Of a stretch of 64,000 nucleotides of DNA, positions 1-64,000 are shown piece by piece (within the stretch, counting starts at the first letter, position 1; each line of letters opens with the position of its first letter). The translations under genes and the position numbers were made by a program. Source of the stretch: Trifolium pratense (lineage: Eukaryota; Streptophyta; Magnoliopsida; Fabales; Fabaceae); assembly GCF_020283565.1 (NCBI RefSeq), contig NC_060065.1:24664409-24728408 (forward strand). Direction: 5' to 3'. The notes under the pieces are model-generated. The model worked only from the letters and a program-made list of their open reading frames with translations, was not told the DNA's origin and did no database searches.

Positions 1-1278
1 CAACAACGTTGGCACATTCGCCAGTTGGATGTGAACAATGCGTTCTTGCATGGTAAACTTCAAGAAACTGTATACATGCAACAACCACCAGGATTTCATC
101 ATCCAGATTACCTTGACCATGTTTGCAAGCTAAAGAAATCCTTGTATGGCCTAAAACAGGCCCCTCGAGCTTGGTTCACCGCCTTACATTCCTTTTTACT
201 CTCCTACGGGTTTGTCAACTCCAAGTCTGATCCATCATTATTCATCTACCTCAAAGGTGATGTCAAACTCTACACCTTGGTATATGTTGATGACATTTTA
301 ATTACAGGTAACAACGATCAAGCAATTGTTAAGTGCATTTCAACACTAGCCACTAAGTTTTCAATCAAAGACTTAGGATCCATTCACTTCTTTCTTGGTG
401 TTGAAGTCATTCCTACTACTCAAGGATTATTTCTAAGTCAACACCAATATATTCATGACTTGCTTGATCGCACAAAGATGAAAGATGCAAAGATTGTTCA
501 TTCACCGATGTCAACATCCTCTCCTCTTACTACAAATGATGGTACAAGTGCAGCAAATATTACGGAATACCGAAGCATCATAGGGGCTCTTCAATATTTG
601 TCCATGACAAGACCTGACATAGCCTACACCGTAAATAAGCTTGCACAGTTCATGCAACATCCATCATCAACACACTTCACAGCCTTGAAAAGACTTCTTC
701 GGTATCTCAAAGCCACCATCTTTCATGGACTTCATTTGAAGAATTCTTCTTCCCACAATCTTTACGCATTCAGTGATGCCGATTGGGCTGGAAATCGGGA
801 TGACTATACATCCACGTCTGCACATATTACATTCTTTGGTGGGAACCCCATTTCTTGGAAGTCTTTTAAACAAAAAGCTGTTGCAAGATCATCCACGGAG
901 GCCGAATACAGAGCTCTAGCATCTGCATCCGCAGAAGTTCTATGGCTGTCATCACTTCTCTCTGAACTTCATGTAAATTTACCCACAATTCCTACCATTT
1001 ACTGTGACAATCTCGGTGCCACTTACCTCACCGTCAACCCTGTCTTCCATAGTCGCATGAAACACATTGCTATCGACATTCACTTTGTTAGAGATCATGT
1101 CCGCAATAATAAGATTCGGGTTCAACATGTTTCCACTAAAGATCAACTTGCAGATTGCCTCACAAAACCCCTGTCCAGGCATCGACATCAAGACCTTCGA
1201 TTCAAGATAGGAGTATCTGACGGTACCCCTATCTTGCGGGGGCGTGTTAAGGTTACAGAATCAAGACAGTCAAGTTAA
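1..1278 (+). CDS. Ty1-copia retrotransposon pol polyprotein, C-terminal part (reverse transcriptase and RNase H), 5' end outside window
   Basis: This is the end of a copia-type polyprotein that copies element RNA into DNA. The frame is already open at base 1, so the start lies to the left; the first methionine-like position is not a real start. Visible copia signatures are QLDVNNAFLHG at the left edge, LYGLKQAPRAW, the catalytic YVDDILITG at about bases 280-310, then the RNase H core with SDADWAG, SSTEAEYRAL and the KHIAIDIHF block. No frameshift or stop interrupts the 1.25 kb that is present, so this part is intact. The frame runs about 30 bases into the 3' LTR before TAA. Family assignment rests on these motifs and is secure; the exact lineage is not resolved. 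Confidence 0.93.
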   Translation, partial: QQRWHIRQLDVNNAFLHGKLQETVYMQQPPGFHHPDYLDHVCKLKKSLYGLKQAPRAWFTALHSFLLSYGFVNSKSDPSLFIYLKGDVKLYTLVYVDDILITGNNDQAIVKCISTLATKFSIKDLGSIHFFLGVEVIPTTQGLFLSQHQYIHDLLDRTKMKDAKIVHSPMSTSSPLTTNDGTSAANITEYRSIIGALQYLSMTRPDIAYTVNKLAQFMQHPSSTHFTALKRLLRYLKATIFHGLHLKNSSSHNLYAFSDADWAGNRDDYTSTSAHITFFGGNPISWKSFKQKAVARSSTEAEYRALASASAEVLWLSSLLSELHVNLPTIPTIYCDNLGATYLTVNPVFHSRMKHIAIDIHFVRDHVRNNKIRVQHVSTKDQLADCLTKPLSRHRHQDLRFKIGVSDGTPILRGRVKVTESRQSS

Positions 1279-1477
1279 GAGATATTATGAGATTCACCAT
1301 TTAAGATGAGAGTTATTTTAGATCAAACAATCAAATCAAATTGTAATTAGTTAGAGGAAATCAAGCAATAATTATAGGAAGCAATGATTAGGATATCAAA
1401 ATTGCTTCTATATATTGTACCAATATACAATGTGAATAATATAGAAAAACATCATTTCATATCTGTTTCTTTATACA
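1245..1477 (+). repeat. 3' LTR of the Ty1-copia element
   Basis: A polypurine tract (TTGCGGGGGCG) ends at 1244 and is followed directly by TGTTAAGG, the usual 5'-TG of an LTR. The proposed end is the CA in TTATACA at 1477. The interval holds a TATA-like run and AATAATATAG-type polyadenylation-like sequence. The partner LTR and the target duplication lie left of the window, so the right border is inferred. Confidence 0.65.
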
Positions 1478-2725
1478 AATACTCTTTTAAAGGTGGTTTT
1501 TTATAAAAAATAAAAATTGAGTTTCTTATGAAATAGGGTAACATAATGGCAAATTCTAATATGGACGACTACTTCAAGTGGTCCATGGTAGACAAGTGAT
1601 CAATAATATTATAATCAAAATGAATTTTACAAAATTTGTCGTTGGATTGAAAGTTTATATCATATAAATTATCCATAATTTTTTTTAGAGAAATTGAAAA
1701 TCATTTTATATGTTACTGAAACCTATTAAAATTAACGGTTCATTATTTTTATTAAATGTCGTTAATCTTTGATATGTCTCAATAACATAATATTTGATTT
1801 TCAATAATATATCGAATAATTTTCAATTTTTATGTATTTTACACATAAAAATTAAGCAACTTTTTTTTATTAAGTACTTTTAAAAATATTGTTTGGCCCA
1901 ACTTCTCCTTTAATAGAGTAAAAAATCTAAAACAAGTCGGGCCAAACAAGGTACGGTTTAGTCTAACTTTTTTTCTTAGAAGTAAGAAGCTAAACAACAA
2001 TTTTTAAAAACTCTAGTAAGAAAAAAGCAGCTTCTATATTTTATGAATAATTATAACATATTATCAAACATATCTTTTAACCTTATTATAATAATAAATA
2101 AATAAATAAAAAAAAAAAAAAACTTTTAACTTTTCTTTTTAAAAAGTAAGATTTACTAAACAACTTTAATTTTAGTTTTAAAACTATTATTCCTAGCTTT
2201 ATGGTTAAAATAATTTCTATACCTAAAAAAAATTGGGTCAAACGAAACTTAAGACCTAAAGACATCAAGAGCACGATCAAGGTTGTGTGGTCATTGTATT
2301 TGAAAAAATTAGTCATATTCAACCAATGTGGTCACAATCACAATTGCAATACAGTCAGTCATTGAGGCATCAAAATCATGAAATTGTGAGCATAGTCACA
2401 GTCGTCAGCCATTTTTTAAAACCTTAATCAGTTAAATGCTAGTTAGATTTTCTCGTGGTTAGTTACAGACTTGCAGTAGGTTTTTCTTTATATTTTAAGA
2501 AAACACTCATTCTTGATATTTTGTTCATGTATAGAATCAAAACATCAAATGCATTTCCAAAATTTGCCGTTACTAAGGCATAAAACCAAAACATCCAACG
2601 GTACACAAAGATTTACATGGTTGCATTCCACCATACCATTTCTTTTCTCATTCAATTGTTTTTTTTTCCTTTGGAATATTTACACATAAAAATGTCACAA
2701 AAGATGATACCAATGAAAGAGGTTC
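1478..2725. other. Gene-poor AT-rich flank between copia LTR and UBP26
   Basis: No protein-coding frame with recognisable motifs is seen. It contains an AT-rich dispersed repeat at about 1845-1990 and the probable 3' UTR of the minus-strand UBP26 gene just left of 2726. Confidence 0.6.
1845..1990 (-). repeat. Dispersed AT-rich repeat, copy 1 (partner near 37.86-37.97 kb)
   Basis: Read on the minus strand this stretch shares ordered blocks with plus-strand 37860-37970: a GGGCC..AACA block, then AAAAGTACTT, then AAGTTGCTTRATTTTTATG. It looks like an old MITE-type repeat. Borders are approximate and no target duplication was found. Confidence 0.5.
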
Positions 2726-5700
2726 CTAAACAACCTGAGATGAAACATTTGAAGTTAAGAGTGTTCCACGAAACCCTCCCTCGGTATGCCGTGTACCCGT
2801 ACCCTTTTCCTCGTTACACAGCTCATCTGCAAAAGATAGAATATGTCCATTTTTATACGTAACAGGAAAAAGATAAAGTGATAAAGTGAATGTATCAAAT
2901 AGCTTACCAGCAATGTCTCGATTTTCATGGATCTCAGAGTCCCTCAAAATAATCTGATCTCCAGCAAATATGTTGACGTCCACAAGTGTAGTATTTTCGT
3001 CATTGTTATCAATGGTTATATCACCTTTTTGTAGTATCTGGTTTTCTATGACAACCTGAGAACAAATACCAGATGTGGGAATAAAAAGTTAACATTACAA
3101 AGCATTGAATAGTCGGTTGCAGCAATGCACAAACCAAGACTTTTTTACCAAAAGAGTGTATTTTTTACCTTATATTACCAAACTAGTGCAGTTTTTTAAA
3201 AATTTACCAAAATGGTGTAAGTCGTCGTTTCAATGTACGACTTACACCCCACTGTATTTTTTTTTCTCAGCTTATAAGCAAAGTCGTGAATGACAGCCAC
3301 GACTTTGAATTTTTTCAATATTTTAATGAAAGTCGTCACTGCCATTGACGACTTTCAAGTTTTTAATTTTTTTTTTTATGAAAAATAGGGTAAGTCGTAT
3401 ATAAGAAATACGATTTATTTTTTTTCGTTTTTTTTTATACAAACTAAGACAATAAAAGATATAAATACAAACATTAATAATTTTTAATACATAGAAACTA
3501 TATTTAAACATTCACTCTTTATTGGGACAATTAGTTCTTTTATGTCCCTCAGTGCCACATAAACCACATTTTCTTCTTTTGTTGGGTATAACTACATCCA
3601 TCTCGTTATGTATTCTAGTTGTATTTGGTCTGCCCTATTATGTCTTCTCATATTAGGATTAGGTTTTAATGTTGGACCCAAATATGAAGTCCAATACTCT
3701 TGGCTTCCAAGAGGATGAAATTCATGCCTATAAACTTTATAGATGTAGTCCAGTGTGTAAATTGGGTCAATATAAGCACCACAATTAAATTATGTGTAAT
3801 ATTTGAATTGTGTGAAATATTTACTTATCCTTGTTATTAAATTTTATTAAAACATAGTTTGTAAAAAACAAAAAAAAAAAAGTAAATCGTTCTTCTTATA
3901 TACGACTTACCCTATTTTTCATAAAAAAAAATTAAAAACTTGAAAGTCGTCAATGGCAGTGACGACTTTCATTAAAATATTGAAAAAACTCAAAATCATG
4001 GCTGCCATCCACGACTTTGCTTATAAGCTAACAAAAAAAAAAAATACAGTGGGGTGTAAGTCGTACATTGAAACGACAACTTACACCATTTTGGTAAATT
4101 TTTAAAAAATTGCACTAGTTTGGTAATATAATGTAAAAAATACACCCTTTTGTTAAAAAAGTCACAAACTAATCCATGGGAGTTTTTAAAAGAGAGCAAA
4201 ATTTTACACAACCCCACCTCTATTTTCAGTTTATCAAGCAATCAACCCTAAAGGTGGGCCACCCTACAATCTGCCCTTTTACTATATTACATGAAGCTGA
4301 CAAGAAGCATTGATCCTATGTTTAAGAGCCTTATAAGTTATAGTTAACAATTAGGGGCTCAAAGATGGTTTTTACAACTCCCTAAAGTAACAATAACCTA
4401 TCGATATAAGCTCCATTTGGCAATATATATTTTACATGCTTGTGTGCACAAGAAAAAAAATAGCCAAAGTTTCGACAAAATTCATTGGCTGTTGGATGGA
4501 ATAAAGCAGTAGAGGCCACTCTCCCATCCAAGAATCAACAAGAATGCAACACATCATTTTGGTAAAAATATATATCGCACGTCAGTCTTTTTCTATGCCT
4601 AAATTATTGAGAAACTCCCGACCATTTTTAACCACATGAACTACTTAGTCATCCAACATTTAAACTACGAAATAATATCAATACATAACAAACTTGGCTT
4701 ACCCCAAAGGATTCCCATATCATCATTTTCAGCTGGTAAATTGATGTTGAAGCAGACACTTTTAGATTAATTGAAGTCCCATTTTTAGTCTTCCTGGAGC
4801 GTTTAGAAACTCTTCCCTTTGAAGCCTCCGAGATTGATCTAGGGACCTCCTTTCCGCGGACAAGAATTACACATATATCCTCATTGCAATAATTAAGTTT
4901 ATGCGCTAACTCACGGCTTTCTTTTTCTCCAATGCAACTTTCACAAACCTACATGTTCAAAACGGGAAAATTATAGTACAAAAGAAAATTAAATATATCA
5001 TCCAATAAAGAGAAAATGAACTTGCCAGTAAAATTAGTTCAAGAATAACAAAGATTTAGAATAATTTAAAAATAAAATATAAAAACTGTGATAAGTTGCT
5101 TGTGGAATTGATATGGGAGAATATAAGGGAGCAGATAATAGTGCAGATTCAGAAGAATAAGCTTTCGAACAGACAATTTTCAGACTTCAATTAAATTATC
5201 ACGTGGCGCAATAATTTTTGCACCAAGTTACATGCACACACACGGAAGCAGCTTTTTGAAGACAACATTACTATGCATGTGATGAAAAAAGCAAACAGGA
5301 AAATTAGAAAAATCAAGGATATGACTTCTCAAGTACAACTGGAACATCAGCATGAACAGTTTCATATAAATTAAGAGAAAATACTATATAGGATTAGTTG
5401 TCTAATATATGCATGTATGTATGTATGTATGTATGTAATTCTGATTTCTTAAAGACTTGGCTTCCAAATAAACGCACCAGAAAATAAAGATCGGGGATTG
5501 AAATAGCATATCCAACATAGTTTTGGTAGAGTTTTAGATTACCTCAGGGCAAGTCTTGATTAAAACTTGACCATTCCCACTTTCATTATTCACCTTATCC
5601 CAATTGGCCAACTGGTCCTCACATATTGCCATCTCTTCACAAGATCCAGCTATAGCATTCACCGAATCATTAATATTCTCAATCTTTGCAGATACTCCTT

Positions 5701-8700
5701 GGGTCTCAATAGCACCCCATTCTTCGCAAAAACATTTCCAATCATTCTCAGATATGATGGTCAAGCCACTGCCCTAGAATCCACAAAGTGGACAGAAGAC
5801 TGAGAGACAGGGAAACAAAACGCACTTATAGTTACAATGATAAGCAAAATGAGAGGGAAATTAATTTTCCCCCAACTTACAGAAGGCTCTCTTGGAAATA
5901 TAGCACCACGTCTGAAAATCAGTTCCGGAGGCCTTTCAATGAGTCGTGAGTGCTGAGAAACAAGCGGGTAAAAGTCAAAATCCATTCTGAAATTGCTACA
6001 GATTAAATTTGATGTTGTCATATATGTGAACTGAAGACCAAGCATAGAAAAATGACATGACAATTGAAGAGTTAAGAATCTACATCGGCAACTAAAATCC
6101 TTATCAAATTGCATAGAATACTTTTTCAAATAAGTGCAAGCCTGAAAAGTAAATCAAAATTTAACCAAATACTATGTACACTAAACTGAAAAAAAGGGAA
6201 CTCATTTGTACCACATTAACAATATGCAAAACATGATTAAAGAGCAAATGAAGAGACAATGTACCTTTTCACAGATCAGTGAACCAATCACCACATTTAA
6301 TGTTTCAGGTGTATCAGAATTCTTGCCTGTTGGGTTGACATAATTTCTCCATTTTGAAATCCAAGAGGAAGGAATTAAGAAATACTTGCAATCTAAAGAG
6401 AGTGCAGTACTTTTCCCACTGAACAGTTTCTCATGACTTTGACGCTGCTTTTGTTTTAATAACCTACATCATGAAAAAAGAACTTAGCTTAAAATCTGTC
6501 TACATCAGCTCTGTATCAATAGCAATTTAAAAACAAAAGAACCTCATAGAGTCCTCCATGCAAGCCACTTCAGATAATTCGCTACTGCATTCGGAGCACT
6601 CTCTGGAGTCTGAAGGAAAAGTAGGGCAGACCAGAACATCGTTTTTCACAGAAGTAGCATCTTCATATAAGAAGTGCCAAAAACCCTCAGGAACAAGCAC
6701 CCGCTTAGCACCAGTTGCTTGCTCAGGCATAAGTTGTCCATGTGGACAACTAATAGCTGCTGTCGGTCCAGAATCAGCTTCGGATGGAGCATCGGTGACT
6801 TTTCTTTTCCACCATTGCTGCAACCTACAAAAGTAAACTCAGCACAAAAGGCTTTCACATAGTTGCTTCTGAACTACCCTAACAACATGGCGAAGTATGA
6901 TACCCAAAAAAAAAACAGTTAGGTTTTGGATTGGGTCTAAAACACCCTTTACAAACAAAACCAATCTGTAAGGTGACGATTCCCACCACTTATGACCACT
7001 ACTTAGGTCCTATCACTATCGAATGACAGACTCTCAACACACCTTACGCTCAGGAATGAGCATCTGGAGTGTGACCCAAGTGACCCAACAGATTTAGGAA
7101 GGATAGGATATGATACCATATTAAGTATTGGGCTTAGGTCTAACCGTCTAACTCAATGCCATAAGCCTGACTTGTAAGATGAAAGATGACAACCACTTAT
7201 AACCACTATCCAAATCATATCACTATGTTAGAAATTTTCTATGGGTATTAGTGTATGTGCCCACATGTGATTTACTGCTGTATAGTGTTTGTTTAGTGAG
7301 TAGTTATCGGTTGGTTTAGTGTCAGGGATATGGATCCTCTGCTGCCTTTTTTCTCCTACCCTCTATCATGCCCATTTTATGTGTCTATCTCTCTCATCAT
7401 CACTTCTTCATTTTTTTTTTATTTCTCTCTCCTTACACACAAAAAACCACCTAGCAGCATTGCTGCCGCAGGAGGTGATCTACTTCCCTCATGCTATCCT
7501 ATTTTTTTTAGCTCTCTACTAGTACAAGTTTTGCCTTGTATTGGAAACCCTGTTGAGCATCCATATGTATTTACCCTCTCGTTTGTAATTAGCCTACTGT
7601 GCTACAAAAATGTACTATTTTCAAACACTTCTGGTGCTTTAATTAATCGATCTATTATTTGTCCAATCTAAAAAAATTCTCTGCATTTTTGCCTTCTCTC
7701 AGATAATATATAATACTGGCCCCACAAAGGCTAAAATAAAAACAATCTCCATAACAAAATAGAAAATAGAACACTTATTGCAACCACCCCTTATTCCTTT
7801 CTGTAGGAACAGAAATGAGCTGAAGAGATTTGCAATTATACCATGATCTAGACACATAGTACTTTCCGTCTTCATTTTTTCCATCAAGAATATCCCGTGC
7901 AAGTTGCTTAAATGATTCTCTTCGATCCCGGTAAGTGTCAGCTGAAACGACATTCCGAGCCCCGTCAATCAGACAATCCAAACAGCAGTCATCCTGAGAA
8001 AGTGTTGGGCCCCCACCATACTGAATTTTATGAAGCATAAAGGAAAAATGTTAATGGACATATTATTTGCAACAATCGAAAAAGAGGAAAACCACATGAA
8101 TAAATCAAAGGCAAATCTATCAATAGAAGCTCAAACTTCATGTTATTTTTATGTGCACTGTAATTCATTTTGCTGCATTCTCTTCATATCAGCACAAACC
8201 GAAAATAACCTACTGCATAATGTTATTGATGACACAGGAATGGGTTTGGATACAAATATTCTTTGTAATTTCGGCCATCGGGACGATTACTATAGTACAC
8301 TACTCAGACCCTATTTGTTGTAATCTCACATGCTCACTCTGATGAAAGGGAAAAAGAAGAAAAAAAAAAAAAAAAAAAGTCATCTACCTTACCAGTACTA
8401 TCCATCACTGTATATAGAATAGAACAAAAAAGGAGAAATCATTTTCCAATCTATCCCTTTCTCAAGCCCCATTACCAATTATAAAAGATCTCAATCAACA
8501 TTTTTCATATTGATTTAAAAGTAGCTCCCAGATCAAAAGAATGGAACTGCAACAACTAAATGCATTTACCTTAGACAGTAATCTATCCCATGCTTTAGAA
8601 GACAATCTCTTTGCCGAGGTAACCTTTGACACTGGGACTTTACCATGTGAACATTGGATAGACGCGTTGTCAATAGCACTGCATTAACATTAAAAAGTAA

Positions 8701-11700
8701 GTATTCCTAAATTAAGTGAAATAACCCTACCCTAATAAATGATACTTGAAATGTGCATCAAACTAAGGCAAGGAAATAATTTAGCCACACACAAATAAAA
8801 TATAACAATCAGTTGGTGTGTTCATGGCTAGGAATACATAAAGCATAAGCACTAACCTTGGAGTAACATTTTCGGCCCATTGGCGAAGCCAGTCACTATA
8901 AATCCAAAAAAATGGTTGTTCCAGTTGTCGTACAGAAGCTTCAGCTAAAACAGATCGAACTTCTTCTTTTCTCTCATTGATATGACTCAATTCTACCTCT
9001 TTCCTATGGTTGTACTGCTGGCAAGCATCAAGATATGAGGCATTGAAATTTTGAATCTCTTCACAAAAATGAGAAGGAAGACAATCATTGTCTTGTGCAG
9101 TAACTGAACCAGCATCTCTTTCAGTATGGGTCTCACTAAAAATTTTGCTTTGCTTAAGATGATACATCAACATATAGGCATCGCTAGATGAAAATGTACT
9201 GTCAGCTACCCTTGCTTCAGATAAATTAGAATGATCTACATCATTCTTAGCAGATTTAGAAGCAGAGGATGAAGCTTCTTTGAAAAATGGAGAATGGCCC
9301 AAGTTAGTAACAACCTCATCATCGAATTTCCACCATTGTCCAGTGTTTTCATCCTTGATGTGAGCAATGTAATGACCACTATTAGCTGCAGTTCCCTTGT
9401 GTATCAGTACAGCTGACAAGTCATATATCAATTCAGACTGAGATGGCACAGCCAATCTGTGGTGCATACTAAGTTCAGCGGGAAATGAAAATGGAGTAGT
9501 AACTTTCTTCTTTGTTGTTGTCTGTCAGAGGAAACAACAAAAAATGGAAGACATCATCAGAAAATGGACTAGTGATGCAGAAAATCAAAAAAGATATAAA
9601 ATCACTTGCATGAAGCTTGCCCAGAGAAAGAAAAAGCATGTAGCTACTAACATAGTTTCTCTCTTCAGAAAACTCATGTGTGATCACTACCCAAAGGAAA
9701 AAATTAAATTGTTTGAGAAATTAGCAATAATACACCAAGCAGGTTTGCCAAGTAAGAAAATAGTGGTCCTTCTTTTGTACAACCATCAAAAGTTATTTCT
9801 GTTTCATCTTATAAAAAAGTTAAAGCAAAGGGATACAATCATACCAACAAATTAAGTATAAACAATGAAAAACAAGGAATTTAGTTGTTTAATGCTTACA
9901 ACAACACTAATAATAAAACTCAAACTTTACAGAATACCTTTGGAAGAAAGACATAGCGCTTAAGCTGAAAATTAAGCACTTCGGGTAATGTTAGTAGCTT
10001 GATGCTGCGAGTAGCGTCAACTCTTGTTTTACATGACGCACAAAAATATTGATTGTCTCCATTAAGCTCTTCAACAGTGAGGTAGTCATCTAAGCTCTCA
10101 TCTAAACTTTTCAATCCCTTGACATTCAACTCCAACTCATAGAAGTCTTCCATTTTGGATGAAGATTCAGAGTCTTTTCCACATTGTGAACATCTTCATA
10201 ATAAAGTGAAGAAATTATAAATGTGTAGTAGTCATAAACATGACTAATGCTAGTGACACATACATCTAAATGATAGTAGAAAATGTAAGAAACTTATTTC
10301 AGAACATTGGAGCATAAAATACACGGATCAATTCTGACATATGAAACACAGAGACGCAGGTTTTGGAAAAATGTCGGACAGTTCGATTAGACACAGCACA
10401 ATGGGACAGTACAAGATATATATACACTACATTGCTGAGTCACCATGTGTGCATCAGTGTCATGTCCGGTGTCCATATAAGTTGTCATGCTCCTTAGCTT
10501 TTGGCCAATAATGAGAAAATGAGTCTGAACAAGGCAGTAAGGATAATTACATTATCAATACTAACCAGTCCTCAAAGATGATGCAGCAGCCAATTTAGCA
10601 CAAAACTATAATTAAAACATCGTTTGGTAATATCAAAAACATTTTTTCTAAAAAAATACTTCAAGGACGCCCAACAAACAACGGCAATAACTTATGTTTT
10701 ACATTGTTACAAACAGTTACATTATTCTGAAGATGTTCTCGTCTTTTTCTCTTACACATGAGTGTGTTTTGAAGAGGCAGCAGATGGGTCAGAAAATTTT
10801 AAAAATAGTTATAACATATTTGACAAAACCTATGATATTTCACACCGGTCCCCACATATAAAAATTTATAATACAATAAATTAGCAGGAAAAAATTATGC
10901 TGCACAAGTCAGCAGGTTTCTAGCAGCCAATGATTCTTACGTTGTCACATGAGACACACTTCCGCGGAAAAGATCTTGAACTATCGTCCTTGCCTTGGAA
11001 ATTTTGGAACACCTAAGGCAACCCTCAACCAACGACAGAAGCAATGTCAAGAACTCATGGCTATCCTGCTGAACTTCATTATCTAATTCCAGTGTTTTTA
11101 CAAATGGAGCAGAATCTATGAAAGTCTTTTTACTTAAATGCAGCTGTGCAAAAAGCCGAGCCAGTTGATCCAACACCGGTTCCTGCTGTAAAACATCTGG
11201 TTCTACTGAAAACAATCCTTCTCGGAAATGTTTATTCATATACAAGCATTGGAGTATGCTATTAGCATAACACGTTGCACCAAGATTTGTGAGTCCTGCG
11301 GGTGAATTAGCAGATGCACGAAGTTCCGTGTTTGGGTCAAAGCCAAGACTATCAACAAAATCAGATATCTTCTGCCATAAACCAAACTTCCGTGTTCCAC
11401 TTGGAGACGGAACCAATGCACAAAAGCAATTTGGGTTGTCTTTAGTATTAACACGACAGCCTGAACAGACCGGCTTCGTAATCATATACAGTTGATTCAT
11501 ATTATCATCAGTTGCAACACCAGTTTTGTGTATTTTCCTACACAAAGACGATAAATAAACAAACAATAAGCTTGTTAAAAAAAAATAAACCAACAATAAG
11601 TTCAAATTCCATTTCATAAGCTAAGAAAAACAAAAACAAAAACAATCACTTATATCATCACCAGTTAGTCGTACCTCCAGATTTCAGAAGTTCCACCATC

Positions 11701-11742
11701 ATCATCCCCTTGTCTATGTCTTTTATTTTTACCACGAGTCAT
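2726..11742 (-). CDS. UBP26: Ubiquitin carboxyl-terminal hydrolase 26-like (USP family deubiquitinase), 13 exons
   Basis: This is a cysteine protease removing ubiquitin; the Arabidopsis relative UBP26/SUP32 acts on histone H2B in the nucleus and affects silencing. Proposed exons, in minus order: 11675-11742, 10941-11537, 9938-10193, 8857-9521, 8570-8678, 7842-8020, 6543-6824, 6265-6463, 5881-5952, 5543-5773, 4703-4948, 2908-3055, 2726-2826. All introns are GT..AG and all phases agree, giving 1050 residues, close to the roughly 1070 of the Arabidopsis protein from memory. The Cys box [10 protein letters not shown] puts the nucleophile near residue 112, QQDSHEF follows, and the His box [11 protein letters not shown] puts the histidine near residue 357; zinc-type CxxC pairs (CSQC, CASC) lie between. 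Later exons give DUSP-like segments, and exons 11-13 a ubiquitin-like tail. The start ATG opens [12 protein letters not shown]. Intron 11 carries a MULE. The gene looks intact. Confidence 0.95.
3138..4163 (-). mobile_element. Non-autonomous Mutator-like element (MULE) in UBP26 intron 11
   Basis: Two nearly identical inverted arms of about 300 bp (3138 to about 3437, and about 3866 to 4163) begin GACTTTTTTACCAAAAG. They are flanked by 9-bp duplications differing at one base, ACAAACCAA (3129-3137) and ACAAACTAA (4164-4172). Long inverted ends and a 9-bp duplication are the MULE pattern. The core retains only a transposase C-terminal scrap. It lies wholly within an intron, in the same orientation as the host gene by its coding remnant, and does not alter the predicted coding phase. 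Confidence 0.88.
3525..3790 (-). pseudogene. MULE transposase C-terminal fragment with zinc knuckle
   Basis: On the minus strand the core encodes [19 protein letters not shown], then a broken stretch with an in-frame stop, then in another frame [16 protein letters not shown]. The latter is a CX2CX4HX4C zinc knuckle as found at the end of MuDR/MURA-type plant transposases. The catalytic domain is absent. The fragment is dead coding sequence kept between the inverted arms. Confidence 0.72.
5409..5437. repeat. ATGT tetranucleotide microsatellite
   Basis: About six tandem copies of ATGT in UBP26 intron 10. Simple repeat with no further signal. Confidence 0.85.
7226..7627 (+). repeat. Probable LTR remnant in UBP26 intron 6
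   Basis: The stretch begins TGTTAGAAATT and ends TTTCAAACA, TG..CA borders with terminal inverted bases, followed by CTTCTGGTGCTTTAATT, which resembles the leader just after many plant LTRs. Just to the left, 6963-7020 and 7186-7225 form an imperfect direct repeat around a sequence like a reversed tRNA-Met primer site (GATACCAT). So the 1-kb intron 6 holds decayed LTR or TRIM material. No clear target duplication was found. Confidence 0.4.
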
Positions 11743-12161
11743 TGTTCTACTCGTTGTATAATCCAAAACCTAACGCTGAAAAACAAGAAACTATTTTCCT
11801 TAAGAAAAAATAAAAAACCTAACACTCCTTTTCCACACCCATTACTTAAACCTAATAACAGCAAAATTAACTAAGCTATATCTTAGTTTCATATCAACAA
11901 AACTCAACAAGAAAAAAAATGAAAAGAAAAAAAAACACATTCAGATGAGAGGAAAATGAAAAATACTAGGAAAAAAAAATTAAGAAGCAAAACAGAGGTG
12001 AAGCTTGAGTGGTTACTCTGATTCTTTTTTAAGAGTGGCGGATCTCTCTAGTTCTTCGTAGAGAATCAAAGCCGAAGCGGACAGAACCCTAGAAATTCCG
12101 ATCAACAAATTTCGGGAGAAAAAACACGAATAAAACTTGACGAGAGTTTCATATATAAATG
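11743..12161 (-). promoter_or_regulatory. 5' UTR and proximal promoter of UBP26, cut by the MULE border
   Basis: Only about 420 bp separate the UBP26 ATG from the MULE target duplication at 12152-12161. Reading towards the gene there is a CT-rich leader and a possible 5' UTR intron border ahead of the ATG context. Anything further upstream that once regulated the gene now lies beyond 14.8 kb. TATA assignment is uncertain. Confidence 0.45.
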
Positions 12162-12211
12162 GAGTAATCAGTCAATTTAGTCCTTAAACTATCACTCTCT
12201 TACCAACTTAG

Positions 12212-12394
12212 TCCCTAAACTATTAAAACCAACTAAAAGGTCCATAAACTATATTTACATCCTTCAATTTAGTCCCTAAACTATTAAAACCAACTAAAAG
12301 GTCCCTAAACTATATTCACATCCTCCAATTTAGTCCCTAAACTATTAAAACCAACTAAAAGGTCCCTAAACTATATTCACATCCTTCAATTTAG
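12212..12394. repeat. Three tandem 61-bp subterminal repeats in the MULE
   Basis: Units at 12212-12272, 12273-12333 and 12334-12394 each start CCCTAAACTATTAAAACC and end CAATTTAGT, with only a few mismatches. The opposite end of the element (about 14690-14820) has a single unit, so the left arm was expanded locally after or during element evolution. Confidence 0.85.
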
Positions 12395-12474
12395 TCCCTC
12401 GGTTAACTTTTCCGTTAAGTGACTGATAGTAGTCCCTAAACTATAAAAAATACTTCAATTTAGTCCCTAAACTA

Positions 12475-14123
12475 TCTTAAAAAACAACAAAATAGTAACA
12501 ACACTCCTAAATCATCAACTACGGCATATGCAATGACAAAAATGTGGTTGTTTGCATCTCCGCCGACAGCAGTCAACAATTGTCCTCCAAAATAACCCTT
12601 TAAAAAACAACCATCCAATCCAATCATAGGTCTGCATCCTTCCTTGAACCCTCTTTTACTAGCATCAAAACATATATACAATCGGTGAAATATTGGCGGC
12701 CCTTCTTGTTGTGGTATATAGTGCTCATTTTCACCGTCGAACCTGGATTCTGGGATAATAACTCATGGCAATAGTCCCATAGCTTAGCATACTGATCAAT
12801 TTCAGATCCCTCGACATTTTGTTTTGCTTGTTTAAGTGATCTATAAATCATACTATCCTCCAAATGTAGATTCATAGTAGTTAATCCTGGATCCCGGAGC
12901 GGAGCGGCCAGCCCCAAAACTGGGATAGCGGCATCCCGGGGAGCGGAATGGCCGGGATGCCGCTATTATTTTTTATTTATTTATAAATTACATAAATAAT
13001 ACTATAAACATATAATTAATGTAAAATTAAACAAACATCTCAAAATCCATAAAACATTCATAAATTAAAAATTAAAAACACAAATCTCAAGTCTACAACA
13101 CCTTCTTCATCTTTGTCAAAAAAAAAAAACACCTTCTTCATCATAAAGTAACTAAAAATTACCAACAAAAGTCAAGCAAAATAAATAAGCAAAAGTCAAG
13201 TCTCCAACACTTAGATTAATAAAGTAACTAAAAATTAAAACTCGAGTTCATCATCAAAGTCTAAGTCTAATCATCCGAGGTTGAAGAAGAAACAACAGAT
13301 GAAGGTTGAAGAAGAAACAGCAGATGAAGGTTGAAGAAGTTTGGATCTTGAGAGTGAGAGAAGATAGTACGATAGCGTGAGAGAAAGAATGAATTGCGGC
13401 TAGGGTTTAGTTAGGAGTAAGTAACAGTTTTAAAGGTAAAAAACCAATTTTACCCTTACTAAAATGAGTGAGATTTCAAAAATGGCCTTTAAAACCCATG
13501 AAAACAAAATCTCAGTCCTAACCCGGGATGGCAACCCGGGACCCGCTCTGCTCCGGTCCACTGGGAACCTGCTGGGATCCCACCGAGAAGCTTAGCTGCG
13601 CCGCTCCATCCCATCCCGTCCCGGCAGAGCTCCGCTCCGCTCTGCTCCACCGGGATCCCACTGGGATCGCCCGGGATTGACTACCATGTGTAGATTATAA
13701 TCCTCTTTCATCAAGTAATAAGCCTCATTATGGCTAAGAGACGGTTGTTGTCTCAATCTCAATTCCAACTTCTCAATAACCCACTTTCTATCAGCCTGAC
13801 TATTCGTGAATGTTCCTGGACATGAGTGAGTTGTATTTTCAAAAGTCTTGATTTGAAAGCTATTTGTTATTCTTTATCCATTTGATTTGTCTTCCAATAT
13901 GGATGGTATAGTCTTTCACAACTTTTTTAAATTCAGCCAAAGTTGCAAACTCCATCTCTACAGCCAACCTAACTTCCCCAAATTGAGCTTCAGCATTGAA
14001 TTGTGGATATATAACTCTCACTGATTCATTCTCTTCATCAGATGAACTAATATGCCCTCTAAGTTCTTCTGAGTGATAAGAGAACCTTCCTCCATCACTT
14101 GTATCATCATCACTTTCAGCCAT
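12475..14123 (-). pseudogene. MuDR-type transposase, N-terminal half, disrupted
   Basis: In minus order: MAESDDDTSDGG start at 14123 and a DNA-binding MURA-like block (FATLAEFKKVVKDY..GRQIKW) to about 13860; a stop after IKNNK; then IKTFENTTHSCPGTF and DRKWVIEKLELRLRQQPSL to 13697; the hAT insertion; then NLHLEDSMIYRSLKQAKQ to about 12700; a one-base frame change; then FDASKRGFKEGCRPMIGLDG and CFLKGYFGGQLLTAVGGDAN, the front of the MULE transposase core with its first acidic residue. The rest of the catalytic core is missing. Family is clear; function is lost. Confidence 0.88.
12873..13688. mobile_element. Non-autonomous hAT-type element nested in the MULE transposase
   Basis: Terminal inverted repeats CATAGTAGTTAATCCTGG (left) and CATGGTAGTCAATCCCGG (right, complemented) are flanked by an exact 8-bp duplication TGTAGATT at 12865-12872 and 13689-13696. 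CA-starting ends and an 8-bp duplication are the hAT signature. The duplicated bases repeat the codons for NLH of the host transposase, which independently confirms the insertion. The termini are unusually GC-rich with many CCCGGGA/GGATCCC motifs that can pair; the middle is AT-rich and codes for nothing recognised. Confidence 0.9.
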
Positions 14124-14843
14124 CTAATATAATATAATGTATAGTATTAACAAGGAGCACAAATTGAGAAAACATTGAGGAGACAAAACAGGGACCACAA
14201 TAGGACCACTATAGAGAGGCAATTGCATAAAAAAGAAACAAATTAGGACCACTATAATACTTAAACAAATTAGGACCACAAAACAACATAAACAATAATA
14301 TAGATGGTAATAATATAAGAGATACAAAAGCTTCAAAATAGCAGCAACATGAATAAGCCAAAAAGGAAGCAACAACAACATGGTTCACGCTAAAACAAAT
14401 TTGGTTCAAGCTAAAACAACATGGTTCATTGCACTAAAAAACACAAATTTCATTCCTGAAAATTAACAAGTGAGAATAAACCCTTACAAATTTATAAAAG
14501 TTAGAACGAAAAACAGTGAAAAATGTACCTTAAAACAACGACGACAACCGGAATTGGAGCGTATAGGTGGCGCTAGGGTTTTCAGATTGAGATGATTTGA
14601 GAGAGTTGATCGAGAAGAGAGATATAAGCGTAAAAGTAGCTTTTGGATATTAGGGTTTTAAAGAACAGTTAACGGAAAATATAACGGAGGACTAAATTGA
14701 TGGATGGAAAATAGTTTAGGGACTAAATTGAAGGATGTGAATATAGTTTAGGGACCTTTTAGTTGGTTTTAATAGTTTAGGAACTAAGTTGGTGAGAGAG
14801 TGATAGTTTAGGGACTAAATTGACTGATTACTCTATATAAATG

Positions 14844-14980
14844 CTAACATGCGCCCAAGGACATATTTTAAGGTGCATTTAATTAACTAATATTCCATTT
14901 AATTTACTTTAAAAATAGTAATAATTAACTTTATTAATTAAAAGATATAGTCCACTATATTTATTATCTATTTAAGATAA
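14844..14980. repeat. Left arm of a split inverted-repeat element
   Basis: About 135 bp here are the reverse complement, with scattered mismatches, of about 20225-20366. Shared blocks are CTAACATG, GGTGCATTTAATTAA, CATTTAATTTACTTT and TTAACTTTATTAATTAAAAG. The pair would be the ends of a roughly 730-bp element once the 4.8-kb Helitron between them is removed. Superfamily unknown. Confidence 0.75.
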
Positions 14981-17900
14981 CTAGTATCCGGACCCGTGCC
15001 AAGCACGGGTAAAAATATATTTATAAAAGAGTTAAACAATTTTTTTATCTCTATAAAAATAAAAATTATTTTTAGATACGGACTTCCATGATATGTATAT
15101 TAATTAATGGGTCATGTTAACTTGTGCCCTAAGGGCACATGTTAAGCTATCTAAATACAAAGAATTAAATATTTAGATAATTGAATATACCACAAGTTCA
15201 ATAAATTTTTTCCACATTTATCTTCTTAACATGTGCCCTTAAGGGCACAAGTTAACATTCTCCTTAATTAATTATCAATTATTCAAGATACCTTGTTAAT
15301 CTTGTTAATAATATATATGCTCTAAAAATAATATTACATGATCGATGATTAATCACTGCAAGATTATATTTTCTTCTCTGGTCTAAAAATATTGATCAGT
15401 TATAAAATAGTATTACTATATAAGAAGAATGCTTATTCAAACTAAATATAAATACACTTGATATATATTCAATGAAAATACTATATAATTGAAATTATGG
15501 TTTTAAAATGAAGTTGCGGATGTAGTAGTTACAATTGTGGTCATTGTCGTTGTTGTGAGGCGCATGGCAGATATGAAATAATTTTATATTTCCACAAATT
15601 ACTCTGGTAGCACCACTGTGACAATACACTATTTCCTCACATATATAGCACAATTTTAGTTTACTTCGTAAATACTAATTGAAAGGTGCTTGAAATACAA
15701 AGTTGAGAAACCGTCAAATGTAAATTTTTTCATTAGATCTAAAGTTGATTGAAATTTGAGTACTAAAATTTAAATTTTTGTGAGAAAATTTGAATAAATA
15801 TAGTTGAAATCGTCTGATGCAGTTGTTGATGTGGCCGCACACGGGATTGAAAATCACGCTGCAATTGCAGTGCGATGCAACTGTAAAGGCTACCATAAGC
15901 AATATTGCGGCACAATTGCGGACGTGGACCGCAATTTGAATCCATGGTCCGAATGGTTATTGCTCTTTTTTATCGTGGTTGTTGGTTGAATAGCAACATC
16001 ACTGCAGAAAAAATATGTTCCGAAAGTCCTGTAAAAAATAACGAATATTAAAATGAATAAAGAATGAGATATAAAAAAAGGTAAAGTAATGGTACTCAAT
16101 AGAGTTAATGGTCTTTTAAGCATAATTAAACTGGAAAAAGGAAAGAAAAAAGAAAGAAAAAGATAAAGTAATGGTACTCAAATATTCAGATTTACACCAT
16201 CTTCAAGTTTGCAAGTCCATAGTGGATAAAAGAAAGAAAAAAAAGGATTTTTATCAACACAACAGGGGCATATCCTATAAATTAATAAGATTATATTTCA
16301 TATGTAATTTCTTTAAATTGTGTAGAGATCCTTATGCAAATATTAATTGGAATTAATGAGTGAAAGAGAGTGCATCACTTGAACTTTGCAAGAGAGAAAA
16401 CTGACCAGACCCAATCATAGTAATCAATCTATATACTAACACTCGTTGGATATCCTCACCATGAAACAACAACATCAAAGCATATAATGAGAACTTAATA
16501 TGTTTAAAAAAAAATAGAACTTAATAAAAATGTCTTTTTAAGTTTGGAAAATATCATAGGCAGTCCTCAGCATTGAACTTAAATATAATAACAGGAAAAT
16601 TTGAAATTGAGTTATGGACAGAATATGAGCAAATTCTTCAAAACGGAAAAAAGAAGAGCCACATCAGACAATGAATAACATTATCATTTGAAATACCATA
16701 CCTTTGAATTTTCCATATCAGTTCATAGCTCTTAATACGCATGCGTGAATTAATATAGTTTTGTGTACTTGTTCTCTGCTTCATTCATTTGCAGTGACAC
16801 ATTGCCACATGAGTTAATATTAATAAGATATTCGTTCAAAGACAAACATCCACAATTTGGGGGTTAAGCAATTGTGGAAAATAAAATGTAGATCGATGAC
16901 ATACAACATTTTAGATAGGGATAATAAAATGGAATTTGCATAAATACATCTAAAGATTATCTGATGTAAACTGGTGTAAACTATCTGATGTAAACTGAAT
17001 GCAGTGAAAATCAGGGGAATGAGAATTGAGCTTAGACACATAAAAATAGTGGTTGAAACTTGAAAGACTAAAGATTTGTCCTAGCATTAACTAATTTCTT
17101 CAACATTTTACCCCTTCATTCCATTTTTCATATGGTGTACATGAGATGATATGAATGTTTCTTAAGATAACAGACATAAAACAATGACTCATATTCTAAC
17201 AGAAATTTTTTCTAGATTCTTATCTAAGGTGACTAAGTTGGTGACTCTTCCTTTTGCAGACTTCAGAGTCTTCCATATCAAGTTTGTAACTTCTTATGTC
17301 ATTACACTATAGTGCAATCAACCAATTGATTTCATATTGAGAGAAAAAACAACACCTACTGTAGTCTTAATTTATGAAGCATATGCATATAATTTGATCA
17401 AAAAGTAATAAAGAACCATAAATGCAAATATAATAACATCAAAACAGAATGCAGAATAAAAAAAATACTTGAAATCAAAACAAAAGGTAAAAAAGAAAAA
17501 TTGAAGAGTATATCCAATATAAAACTAAACAAAGATCATTGTTTGTGGCTTCCTCATTCACAGTCAAATTAACATTCCATTTATAGAACCATAAAACATA
17601 GTAAATAAAAAAGAGGAAGAAACTACTATTTACCATGTGGTCAACACTCTCAAGTCATCAAAGGTAGATCCTACGGGGATCATGCAATAATGGATTCAAC
17701 GAATATTTACTCATATATCTTTTATACTTGATAAATGAAGCCAAATCTGCCACAAAAGATAAAACTTAAAGTATGAAAGAAATGAAAAATAATAGAGGCT
17801 AGTATTCCCATTTGTCAGATGGAATCCTATTTTCCATTTGTATTTCATAAAAAAATGTGGTGTAATCCTACTAAATATATTACCGACAAACCTATACTAA

Positions 17901-19775
17901 TGACCATGTCAATATGATGTGATTTTCAGAGATATACCAATCATAACCAAATCATTTATCCGCATATACATACCAATAATTATTTTTGCAAATGTTGTGT
18001 ATTGCAATCCAAAGAAACTGGGACAAAAGAATATGATGCAAACATACCTTTTCATACTCTTTTCCTTCGTAGCAATGGTAAACTATATAAAAACGCTTTA
18101 ACTCGATTCCTGTAAAAAGATAAATCAAAATTACAGTGACAAGAAGCAAGCAAAAAAGTTGCAGTAAAAGCAAAATGAAAACAAAAAGATTGTCCCTCGT
18201 TTTGTTTATATTAAAATCATATATTAAACTATATACTATTAATCTCAACTTGTAGAACATGGTAAGCTTCTAAATGTGAATGTGGCCGAACATCATTTCA
18301 AATTGTGTGAAAAAGTACAATTATTTGTTTTGTCGGTCAATATATAGTCTAGATGTATAGATTAAAAATGTCCATGTTCCTCAAATAACATCATTGTACC
18401 ATGAAATGTATCAACAAAATGGTTAAAATGGACACCGAGAGTGAGGTATTTAAAAATAGGAACCATAAAAGAACTACCATATGCCAATGACCAACAGTCC
18501 AAATACACCAAGACATGACGATACACATAAATTTGAATGAATAAACCATTATAATCACAGACCTCTTCTTTCAATAATCAATAAATTATGTTACCGGGCC
18601 GAATAGTAAAGCACAATATGTAGATTAATCCTATAAACAAAGCCACACCATTATGCTTCAAAGGAGAAACCCGAATATTAAAATAAAAGATGAAATCAAA
18701 CTGCATTTGTAATCATTAAATTACAAACCAATATATTAAAAATAAAAAATAAGATTCGTTTATTCTAATTCTAATAAACCTTAAAAAAAGAAAAGAAGGG
18801 GAAAACAAACTTGCCTTGATTCCCTGGACCATGATGCATTCCATTCATGTATATGTACCACCACTAAACAGAGATTGGAAAAGCATGGTAACATGCTTAA
18901 TCGATGCTTAATTGTCTATGTACCATTTCATGTCTATCTACCTTCATGTCTAAATTGATGATTAAAATTAGAAAGGGCAAGATGGAAGGGAAAAAAAAGA
19001 CATGCGTTAAAATTGGAACGAAGAAACAAATAATCAGATATTGAAGACAAATACAATTGATTTGATGCAAAGTGCAAACACACCTTTCAAAATCTTTTTC
19101 TTCATAGCAATGGTGAACACAAATATGTAACCTTTAAGTCAATTTATATGACGGGAATAGTTAAAATTACAGAACAAAAAGCACCCCGATTGAAGGAGAG
19201 AAAAAAAACAATTGTAGAAATCAAACAAATCAATAACCAAAGTCGAGATTCTTATGATTCCATACTTCTGAAAACAAAAACACAGAGCGAACAAAATATC
19301 AAAATGAAAACGAAAACATATTCACTTGTTTGTACCGTATGACAAAGCGAACGAAGACGACACATTGGGACTGTGGCGATTTGAGGACTAAGACCGCGCA
19401 AGGAAGACAATGACAGGGAGTGATGTGAGAAGACATGCTGGGGAGGGCGATGCTACAACGTGAAGAGGACAACCACCCTGCGACGTGAGGAGAAGGTGGA
19501 GCGGCGTGAGGACGACGACGGCACTGTGACGGTGCGAGGAGGGAGATGATAAAAAAGAGTGAGAGAGATGAGGAATTTCAATTGCCTCTAGGAGAAAAAT
19601 TGACGGTGGGATGCAAAATTTTAGGCCGAAAAGTATTCCGAATCAATTTCCAATTAAACAATGAGCATTAAAATTCATAATTATATTAAATGTTAGGAAT
19701 GAGGTTGAATTAGGAGAGGAGAGAGAAAGGGAAATAAGTCTGGCTTTTTACATATTATAGATTATAGATTATAGA
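14981..19775 (-). mobile_element. Helitron, minus orientation, 4.8 kb, non-autonomous
   Basis: On the minus strand the 5' terminus is TCTATAATCTATAATC at 19775, preceded by A. The 3' terminus is the hairpin CCCGTGCTTGGCACGGG (plus 14993-15009), a short spacer, and CTAG at 14981, followed by T. TC start, hairpin, CTRR end and an A|T host site are the Helitron pattern. No Rep or helicase frame was found. Content: a small MITE at 15113-15260, a legume-type repeat rich in TTGCGG blocks at about 15500-15950, an imperfect direct repeat (around 18040-18170 and 19075-19190), and a GC-richer block at 19350-19620 near the 5' end that may have been captured. No gene can be named. Confidence 0.82.
15113..15260. 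mobile_element. Small MITE with 30-bp inverted ends
   Basis: The left end ATGTTAACTTGTGCCC continues to a complementary GGGCACATGTTAAG, and the right end mirrors it almost perfectly at 15226-15258. Each end is itself a near palindrome, so the element folds into a double hairpin. A decayed relative appears at about 59705-59915. No clear target duplication. Confidence 0.7.
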
Positions 19776-19783
19776 TTGGAAAG

Positions 19784-20218
19784 ACAAAATATGATATGCT
19801 GCCAAATTTGATTTATGATCACGCGATTGGTAATACGACCATAATTATATGCATCTAATTTTTTTTTTGGTTTGTTAACAATCAGACTTATAGTACTCCT
19901 GATAATAGTTGATTTATGCCAACTTATGATTTTTGCTTTTTTCGGTGAACAAGACTGAGTATTATAGTATTATGTTGTAATGGTAACGATTGTTAGTACT
20001 ATTGCTAATATGTTTTAGAATTTTATAATACTTACTATAATTTATTTTTTTTTCATCTTAAAAAAAAGTTTGAAAAAAAAAGCTTTGTAGCAAAAAAATT
20101 TTGACCAATCACGTGATCATAGATCAAATATTTGGCAATATCTTTCAAAATTTTGAATTTTTTGCGCAAAAAAAAAAAAAAATATAGATCAAGTATTTGG
20201 CAAGTATCATATTTTGCC
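19784..20218. mobile_element. AT-rich MITE-like inverted-repeat element
   Basis: The left end (CAAAATATGATATGCTGCCAAAT..GATCACGCGATTGG) is complementary to two right-hand stretches: one at about 20102-20152 and one at the very end (GGCAAGTATCATATTTTG). It lies between the Helitron left end and the right arm of the split element. It codes for nothing. Borders are approximate. Confidence 0.55.
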
Positions 20219-20224
20219 TATGAA

Positions 20225-20366
20225 TTTTTTTTAAATTGGTAGTAAATATAGTGAACCATATCTTTTAATTAATAAAGTTAATCACTGCTATTTTTAAAGT
20301 AAATTAAATGAGATATTGGTTAATTAAATGCACCATAAAATGTGCCCTTAGGGGCATGTTAGCAGA
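20225..20366. repeat. Right arm of the split inverted-repeat element
   Basis: Complement of 14844-14980. It ends in a short palindrome GTGCCCTTAGGGGCA and GTTAGCAG before a TA-run at 20371. Confidence 0.75.
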
Positions 20367-21221
20367 ACCCTATATATATATATATATTTCCAACGTAATT
20401 AAAACCGAACCGGTCCGGTTGGCATACAAAACCGGATAAAAAACCGGAAAACCGCTCAAGAACCGGTAAAAATCACAAAAATCGGCGGTTCAGACGATTT
20501 TTCGATCTGATGCGTTTAGCCTATTTAATTTTTTTCTTAAAAAAAATAAAAATATACTACTACGCTAATATATTAAAATCGATTACCTCCAAAGTTACTA
20601 ATTTATTCTTATTATTTTTTAATCACGTTGCAAGTTTTATTATCATTTATTGTAATTTCACTAAAAAAATATATAAAAAACTATAGAAAGTTGATATGCT
20701 TAAAAATATGAATAAAACAGAACAATCTTTACATAAAAATAGAAAGAAAAAAATAATAAAAAAATAATAGGAAAAATATAGAAAAGATAAAAAGAAACCG
20801 CATAAAAATAAAAATATAGAAATTATAAAAAAAAAGACAATAGCCTATAAAAAAAACATAAACAATATTTTTCATAAAAAAAACGTAAACAATTTTTTTA
20901 TAAACGAAACATAAACAATATTGAAACAAAGTTCACTACTAATCATTAATAATAATATAATAAAATTAATAAAGTTAATTAGTATCAAACTTACTAAATT
21001 ACCCTAAATATTCCTAATAAAGTTTATAGTTTTTGATTAAATATATACACGGGAACACTCAAAACATAAAAAATTGAATAAATAAGTTTGCAAGAAATAA
21101 TTAACACAATAATTCCTTCAAAAAAAAATTAACACAATAATTCCACTTATATTTTAACAATATTATATAATAAGTTTGAATATATATAGTGACAAACTCA
21201 AATATCTAATAAAAGTCAATG

Positions 21222-21252
21222 GATCGTGCGAATACACGAGTCTTTAAACTAG
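21222..21252 (+). mobile_element. Helitron 3' terminus (second family); body to the left, 5' end not found
   Basis: TCGTGCGAATACACGA forms a 5-bp stem, followed by GTCTTTAAA and CTAG with T as the next base. This is the classical hairpin plus CTRR end. The body lies in the AT-rich stretch 20371-21221, which includes GC-rich ACCGG motifs at 20405-20470 and no recognised gene. Confidence 0.65.
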
Positions 21253-21262
21253 TTAGAGGTTC

Positions 21263-21412
21263 AAAGTGAAACTAATCGATTTGATTGTTTCCTTCTTGAG
21301 ATAAATAATAGAGTCAGTTTATTTAATTTATGTTAGTTTAAAGTGAAACTAATGGATTTGATTGTTTCATTCTTGAGATAAATAACATAGTCAGTTTATT
21401 TAGTTTATGTTA
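21263..21412. repeat. 77-bp tandem duplication
   Basis: AAAGTGAAACTAAT starts at 21263 and again at 21340; the two units match except for a few bases over about 75 bp. Confidence 0.85.
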
Positions 21413-21869
21413 TCATAGAAGCAAGATGCAAGAGAAGGAGGTAGGAAAAAAAATAGTTGGAGAAGAAGAAACAATAACGCACGAAAGAGATGAAGGTGAA
21501 AGTGAGAGAAACAATGGGAGACGGCTAGTTCTCTACTTCATTTTTTTTACGTTGGTTCTCTACTTCATGTTGTATCATTCTCACTTATTTTAGTGTTACT
21601 AGGTTAAAATTTAGGTTTTCATAATAGGTTGGACTTATAAAAGAAGCCAATGGTATTTGATTATTACTATTCTTTTTCTATAATTGATTATTACTAGTAT
21701 TTCTTCCGTTCCAAAAATATAAGTCACTTTAACATTTTTACGTATTAAGGAATTCCTAACTTTTGTGAATGTTGTAAAAAATTATAATGTTTTTCCTCTT
21801 TTACACTTCACCCGGAGGTTATGGACTTCGTCTGTTTCGCTTGCGTGTTTTCATATGAGGCGCTCTACA

Positions 21870-21958
21870 CGCGGTCGAAACTGAGGAAGTCCATCAGCTC
21901 CAACAAACATAATTCTCAAACGACTTTGATAGTTCGTTTTAACAAAACGAACCAACAC
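21870..21958 (+). repeat. Dispersed direct repeat, copy 1
   Basis: About 88 bp starting GGTCGAAACTGAGGAAGTCC recur at 23231-23316 with five or so mismatches, 1.36 kb apart in the same direction. The spacing and orientation would fit LTR fragments or an old segmental duplication. Confidence 0.75.
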
Positions 21959-23230
21959 ATACCCCTTTGAAGATAACCATTTGAAAAGATCAACCATTGT
22001 AAGTTTAAGAGTGCAACCTAAGAGGGAGGTAAATTAGGTTTTAAGACTTTTTGGTTATTTTAGAGATGTTTTGGATTCCTTTTATTTTTCTTGAAAATTA
22101 TGATGAAGGTAAGAACAATATGCAAAAAAATAAAAGAGAGAAGAGAAGAGAAGAAGGACACAAAAGTTTTGTCCTGGTTCCCCTCCTAACCTAAGGGTAC
22201 GTACAGTACCTTCACACCCCGTGAATGATTTCACTATGTTAGAATCTTTGTTACAAGCAATCTTACCCCAAGACCCCCTAACAATCTTTCTAACACACAA
22301 CACAAGATAGCACCCCACTATCTTAACAACAATAATCATCACCAAACTCTATGATGAAATTCTCATACAACACAAACAGAAAGCACCCCACTTTCCCTCA
22401 AACACACTTGTTTCTACAAACTTGGAAAACAACCAACAATACAAAGTTAAGAACGAAGAAATCTATGTATGGCTGTTATCAAATCAATATCACTTTAAAT
22501 AATGGATATATCTTAGTGCTCAGATATGAAAATATAGGTCAAGTTTCACAAGATATATGTTTGAAAGTTTATGAGAAAAGTGACATTGATAATTTAGAAA
22601 ATTTATGAATATGAAAGTTATTTCAATTGTAATGATCACAAATATATTTATAAAGACTTTTAGAAAATTTCAATGAAGCAAGACAACTCTTCAAAAAATC
22701 TTATAATAAAAAGTTATGTTTAAAAAACACAATGGTTCATAAAATATGGATTCTATCCAGGACATATTAAATCGGTTGTTACGGACGGGCAATGTTAAAC
22801 GGTCTGATTTCAAAATTCAAACGTTGCTCTATTTTGGAATTACAAACAACAACAAATCTTTTTAAAACGGTTAACGACCGAACCGATTTAATTGGGGCTG
22901 ACAGATATGTTTCAAAATATCAGTTTTTTATAATTTTAAGAGCTTGCTTCATATGGATTCTTATATTTAACTTAGAAACTTATTTGTAAATTAATTTATA
23001 AAATAATTTATGAGCATTCTAAGTTATATAATTATTAAAAATGATAAATCAAAGATAAAGACCATACTTACAAATATTTTAATACTAAGTTTAATTTTTG
23101 GTCTTCATCTTGTGTTCTCATCTTGAAGCTCATAAGCTTTATTCTTTTGTGATGTGAGTTTGTTATCATTAAAAACCCAGTCAAGTTCAAAAAGGAAATC
23201 TTATTCACAATCTCTCCCTTTTTGATACAT

Positions 23231-23316
23231 GTGGTCGAAACTGAGGAAGTCCATCAGCTCCAACAGCCATAATTCTCAAACAACTTTGATAGTTCATTTT
23301 AACAAAACGATCCAAA
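23231..23316 (+). repeat. Dispersed direct repeat, copy 2
   Basis: Partner of 21870-21958, sharing CATCAGCTCCAACA and CATAATTCTCAAAC. Confidence 0.75.
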
Positions 23317-24059
23317 GAACCAACAATTAGTCACTTTTATGGATATTATTCATAACCTTAGGCCTAGATTCACATCGATGTTGGTCTTTTAAATTTTTTA
23401 AATGATTATCTTGTGTGGGGTCGTTTCCATATAATTTTTTTTAATATAGTTATATAATTAAAATAATATGTTAAAACAATTTATTTTTTTAACACGTGTT
23501 CGAAACATATAATAGTACTATGTGACTCTGCTTTTAAAAGAAATAAAAAGGGAATGAGACTAAATCGATTCTAATTCTAAACTAAAGTGAATTTTCATTA
23601 AAAATAAACAAATAAAAAACGAATAGAATTGAGAACTGTTGCAAAAAAAGAAAACAAAAGAATGGGAACAATTTTTGATGAAATATGTATCATGCGTACC
23701 TTAGAGTACCACACACGAACCTGCATGAAAAAAAAAAAAAAAACTTGGTACTCTGAGGGTACGTACAGGGTGACTACCGTACGCGTACCGGTACCCGGTA
23801 TTCTGTCTAAAATGGAGTACTCGTGTATCATAGATTTAAATTAACAAAATGGGTGCTAAATTTAATGGAACTTACCAAACTAACCCTCATTTGACAAGTT
23901 TTTCTCAAAATAATAATAAATATTAATGATTTTTTTGGTCATAATAGAAAATGTGCATATTGTTAATTTACACCTAAATATCGCACATTGTTATCAGTGA
24001 TTAGATTAATTTTTTTAACAACGATTAAATGTGTTGAGCCTAAAACAGTCATAATTCCA

Positions 24060-25087
24060 TCACCAGCAACATAGCAAGCTCTTGATAATTATCCAGCAGT
24101 AGTAGTAATAATATAACATGAAAAAGTATTAAGATAATCCAATCTCCCACATACAGAATGGGAAAATAACCCCAAAAACAGTCAACGCCAAATTTGTACA
24201 TCTACATTAAAGAGTATATAACCAGTTTGGAACCAAACACAATATTACAACAGCCTAAAGGACCAAAATCATCAAGCCATACAAAACCATCCATAATCTT
24301 TCCAGAGTTAACATCCAGGAAAATGCTCTAAAGTGCAACCTGACAGGAATAGAAAGAGATCACTTTACAAAAATTTCCAACAATCTCTTATGGATCAGGT
24401 ACATTCTGCAATGGAGTGAAAAATCCCCCAAAAAAGGAAATAAAAATCAACACATAATTTTAAACTTTTGAAGTTATTTTATGGAAAGCATAGAGTTCAA
24501 TTAACAGGAGGTTTAGTCACAAAAAAAATATAAAAAATTAATAGGGGGTTAATGGAGGGGAGAGGGAAGTGTTGGGAGGATTATTTTAAGTATTTCATGT
24601 CGGGTTCAATATCTCAAATTTGGTTGGGAGAGGTGGAGGTAAATTTGGAGCAATATCCTCCTAGCTTAAATTTTGCTCCCCTAAAACATTGGGGTGATTT
24701 GGGGCGGGAGTTTCATTATAAAATTTTAACTAACTAAAATATTCTAACATTATCTCACATCATATATTAAAAAGGTGTAAAAAGCAATGTAGCAATTACT
24801 CTCCATTAAAATGTCTCCACTCCAATCCTATAAACCAAACACAATTTCTCATTCAATCCCTCCACAACCATCCACTACCTAGTTTGAACCAAACTACACA
24901 CTTGAACAAGAAATATATTTCATAATTGTTGCATCTGGCTATATCTATCAGTCTGCAAGCATAATTCCCATCCGCTAACAAACTACAAAACAAGTTATTT
25001 AAATGTACATATAGCAGGGACCGAAAGGTGTAAGGGCACACCTGTAGAGGCAGGGTTGATCTGATGAATTGACTCCCCATTAATCTT
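24060..25087 (-). other. Probable 3' exons (alternative end and 3' UTR) of the PHOS32-like gene
   Basis: Two exon-like intervals read cleanly on the minus strand. One is 25042-25087: TTGGTGCAG acceptor, then AAGATTAATGG, then CTACAG|GTGTGC donor. The other starts at 24405 after CATTGCAG and runs into a T-rich 3' UTR-like stretch ending near 24060. If exon 1 is spliced at 27624 (AAAG|GTTAGG), the codon formed is GAA, then GAT, then TAA at 25080-25082, so the protein would end HKKED instead of HKKG. A KD/E-type tail is also found in the Arabidopsis protein. The remainder is untranslated. The intron of about 2.5 kb would hold the TRIM. Inferred, not proven. Confidence 0.5.
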
Positions 25088-26474
25088 CTGCACCAAGCCA
25101 AACAACAATTAGGGAGTTAATTTTCAATCACACAACCAACATTATTGTATATCAATCAGGTAAAAGAACAAATATTCACCAATGTATTGAAATTACATGT
25201 AGATACAACTCTAAATTGCATTGAAAAATGATAAGTCAAATGCATGATAATCTATTAGAAGACAGCAAGAATAATATCAAATTAAGTCAAATCAAAATCC
25301 AATCCAAGCAATGTAGATAAAATGCAAAAAAACAAAACAAAACCAATAAAGCAGAATTACAGATAAAATTGACTTTCGAGAATAAAAAAATAACTCAATG
25401 AATAAAAAAACTCAACATGAGCAGGGCTTCAAAATGCCAACAGAATACTATCTATGCAGTTTGGTCCATCTTCCATAGTTGATACACCATATATATGACA
25501 AAACAAACAAGAAATATAAATAAAACTACACCACACAAGCACATCCAGCCACATGTTTAACCTATGTTGTCAATAGTGGCACATTGCAGTGCTTTGCACT
25601 AGGGAGGTGTGGAACAATGGGTATCCGCCCGCCACATATAGCAATGTGAAACAGAATGAAGTTCTGGCCATGTTTGCGCCTGAGATTTGTGTTGTTATTT
25701 GCATTGGTGGAACATCCTAAAATTCCTAATCCCACAACTACAGGAGCGCAATTGTTTGAGGTGTTTGAAACCCTAAAAGCCCTTGAAATTGAACTGTTGC
25801 ATGAGTATTTTAGGGTTTTGGCACAAAAAGGAAACCCTATTATACCTCTTCTCTTCAGTGTGACCAAAAACATATGATCCCTCTTTTCTCTTCACTTTCC
25901 CCTCTACTGTAAACCATCATCGTCATCCAAGCCTCTTTATTCTCATTCTAACAGCCATGACAACTCATACTCATTCTCAACCATCATTAACTTAACCAGT
26001 GGCTCAGCAGGTGCTTGTGCCCAAATATTTAAACAAGCAGGGATAACCTTGACACAGCATGACAGTGATATAGTTTGAAAGACAGGGATAAGAAGATGGT
26101 TGCTTGTGATTTCTGCGGTAAAAGAACTTTAGGAAGAATTACTAAAGTTAAAAAATATCAAACGGGAATAAAAGGAGCTGTAGGTTGATTTTGAAGGTAG
26201 CCTTTGATGTTCGGGGCACCAAAATACTCCTTGAATTTTGTCAGAATTTATATGTATGTTTGGCTTATGACTTTTGACTTTTGTTTCTAAATTATGAATA
26301 CTTCATGAATGAATTGAGTAATTTGATTAATTTTGTAACAATTATGTGTTTATAAGTATTGGCTGTGTATTGCGTAATACATAATATATCAAAGAGAAGT
26401 CATCAAAGAGCAGTCATAAATGACAAACCATTATATCATTAGCATTGTAATTAAAGTTTAAAACCAATTCATAA

Positions 26475-27016
26475 TGTTGGAAATTCCGCCTTCATTGCGG
26501 TCCGCCCCCATCCGCCTAATTGTGGCATTTGGCTTACCTTCATTGCAGCCTCCAACACCTTCATTGTGTTGGGTGTGAAGGGGTGGATTTAGTCCCACAT
26601 TGCTTAGAGATATGGCCTGTGTAGCGTTTATATAGTCTGGGCAACCCTCACCTTACAAGCCGGTTTTGTGAGGATGAGTTAGGCCCAATATAAAATTTGA
26701 CATGGTATCAGAGCCTATCCTAGATCTATTGTTGGGCTCCCCGCATCGTCCACGCTTCAGGCCCATTGGGCCCGAGCGTGAGGGGGTGTGTTGGAAATTC
26801 CGCCTTCATTGCGGTCCGCCCCCATCCGCCTAATTGTGGCATTTGGCTTACCTTCATTGCAGCCTCCAACACCTTCATTGTGTTGGGTGTGAAGGGGTGG
26901 ATTTAGTCCCACATTGCTTAGAGATATGGCCTGTGTAGCGTTTATATAGTCTGGGCAACCCTCACCTTACAAGCCGGTTTTGTGAGGATGAGTTAGGCCC
27001 AATATAAAATTTGACA
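26475..27016 (+). mobile_element. Complete TRIM (terminal-repeat retrotransposon in miniature)
   Basis: Two 228-bp LTRs (26475-26702 and 26789-27016) begin TGTTGGAAATTCC and end AAATTTGACA; by eye they are identical. The 86-bp interior opens with the primer site TGGTATCAGAGCC (initiator Met-tRNA type) and closes with the polypurine AGGGGGTG. Host duplication ATAA lies at 26471-26474 and 27017-27020. No coding capacity, so it depends on proteins from other elements. Identical LTRs imply a recent insertion. It sits in the proposed intron of the stress-protein gene. Confidence 0.92.
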
Positions 27017-27618
27017 ATAATCATAAATGATAAGGTGAAATCCAACTTCAAAAGTCCACAAGCTATCAAGGAAGGTTCATGAATAACAGTGGACATTGAT
27101 TTGTCACAACTAATAGTAATAACTAATAACAAATATGAACTTAATCAATCCACCCAAAAAAACCAAAGATGGAAAGCCCTCTTGATCCAACAACTCCAGA
27201 AGCAATCAATCACCAAGCCAGCATAAGTAAAACCTAGTTCTTCTTTCTCTTTTCTTCTAAGGTTCACAAAAGAATGGAATCTAAGATATCTAGAACCATT
27301 ACACCAATCCCAACCCAACCATTAACAAACTCTTGATCAAAACCGAAATTCATTCCTAATAGGGTTGCACTTGTAATCAAAATCTCCAACAATAATATTA
27401 GCAAAATAGTGATCTATGAAGTATAGACACAGCACAGATACGTCGATACAGATGATAATTTAAGAAAATTGCACACGTGGACACACCTAATTCAAGGAGT
27501 GTATGTGCTTGATAGATACAGCTACCACCATAAACATCAGTAAATCAAATTAAATAGTTGTATCAACATAAAAACCTTTGAAATAATGACAATCAAAAGA
27601 AAGAACTGAAAAACCTCC

Positions 27619-28380
27619 CTAACCTTTCTTATGTTGATGAGAAACATCAACAGGCTTGATAACAGCCTCACCCTCCTCATCTTCCTTGACAGCAACAATA
27701 GCCTCATCATCGGGATAACGAACAACGACAACAGGACAGACACAATGATGGACACAGTAATCACTAACACTTCCAAGCTTTCCATCACTACCACGACGAG
27801 CCGCACCAAATCCACGACTCCCCATAATAACAGCACTGAGACCAAGACGCTCAACCTCAAGACAAAGACGCTCTTTCATATCATGATCTTTCACAATATG
27901 GATCTTATAAGGAATCTGAGCATCCTTAAGCGGTTTTGCAAGATCGGCAGACTTCGTTGCAGTGAAAGCATCATAATCTTCTTCAAGAAGCTTCCGCTTA
28001 GGCGTAGAGATCTCGTTATTGTTGTTGGTGGTGGAGGTAGGGGTAGTGTTAACGACGTTAATTGCTTCTTCATCCGAGTTTGGATCGGTGTTAATGGAGA
28101 GATCAATAGAACCCCAATCAGCCCCGAAGAGAACATTGGTAGGGCTGACGTGGAGGAGGATGACAGCATCACCAGGACGGATGTAGTGTTGTACGGCCCA
28201 GCGTACAGCGTACGCGCTCTCGTCGGAGAGGTCAACGGCTACACCGATTTTACGGCGGGCACCGGCGGTAGGAGTGGGTGTTGCGGCGGACTGGTGGCGA
28301 GGTGAGGAAGGGTGGTGGATTCTGATTTGTGGTAGCTGTGGGTCGGAATCATGTGCGGTGGGGTTATGGGGGTTATGCAT
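27619..28380 (-). CDS. Universal stress protein (UspA domain), PHOS32/PHOS34-like
   Basis: 253 residues from ATG at 28380 to TAG. Arabidopsis PHOS32 and PHOS34 are MAP-kinase-phosphorylated UspA proteins that bind nucleotide; the role here is inferred by similarity. The N-terminus is a Pro/His/Ser-rich tail with IRIHHPSSPRH, whose SP at residues 26-27 matches the kinase site region of PHOS32. The Usp fold begins RRKIGVAVDLSDESAYAVRW (about 42-61), followed by RPGDAVILLHVSPTNVLFGA, a variable Asn/Thr-rich loop (residues 100-125), HIVKDHDMKERLCLEVERLG, and the nucleotide-binding end GSRGFGA..GKLGSVSDYCV with VCPVVVVRYPDD. An acidic tail follows. The frame is open and intact. A donor-like site at 27624 offers an alternative spliced end (see 24060-25087). 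Confidence 0.93.
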   Translation of the reverse strand: MHNPHNPTAHDSDPQLPQIRIHHPSSPRHQSAATPTPTAGARRKIGVAVDLSDESAYAVRWAVQHYIRPGDAVILLHVSPTNVLFGADWGSIDLSINTDPNSDEEAINVVNTTPTSTTNNNNEISTPKRKLLEEDYDAFTATKSADLAKPLKDAQIPYKIHIVKDHDMKERLCLEVERLGLSAVIMGSRGFGAARRGSDGKLGSVSDYCVHHCVCPVVVVRYPDDEAIVAVKEDEEGEAVIKPVDVSHQHKKG

Positions 28381-28965
28381 TTTTGGAGAGGAGTTTTCTA
28401 GAGAGGTTGAATTTGTTTCTTACACTTTGCTAACAAGTAGGGAACTGCGTTAGTTAATCAAGGGATTGGGTTTGTTTGTTTGTTTATGGAAATGGAAAGT
28501 TAGTGATTAATTAATTAAATAAATAGTGAGATAGAAAACAAAGACTGTGTGCGCATATGCGTGTCCTGTCCCCTATTATAAGTTGGGCTCTGAGAATTAC
28601 AATGGATTGGTTTATCAGAGCATATAGAGATATTCATTTTTTAGTATCTAAATGGGTCCCACGTGTACACATTATTCATTTATATTTTTTTAGTAATAGT
28701 ACCTAATAAGTACTTAATTCCTCCAACCCAACATCTCTTAAAAAGTTCTAAATAGGCCCTACCAATAACATATCTCACCAATAACTATACATCATTATAA
28801 ATGGGACCCACAAAAACAAAATAGGTACTATTGCTTATTGTAGAACTAGTACCTATTAGGTACTCGAATAGTTATTGCTCCAATGGTAGTACCTAATAAG
28901 TATCATGAGTACCTAATAGGTACTACACCATTGAAGATGGTCTTAGGCTCTCGCATACAACTAGA
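28381..28965 (-). promoter_or_regulatory. Upstream region of the stress-protein gene, with a repeated GTACCTAATAGGTAC motif
   Basis: The first 200 bp upstream of the ATG hold a 5' UTR and AT-rich promoter-like sequence. From about 28680 to 28930 the motif AGTACCTAATAAGTA / AGTACCTATTAGGTACT recurs at least five times in both orientations, next to CCAATGGT and ACCATTGAAGATGGTCTTA, a phrase common at plant MITE ends. A MITE inserted in the promoter is likely; its exact ends are not resolved. Confidence 0.5.
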
Positions 28966-29628
28966 GGCATGTTTGGATAAGTTGCTTATCAAAAACAGCT
29001 TATAAATAAATAAGTTTTTATATATTATTATAAGATGGTTTATGAAAAAAACAGCTTATAAAAATACAGTTTTGTTAATAGAAACTTATAAATTAACATA
29101 AAATCTTACTATTTATTTGTATAAGTTCAAAAATAATTTGGGCCTACAGTGTTATTTTTTGTCTTATATTGTCGTGTTATGTTCGGTATTTATATTTTAC
29201 TGACCCTAGGTGTTTCATCTAGTATTGCGTGAGGCTGCGTGAGGCTGTGGTGTGGCTTCTATTTCAATTCATTCCCGGTTAGTATAGATTGTTAGGATTT
29301 AGTGGATTCATAAGTCATGAGTAATTTGAGAGCTTATTATTTTATTTATTTGAGTTTGCATACTTTAATTTGATAGTGGATAGTTGCGGTGTATTATATG
29401 TGTCACTATTGCCTTGTTGAATTGGGATTAGTTTATTTTTAAGCTTATACAAACAGCTTATGCAATTTTTATGTATTATTATAAGTTTGTCAAGGTAGTT
29501 TATGATAAAATAGCTTATAAAATTACAATTTTTACTAGTGTGAACTTATAAAATAACATAAAACCTAATTTATATTGAATAAGTTGTTTGTATAAGTTCA
29601 AAAATAAGCTAATCCAAACGGACCCTAA
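28966..29628. mobile_element. MITE-like element with TTTGGAT-type inverted ends
   Basis: The left end GAGGCATGTTTGGATAAG and the complemented right end AGGGTCCGTTTGGATTAGCTT match in the core GTTTGGAT. Inside, AGCTTATAAA and AACTTATAAAWTAACATAAA are repeated near each end. Ends of the form GGGTCCGTTTGGAT are common in Harbinger/hAT-like MITEs. No definite target duplication. The right end is part of the triplicated unit that follows. Confidence 0.5.
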
Positions 29629-31805
29629 ATGAATTTTGATTTCTTGATAACAATAAAATAAAAATACAACTAACTTATCTCCAAATTTTACTAACATCAT
29701 CCTAATTTTTCAAATTACCTATGCATATTGGCATATCAAAGAAGTAGGACTATATTATAGCGGTTTTGGCCCCAAGTAAATTTACGGACGAGCTATTTAT
29801 TGGCAGATCAAAACTTTCATATATTTATGGCTAAATTGTAGTTTTGATCCCCACGTTTCAAACGAGCAATTTTAGTCCCCACGTTTGCCCCCTTTTGCAT
29901 TTCTTGGTCCCTTTGACTATTTTGACCAAAAAATTGATGACATGAAATTTTGGTGACACATGTCTTAATTTTATTGTTAAAATATTTTTTTAAAAAAAAT
30001 TAAAAAATCCAAGGAAGGTCGCGTGATATTTTTCTTTGTTAAAATATTAATTTAAAATTAAAAAACAATAATATTTTTTTTGTTAAAAATGTTTTTTTGT
30101 AGGTTGTCTAATAAAATTAAGACATGTGTCACCAAAATTCCATGTCATCAGTTTTTTTGTCAAAATGGTCAAAGGGACCAAGAAATGCAAAAGGGGGCAA
30201 ACGTGGGGATTAAAATCACTCGTTTGAAACTATGAAGACTAAAATCGCACAATTATGAAATGTGGGGACTTATAAAATAGCTTATAAAATTACAATTTTT
30301 ACTAGTGTGAACTTATAAAATAACATAAAACCTAATTTATATTGAATAAGTTGTTTGTATAAGTTCAAAAATAAGCTAATCCAAACGGACCCTAAATGAA
30401 TTTTGATTTCTTGATAACAATAAAATAAAAATACAACTAACTTATCTCCAAATTTTACTAACATCATCCTAATTTTTCAAATTACCTATGCATATTGGCA
30501 TATCAAAGAAGTAGGACTATATTATAGCGGTTTTGGCCCCAAGTAAATTTACGGACGAGCTATTTATTGGCAGATCAAAACTTTCATATATTTATGGCTA
30601 AATTGTAGTTTTGATCCCCACGTTTCAAACGAGCAATTTTAGTCCCCACGTTTGCCCCCTTTTGCATTTCTTGGTCCCTTTGACTATTTTGACCAAAAAA
30701 TTGATGACATGAAATTTTGGTGACACATGTCTTAATTTTATTGTTAAAATATTTTTTTAAAAAAAATTAAAAAATCCAAGGAAGGTCGCGTGATATTTTT
30801 CTTTGTTAAAATATTAATTTAAAATTAAAAAACAATAATATTTTTTTTGTTAAAAATGTTTTTTTGTAGGTTGTCTAATAAAATTAAGACATGTGTCACC
30901 AAAATTCCATGTCATCAGTTTTTTTGTCAAAATGGTCAAAGGGACCAAGAAATGCAAAAGGGGGCAAACGTGGGGATTAAAATCACTCGTTTGAAACTAT
31001 GAAGACTAAAATCGCACAATTATGAAATGTGGGGACTTATAAAATAGCTTATAAAATTACAATTTTTACTAGTGTGAACTTATAAAATAACATAAAACCT
31101 AATTTATATTGAATAAGTTGTTTGTATAAGTTCAAAAATAAGCTAATCCAAACGGACCCTAAATGAATTTTGATTTCTTGATAACAATAAAATAAAAATA
31201 CAACTAACTTATCTCCAAATTTTACTAACATCATCCTAATTTTTCAAATTACCTATGCATATTGGCATATCAAAGAAGTAGGACTATATTATAGCGGTTT
31301 TGGCCCCAAGTAAATTTACGGACGAGCTATTTATTGGCAGATCAAAACTTTCATATATTTATGGCTAAATTGTAGTTTTGATCCCCACGTTTCAAACGAG
31401 CAATTTTAGTCCCCACGTTTGCCCCCTTTTGCATTTCTTGGTCCCTTTGACTATTTTGACCAAAAAATTGATGACATGAAATTTTGGTGACACATGTCTT
31501 AATTTTATTGTTAAAATATTTTTTTAAAAAAAATTAAAAAATCCAAGGAAGGTCGCGTGATATTTTTCTTTGTTAAAATATTAATTTAAAATTAAAAAAC
31601 AATAATATTTTTTTTGTTAAAAATGTTTTTTTGTAGGTTGTCTAATAAAATTAAGACATGTGTCACCAAAATTCCATGTCATCAGTTTTTTTGTCAAAAT
31701 GGTCAAAGGGACCAAGAAATGCAAAAGGGGGCAAACGTGGGGATTAAAATCACTCGTTTGAAACTATGAAGACTAAAATCGCACAATTATGAAATGTGGG
31801 GACCA
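29505..31805 (+). repeat. 767-bp unit in three tandem copies
   Basis: TAGCTTATAAAATTAC occurs at 29511, 30278 and 31045, exactly 767 bp apart, and the intervening sequence appears identical in the three units. Each unit spans the right end of the MITE-like element and nearly all of a second inverted-repeat MITE. The two internal junctions join GGGGAC to TTATAAAATAGC, cutting the second MITE short; only the third copy keeps its right end. Identity implies very recent amplification, or an assembly artefact. Confidence 0.93.
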
Positions 31806-31821
31806 AAACTACAATTTAGTC
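31363..31821. mobile_element. MULE-type MITE (459 bp), intact copy in the third unit
   Basis: Ends GGCTAAATTGTAGTTTTG and, complemented, GACTAAATTGTAGTTTTG, flanked by an exact 9-bp duplication TATATTTAT at 31354-31362 and 31822-31830. Long inverted arms share CCCCACGTTTGCCCCC, CATTTCTTGGTCCC and GACACATGTCTTAATTTTAT. Copies starting at 29829 and 30596 lack the right end. Non-coding. Confidence 0.85.
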
Positions 31822-31830
31822 TATATTTAT

Positions 31831-32293
31831 TATATATAGTTTAAAAAAAGTTAACACTGCAAACACTTAAACCTTAAAATAATGACTAGAAAAAATCATT
31901 GTATTCTAGGAATAACTGATAAGAATTTTCTATAAGAATATTTGGTACGTATTGGTAATTCTATTTTTGTGTCAAGAGCGAATTTCCATTTGCTATCTTG
32001 CATTTATTTATAATTATATTCCTTGCAGGTGAATTAAACCATAGGAGGCTGCACAATCACTAATATATGGAAAGAGGTAAAGCTACTATGTTTGATCTAG
32101 TGACGAAGAATTTAGATAGTATATACAAATACAAGTACGAGGTCTCGGTTCGATCATCTATTCCATTGTGAATAATAATAAAAATAAATATGGAAAGAGA
32201 TTTCCACATAATATTGTAGAAAAGGCATAAACAATGTTTGTAAGGTGATGATACGACAGGGGACATATTATATGCCCTTAATCCATTCATTTT
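31831..32293. other. AT-rich intergenic DNA
   Basis: No gene or repeat recognised; includes GAGGTCTCGGTTCGATC at 32140, a phrase seen in plant repeats, but nothing else. Confidence 0.5.
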
Positions 32294-32304
32294 CAAGCCA
32301 CCAT

Positions 32305-33207
32305 TTTTTTTTTTGAACTACAAATTTTTTATTGAAAGCTCTGTACAGTACAAGAAGTACTATGAGGCCACTGGAGGAAAACCAGCAAGAACAGGATAAA
32401 CAAGAAACACACAGACCCAAACAAACCTGGGCAAACAAAAAGATCCTAAATACAAGGAATGGAACCAAAAACTAGGGAAACAAAAAAACTGCATCATAAC
32501 CACTACAGGGAAAGCAAAGAACACGGCCTAAACCACAGCAAAAACAGAAAACCAGAGAAGCAGGATACCAAAAAGCACAAATAATACCCGCATCCCACAG
32601 GCAGCACTCATCACATCATACAATCTCCAGGATTCCAGGTCCATTCATATAGCAAGCAAGAACCCTTCGCCGCTTTACTCAAATACCATTGCCAATAGAG
32701 CCTACAAAGCAATCTCCACTGTTCCTTGTACATTGTTAAAAATCCAATCGTTTCTTATTTTCCAAGCCACCCAAATAAACGCAAGCCAGACCACCGAGAA
32801 CCCTTTTCTAATTCTTTTGTTTCTGCCACAACCTACCAGCAGCCCATACGACATTATCACACCCGCCTGATGTTAGGCATGAATGTTAATTGTGTACGTG
32901 TTAGACTGTGCCTGGGCCAGCTTATGAGCGCCCGCTGCAAGGCCTTGTGCTTGCCTGCTAGGCCTAAAGTCTGTGTTGCTTGTATTACAAGCTATTGTAT
33001 CCTTGCCTATATAAGGCACTCTTGTGAATGAATAAAGTAACTGATTACCCTCTAATAACCAACACCTGAAGCACCACCAACACTCCAAGCCACCTGCAAA
33101 CAGCATACCAGATAGCAGCAGCAAAGTCACAGTGCAAAAAAAGGTGACAGACAGTTTCAGTTGCCACGCTAATTAATGCACTAACTTTGGATGGCACTGC
33201 GCTTTTC
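32305..33207 (-). mobile_element. 5'-truncated plant L1-type LINE with poly-A tail
   Basis: On the minus strand the element ends in a poly-A run (plus 32306-32315) after a 3' UTR with AATAAAAAATT. It is flanked by an exact 11-bp duplication CAAGCCACCAT at 32294-32304 and 33208-33218. Coding remnants read HLFLHCDF.AAIWYAVCRWLGV and, past the solo LTR, GFSVVWLAFIWVAWKIRNDW with IFNN, matching the zinc-binding end of plant LINE reverse transcriptases. Stops follow. Truncated and dead. Confidence 0.9.
32871..33064 (+). repeat. Solo LTR (194 bp) inserted in the LINE
   Basis: TGTTAGGC..CCAACA with an exact 5-bp duplication CCTGA at 32866-32870 and 33065-33069. It holds TATATAAGG and AATAAAG. Removing it and one duplication rejoins the LINE reading, which confirms the insertion. 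It postdates the LINE; the internal part was lost by LTR recombination. Confidence 0.92.
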
Positions 33208-33218
33208 CAAGCCACCAT

Positions 33219-34005
33219 GATTCACTTTAATCCTTGGTAAGCAATTAAATTCTGCAGCCCAATTTGCGTCATAAAAACATAAAATACATAAGTTCATTAG
33301 GAAACTTAAACTGTTGAATGAAACTAGCGACGTGAGTTTCTCATCTATTGCATTTGCAACCTCAGCGGTTTTCATCGTAACAAATGAAAAGTGACGACTC
33401 CTTCAGGAGTATTTACCATACATAACAACCTATGAATCAAGGTAAAGAAAAAATAACAGTGCAAGTGATGACTCTCACTCTGCAGAACTGCGAGTAGATG
33501 GAATAGTTTCTTTCCCTTTTGGTACCAAACTCAGTACTAGAAATTAAATAATATCTGCTGTAAGTTTGGTCATATGCTTCCCAATCTCCACTTCAGTTTG
33601 GCAACACTTAAAACCGGTTTTGTAGTGTATGAATGTTTAAAAATACAGTTAATTGAACCAAACTGTGAATCAAACTACAAATAACATGTTCATCAATTTT
33701 TTAAACACCGACCATATATATTTTTAAGGTGCGTCACTTATGTACCTTGGTTATAAAAAGTAAAATCAAATAAAAAGATGTAAACTTTTGATGGTCGAAT
33801 AGAATCATACAAGTCAAGGGATCTTGAAGCTATATAATGCATCTAAACATTAGAATAGTTGTATAACAAATAATTTTATCTCATTCAATTGACAACGATA
33901 TAAAGAAATTCCAATATATAAATACCCTTGAAAGTCGAATACATAAAATAAAATAGAAAATATAATATAGTTGAATGTTTTATCAAGATAGTAGAAAGAT
34001 TTCGC
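33219..34005. other. Intergenic DNA right of the LINE
   Basis: Nothing identified beyond AT-rich sequence. A 64-codon minus frame at 33181-33375 crosses the LINE border, so it is not a gene as drawn. Confidence 0.5.
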
Positions 34006-34111
34006 TTAAAAAAGTGTTCTTGTTATAGGGTCTCCACACACTTCAAGGACTCCCTTGATTTCAATTTCTTGCAAAAACTTCTGCATATAAAATTCCTCCA
34101 ATGTGCCTTTT
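34006..34111 (-). pseudogene. Third-exon-like segment of the F-box gene, out of frame
   Basis: After a TTTTGCAG acceptor, one frame stays open for 35 codons: KGTLEEFYMQKFLQEIEIKG then VLEVCGDPITRTLF and TAA at 34006. It looks like genuine protein. It needs two bases carried from the previous exon, while the donor at 34236 (AAGAAG|GTTAAA) leaves one and lies just past the TAA at 34240. So a small indel in exon 2 probably removed it from the protein, or it is now 3' UTR. Confidence 0.55.
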
Positions 34112-34239
34112 CTGCAAAACCCAACATCTATAACATTAACTTTCTATTTAAAAATGGAAGCCAATCCAAAAACAAAAGAGGCAAAAAACGAAACTAAAAA
34201 CAAAATGTATTTAAAAAGTTGAGAGCACATTTAACCTTC

Positions 34240-35467
34240 TTAATCATCATATGGTATGATGTTAACTGTTGCTGACAGTGAATTTTGAATCAAAAAGTAC
34301 ACTACTCTTTTAGGTATGAAAGTATCTTCCTTCGAATATGAATTTCGAATAAAGTTATGAAGTTCACTACTCAATTCTGAGTTTAATTCATGTGTAAGCG
34401 GTTTCATTTCTACTTGTAGTGACTCCAAGTGACGCAAGGAAGTGAAATTAACCTTGAACAAATCAGGAGCAAAGGAGAGAACCTATATTGAATGAAATAT
34501 CGACAGTCATAATACAATATACAAACAATTAAAGAACAAAGTAAAAATATATAAGCGGCCTCAAAACCTGAAGAGTATTAGAAGAGACTGTCAATGATTC
34601 GATATTATCAAGCTCGTGGAGCCAGCTGAGTAGGAATGCAGCATCATCTCTGACATTGTTTCTGGTATCAGTTACATCAATGTGTAAGTGCTTAATAGAA
34701 TAAGGATGACTCACACATAGTTTTTGATTTGGACTGCCACCAAAAGCAAAGTTACGAAGACTCGGAGTAGATAACTGAAATTTGTAATTGTATCGATATC
34801 CCTGCATATTTAAATTAACAAGCGTTGTACTTGATATACATAGAATTTGTGGAGTTAGAACTCTACAATGTTCAATGATCAATGTATCCAACTTGTTCAA
34901 GACCGAAAAGGGTTCAACGCAACCATCATCATCACTCGAGTAAAAGTAGAAGTTTCTTAGAAACAATCGAGTTAATGAGGGTAAATTCAAAGAACTAGGA
35001 AATACTATTTTCAACCTATGTTGAATACTATGATGAACTGAAAGATCAAGAGATGTTAAAGTTTGAGAAGAAAAAAAGCAAGAAGGAAATTGTTGAATAT
35101 CACAAGTGATGGAAATACGTAATGTTTGGACATTACGTGAAACAGCATGTCCTACGATACCTTTGAGTATGTCAGGCTCGACGAAATCATGTGATTCAAT
35201 AAAATCAACCGTGTGGAGTGCACTTGAATGATCGTAACGACAAAGAGATAAAAGTTGAGAGACCAAATTTTCCAAACTGTGGGGAGATTTGAAGTGTAAG
35301 GAACTTAACCTAAGGATTGGAAGATACTTTGGGATATCCTTCCATCTCTTAGAGAGTATGAAAGTTTGAAGAGCTTCTTTGGTATTCAAGAAGGAAAGAA
35401 TGTGAACGATAACGGAAACAGGTAAGCCACTAAGTCTATCTTCTTGGTTTTTTCTTGCTAACTTCAT
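34240..35467 (-). CDS. F-box protein with leucine-rich-like region
   Basis: F-box proteins recruit targets to SCF ubiquitin ligases; the target here is unknown. Two exons: 34568-35467 and 34240-34482, joined at TTCAG|GTTTTG and ATAG|GTTCTC in phase 0, giving 380 residues. The chosen ATG opens MKLARKNQEDRLSGLPVSVI; upstream in-frame sequence has no ATG. The F-box spans about residues 10-50 (DRLSGLPVSVIVHILSFLNT, then LSKRWKDIPKYLPIL). A run of leucine-rich segments follows (LTSLDLSVH, SLTRLFLRNF, LDTLIIEHC, LVNLNMQG, IKHLHIDV), then HELDNIESLTVSSNTLQVLS and a C-terminal block HLESLQVEMKPLTHEL..NSLSATVNI. This is the large, fast-evolving legume F-box/LRR class. The C-terminus may be shortened (see 34006-34111). 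Confidence 0.88.
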
Positions 35468-36547
35468 TGTCTTAATTACATACAACTTTCGAATGAGAAT
35501 GAATTCTGCGGCTGCAAAGGTTAGAAATAAGTCGATATTTATTTATGTATACAAACCTGAGTTTGAGTGAGTGAAAAGAAAACCCTACTACAAATTAAAT
35601 TAGGGAGAATCACGTCCTAAAAATCTGTTGCTAAAATAAATTCTAGCTCTCTGTCTTTGAAGGGATAATTCTAAGTTACAACTCGATTACACCTTATTTT
35701 GATTTTGTTCTTATCATCTTGTTTTATTCTCTTACAATATATTTTTTTTTTTAACGGATTCTCTTGTTCTATATCTATATACACGTACTATACAAAATTT
35801 CCTTCAAAAAAATATACTATACAAAATTATACTCTCTATTACAAACCTTACATATAATAATATATATAAAATAATAATATTTTCTTTGTGCATGATTTTT
35901 TTTTTAAAAAAAAGCAATTATATTTCCTTAAAATATAAATAGTACACGATAAGATCAAATGACATCAACGTGTCAAAATTTAATTCGACACTAGATCTTA
36001 ACTATATTCATTTTATTTAATCCAAAGGTTTAAAATAATCACTAAAGAATTTCCCAAAATTAAATATTTCATGATTTGTCCAACAATCTTTCCTTAAATA
36101 GAAGGTTTTTTTCCTTTTTTTTCTTTGCTACAATTTTTTTTCCTTTTGTTTTGAATTAATTTCATTGTCTTCATGACATGATTCACATGAATACCATGAT
36201 TTATTTTTCTCCTTTTTATTATAATAATCATATATAATATATAAGTACTAATAGTAAACAAGAACTATGAAAATTTTGCTAGAAATTAAATCCGATCTTT
36301 GATGTTCTGAATTTCAATTTGTTTTTGACATAATTAATAAATTTCAAAATTAAAATTGCATGGCTTGTGTAGAAGAGCAAGAATATTTCATCAGTAGCTT
36401 CTATGGTGGGTGTACACGTTTAATAGCTTCGATGGTGGCCTTTGAATATTGCATTCAATACCTTTTTTATTATGAAGAAAAATCTGCTATATTTGGAAAG
36501 ATTGTGAGGCAAATAAAAAAACATTTACTTTTGTCAAAATTGTTTTA
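35468..36547. other. AT-rich flank upstream of the F-box gene
   Basis: The 5' flank of the F-box gene up to the Harbinger-like element. Contains poly-T runs and short frames only, including a 62-codon plus frame at 36360 with no recognised motif. Confidence 0.5.
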
Positions 36548-37627
36548 GGGGGGTGTATTGGATTGGGATTTCATGAGACAATTTTGGCAAAAAAAGTCTT
36601 GATGATTTTATGAGATTTTGTTGGACTATATTGATTTTGTGAGATTTTAAAGACTTTTTTACAGAGACTTTTTTACAATCAAGATTTTTAACACATGATT
36701 TGAATGGATTTTGAGAGATTTTTTTCAAAAAACTTTTTACAATCAAGATTTCATAATACTTTATATATTAAGAAACTTTTATATATTAGGCAAATTTTAA
36801 AAGAATCAATAAATTTTAATAAAAGAAATTATATTTTTTTGGGAATCCAAATTTTTAAACAAAAAAAAAGCCTTACATTTTTTTCACGTATATGTTTATA
36901 ATCACAAATAAAAACCATTATCACCATTGATGGGAAAAGAAGCAGATGAAGGTAACGAAAAAAAATTTGCCGTAAAAAGTTGTATTGAATCAAAAGTTTG
37001 TAAAAAAGATGTAGAATTTGTTAAAATATTTTTTTGCAAAAAAACATATTTGATAGAAGAAGAAGAAGAAGAAGAAGAAGAAGAAGAAGAAGAAGAAGAA
37101 GAAGAAGAAGAAGAACTGATATAATGATGATGAAAGTAAAAAATCTTGGAGAGTTTGAAAAAGTCTCAAGTCTTTTGGTGAGATTCTTGAACAAGTGAAC
37201 AAAGAAAAGAAGAAGGAGTGCAGTGATGATGAACTATGAAAAAATAAAGAAAACAAAAATTTGATACAGTGATGATGAAAATAAAAAGTCTTGGAGATTT
37301 CAAAAAAGTCTCAAGGCTTTTGGTGAGATTGTTGAAAAAGTCTATCAAGTGTATTTTCAACTAAAAAGTCTTTCAAAATCCATTCCATAGAAGAATCCAT
37401 CAAAATCGGTAGACTTTTGAATACTAGTAGACATTTTAAAAGTAGTACCAAATCTCAATTGAATACCAACGGATTTTATTGCCCTGAAAAAAAAATCATG
37501 TTTGTCTTAATTGAATACCACAAGATTTATTTAACTTTTGTAAAAGTCTTGATTGAATACCTCAAGATTTTTTTGTCATAAAAAAGTCTTTTAAAATCCC
37601 ATGAAATCTCAATCCAATACACCCTCC
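36548..37627. mobile_element. Harbinger-like non-autonomous element, 1080 bp
   Basis: Inverted ends GGGGGGTGTATTGGATTG and, complemented, GGAGGGTGTATTGGATTG continue into GATTTCATGRGA. The host duplication is TTA at 36545-36547 and 37628-37630, the PIF/Harbinger class. The interior repeats AAAGTCTT/AAGACTTTT and AATACCWCAAGATTT many times in both directions and includes a GAA microsatellite. No transposase seen. Confidence 0.8.
37056..37115 (+). repeat. GAA trinucleotide microsatellite
   Basis: Twenty uninterrupted GAA units within the Harbinger-like element. Confidence 0.97.
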
Positions 37628-37630
37628 TTA

Positions 37631-38084
37631 GACTTTTTTATTTTTATTTTTACAATGAGTTGGTAATCGAACTCATGACCTTTTGGACTTTTAGATTAAA
37701 TTAAATGGAGGGGCGACATTTGGTGTCAAAATAACTTTGACACCAGTGTCGATTGATTCTATCCACCTTGATGTCAATTGATCTTATCCCAAATAATAAT
37801 ATCTCATAAATATGAGTTAGGATCCGTTGACACCAGGGTACCGTTTGACCCGGCTTAATTCAGACTTTTTTCCTCTTAAAAGGAAAAGTCGGGCCTAACA
37901 GTTTTTTTTAAAAGTACTTGATAAAAAAAGTTGCTTGATTTTTATGTGTAAAAATCACATATAAGGAACTTTTGGCAAAGTTAATATTTGTAGCTTTTCT
38001 TTGCAAAACACAACTTCTCGGCTAACCCCTATTCGATTCCCACCTAACGTGATTTATTATGTTATATATATATATATATATATA
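37631..38084. other. Short intergenic segment with a dispersed repeat copy
   Basis: Contains a GACACCAGTGTC-type repeat at 37738-37840 and copy 2 of the AT-rich repeat (about 37860-37970) seen in the opposite direction at 1845-1990. Ends in a TA run used as the target of the next element. Confidence 0.5.
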
Positions 38085-40115
38085 GGGGTTTTCTAACTTA
38101 GACCCTAGTTAGGTCTAAGTTAGCAAGGTGCACCTTTTCAATTGGACCAAAATACCCATTCTTTTAATTTTTGAAAGAATAGAGCAACAGGGGCATTTCT
38201 GTAATTTTACATAAAAAAAAACATAACAACACGCGCCCCACCTTCTTAAACAATTAATAGACGTGGATCCAGTGTCGCGCGCGTACGGAAGGACCATGGT
38301 TACAGACCGTTGATTTCCATCAGACAGCCAAGATGTGATCTCAATAAGACTGTCTGATCAATCAGACAGCCCAGATCATCCTGATCTATCAGATCATCCT
38401 GTCTGCGCCACACTAGATTATAAGCTGGAGAGAGAAAATTTTGCTTTTGAAAAAGGCAGCCACGTGTCAGCATATGAATGGGTCTGCGTGATTTTTTTCA
38501 TTTTATACTTTAAACTCGATTATTTCGTCGTAAATTAATTTTTTATTTTTTATTTTTTATACCAAAATTCATAATTTTTTTTTCTCTACAAATAGAGACT
38601 TGGTTCGTTTGATTTGGACACCGAAAAAAAAACGCAATTTTTCACTACTTTAAACTCGATTATTTCGTCGTAAATTAATTTTTTATTTTTTATTTTTTAT
38701 ACCAAAATTCATAATTTTTTTTCCCTACAAATAGAGACTTGGTTCGTTTGATTTGGACACCGAAATCCTTCTGAAACCATTTATATGGTAGAATGGTTTC
38801 AGAGAGTTGTAATCTGAAACCATTTTGCTGGTAGAATGGTTTCAGTAAGTTGATTATTAGTTATTTGCTTCTGAAACCATTTAGCTTGTAGAATGGTTGC
38901 ACATAGTTGTATTCTGAAACCATTTTACTGGTAGAATGGTTTCAGTGAGTAATTTATTAATTGTGTTTGCTTCTGAAACCATTTATCTGGTAGAATGGTT
39001 TCAGAGAGTTGTAATCTGAAACCATTTTGCTGGTAGAATGGTTTCAGTAAGTTGATTATTAGTTATTTGCTTCTGAAACCATTTAGCTTGTAGAATGATT
39101 GCACATAGTTGTATTCTGAAACCATTTATCTGGTAGAATGGTTTCAGAGAGTTGTAATCTGAAACCATTTTGCTGGTAGAATGGTTTCAGTAAGTTGATT
39201 ATTAGCTATTTGCTTCTGAAACCATTTAGCTTGTAGAATGGTTGCACATAGTTGTATTCTGAAACCATTTTACTGGTAGAATGGTTTCAGTGAGTAATTT
39301 ATTAATTGTGTTTGCTTCTGAAACCATTTATCTGGTACAATGGTTTCAGAGAGTTGTAATCTGAAACCATTTTGCTGGTAGAATGGTTTCAGTAAGTTGA
39401 TTATTAGTTATTTGCTTCTGAAACCATTTAGCTTGTAGAATGGTTTCAGAGATTTGTACTCTGAAACCATTTTCCTGGTAGAATGGTTTCAGTGAGTTGA
39501 TGTAAGGTAGTGAAAAATTGGGTTTTTTTTTTCTGTGTCCAAATCAAACGAACCAAGTCTCTATTTGTAGAGAAAAAAAAATTATGAATTTTGGTATAAA
39601 AAATAAAAAATAAAAAATTAATTTACGACGAAATAATCGAGTTTAAAGTAGTGAAAAATTGCGTTTTTTTTTCGGTGTCCAAATCAAACGAACCAAGTCT
39701 CTATTTGTAGAGAAAAAAAAATTATGAATTTTGGTATAAAAAATAAAAAATAAAAAATTAATTTACGACGAAATAATCGAGTTTAAAGTATAAAATGAAA
39801 AAAATCACGCAGACTCATTCATATGCTGACACGTGGCTGCCTTTTTCAAAAGCAAAAGTTTCTCTCTCCTCCCATCCTTCCACCCACGCGCGCCTGTCGG
39901 CGCGTGTGGTGCACGCGCGTGAATTTTGTCCTATAATCGCGTGACACGTGTCCTGGGGGGGGAAAAAGAAGTGGGGGGCGCGTGTAAAATTGCAGAAAAT
40001 TACAGAAATGCCCCTGTTGCTCTATTCTTCCAAAAAATTAAAAAATGAGTATTTTTGTCCAACTCAAAAGGTGCACCTTGCTAATTTAGACCCAACTGGG
40101 TCTAAATTAGCAGCC

Positions 40116-40118
<3 letters not shown>
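38085..40118. mobile_element. Foldback element with long inverted arms and a tandem-hairpin core
   Basis: The two ends (GGGGTTTTCTAACTTAGACC on the left; complemented right end GGGGGCTGCTAATTTAGACC) start arms of several hundred bp in which ACGCAGACTCATTCATATG, CTCGATTATTTCGTCG and GGTGCACCTTTT recur as complements. Part of each inner arm (about 38507-38640 and 38644-38765; mirrored at 39536-39655 and 39656-39790) is also duplicated in tandem. A TA run lies on both sides, so the exact duplication cannot be read. The layout (arms with internal direct repeats around a separate core) is that of foldback-type elements, possibly MULE-related. No coding region. Confidence 0.82.
38766..39505. repeat. 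Array of about 15 tandem hairpins
   Basis: Each unit contains CTGAAACCATT, a loop of about 10 bases such as TTGCTGGTAG, and AATGGTTTCAG, an 11-bp perfect stem. Units are spaced about 45-55 bp by variable linkers (GAGAGTTGTAAT, TAAGTTGATTATTAG, GTGAGTAATTTATTAATTG), and groups of several units recur as higher-order repeats. Some loops read TTAGCTTGTAG with the right stem changed to GGTTGCA, so those units pair less well. Confidence 0.93.
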
Positions 40119-40149
<31 letters not shown>

Positions 40150-41699
40150 CATCAATCAACATCACCATTGTTAGTGCAAATCAATAATAGCCATCGATTA
40201 CTAATATATAAATCGTTATATTTAACAATGGAGAATGAACACACAAAATAAAAAGAAATACATATATAATTAGTATAAAATGTTAAGAGTTGATAGACTA
40301 ATTTATACTTATAGAGTAATTTTTACCACAAATTGTTTAATGATTTATTATCATTATAAGAAACTTGATCTTCTCATACATTCATTTTTCTTATTGTAAC
40401 TAATTTACAAATGAATTAAGGTGGATTTATGGTTTTATTTTCACGGTTACTTCAAAAGACAAATTTAATTGAATATAAATAAATAACTGCTCTATCACAA
40501 AGAATAACTTCAAAAGACATTCATTTTTTTTTTTCTGTTACAATTAAAATGATGGTTTTGTTGTTTTAATAATTTTAATAATATTTTCCTTGAAAAAATA
40601 AGTGATATTGTTGTAGGGTAGTAAGTAAAAATTGTCTTCAAACTTGTTTGATACTTTACTACAGATGAATAACAAAAAAAAATTAGTTTGTAAAAAAAAA
40701 AAATAGTACATATAAATATGGTATTATGAAATGTACAAAAAAAAATGGTATTATGAATAATAACATAACATAGTGGAAATGCACTCAAAGATATATATAC
40801 TCACATAAATTGTCGCTTTTCATCGACTCTCTTGAGCATCAAAGATGCAACAAAGACAAAAATAGAAGTCCCTCTTTTATTCTTTTATCCTAATTCACAT
40901 GAAAAAATTGTCATATCCACGTTAAGAAATAAAAAAAAATAAAAAAAAAGTTAGAAAACAAACATTATATCAATAAAAATAAGGATGTCTAAAATTTTCA
41001 CATAATATGTAAGAGTAACATAATTAATAAGTTGCTATATATATATAGAAACTAATAAATTGTGAAGAGATGAAGAATCTATTGAAGAGCTGCCATCTAA
41101 TTTGCAAAATTTTACTTTAAATAAATAAACCAAATAAAAAAATTACTCCTCAAAAAATTTCATGCTTGACAAAATAAATAAATAAATTTTATGAAAAAAA
41201 ATACTTTAGTTATATTGTTTATTAATTAATTACTATTGTGTTATTATTTAAAAAAAATAATAATTTTGTCACACCAACTTTTAAACTACCATTCTTTCAT
41301 ATTCCTTAACTCTTCTTCCTTAACTATGACAAATAAATTTATCATACAATCCTTTAAACCTCCATCTTTTCTCATCCCTAACCATTGTGTGTATAAATAT
41401 GATTTTGTGCACAAATAAATTTATCATACAATCCTTTAAACCTCCATCTTTATCTTTTTTTTGTAACAATTTGGTCCTTTATCTTTTATTTGTAACACTT
41501 TGGTCCTTTATCTTTTTTATTTGTAACACTTTAGTCCTTTTTTTGTAACACTTTGGTCCTTATCTTATTTATTTATAAAAAATAAAGGACTTAAATGTTA
41601 CAAAAAAAAGATAAAGGACCAAAGTGTTACAAAAAAAAGATAAAGGACCAAAATGTTACAAAAAAATAAGATAAAGGACCTTCAATGTAATTTTGCCTA
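40119..41699. other. AT-rich intergenic DNA before the Helitron array
   Basis: No gene seen. A 38-bp direct repeat (ATAAATTTATCATACAATCC and onward) occurs at about 41332 and 41414. Confidence 0.55.
41450..41688. repeat. Small foldback of tandem TTTGGTCCTTTATC repeats
   Basis: The left half repeats TTTGGTCCTTTATCTTT..TTGTAACA four times; the right half repeats the complement TGTTACAAAAAAAAGATAAA with GGACCAAA three to four times. The whole can fold on itself. It abuts the left end of the Helitron array. Confidence 0.75.
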
Positions 41700-44600
41700 T
41701 CTATAATCTTAATCTTAATACTATACATTTGAGGCTTATTTTCTAAGCTCTCATTTATTGTTCATTTTCAAATGCTTTGCTCACATTCATCCTCACACAA
41801 CCATATTAAAAGCATACTTTAAAAAGGAAATATTTCAAATTCAAATAATAAAATTCCAAACATACAATTATAATTATAATTAGTATAATATAAATGAAAT
41901 ATAATAAATAAATCACAAATATATAACACATAAATAAATAAATTATATTATAAAATATTATATATTAAATTTCGTGAATAATCGATATTCAAAGTCAATT
42001 TATTTTTTTAATAAATTTAAGTAATAATTAACCAAATTTGTTTAAATATTATAAAAATATAACCAAGTTTAAATTAATAATATATATTTATATTTCAAAT
42101 AAAGTACATATTTATGAAAGATTATGGAAGAAAAAAATTTATTCACAAATTTTTTTTTCATGATTTTTTTTTCTAATAAAAAACGAATTTAAATACTAAT
42201 TTTCATATTTAAATTATTATTTTATTATTATTTCAAAAGAAAATAATTTTTAAATCGAAATTATTATTTGAAAATAATTTGTACATTAATAGCATTAAAT
42301 TGACTTCAATATTTCGAGATTTTTGGCTTTTTTTGGCTTGCTTAGAAAGTTGTTATAATTTTACTACCTAAATTAAAATTTTCATTGTTGTCAAATTTTG
42401 CTTATAATAAAGTCATTGTTTGTGTCTTGATTCAAATTCAAATTTCGTATCACAGATTTATTCAATATATAAAAGGTAGTATAAATCATGTGCATAGAAC
42501 ATTCCTAAAATATAATATTATATGTTGATTTATTTTTATTAGGGTAATTTAAAAGGAAACATTTAATTTCAAGTGATTGATATTGAAAAAATAAAGAAAA
42601 AAATTAAAAACATATTCTAAAAATTGTAGTCGGTTTATATATTTTATATAAATAAATTATTTGTTAAATTATTTTTATAATTAAAAGTAATAATCACGAA
42701 ATTATTTAAAAATTATAATAATTTTTTCAAAGTTAATTTTAGTATTGCATTATAAGCATTTAATTTTCATGAGATTTTTTGCTTCTTTCTAATGTTTGTG
42801 TGTTAAATATTAAATTTTCTACAAAAAATCATAAGATGACATTCACCAAAAAAGGAATCAATATATTTGTTATTAATCGGTTTAATTACATATTATGGAT
42901 AAAGTTACTTATATACCCATGTTTTTCCCTATATAAATGGTCTTTGGTTGAACATTCAAATCACACATTTTCCATCTCTTTTCTCTTTAGCTATTTTCTT
43001 TGTATTATTTTCAATTTTTCTATTTTCAATTTTTCTATTATCGATATTCTTCTTAATCTATATATTCATCATTCTTTTCACTTTTTGCAGATGTGGAACC
43101 CAAAAGAAGAATATAAGTGATATGTGAACTAGGGTTAAGTGATTGTTAATCATAATATATGAGTTTTAAGTGATTGTTAATCTTTCTCACAAGTATGAAT
43201 GTAAATTAATTTTAAAGGTGTATTGTGTATTTTTTTTATATATAGAAAAGATGTAATATTTCTACCGTAAATATTATTTTACAGCTTAAGCAATGTGTTG
43301 CTTTGGTTTGAAAGATTATGTTATTGCTTTAGTATAATTAACTTTCATCTTTTTATTTATTATGATTTTTCTTTAAGAGTCTCATACATATATATCATAA
43401 GAAAAATTATAAAACGATGTTGTCATGAAAATGTGTTGTGTATATATAATAAACTATAAAATATTTTATATGAATTTTCATGTTATAAAATGAATTTGTT
43501 TTTTTTTTTAATGAATTGAAATAAATAAGCGAAATAAAATTTAAAATATTTTATAGGAATTCTCATACAGGATGTAACAAAGTAAAAAAAATATATTGAA
43601 TTGAAACAAATTATATTTTATATGAATTCAAACTAATTTATAAAAATAAATAAATTTTAAATATTTTATATGAATTTTCGTGCAATATATGTAACAAAGT
43701 AATGTTAAATAAAATTAAATAAATAAACGAATTTAATTATAAAAATATATAATATTAAATGTTTTCTTTGTTAATTTTTTTATAATTGAATGAATTTTTA
43801 TTTTTCTCATACATAAATAACATTAAATTGATTCCATGAAATTATTGAATTCCATTTTTTGATCCGAAATTATTGGCTTCCTTTAATAGATTGAATATTG
43901 AATTTAATGAATAGATCCATCCCGCAGCAAAATATAACACAGAGGAAAGGCAGTAGAAGACAACAATGTTCACAACACGTTAAAAACAAAATATTTTCTG
44001 TCAACCTGTGCAATCGGTTACCCGGTAAAGAAAGAAAAGAATTTTAAGTTTCAATGCTCCATACGTATGACTTTCACTAAAAAAAGTCAAACATAACATT
44101 GCGTTTAATTTGCATACTTAAAAAAGAAATAATTCAAATTGTTATTATCACAAATTTGTTTTCCAATAATTTGAAAACTTGAATAAATTAATTATTTTTG
44201 GTTGCAGGAATTTTTTTAACAAAATACAAGTTTAATTTTTTGTGCTTTTTTTTAAAATATGTTTTTATTTTAAACAAAAATTATTATAGTAAGGAAATAA
44301 AATGAATGAATTTATTTGTTGTTGTTGTATATATATATATATATACATATATATAATCCTTTATGGTAAAATAAAATATGATTGTACCATATTAATTTTT
44401 TTTCCTATTTTGAAAATGTAGTATCCCGTCCAATGATCGACTATTTAAGGGGATCAATTCTACCGTTCACTTGTGGGGGTCAATTTAAAATTAGAGTTTT
44501 TTTTTTTTCTCCGAGAGGAATCAAACCTGAGCCCTTTGAGATGGGCATACTTCAAAGTCTCTAGCCAACATCATTATGTGAGTTTGTACTATATTAATTA

Positions 44601-46311
44601 ATATTACTAAAGAAATACCGGAAACATTTATAATTTATGTGCAATTTTTTTATAATTTAGATATGATTTATATTTACTACCGGAAACCATCAACTACACA
44701 CGCTTAAGATACCGTGCAAAGTTATTTTCTTAAATAAATTATTTTTTTTGTATAAAAGAAATTTCATTAATACCGGTAAAAAAATCTTTTATATAGAAAA
44801 TAGAAATTTTAACATCATCACAAACTAAATGCATACTCACCATCATCTCTTTTGATATTTACTAGACCAATAAGAAAAAAATTCTAAATAAAAAATCAAC
44901 AATGAATTAGTAGCAATCATTTGTGTATAATTTAATTTTTACAACGTCTATAATCAACAATGAATTATCTGTACTTTTCGTTTAAAACTTGAGGTTGACA
45001 CAAAATCATTTGTTGGAGTTTTGAATTAGCACAAAAGAATAGTATGATATATGTCTATATACAACTATACTACCAAAAATTATACAACCACACTTTTTAG
45101 TACAATATACAAACTCGAAATAATTCATTCATGTTACTAACTCGACTCATCTTAAATTTTGAATTATTATAATCTTAATCTTAATCTTAATACTATACAT
45201 TTGAGGCTTATTTTCTAAGCCTCATTTAATGCAAATTTTCAAATGCTTTGCTCACATTCATCCTCACATATTTGTATTTATTGCTCAATTTCAAATGTTT
45301 TGCTCACAATCATCCTACAATATTTGTATTGAATATAGATATTTTAAAAAGGAAATATGTTAACTAATTTTTTTTCCGAGATTTGTCACAGCATCTGTAT
45401 TATGACCGAGATTTGTCACTAATTGTAGGATATACTATAAAACAGGAATATATGAGATTGCTCACTAATAATATGTAGTTTTTTTTTTCCGGAAATTGTT
45501 ATTAATTATTTATATAATTTTTTTTTACACAAAAAATTCAAATAATCAAATATATAATAATATAATAATATATAAAAAGGAATTGATTATTTACATTCAA
45601 TACAAATTGATATTGATAGGCATAATTTTTTTTTTCGGCAATTGATTATTCTATATATTGACATTCATATATTTGTCCATTTAATTTAATTTAATTTTTT
45701 TTTTCCGGAAATTTGTCACAACATCTGTATTATATTGATAGACATAATATATAGTTTTTTTTTCGGAAATTGTTATTAATTATTTATATAATTTTTTTTT
45801 ACACAAAAAATTCAAATAATCAAATATATAATAATAATAATATATAAAAAGGGAATTGATTATTTACATTCAATACAAATTGATATTGATCGGCAAATAT
45901 GTAATTATGTTTATAAAAAGTAATATTAATGTGGTGATCCTATTTCATAGCAATCAAAGCTGTCAAATTGTGGCACAATAGTATTAAAAAGGAAATATGT
46001 GGGGAAGATTGTTGCTTATAGTTTTTATGCTTTTTTTTTTTGAATCGCAAATATGTGGGGATGGTATGGATAAAGTCATTGTTTGTGTCTTGATTCAAAT
46101 CATGTGCATAAAACATTCCTAAATTTTTATTAGGGTAATTTAAAAGGAAACATTTAATTTGACCAAATTACTCATATGTCCTTTTTTCACTATATATAGG
46201 ACCTTAATCTCAACCCTAAAACTCATCATTTCTCAATTCTCTTCTCTTTAGTTATAGTTATATCTCTTTGTTTATTTTCATTGTTTTTTATTTACTTGAA
46301 TTTTTAAGAAA

Positions 46312-47792
46312 ATGCCTCCAAAATATAATTATATTTCTGAAATTTCTCCATCCAAAGAAACATGGAATGTATTGGTTAGAATTGTTCGCATGTGGTTTGT
46401 TAAAGATATGAATAGAGATGTGCTGCCATATTCTTTAGAAATGATTTTGATGGATAAGAAGGTTTATTCACATCTTGATTTTCAATTTATTTTTTAAATT
46501 TTTTAAGCAATCATATCTATTTTTTTTTTTTTTTGTGTGTATTCTAGGGTGAAAAGATCCATGCAACAGTTCGAAGAACATTAATTTACAAATATGAAAA
46601 GGAACTCACTGAGGGCCATGTGTATTCCATAAGCAACTTTAGTGTTGCCACTAATGTGGGATCATATAGAACCACCAATCATGCCTATAAAATTAATTTT
46701 CAATTTGGAACTAAAATCAAAAAATTTGATGACAAGTTGATACCTGCTAATATATACATGATCAGTGAACCTCATAAGATTTTTAATGATAACTATGATA
46801 CCGATTATTTGATAGGTTTGTCTATAATATATACTTAGCATAAAATTAAATAAACTTTCGTTTGTCTATAAAACTAAGACTTTCGTTTGTCAATTATTTA
46901 TTTATTTTTTTAATAAATAAATAATGTAAAGTACTCCAAATTTTTAACCCAATACATCAAGTTTTTTTCTTTTATTTTTATTTATATTTTGGGATGGAGA
47001 GAGTAACTTATTAATCTTTATGTTTTGTTTAGTTATCGATTTAAGTGTATTCTACGTGGCCATTATGTGGACAAGCTGATTAATTTTTTAAAGTCTGATG
47101 CATCCGACAGTACATGTGTTGTATTGCTTTTTGGAAGGATGAATTTTTGGAAAGGTATCACATAACCCTCACCGTGTAATTTTAATAAGGCTTCGATGCT
47201 TAAACAAAATTCAACATAACTAAATTATAATTCAGGTATACCTACTGTTCAGAATTTCGGACAATATACAAGGGTGTTATTCAATCCAAATATTGATGCC
47301 GCTGCAGAATTGAAGCAAAGGTTTATAGTTTTCTCCTATTTACAGTATATACACGGAGTAGTTTGGAATGCATTTTATGTTCACTTAATAAAATATGTCT
47401 TTTATATCTATAGAATGCTGGACAGAACAATTTCTAAGCCTCATTCGATATATGCAATAAATGAAACTACAAAAGCACATGTATTGGATCAGTGGGTGTA
47501 CAAAACAATTAGACATACTCTATCAACCCTTGGTTTATGTGCAATGGTAACCATTACTGATATTGATTTGTTTGTCTATTTTCATTTTAGATTTATGAAG
47601 TTGTACCTAAGTTGTCACAATTAAATATTGCAGGGGTCGGTGTACGCTATATTGGGCAAAGTAGAACATTTGGAACCTAACTGCGATTGGTGGTATTTAT
47701 CCTGTGTATGCAATACCAAAGTGATTCCTTATGATAATATGTATTATTGTCAAACATGCAGTAGACGTGTTTTAATTGTTAGTCAAGGGTAA
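46312..47792 (+). pseudogene. RPA70-like single-strand DNA-binding protein gene, copy 1, truncated
   Basis: Replication protein A large-subunit-like genes are typical Helitron cargo; they bind single-stranded DNA. Exons proposed: 46312-46461 (ATG, MPPKYNYISEISPSKETWNV), 46548 to 46815 or 46819, 47033-47154, 47236-47320, 47414-47546, 47634-47792. They cover a first OB fold, the second-fold piece CILRGHYVDKLINFL..CVVLLFGRMNFWKG, the strand VQNFGQYTRVLFNP, and a Rep_fac-A_C-type zinc region (LSCVCNTKV..YYCQTC) ending at TAA. The join of exons 2 and 3 does not keep frame with the standard donor, and a segment usual between the folds is missing. The C-terminal OB fold is cut off. Probably non-functional. 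Confidence 0.78.
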
Positions 47793-48189
47793 ACATTTAT
47801 TTTTTAAAATTTATATCAAAAGAAAATGTGTTTATTTATGGGTCATTCTAATATATCTAATGAAAGCATATATTAAGTTTAATTTAATAGTACTTTATGC
47901 TCATAAAATACAAAAATTTTAATATGAGATGTGTGAGCTCATGTAGCACAAATCCGTTATTACTTTAAATGAGATTCACCGTTTGATGATATATTTTTGT
48001 TAATGGTGTCAATAAATCGTAAGTTTGATTTCCTAAAATTTGACCATTAGTTTAGATATCACGAAAAGAAATTATATGAGTTATTTGATTTTCTAAAAAT
48101 CGACCATTATTTTTTATCATGCGTTTTTTGTTACTCTATTCATCATAATTTTTATTTATGTTGTAAACAAAAATAAGTAAATTTTTAAA

Positions 48190-48225
48190 GGTTTGCCCCC
48201 GTGCTTGGCACGGTTATCATACTAG
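48190..48225 (+). other. Helitron 3' hairpin terminus of unit 1
   Basis: Stem CCGTGC/GCACGG with a TTG loop, then TTATCATA and CTAG. In unit 2 the stem is one pair longer (CCCGTGC/GCACGGG). Confidence 0.85.
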
Positions 48226-51200
48226 TACTATACATTTGAGGCTTATTTTCTAAGCTCTCATTTATTGTTCATTTTCAAATGCTTTGCTCACATTCATCTT
48301 CACACAACCATATTAAAAGCATACTTTAAAAAGGAAATATTTCAAATTCAAATAATAAAATTCCAAACATACAATTATAATTATAATTAGTATAATATAA
48401 ATGAAATATAATAAATAAATCACAAATATATAACACATAAATAAATAAATTATATTATAAAATATTATATATTAAATTTCGTGAATAATCGATATTCAAA
48501 GTCAATTTATTTTTTTAATAAATTTAAGTAATAATTAACCAAATTTGTTTAAATATTATAAAAATATAACCAAGTTTAAATTAATAATATATATTTATAT
48601 TTCAAATAAAGTACATATTTATGAAAGATTATGGAAGAAAAAAATTTATTCACAAATTTTTTTTTCATGATTTTTTTTTCTAATAAAAAACGAATTTAAA
48701 TACTAATTTTCATATTTAAATTATTATTTTATTATTATTTCAAAAGAAAATAATTTTTAAATCGAAATTATTATTTGAAAATAATTTGTACATTAATAGC
48801 ATTAAATTGACTTCAATATTTCGAGATTTTTGGCTTTTTTTGGCTTGCTTAGAAAGTTGTTATAATTTTACTACCTAAATTAAAATTTTCATTGTTGTCA
48901 AATTTTGCTTATAATAAAGTCATTGTTTGTGTCTTGATTCAAATTCAAATTTCGTATCACAGATTTATTCAATATATAAAAGGTAGTATAAATCATGTGC
49001 ATAGAACATTCCTAAAATATAATATTATATGTTGATTTATTTTTATTAGGGTAATTTAAAAGGAAACATTTAATTTCAAGTGATTGATATTGAAAAAATA
49101 AAGAAAAAAATTAAAAACATATTCTAAAAATTGTAGTCGGTTTATATATTTTATATAAATAAATTATTTGTTAAATTATTTTTATAATTAAAAGTAATAA
49201 TCACGAAATTATTTAAAAATTATAATAATTTTTTCAAAGTTAATTTTAGTATTGCATTATAAGCATTTAATTTTCATGAGATTTTTTGCTTCTTTCTAAT
49301 GTTTGTGTGTTAAATATTAAATTTTCTACAAAAAATCATAAGATGACATTCACCAAAAAAGGAATCAATATATTTGTTATTAATCGGTTTAATTACATAT
49401 TATGGATAAAGTTACTTATATACCCATGTTTTTTCCCTATATAAATGGTCTTTGGTTGAACATTCAAATCACACATTTTCCATCTCTTTTCTCTTTAGCT
49501 ATTTTCTTTGTATTATTTTCAATTTTTCTATTTTCAATTTTTCTATTATCGATATTCTTCTTAATCTATATATTCATCATTCTTTTCACTTTTTGCAGAT
49601 GTGGAACCCAAAAGAAGAATATAAGTGATATGTGAACTAGGGTTAAGTGATTGTTAATCATAATATATGAGTTTTAAGTGATTGTTAATCTTTCTCACAA
49701 GTATGAATGTAAATTAATTTTAAAGGTGTATTGTGTATTTTTTTTATATATAGAAAAGATGTAATATTTCTACCGTAAATATTATTTTACAGCTTAAGCA
49801 ATGTGTTGCTTTGGTTTGAAAGATTATGTTATTGCTTTAGTATAATTAACTTTCATCTTTTTATTTATTATGATTTTTCTTTAAGAGTCTTATACATATA
49901 TATCATAAGAAAAATTATAAAACGATGTTGTCATGAAAATGTGTTGTGTATATATAATAAACTATAAAATATTTTATATGAATTTTCATGTTATAAAATG
50001 AATTTGTTTTTTTTTTTAATGAATTGAAATAAATAAGCGAAATAAAATTTAAAATATTTTATAGGAATTCTCATACAGGATGTAACAAAGTAAAAAAAAT
50101 ATATTGAATTGAAACAAATTATATTTTATATGAATTCAAACTAATTTATAAAAATAAATAAATTTTAAATATTTTATATGAATTTTCGTGCAATATATGT
50201 AACAAAGTAATGTTAAATAAAATTAAATAAATAAACGAATTTAATTATAAAAATATATAATATTAAATGTTTTCTTTGTTAATTTTTTTATAATTGAATG
50301 AATTTTTATTTTTCTCATACATAAATAACATTAAATTGATTCCATGAAATTATTGAATTCCATTTTTTGATCCGAAATTATTGGCTTCCTTTAATAGATT
50401 GAATATTGAATTTAATGAATAGATCCATCCCGCAGCAAAATATAACACAGAGGAAAGGCAGTAGAAGACAACAATGTTCACAACACGTTAAAAACAAAAT
50501 ATTTTCTGTCAACCTGTGCAATCGGTTACCCGGTAAAGAAAGAAAAGAATTTTAAGTTTCAATGCTCCATACGTATGACTTTCACTAAAAAAAGTCAAAC
50601 ATAACATTGCGTTTAATTTGCATACTTAAAAAAGAAATAATTCAAATTGTTATTATCACAAATTTGTTTTCCAATAATTTGAAAACTTGAATAAATTAAT
50701 TATTTTTGGTTGCAGGAATTTTTTTAACAAAATACAAGTTTAATTTTTTGTGCTTTTTTTTAAAATATGTTTTTATTTTAAACAAAAATTATTATAGTAA
50801 GGAAATAAAATGAATGAATTTATTTGTTGTTGTTGTATATATATATATATACATATATATAATCCTTTATGGTAAAATAAAATATGATTGTACCATATTA
50901 ATTTTTTTTCCTATTTTGAAAATGTAGTATCCCGTCCAATGATCGACTATTTAAGGGGATCAATTCTACCGTTCACTTGTGGGGGTCAATTTAAAATTAG
51001 AGTTTTTTTTTTTTTCTCCGAGAGGAATCAAACCTGAGCCCTTTGAGATGGGCACACTTCAAAGTCTCTAGCCAACATCATTATGTGAGTTTGTACTATA
51101 TTAATTAATATTACTAAAGAAATACCGGAAACATTTATAATTTATGTGCAATTTTTTTATAATTTAGATATGATTTATATTTACTACCGGAAACCATCAA

Positions 51201-54200
51201 CTACACACGCTTAAGATACCGTGCAAAGTTATTTTCTTAAATAAATTATTTTTTTTTGTATAAAAGAAATTTCATTAATACCGGTAAAAAAATCTTTTAT
51301 ATAGAAAATAGAAATTTTAACATCATCACAAACTAAATGCATACTCACCATCATCTCTTTTGATATTTACTAGACCAATAAGAAAAAAATTCTAAATAAA
51401 AAATCAACAATGAATTAGTAGCAATCATTTGTGTATAATTTAATTTTTACAACGTCTATAATCAACAATGAATTATCTGTACTTTTCGTTTAAAACTTGA
51501 GGTTGACACAAAATCATTTGTTGGAGTTTTGAATTAGCACAAAAGAATAGTATGATATATGTCTATATACAACTATACTACCAAAAATTATACAACCACA
51601 CTTTTTAGTACAATATACAAACTCGAAATAATTCATTCATGTTACTAACTCGACTCATCTTAAATTTTGAATTATTATAATCTTAATCTTAATCTTAATC
51701 TTAATACTATACATTTGAGGCTTATTTTCTAAGCCTCATTTAATGCAAATTTTCAAATGCTTTGCTCACATTCATCCTCACATATTTGTATTTATTGCTC
51801 AATTTCAAATGTTTTGCTCACAATCATCCTACAATATTTGTATTGAATATAGATATTTTAAAAAGGAAATATGTTAACTAATTTTTTTTCCGAGATTTGT
51901 CACAGCATCTGTATTATGACCGAGATTTGTCACTAATTGTAGGATATACTATAAAACAGGAATATATGAGATTGCTCACTAATAATATGTAGTTTTTTTT
52001 TTCCGGAAATTGTTATTAATTATTTATATAATTTTTTTTTACACAAAAAATTCAAATAATCAAATATATAATAATATAATAATATATAAAAAGGAATTGA
52101 TTATTTACATTCAATACAAATTGATATTGATAGGCATAATTTTTTTTTTCGGCAATTGATTATTCTATATATTGACATTCATATATTTGTCCATTTAATT
52201 TAATTTAATTTTTTTTTCCGGAAATTTGTCACAACATCTGTATTATATTGATAGACATAATATATAGTTTTTTTTTCGGAAATTGTTATTAATTATTTAT
52301 ATAATTTTTTTTTACACAAAAAATTCAAATAATCAAATATATAATAATAATAATATATAAAAAGGGAATTGATTATTTACATTCAATACAAATTGATATT
52401 GATCGGCAAATATGTAATTATGTTTATAAAAAGTAATATTAATGTGGTGATCCTATTTCATAGCAATCAAAGCTGTCAAATTGTGGCACAATAGTATTAA
52501 AAAGGAAATATGTGGGGAAGATTGTTGCTTATAGTTTTTATGCTTTTTTTTTTGGATCGCAAATATGTGGGGATGGTATGGATAAAGTCATTGTTTGTGT
52601 CTTGATTCAAATCATGTGCATAAAACATTCCTAAATTTTTATTAGGGTAATTTAAAAGGAAACATTTAATTTGACCAAATTACTCATATGTCCTTTTTTC
52701 ACTATATATAGGACCTTAATCTCAACCCTAAAACTCATCATTTCTCAATTCTCTTCTCTTTAGTTATAGTTATATCTCTTTGTTTATTTTCATTGTTTTT
52801 TATTTACTTGAATTTTTAAGAAAATGCCTCCAAAATATAATTATATTTCTGAAATTTCTCCATCCAAAGAAACATGGAATGTATTGGTTAGAATTGTTCG
52901 CATGTGGTTTGTTAAAGATATGAATAGAGATGTGCTGCCATATTCTTTAGAAATGGTTTTGATGGATAAGAAGGTTTATTCACATCTTGATTTTCAATTT
53001 ATTTTTTAAATTTTTTAAGCAATCATATCTAATTTTTTTTTTTTTTGTGTATTCTAGGGTGAAAAGATCCATGCAACAGTTCGAAGAACATTAATTTACA
53101 AATATGAAAAGGAACTCACTGAGGGCCATGTGTATTCCATAAGCAACTTTAGTGTTGCCACTAATGTGGGATCATATAGAACCACCAATCATGCCTATAA
53201 AATTAATTTTCAATTTGGAACTAAAATCAAAAAATTTGATGACAAGTTGATACCTGCTAATATATACATGATCAGTGAACCTCATAAGATTTTTAATGAT
53301 AACTATGATACCGATTATTTGATAGGTTTGTCTATAATATATACTTAGCATAAAATTAAATAAACTTTCGTTTGTCTATAAAACTAAGACTTTCGTTTGT
53401 CAATTATTTATTTATTTTTTTAATAAATAAATAATGTAAAGTACTCCAAATTTTTAACCCAATACATCAAGTTTTTTTCTTTTATTTTTATTTATATTTT
53501 GGGATGGAGAGAGTAACTTATTAATCTTTATGTTTTGTTTAGTTATCGATTTAAGTGTATTCTACGTGGCCATTATGTGGACAAGCTGATTAATTTTTTA
53601 AAGTCTGATGCATCCGACAGTACATGTGTTGTATTGCTTTTTGGAAGGATGAATTTTTGGAAAGGTATCACATAACCCTCACCGTGTAATTTTAATAAGG
53701 CTTCGATGCTTAAACAAAATTCAACATAACTAAATTATAATTCAGGTATACCTACTGTTCAGAATTTCGGACAATATACAAGGGTGTTATTCAATCCAAA
53801 TATTGATGCCGCTGCAGAATTGAAGCAAAGGTTTATAGTTTTCTCCTATTTACAGTATATACACGGAGTAGTTTGGAATGCATTTTATGTTCACTTAATA
53901 AAATATGTCTTTTATATCTATAGAATGCTGGACAGAACAATTTCTAAGCCTCATTCGATATATGCAATAAATGAAACTACAAAAGCACATGTATTGGATC
54001 AGTGGGTGTACAAAACAATTAGACATACTCTATCAACCCTTGGTTTATGTGCAATGGTAACCATTACTGATATTGATTTGTTTGTCTATTTTCATTTTAG
54101 ATTTATGAAGTTGTACCTAAGTTGTCACAATTAAATATTGCAGGGGTCGGTGTACGCTATATTGGGCAAAGTAGAACATTTGGAACCTAACTGCGATTGG

Positions 54201-54735
54201 TGGTATTTATCCTGTGTATGCAATACCAAAGTGATTCCTTATGATAATATGTATTATTGTCAAACATGCAGTAGACGTGTTTTAATTGTTAGTCAAGGGT
54301 AAACATTTATTTTTTAAAATTTATATCAAAAGAAAATGTGTTTATTTATGGGTCATTCTAATATATCTAATGAAAGCATATATTAAGTTTAATTTAATAG
54401 TACTTTATGCTCATAAAATACAAAAATTTTAATATGAGATGTGTGAGCTCATGTAGCACAAATCCGTTATTACTTTAAATGAGATTCACCGTTTGATGAT
54501 ATATTTTTGTTAATGGTGTCAATAAATCGTAAGTTTGATTTCCTAAAATTTGACCATTAGTTTAGATATCACGAAAAGAAATTATATGAGTTATTTGATT
54601 TTCTAAAAATCGACCATTATTTTTTATCATGCGTTTTTTGTTACTCTATTCATCATAATTTTTATTTATGTTGTAAACAAAAATAAGTAAATTTTTAAAG
54701 GTTTGCCCCCGTGCTTGGCACGGGTATCATACTAG
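48226..54735 (+). mobile_element. Helitron unit 2 of the head-to-tail array
   Basis: 6510 bp, nearly identical to unit 1 (shift about 6507-6512). It begins TACTATACATTTGAGG directly after the CTAG of unit 1, so it lacks the first 19 bases of the left end (TCTATAATCTTAATCTTAA). It ends with the hairpin and CTAG at 54735. Differences from unit 1 are few: poly-T lengths, single bases such as GGGCATAC/GGGCACAC, and one codon in the RPA-like gene. A second internal left end lies at about 51680. Confidence 0.85.
52824..54302 (+). pseudogene. RPA70-like gene, copy 2, truncated
   Basis: Copy of 46312-47792 with the same exon layout: 52824-52973, 53058-53325 (or 53329), 53543-53664, 53746-53830, 53924-54056, 54144-54302. 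Exon 1 differs by one codon (LEMVLMDKK against LEMILMDKK). It shares the same frame conflict and the same cut C-terminus, so both defects were present before duplication. Confidence 0.78.
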
Positions 54736-56960
54736 TATGTAATAAGCCAGACTTATTTGTCTTTCTCTCTCCTCTCCTCTCCTCATTCAACCTCATTCCT
54801 CACATTTAATGTTGATATACATTCAAATTCAATAGTTGTCCAATTACTTTGAAAAATGACCATAATTACTTTGAAAAATAATAGCTGTCCAATTTTTTCC
54901 ATAAACATTCCCCCGTGCTGTCCAATTTTTTCCATAAACATTCAATTTTTTATAATAAAATGGAATATGCCTTATATTCTTTTTTTTAAAACAATAATAT
55001 TCTAATATGCCTTATTTCAAAAAGGAATGAAATATGCCTTATATTAAATTGCCTACTTAAAAAGGAAATAATTCATAATGAAATAATTCTAATTAATTAA
55101 AATATTCGATTTAAAAATAATAATAAAAATATTTCATTTATTATTATTTCAACTTCAAATATTTTATTTTTTGACTAACTTCAAATAATTTTAAAAACCA
55201 ATTTTTATTTATTTATTTATTTATTTATGTGGATGAAATGATTTAAACAAAATGAAAAAACGTGAAAATAATATTTTATATTTTTTTAAAATGAATCATG
55301 GCTTGACCAAAAAAAAAAAAGAATCATGGAATTTTCTTTTTTGAAAAATATGTGATAATATATGAATGTTTTTGATTGTTGATGAATCATGTAATTTATT
55401 ATTTTGACTAATTGGTCATATTTGTTATTAATGATTTTAATTTCATATTAAAGACAAAATTATTCATATCTCCATTTTTTTTCTCTGTATATATATATTG
55501 TCTTTGTGTGAATACTACAACTCACAATTTTTCAAATCTTTTCTTTTGGTTATTTCTCTTAGTTATTTTCATTGTTATTTATTTACTTGAATTACTTGAA
55601 TTTTTAATTTATTCTCTCTTTTATCAATCATATTTGTTGTATTTATAATTTTCTTCAACTTTTTCTTCTTTATTCTATTATTTTGTTGATCATTCTCTCT
55701 TCTTCTATTTTTCAGGAATGTGATCATAAAGAAAGATATGGAACACGAGAAACAAAGTTGTTTTCATGGGTGAATGCAAGAATATTGAGAACATTTTGTG
55801 GGGCCTCAAATTAACTTCTTAATTTGGATGCTAATAGTGTTTATTCTTTTGCTTGATAGTGTAATAATCATATTAGTTGTCTTCATTGTTAATCATTTGT
55901 TGTAATGGGTTGAAGTACCTCTTCCTGCATCTTATTTTGATTTTGCCTATAAAAAAAAAAACTAAACCAAATTTGTTGTCAAATATTAATTAATGCTACG
56001 GTCACACTCTCTAACACACTCCAATAAAAAAATGTAGGAAGCATAAAAATGTAGGAAATCAATATCCGGGAAATCAATTAGGCATATAAAAGGTTAAATC
56101 ATCTGCAATTATCAAATGTAGGAAATCATGTAAAATTATTTAAAATCAAGACAAACAAGGTAACTAATTAAGGTAGTATCATTCTTATCAAAAAAAAATA
56201 ATTAAGGTAGTATCATCAGTTACTGCTATTAAGGTAGTCGCGAATTATTTTTGTCAAATGTGATATTCATTTAATGTGATTGAGTCTCTGAGCGATGTTG
56301 AATCGAATGAAATGAAAGCAATGGGTCAGAGAGCGATGAACCAAGGAAGGAACTTCGGTGAGAGCGATGAAGGAGAAATCTATACTAATGCTTAGGCACA
56401 TTGTGAGCCTTAAGCAAGAAGAAGAAAATTGCATTAACACAAAACTTGAGAATTTACAATGTGCTTACACTTATTTATTTTTACTAACAAATAAAAAAAA
56501 CATGATTTTTAAATTATTATAATTTTTTTTTTCTGTAAATTATTATAAATTTTTAAAATGTATTATAGTTATAGTTTAAACTAAAGAGAAATTTTGTTAA
56601 GAATGTGGTCTTATACGGTTATACCTGAGTTACATGTCAATTATTATACTTGCGTTTCTTAATTCTTAAAGGTTAAAATGTAAAAACAATACTCTCAATT
56701 ATCAACAAATTTAATATAATAATTATTTGTTTTAATCTCTATAATTATTATATTTGTTTTAATCTCAATTATCAACAAATTTAATACAATACTCTCAATT
56801 TATTTGTTTTAATCTCGATATAATAATTATTTGTAATAATTATTTTTAAAATGTAAAAACAACACTCTTAATTCTTATGGTTTTATTTTAATACTTAGAT
56901 GGGGACTTACTTAAGAATTTCTTTATATGGTTTAATTTTAAAAATGCATAAGATAATCCA
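54736..56960 (+). mobile_element. Third Helitron-like segment, 5'-trimmed, right end not found
   Basis: TATGTAATAAGCCAGACTTA at 54736 follows CTAG of unit 2 directly and matches the left end of the minus-strand Helitron at 19.75 kb, minus its TCTATAATC repeats; the CTCTCTCCTCTCC tract follows in both. At 55490-55710 it carries a leader like that ahead of the RPA-like genes, then TTTTTCAG and a short exon-like stretch, but no RPA coding sequence. The rest is AT-rich with a repeated ATTAAGGTAGTATCAT at about 56160-56215. Confidence 0.6.
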
Positions 56961-59958
56961 TCTATAATTTATAATCTATCATATGAATAAAGCCAGACCT
57001 ATTCATCTTTCTCTCTCCTATAATATACTTGCTTCTCATGCATTCTATTATCTGATGCATTTGACAATTAATTCATTTGTCTATAATAATTGCCAATAAT
57101 TTCAAATTATCTCTACACAAATGACCTTCTATAATTTTGAAATATAACTGATGCATTCTCTTTTTGTACTCATGTCTAATAATAAGTAATTAATTCTAGA
57201 AACATAGAGTATTTGGGTCACGCCTCATATGCCTTTTCCTTCCAATTTTCAAATTTATTTGTATTTCAAATTAAAATTCTAAATTTCTTTTTTGGACGAA
57301 TTTCAAAGCTTTCAAACATAAGGAACTTTTTTTTTAAAAAAAATAAAGAACCTTATTTTATTATTTTAAAACATGCTGTATTTTTTTTATTTTATAAATA
57401 GACCAAATAACAAGTCATGAAAATTGACATACACAAAAAAAAAAAAACTATACTTATTTATAATGCAACAAAAAAAAATTGTACTACAGGCTATTTTGGC
57501 ACTACCATATATATATATCATTAATTCATTATGTTGCACTAGCTTATTTGTACTACAAATATATATTTAGCATATTTTCTATTAATTTCTTTTAATACGA
57601 TTATTAAACCAATTAAAGAAAATACGTTTTTAGCATATTTTTTAATGCAAATACATTTTTCATTTCTATATTCATAATATCAATTAATTGATTGATATTA
57701 ATTAATTGATTCACTCATCAATAAAATAGAATGAATTAAAATCATATAAGGCAACAATTCAAAGAATTCTAATTCTAATAAATGTTTACTAGCTCATTTT
57801 TTCGAGCAAATAAAAAAAATTAAATTGAAATATATTTATTTGGGCGTAAATTAGCCACACGTTTTGTTTAATAAAAATGGAAATATCAATCTCTATAATT
57901 ATAGTAAATTCGAATTCAAAGAATAAAATAAAATCCTCTAAATAATTTTGTATTAATCTTTGACATAAAATAAAAAACTAATTAAAAGAAGTATTTATCT
58001 AAATGATTTTTTTTATATTGTAAGGAAAAGGTTTTTAATTTTTATATTGTAAATAAAAGCTTTTTAATAATTTTATTTTTAAAAAAACTATAGGTACATT
58101 AAATCAAAATATTTTTTATAAATAATTATAGAAACATTAATTTCTTTTTCTGAATACATTAAAAAAAAATTGACCGTAGTAGTATATATTTATTGACCGT
58201 AGTATATTTAAAATAGTTGGAAAATATGGTAATGCAATATATTTTCGGAAATGTTAAATATAGAATGAACCTCATAAATTAAGGCAATTTCAAAAATTAA
58301 GGGATTAGTAAAAGCTTGTGATGGTAAATGATTTCTCTATCGTAAATTCATATTACTCACTTATTTTCTATATATATATATATATGGTAGCTGGGATGCA
58401 TATGAAAATTACAAAGATCTCACTTATCTCACTTATGATTGATTGATTTTTATTTTTATTTTGTATAGCACTTTTGGTTTATGTGAGACATGTACTTTGA
58501 TATCTTTGGTCATATGGTAAGAATTTTAATTTGGTCTATGAATATCCTTTTTGTGTAGCTATTGTGTTTCTAATTGTTGTGGTTGAAATGTGTAGGATCA
58601 TACGTCTGAAATTTATATAGTGTTCGAAACTTTCTATTCCATCATCTTAATCTTTAAAGTTGGAAACTTTTCTTTTTCAATATCATTTCAATGTAATATT
58701 TTTATATATTGCAATGTATGTTATATTTTCACCATTTTCTTTGTATTTTTTCTTTTGCAGAAGGACTAAGATGTGTTCTTAGATTTTTTATTGGTAAGTA
58801 ATTTCATCAAATATTATTTGCAACTTTAACTTAAAAAGAATATTAGAAATAATTATTTTTCCATAACTTGCAGATATGATGGAGATATCGTTATTAAAAA
58901 ATTATCCGACGTAATTTAAAATCAATCGTAATCTCATATGTGATGTATCAAATAATATTCCTTCCATCTAACATAAAATAATGTTTTGATCTATTCGTTT
59001 ATGTACGCGGATTAATACATTGTTTGAGTAAAATTATTTCTTCTTTCACACACTAAAAGTTTGTCATATTTCATTATATCTTTCTTTTGTCACAAACTAT
59101 GTGCAATTTTTTTTTTAATTTCAAATATAATGACTTTGATCATTAAGATACCCCACATCAATTTTTCTTTTGTCACAAACTATGTGCAATTTTTAAATCT
59201 ATTTTATATGTAGATTTGTTTGGTAGAATGATGACGGACTCATCTAAGAGATGAGTTTAAGACATTGAAGAATAATTCTTTACATTTTTTAGTTTTGTTT
59301 GTCTTTTCAATTTGCTACTTTTACGTTTTGGAGATTTATGTTCAGTTGTTGCAATGCAATGTAATTTGATTTATGATGTAGACATATATAACTTTTTTTT
59401 AATTTCAATGTTTGTGTCGAATGCATTATTTATGATAATTTTTTATTACATAAGGTGGTTTTATTAATCAAGGCATAAGATATGCTAAAATGGGAACACT
59501 CGCACTGTCCAATAAAGTCATATAATAGAAAAGTTGAAGAAGAGGATCCCATCACAGTACATCGTGTTCCTGAAGTTAAACAACAACAACCCCAAGTCTC
59601 TTAAAAACTCAAAATTAGAAAAATTATGTCGCGCAATTAAATTAGTGTAGACTATTAATGTGTACGATTAAATAATAAAAAATTATGTCCGCAATTAGTG
59701 ACTATGGGTCATGTTAATTCTTAGAGTACATGTTAAAGAATCCAAATATCAAAATATTCTCTTCATTTTTGTGCATTTTTTTTTATATAATAAATTTTTC
59801 TGCATTTTATTTATGAAAATTTAAACTTGAATTAACCGCATGAATTTTAATAAAATATTTTTTTTATTTAAATCATTAAATGTGTTACATTAATTTTAAG
59901 GGAACAAGTTAGCATTTTATAACAACTCATGTCAATTTATCTAGAATATCGACAAGAG
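56961..59958 (+). mobile_element. Fourth Helitron left end and AT-rich body, right end not found
   Basis: TCTATAATTTATAATCTATC at 56961 follows an A and continues AAAGCCAGACCTATTC and a CTCTCTCC tract, as in the other left ends. The body has leader-like sequence near 58370-58500 and exon-like bits after TTTTGCAG (58760) and CTTGCAG (58873), none long enough to name. No hairpin plus CTRR was found before the gypsy LTR, so this element is probably truncated. Confidence 0.5.
59705..59915. repeat. Decayed relative of the 15.1-kb MITE
   Basis: GGGTCATGTTAATTCTTAG at the left and AAGGGAACAAGTTAGCATT at the right echo the ends of the 15113-15260 element. Divergent; borders approximate. Confidence 0.4.
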
Positions 59959-62087
59959 TGTACATAACTGAATCGGAAAACATTAAATTTTCATTACATA
60001 AAGATCAAACACATGAATAGGATTACAAAATCCAAGAAGTGAATACAAATTTGAGCCAACAACTAAACATAAATAAACTGAATCTTATACAAGATATAAG
60101 ATAAACATAACGTTAGCTCCAAATCGTACTCCACGTATCTGGGTCTTCATGCTTGCTGACCACGACACCGCGATCAACCTGCTTATCTGAAATCAAATAA
60201 GCGGGGGATGAGACAGTCACTTCGTCTCAGTGGATTCCTACTACCCAATTACTATTGGTGTCTACACCGGGGCAACTGATGAACTAAAAGTTCCTTGATC
60301 CTGATTGTCAGTCTCTAACATAATTTCATAACATGATTTCATAAACATAATAATATAAAGGTGTAACACAGATTAATTTTCTTGTTCATTTTAACATAAC
60401 TAAGACACTCTGAGGTGAGCCGATCTCAGAGGCCTGACATATCCGTCGTCGATGATTATACGCATCGACACGGCATGAAGCTCACAATCGTAACATGATT
60501 GGATTCCTCGAATCCCATAACGTGGTACATAAGTAACCACCATGATTGACTGACTTTGTTAACTTAACTTAATTATCCTGATTGTTATCCTGCCCATGAA
60601 TTCCCTCCCGGGTATTTCTAAATTTTCCTGATACTTAATTTCCTAAATGTGCTTAACATTCTAAACACATAGACATTGTTACACTGTCCATTAAATGTAC
60701 CAGAAAGGAAATGAATATAAAACGAGTGACTTGGCAGTTCAAATAAAATTATGCAGTGTTCTATTCTGACACGCTCGCCTAGCCAATCCTTGGCTTGCTA
60801 AGCAAGTATATCAATACAGAACCCTGTTTACGTTTTTCTGTAAAGTCAAGCCAATAGTCACCTACAATCCATAACTTCCTAATTTCAGACACTGTAATTA
60901 GTCCATATATTTAGAACGGAGAATTGTTTGGGGATTTAACTATTCTCACACAATAAATTCCTTAAATCCTAATGTTGTCATGCAATTCATAAATTGGAGA
61001 ATTAATATTCTAACTAAACTAATGTTATCATGCATTTATTTTATTTGGGGAGACTAATGGAGCTAAACTAACTAGAGTTTAAGGCTCTAAGGGAACCCAC
61101 CTGAAAAGAAGCTTGAACAATACCAGCGACACTTCCAGAGCTCGCCGAAAAGCATAATTTGCAAGTGAAATGCTATAAACCCATAATCAGAATTTTCTAC
61201 ATAATTCTGCATCAGAGCTCCAACTTCAAAGGCGTCCCCAGCCCTCAATATTGATCCAAATTATACGTGGTTTGCACCGAGACGACGGTAATTTCGTCGG
61301 CTTTCCAGACATGTAAGTCTTATTCAAAATGGATTTACGGTTTGTCAGCTATGACTCGATTACTGAAGACAGGTCCAGACTCAAAAGTGCAGAAAGTTCT
61401 TCTTACATTACCAATCCAATTCCTTCTTTTCTTTTATTTATTCTAACTCCTCTGTTTCTTCAAAATCCAACCTGTAGCATATTTTAAACACAAGATTACA
61501 GCTCCAATCACAACCCATGATTCCTTGACCACAAGAAATTCACATGCAAGTGCTCCAAAATATAAATTAGTGAGTTTTCATAACATACCTAAACAAAACA
61601 TCAAAGGAATAGATGAGAGCTTGATGATTATTACCTTAAATTTCTTCCTGGCCACCCAATCACTTAATTCATGGCAGAATTCCTCACATGCAAAGTTACC
61701 AAAATCCAATTCAAGATAGTAAAATCCCAATTTCTCATAAAGGGTTGAAGTTGTGGTATGCAAGCTTGAATGTGTCCAATTAATGGAAAGGGATGGTTTT
61801 GTTTGAATGAACGAGGAAGGAATGGCGAACAGAGAGGAGAAAAAATGAGGGATTGGGTTTCATGAGTAGACTGGAGATGGTGGTGTTCTTAGGCGTGAGA
61901 GAGACGAGAGCCACATCTCTTGTGGTTTTCTTTCTGACTTCATAGAATGAAAGAAATGAATGGTGTGAATTACTCAAGAACCTATTTCATGTTTAATTAC
62001 TATCTCGCCCTTCCACTTATTTCCAACTAGTCTCTAATAGTTATCTCTAATTAATATTCTTTTATTAATTAAAGTTGGGATATTACA
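59959..62087 (-). repeat. LTR of a Ty3-gypsy retrotransposon (minus orientation)
   Basis: Read on the minus strand the LTR starts TGTAATATCCC at 62087 and ends GTTATGTACA at 59959, about 2.13 kb. Just before it on that strand is the polypurine tract TTTTAAGGGGGATAGATTG, so this is the 3' LTR. The partner LTR is outside the window, so no target duplication can be checked. Short open frames inside are not genes. Confidence 0.75.
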
Positions 62088-64000
62088 ATCTATCCCCCTT
62101 AAAAGAATTTCGTCCGCGAAATTCAAGAACTTCTTCATTCATCACCAAGTACATTATCTATATTCTTAATCCGATTTTAGACTTCATCTTTTAACCGACC
62201 ATGATTGCTAGTTCAATAGGTTACTAATCATCACTCTTCACTGCGTTAGCACTTGCTTATGTTACTTTTGAAAATCCTACTCGTTCATTTCATAACATCT
62301 AACTCATAATCTCGGCCCATAATACAACTTTTAGGTGCGCGCTAATCTTATATTAGCTCTTTTTGTTATTTTCATCGATACAACTGCTCATGGCGCAATA
62401 TTCCTATTTCCTGCACCCTTCAATTCAACACCGAGCATATCTAATCTTATTGGTTCACCACGTCAAACTTTCTTCGTTGAACCCCTTTCCTTTCACAATC
62501 TTTGTTCTCACGGGTACTCCATTACCAACAATACAACTTTTAAGTGTGAACGTATGCATAATTTACTCGTCTCACATTCGTCAATCGTTTTACGTTCATT
62601 CACATCAATTTCCTTAGAATAAAACTTTCCTCTTCTCAAAGGGTTTTAGCCTAAAGACCAACCTGCTGACTACATTATCAACCAATACTTGCTGCGCACT
62701 CTGATCTCTATTACATATTGTCATCTTGCGTCATTACGACCTTAGTTTACAACTTCCCAAACACTATCACATTTGGTTTCATCTTATCCGACGTTTTCTC
62801 ATATTTTTATTACTTCTTCTACCATATGGCATGACAAAATAAATCTCACATCATTTCGTGACGTTAGACGCACCACTATATATATAATACTTTACTACCA
62901 TCTAACATATCTGCAACTCCTTATTTCTTATCTCTTACAGTTATTTCATACTCATACTCTCCTCATTTTTGAGTTTGATTGCGATGACTGTGTTGGTCCA
63001 GCAACGACCCTTACTTCAATCAGTGACATTCTTCGCAAGTTGGTTTCTTTTTACTTATCACTTCCTTTATTGTTCCCGACAATTACTTTATTATTCAACA
63101 AACTTCATTAGGTCGATATCTAGCCTGGTTAGGGTACACACAAAAACATGAGACACTGGTTGATGTGAAGAGGTTATCTTAAGGGTACAAGCTTTGAATA
63201 TTCATACCGACTAATCCAAAAAAATTCTTGTCAAATAGTCAAAAAAAAAAAAAAATCTTGTCAAATAGTTTATGATTTTGCTCATCCTATTGGCATCCCT
63301 TAATACTATACCTTCTGATACTAGTCATTAACTCCATTAAGGTAAGGTTTGGGGTTTGGCAGAATTGTCTGATGCGGTCATATAATAGAGAGTTGGCTGA
63401 AACAAATTGATTGCAAAGGAAAGGTCAAACACAATTGTCTTGGTTTACTGATGGTGATCCTACTACTAATTAAGTTGCCTAACTCCGGGTTGCTTTATGA
63501 TGGTAATTAATCGGTCACAAAGATGTACGATGGTTTCCAAAGGAATACTCATATTTATTGGCTAACATTTACAGGCTTACATTGGTTAACATGAATAGAA
63601 TTGAAAGGCTGACACCATTAGCACTAATCTTGATACTACATTTATTATCTCTGGATAGTTTTGGAATTTTATTCGAAATGAGTTGGTAAGATCTCATAAA
63701 GAAAGGTGAACTGAATTGATTGCATTAACGTTTCCAACGTTCGAGGTACCTTACGATGTTGTTTAACAGGTTAACAAGACACGTGAGAATTTAAACTGAA
63801 ATTACTCATGACCCTTAATGGTTAACTTAGACTTCTTTGGTTCTGAACTGATCATCAGTAATGAAACGAAAGATCGGAGAATCTCTTGATGGGAAACATA
63901 ATGATACGTTTTGAAGATCGGCATAAATAGCTGATAGTTCTTAAAGGATCACAACTTATTACTCTTAATCAGAAATTCAAACTTACCTAGGCCCAAATGG
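62088..64000 (-). mobile_element. Internal region of the Ty3-gypsy element, 3' part, degenerate
   Basis: Next to the polypurine tract the minus strand can be read NFADEILLRGID, like the (N/K)FEDEILLRG end seen in plant gypsy polyproteins, but upstream stops follow at once. The remaining 1.9 kb shows no integrase or reverse transcriptase motif in any frame by eye. It may be a long 3' non-coding spacer or decayed pol. Plus-strand open frames at 62335-63151 are pyrimidine-rich and motif-free. Confidence 0.6.

What the first reader, a model, noticed from the sequence alone, without database searches (positions are those of the whole stretch)
41700..54735. Head-to-tail Helitron array with two left ends per right end
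Two 6.51-kb units abut so that CTAG of unit 1 is followed at once by the left-end sequence of unit 2, trimmed by 19 bases. Each unit has an internal second left end but only one right hairpin, giving an A-B-A-B order in which part A has no right end. The same trimmed junction recurs at 54735, where a different Helitron left end starts. Tandem Helitrons are known and can come from rolling-circle read-through; the repeated loss of the TCTATAATC block at two junctions suggests a specific joining step rather than chance.
Basis: partly seen in the sequence, partly recalled or inferred. Interest (0 to 1): 0.75.

Follow-up and report, generated by a model that had tools for sequence, protein, structure and literature searches.

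The report
Helitrons nested in Helitron left ends
Two near-identical copies of a jumping gene sit head to tail in this plant genome, most likely because each jumped into the very start of another jumping gene, at a kind of spot where this genome's Helitrons have landed repeatedly.

Summary
Two 6.5-kb units abut at 48225/48226 (CTAG|TACTATAC) and end at 54735/54736 (CTAG|TATGTAATAAGCC). Each has two left ends and one right end.

The trimmed bases are not lost but stacked at the array head: A|TCTATAA|TCTTAA|TCTTAATACTATAC (41700 on). This fits nested insertion at A^T just inside left ends: Y into Helitron Z at TCTATAA^TATG, X into Y at TCTTAA^TACT.

Support from the window's own genome:
- TCTATAA starts 73 of 80 Z-family left ends read (6 others are CTAG junctions, 1 is mutated). 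It precedes 1 of 53 X-family contexts, the one here.
- At least 15 of 193 Z-type left ends read CTAG|TATGTAA (12 loci, three kinds of inserted right end).
- Controls: 0 at the next A^T site genome-wide; 0 of 78 outer A^TC sites; 0 in family V (297 left ends).
- Array heads carry two or more heptamers at 7 of 8 loci, against 16 of 70 other left ends.

Two left ends per right end is a dispersed composite, a known kind. New is the fixed, recurrent target inside left ends. For X and Y alone, tandem duplication is not excluded; nor is assembly error without long reads.

The parts
41700..41706 (+). TCTATAA: left terminal heptamer of Helitron Z, cut off from the rest of Z (54736 on) by the array
   Evidence: Same heptamer starts the Z-like element W in the window and 73 of 80 Z-family left ends read in two samples; absent before 52 of 53 distinct X-family contexts.
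41707..41712 (+). TCTTAA: left terminal hexamer assigned to Y (unit 2); the assignment of the two hexamers between X and Y is inferred
   Evidence: X-family left ends are A|TCTTAA(n)TACTATAC; 48 of 48 contexts with n of 1 or more are preceded by A.
41713..48225 (+). Helitron X (unit 1), TCTTAATACTATAC...CTAG, composite of parts A and B
   Evidence: the outer 1500 bp at both ends compared with those of 11 other copies.
45173..45206 (+). Inner (B) left end of unit 1, three TCTTAA then TACTATACATTTGAGG
46548..46835 (+). DUF223 fragment in unit 1 (RPA-like, a common passenger of plant Helitrons; the link of DUF223 to RPA is recalled)
   Evidence: PF02721, E 1.7e-15.
48199..48225 (+). Right end of unit 1: hairpin CCGTGC-TTG-GCACGG (outer pair missing through T instead of G at 48214) and CTAG
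48225..48226 (+). Junction CTAG|TACTATAC, read as insertion of X at TCTTAA^TACTATAC of Y
   Evidence: the only such junction among 53 distinct left-end contexts.
48226..54735 (+). Helitron Y (unit 2) from TACTATAC to CTAG
51681..51720 (+). Inner (B) left end of unit 2, four TCTTAA then TACTATACATTTGAGG
53058..53345 (+). Same reading frame as the DUF223 fragment, in unit 2
   Evidence: Identical translation; only the unit 1 copy was scanned.
54708..54735 (+). Right end of unit 2: hairpin CCCGTGC-TTG-GCACGGG and CTAG
54735..54736 (+). Junction CTAG|TATGTAATAAGCC, read as insertion of Y at TCTATAA^TATG of Z
   Evidence: one of 15 such junctions seen genome-wide.
54736..59918 (+). Helitron Z after its first heptamer, with an inner left end (Q) from about 56961; no right end found, homology to two right-end-bearing relatives (L130, L189) stops at 59918
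14981..19775 (-). W, a Z-like Helitron with three TCTATAA heptamers and a right end CCCGTGCTTGGCACGGGTCCGGATACTAG|T, used as reference for Z

Best explanation
The array is a stack of nested Helitron insertions. Helitron Z (left end TCTATAA TATGTAATAAGCC) was there first. Composite Helitron Y inserted by the normal A^T rule between its heptamer and TATG. A close relative X then inserted at the same relative place in Y, between TCTTAA and TACTATAC. Each event moves the host element's first 6-7 bases to the left of the newcomer, so short left-end blocks pile up at the head (TCTATAA, TCTTAA, TCTTAA) and each junction reads CTAG|T plus a left end without its block. Shown: the sequence structure, the family left ends, and recurrence of the Z-type junction at a fixed site. 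Inferred: that the transposase (RepHel) is drawn to resident left ends, perhaps because it binds and melts them; that X came from Y or a near relative; that a later start at the outermost TC and stop at the first right end makes elements with longer stacks.
For: All bases missing at both junctions are found at 41700-41712. Z-family left ends start A|TCTATAA(n)TATG: 54 of 60 in one sample (the other 6 are CTAG junctions, none otherwise) and 19 of 20 in a second (the other has a mutated heptamer). The TCTATAA prefix precedes 1 of 53 distinct X-family contexts, the one here. Genome-wide, at least 15 of 193 Z-type left ends read CTAG|TATGTAA, behind three kinds of right end: 13 W-type, one V-type, one X/Y-type. 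Independent case L129: A|TCTATAA|TCTATTATTTATATATTTAGGAG...CTAG|TATGTAATAAGC, whereas 20 of 20 other V left ends read lack the TCTATAA prefix. Array heads have n of 2 or more at 7 of 8 loci against 16 of 70 other left ends (Fisher p 0.0006; against controls of the ACATATT subtype only, 5 of 20, p 0.004). Five heads were read after the prediction was written down: n = 2, 2, 3, 5, 3, and the 3 of C3:21.86 Mb heads a three-element array. Controls: 0 CTAG at the next A^T of the same left end genome-wide, 0 of 78 at the outer A^TC, 0 at the corresponding site of V, which has 297 left ends.
Against: One array head (L130, C5:22.26 Mb) has a single heptamer where at least two are expected; slippage could explain it but was not shown. 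Hexamer number also differs at inner left ends (3 against 4) without insertion, so stack length is not a clean count of insertions. For X and Y the sequence alone cannot tell n=1 plus n=1 nested insertion from an n=2 element duplicated in tandem with a 2-bp (TA) overlap. Two of 12 junction loci have no head identified (C5:32.87, C4:19.64 Mb). Seven of the eight Z-type heads were taken as a listed same-strand left end upstream (3.5-8.4 kb away), without reading through the body between; at C2:27.85 Mb a Q-type left end lies between head and junction (L171). Only L130 was read through. The X family shows one trimmed junction, this one; the V family none, so the hot spot is not general to Helitrons here.
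Confidence: 0.78

Rival explanations
1. Rolling-circle read-through: a multimeric intermediate inserted once and gave the tandem units, with the left end trimmed during joining.
For: X and Y share the block TCA while 15 of the 18 places matched genome-wide have GAG, so they are close kin; head-to-tail Helitron junctions are discussed as rolling-circle products in the literature (PMC5876387, PMC2267711; passages read).
Against: Circle junctions reported for Helraiser are precise CTAG|TC (PMC4778049 passages), not CTAG|TACT. It does not explain the Z heptamer and spare hexamer at the head, nor the same junction with a clearly different element inserted (L129). TCA is probably ancestral, since the 18th place, in a 98.8% identical relative, also has it, so sisterhood is not proven.
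Confidence: 0.08
2. For the X-Y pair only: one Helitron inserted in Z, then the unit was duplicated in tandem by ordinary unequal exchange or microhomology-mediated repair.
For: CTAG|TA has a 2-bp overlap TA with the alternative flank; the units are close kin; other tandem duplications with 100% identical pieces lie in the window, e.g. 29505-31803.
Against: Breakpoints fall exactly at the CTAG end and at an A^T site 6-12 bp inside the left end, the rule of the Z-type junctions at 11 other loci. X-Y divergence (7 of 5937 sites) is within the range among four other copies (3-8 of about 5940), so the split is about as old as the family's spread.
Confidence: 0.12
3. Assembly artefact.
For: No reads were available to me; the window holds other near-exact tandem repeats.
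Against: Units differ at 7 sites scattered over 6.5 kb, and the Z-type junction recurs at 11 other loci on contigs C1 to C5.
Confidence: 0.02

Closest known systems
Fusarium FoHeli self-insertions with multiple 5' termini (PMC5148889; passages and sections 10 and 16 read)
   Same: Same model: a Helitron inserts into another, the transposase starts at the leftmost 5' end and stops at the first 3' end, giving several 5' termini with one 3' terminus; short 5' duplications of 31-85 bases; a three-copy tandem read as insertion into a 5' end twice or rolling circle.
   Different: Those are non-canonical Helitron2-like elements; no fixed, recurrent target position inside the left end was described in what I read.
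Maize adjacent and nested Helitrons (PMC2267711 passages; PMC3288121 passages and section 12)
   Same: Head-to-tail canonical Helitrons; consecutive insertions argued from different contents; preference of HelA to insert near or inside other Helitrons (cited there); multiple termini from nesting.
   Different: The maize junction is CTAG|TC, i.e. insertion at the outer A^T (or at a G/T site); here it is 6-7 bases further in, and none of 78 outer sites read is preceded by CTAG.
Helraiser / Helibat (PMC4778049, PMC5876387; passages read)
   Same: AT targets with A+T-rich surroundings, circular intermediates, hairpin as terminator, Helitrons abutting other Helitrons.
   Different: Circle junctions are precise CTAG|TC; no left-end target hot spot in the passages read.
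Tandem centromeric Helitrons attributed to rolling-circle amplification (Xiong et al. 2016, recalled; seen only through citation in PMC5148889)
   Same: Head-to-tail Helitron arrays in plants.
   Different: Mechanism there, as recalled, is amplification through circles; here nested insertion fits better. I did not see that paper.

Membership tests
Canonical plant Helitron (X, Y, Z, V, W) | 5' TC inserted after A | tested here: met
   48 of 48 X-family contexts with at least one hexamer are preceded by A; 5 of 53 have none. 20 of 20 V left ends begin A|TC. 54 of 54 heptamer-bearing Z left ends in the first sample begin A|TC.
Canonical plant Helitron (X, Y, Z, V, W) | 3' CTRR with hairpin, followed by T | tested here: met
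   CTAG with hairpin. 43 of 43 right-end matches end CTAGT; the T was part of the pattern, but up to 3 mismatches were allowed and the 12 one-mismatch hits differ elsewhere.
Canonical plant Helitron (X, Y, Z, V, W) | RepHel transposase gene (autonomous members only) | tested here: inconclusive
   Only 4 of the 14 stop-to-stop frames of 75 aa or more listed for 41000-64000 were scanned: DUF223 is the only hit above its cut-off. Read as non-autonomous members moved in trans.
RPA-carrying plant Helitron lineage | RPA-like/DUF223 sequence between the ends | tested here: met
   PF02721 E 1.7e-15 in part B, a fragment.
Rolling-circle multimer | precise CTAG|TC junction between identical units | tested here: not met
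   Junction is CTAG|TACTATAC.
Nested Helitron insertion | host element interrupted at A^T with both host pieces flanking the insert | tested here: met
   TCTATAA at 41700-41706 and TATGTAATAAGCC from 54736; family left end TCTATAATATGTAATAAGCC. Same at L129. At L130 the expected extra heptamer is not there.
Nested Helitron insertion | empty site in another accession | not testable with these tools
   One genome only.

The most novel reading that the evidence does not exclude
Resident left ends of some Helitron families act as insertion magnets: the transposase that binds a left end to start transposition also uses the first A^T inside it as a target for an incoming circle. Starting later from the outermost TC and stopping at the first right end then adds one heptamer or hexamer per cycle, so the repeat ladder at the 5' end of these Helitrons partly records past self-insertions. 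The V family, whose left ends show no ladder (20 of 20 read), also lacks the junctions.
Probability: 0.4. Interest if true: 0.72.

Novelty: new variant of a known kind. Interest (0 to 1): 0.52.

Why it matters
Tandem Helitrons have been taken as footprints of rolling-circle replication. Here the base-level structure of an array tells a different story, serial targeted insertion into left ends, and gives a simple diagnostic: CTAG|T plus a left end lacking its first block, with that block found at the head. The recurrent site offers a testable handle on how Helitrons choose targets, how composites with several left ends and one right end arise, and why 5' terminal repeats vary in number.

Tried and rejected
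Rejected: loss of 19 bases at each junction (they are at the head). Rejected: TCTATAA as part of unit 1's own left end (1 of 53 contexts). Rejected: a hot spot in every Helitron family (V: 0 trimmed junctions at up to 2 mismatches, against 297 left ends; X family: only the window's). X and Y looked like proven sisters from a private TCA block among 13 copies, but the genome-wide search found TCA also in a 98.8% relative, so I weakened that claim. Looking for Z's right end: none in the window; homology to L130 and L189 stops at 59918. Loose alignments between parts A, B, Z and Q are partly A+T-rich noise and were not used, apart from the terminal matches. A predicted-structure or protein-homology search was not made. 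Literature: the nine answered searches showed no paper describing a fixed target inside Helitron left ends; they cover open-licence PMC papers only, and not every one asked that question. Passages of PMC4683698 and PMC3789558 were also seen and added nothing decisive.

Not answered: whole-genome count of CTAG|TCTATAATATG; DNA search with Z's first 600 bases.
Full report
What is there. The window lies in a 413.6-Mb, 90-contig genome at C7:24664409-24728408; the size and the legume-like look of the genes suggest red clover, which is recalled and was not tested. At 41691 the sequence reads TTTTGCCTA|TCTATAATCTTAATCTTAATACTATACATTTGAGG. At 48225/48226 it reads CTAG|TACTATACATTTGAGG, and at 54735/54736 CTAG|TATGTAATAAGCCAGAC. 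The two units are 6507 and 6510 bp with 7 substitutions. Each has an inner left end (45191, 51705) and one hairpin right end.

Where the trimmed bases are. Read as nested insertions at A^T sites, nothing is missing: TCTATAA (41700-41706) is the first heptamer of the element that goes on at 54736 (Z), TCTTAA (41707-41712) is the first hexamer of unit 2 (Y), and TCTTAATACTATAC (41713) starts unit 1 (X). This was written down, before any data beyond the window were in hand.

Left ends in the genome. For the X family, 67 left ends match within 3 mismatches, reversed control 0. The loci fetched gave 53 distinct contexts; two three-mismatch places were not fetched and identical contexts were merged. 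48 start A|TCTTAA(n), n from 1 to 6 under strict counting; 5 have n=0: the window junction, and L055, L059, L068 and L097, which look rearranged or mutated. TCTATAA stands before the stack in one only, the window's. For the Z family, 198 left ends match, control 0. Of 60 read, 54 are A|TCTATAA(n)TATG (n1 39, n2 9, n3 5, n4 1) and 6 are CTAG|TATG. A further 20 of the ACATATT subtype gave n1 14, n2 5 and one with a mutated heptamer. Together 73 of 80 have the heptamer. Five further heads were read.

A recurrent site. The pattern CTAG|TATGTAAWAAGCCAGACWTATTT with up to 3 mismatches has 193 matches; sorted by mismatch, 13 exact and 2 one-mismatch ones carry CTAG, and every two-mismatch one listed carries ATAA instead. 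Only about 100 of the 193 are listed, so 15 is a lower bound. The 15 junctions lie at 12 loci: C3:21.85 Mb has two in one array, and C4:7.86-7.91 Mb seems to hold three copies of one segmental duplication (near-identical flanks). Right ends in front of the junctions are W-type (with variants) in 13, V-type in one (L129) and X/Y-type in one, the window. In the same left ends, the next A^T site (TATGTAA^TAAGCC) has no CTAG junction genome-wide at up to 1 mismatch, and none of 78 outer A^TC sites read is preceded by CTAG. V left ends (297 at up to 3 mismatches) have no trimmed counterpart at up to 2 mismatches. Comparing 15 with 178 against 0 with 297 gives Fisher p 6e-7; with 12 loci in place of 15, 1e-5; the mismatch limits of the two searches differ.

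Tests of nesting. If insertion is nested, the head must carry the host's block. At L129 a V element is preceded by TCTATAA and followed by CTAG|TATGTAATAAGC, while 20 of 20 other V left ends read start A|TCTATTA without that prefix. Heads of Z-type arrays have n of 2, 2, 3, 5, 3, 2, 2 and 1 at eight loci (for C4:7.86-7.91 the lowest of 2, 2 and 3 was used), against n of 2 or more in 16 of 70 left ends not known to be heads, in which two segmentally duplicated pairs are counted twice. Six of the eight heads are of the ACATATT subtype; against the 20 controls of that subtype alone the contrast is 7 of 8 against 5 of 20. The n of L116, L142, L157, L158 and L130 (three loci) had been seen before I framed this test; five heads were fetched afterwards and have n of 2, 2, 3, 5 and 3. 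The exception is L130 with n=1. Two loci have no head found (C5:32.87 and C4:19.64 Mb). Seven heads rest on position and strand, not on reading the body, and at C2:27.85 Mb a Q-type left end lies between head and junction (L171).

X and Y. Over 5937 sampled sites X and Y differ at 7; X differs from four other copies at 9 to 12, Y at 6 to 9, and those four differ from each other at 3 to 8. Where polarity can be read, 5 changes are private to X (one of them in a T run) and 1 to Y; the change at 43383 could not be assigned. A block TCA is shared by X, Y and one 98.8% relative; the 15 other places have GAG. So X and Y are close kin from a lineage that probably kept the older state, and they separated about when the family spread. 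That fits a short-range self-insertion during activity, but a tandem duplication of a single n=2 element is not excluded for this pair.

Two left ends per right end. By the listed positions of left and right ends, the A-B composite occurs with the same spacing at eight other places (C1:44.65, C2:23.79, C3:8.11, C4:41.88, C6:17.85, C6:28.66, C6:31.33 and C7:1.46 Mb) and with a longer gap between its two left ends at two more (C1:17.63, C7:1.88 Mb). B-type left ends also occur with unlike left flanks, so on their own (L042, L050, L060, L063, L064). The Z family shows a similar plan, with a Q-type left end inside (window 56961; L171). The published account (PMC5148889 section 16), starting at the outer left end of a nested pair and stopping at the first right end, fits. 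Part B carries a DUF223 fragment.

Mechanism. Shown: fixed junctions, block displacement and recurrence in the Z family. Inferred: RepHel bound to a left end nicks or melts it and joins an incoming CTAG end to the T of the first inner A^T; local A+T richness helps, in line with the target preference reported for Helraiser (PMC4778049 passages). Later transposition from the outer TC would add a block, giving the ladder; slippage also changes the number (inner left ends 3 against 4 hexamers), so the ladder is at best a partial record.

Verdict. A real and informative array, best read as serial targeted nesting. The general idea (nested Helitrons make multi-terminus elements) is in print; the fixed inner left-end target was not found in my nine answered literature searches, which are limited to open-licence papers. 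On rereading the calls I corrected 74 of 80 to 73 of 80, the number of same-spacing composites from ten to eight, and the contigs of the other junctions; none of this changes the odds.

Noticed in passing
window 54736-59918 and 56961: Z has an inner left end (Q, degenerate heptamer stack) and no right end in the window; homology to two relatives stops at 59918, about 1 kb before their right ends.
   Followed up: partly
window 19775-14981 (-): A Z-like Helitron (W) with three TCTATAA heptamers and a clean right end, about 4.8 kb.
   Followed up: partly
window 29505-31803: A 767-bp unit in tandem, pieces 100% identical over 1532 bp.
   Followed up: no
window 38427-39869: Tandem units of about 100 bp between near-identical inverted repeats of 340 bp (98.5%).
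   Followed up: no
L053 (C2:35084763 -): Left flank TCTTAATCTTAATCTTAATATTA directly before TCTTAATACTATAC looks like another left end interrupted further in; its right flank was not read.
   Followed up: no
C1:6309258/6309600, C4:53715233/53715519, C4:19684786/19685172: Pairs of left ends about 290-390 bp apart, like the short 5' duplications described in Fusarium Helitrons.
   Followed up: no
window 48214: A T in place of G, private to unit 1 among 13 copies, removes the outer base pair of its right-end hairpin.
   Followed up: no
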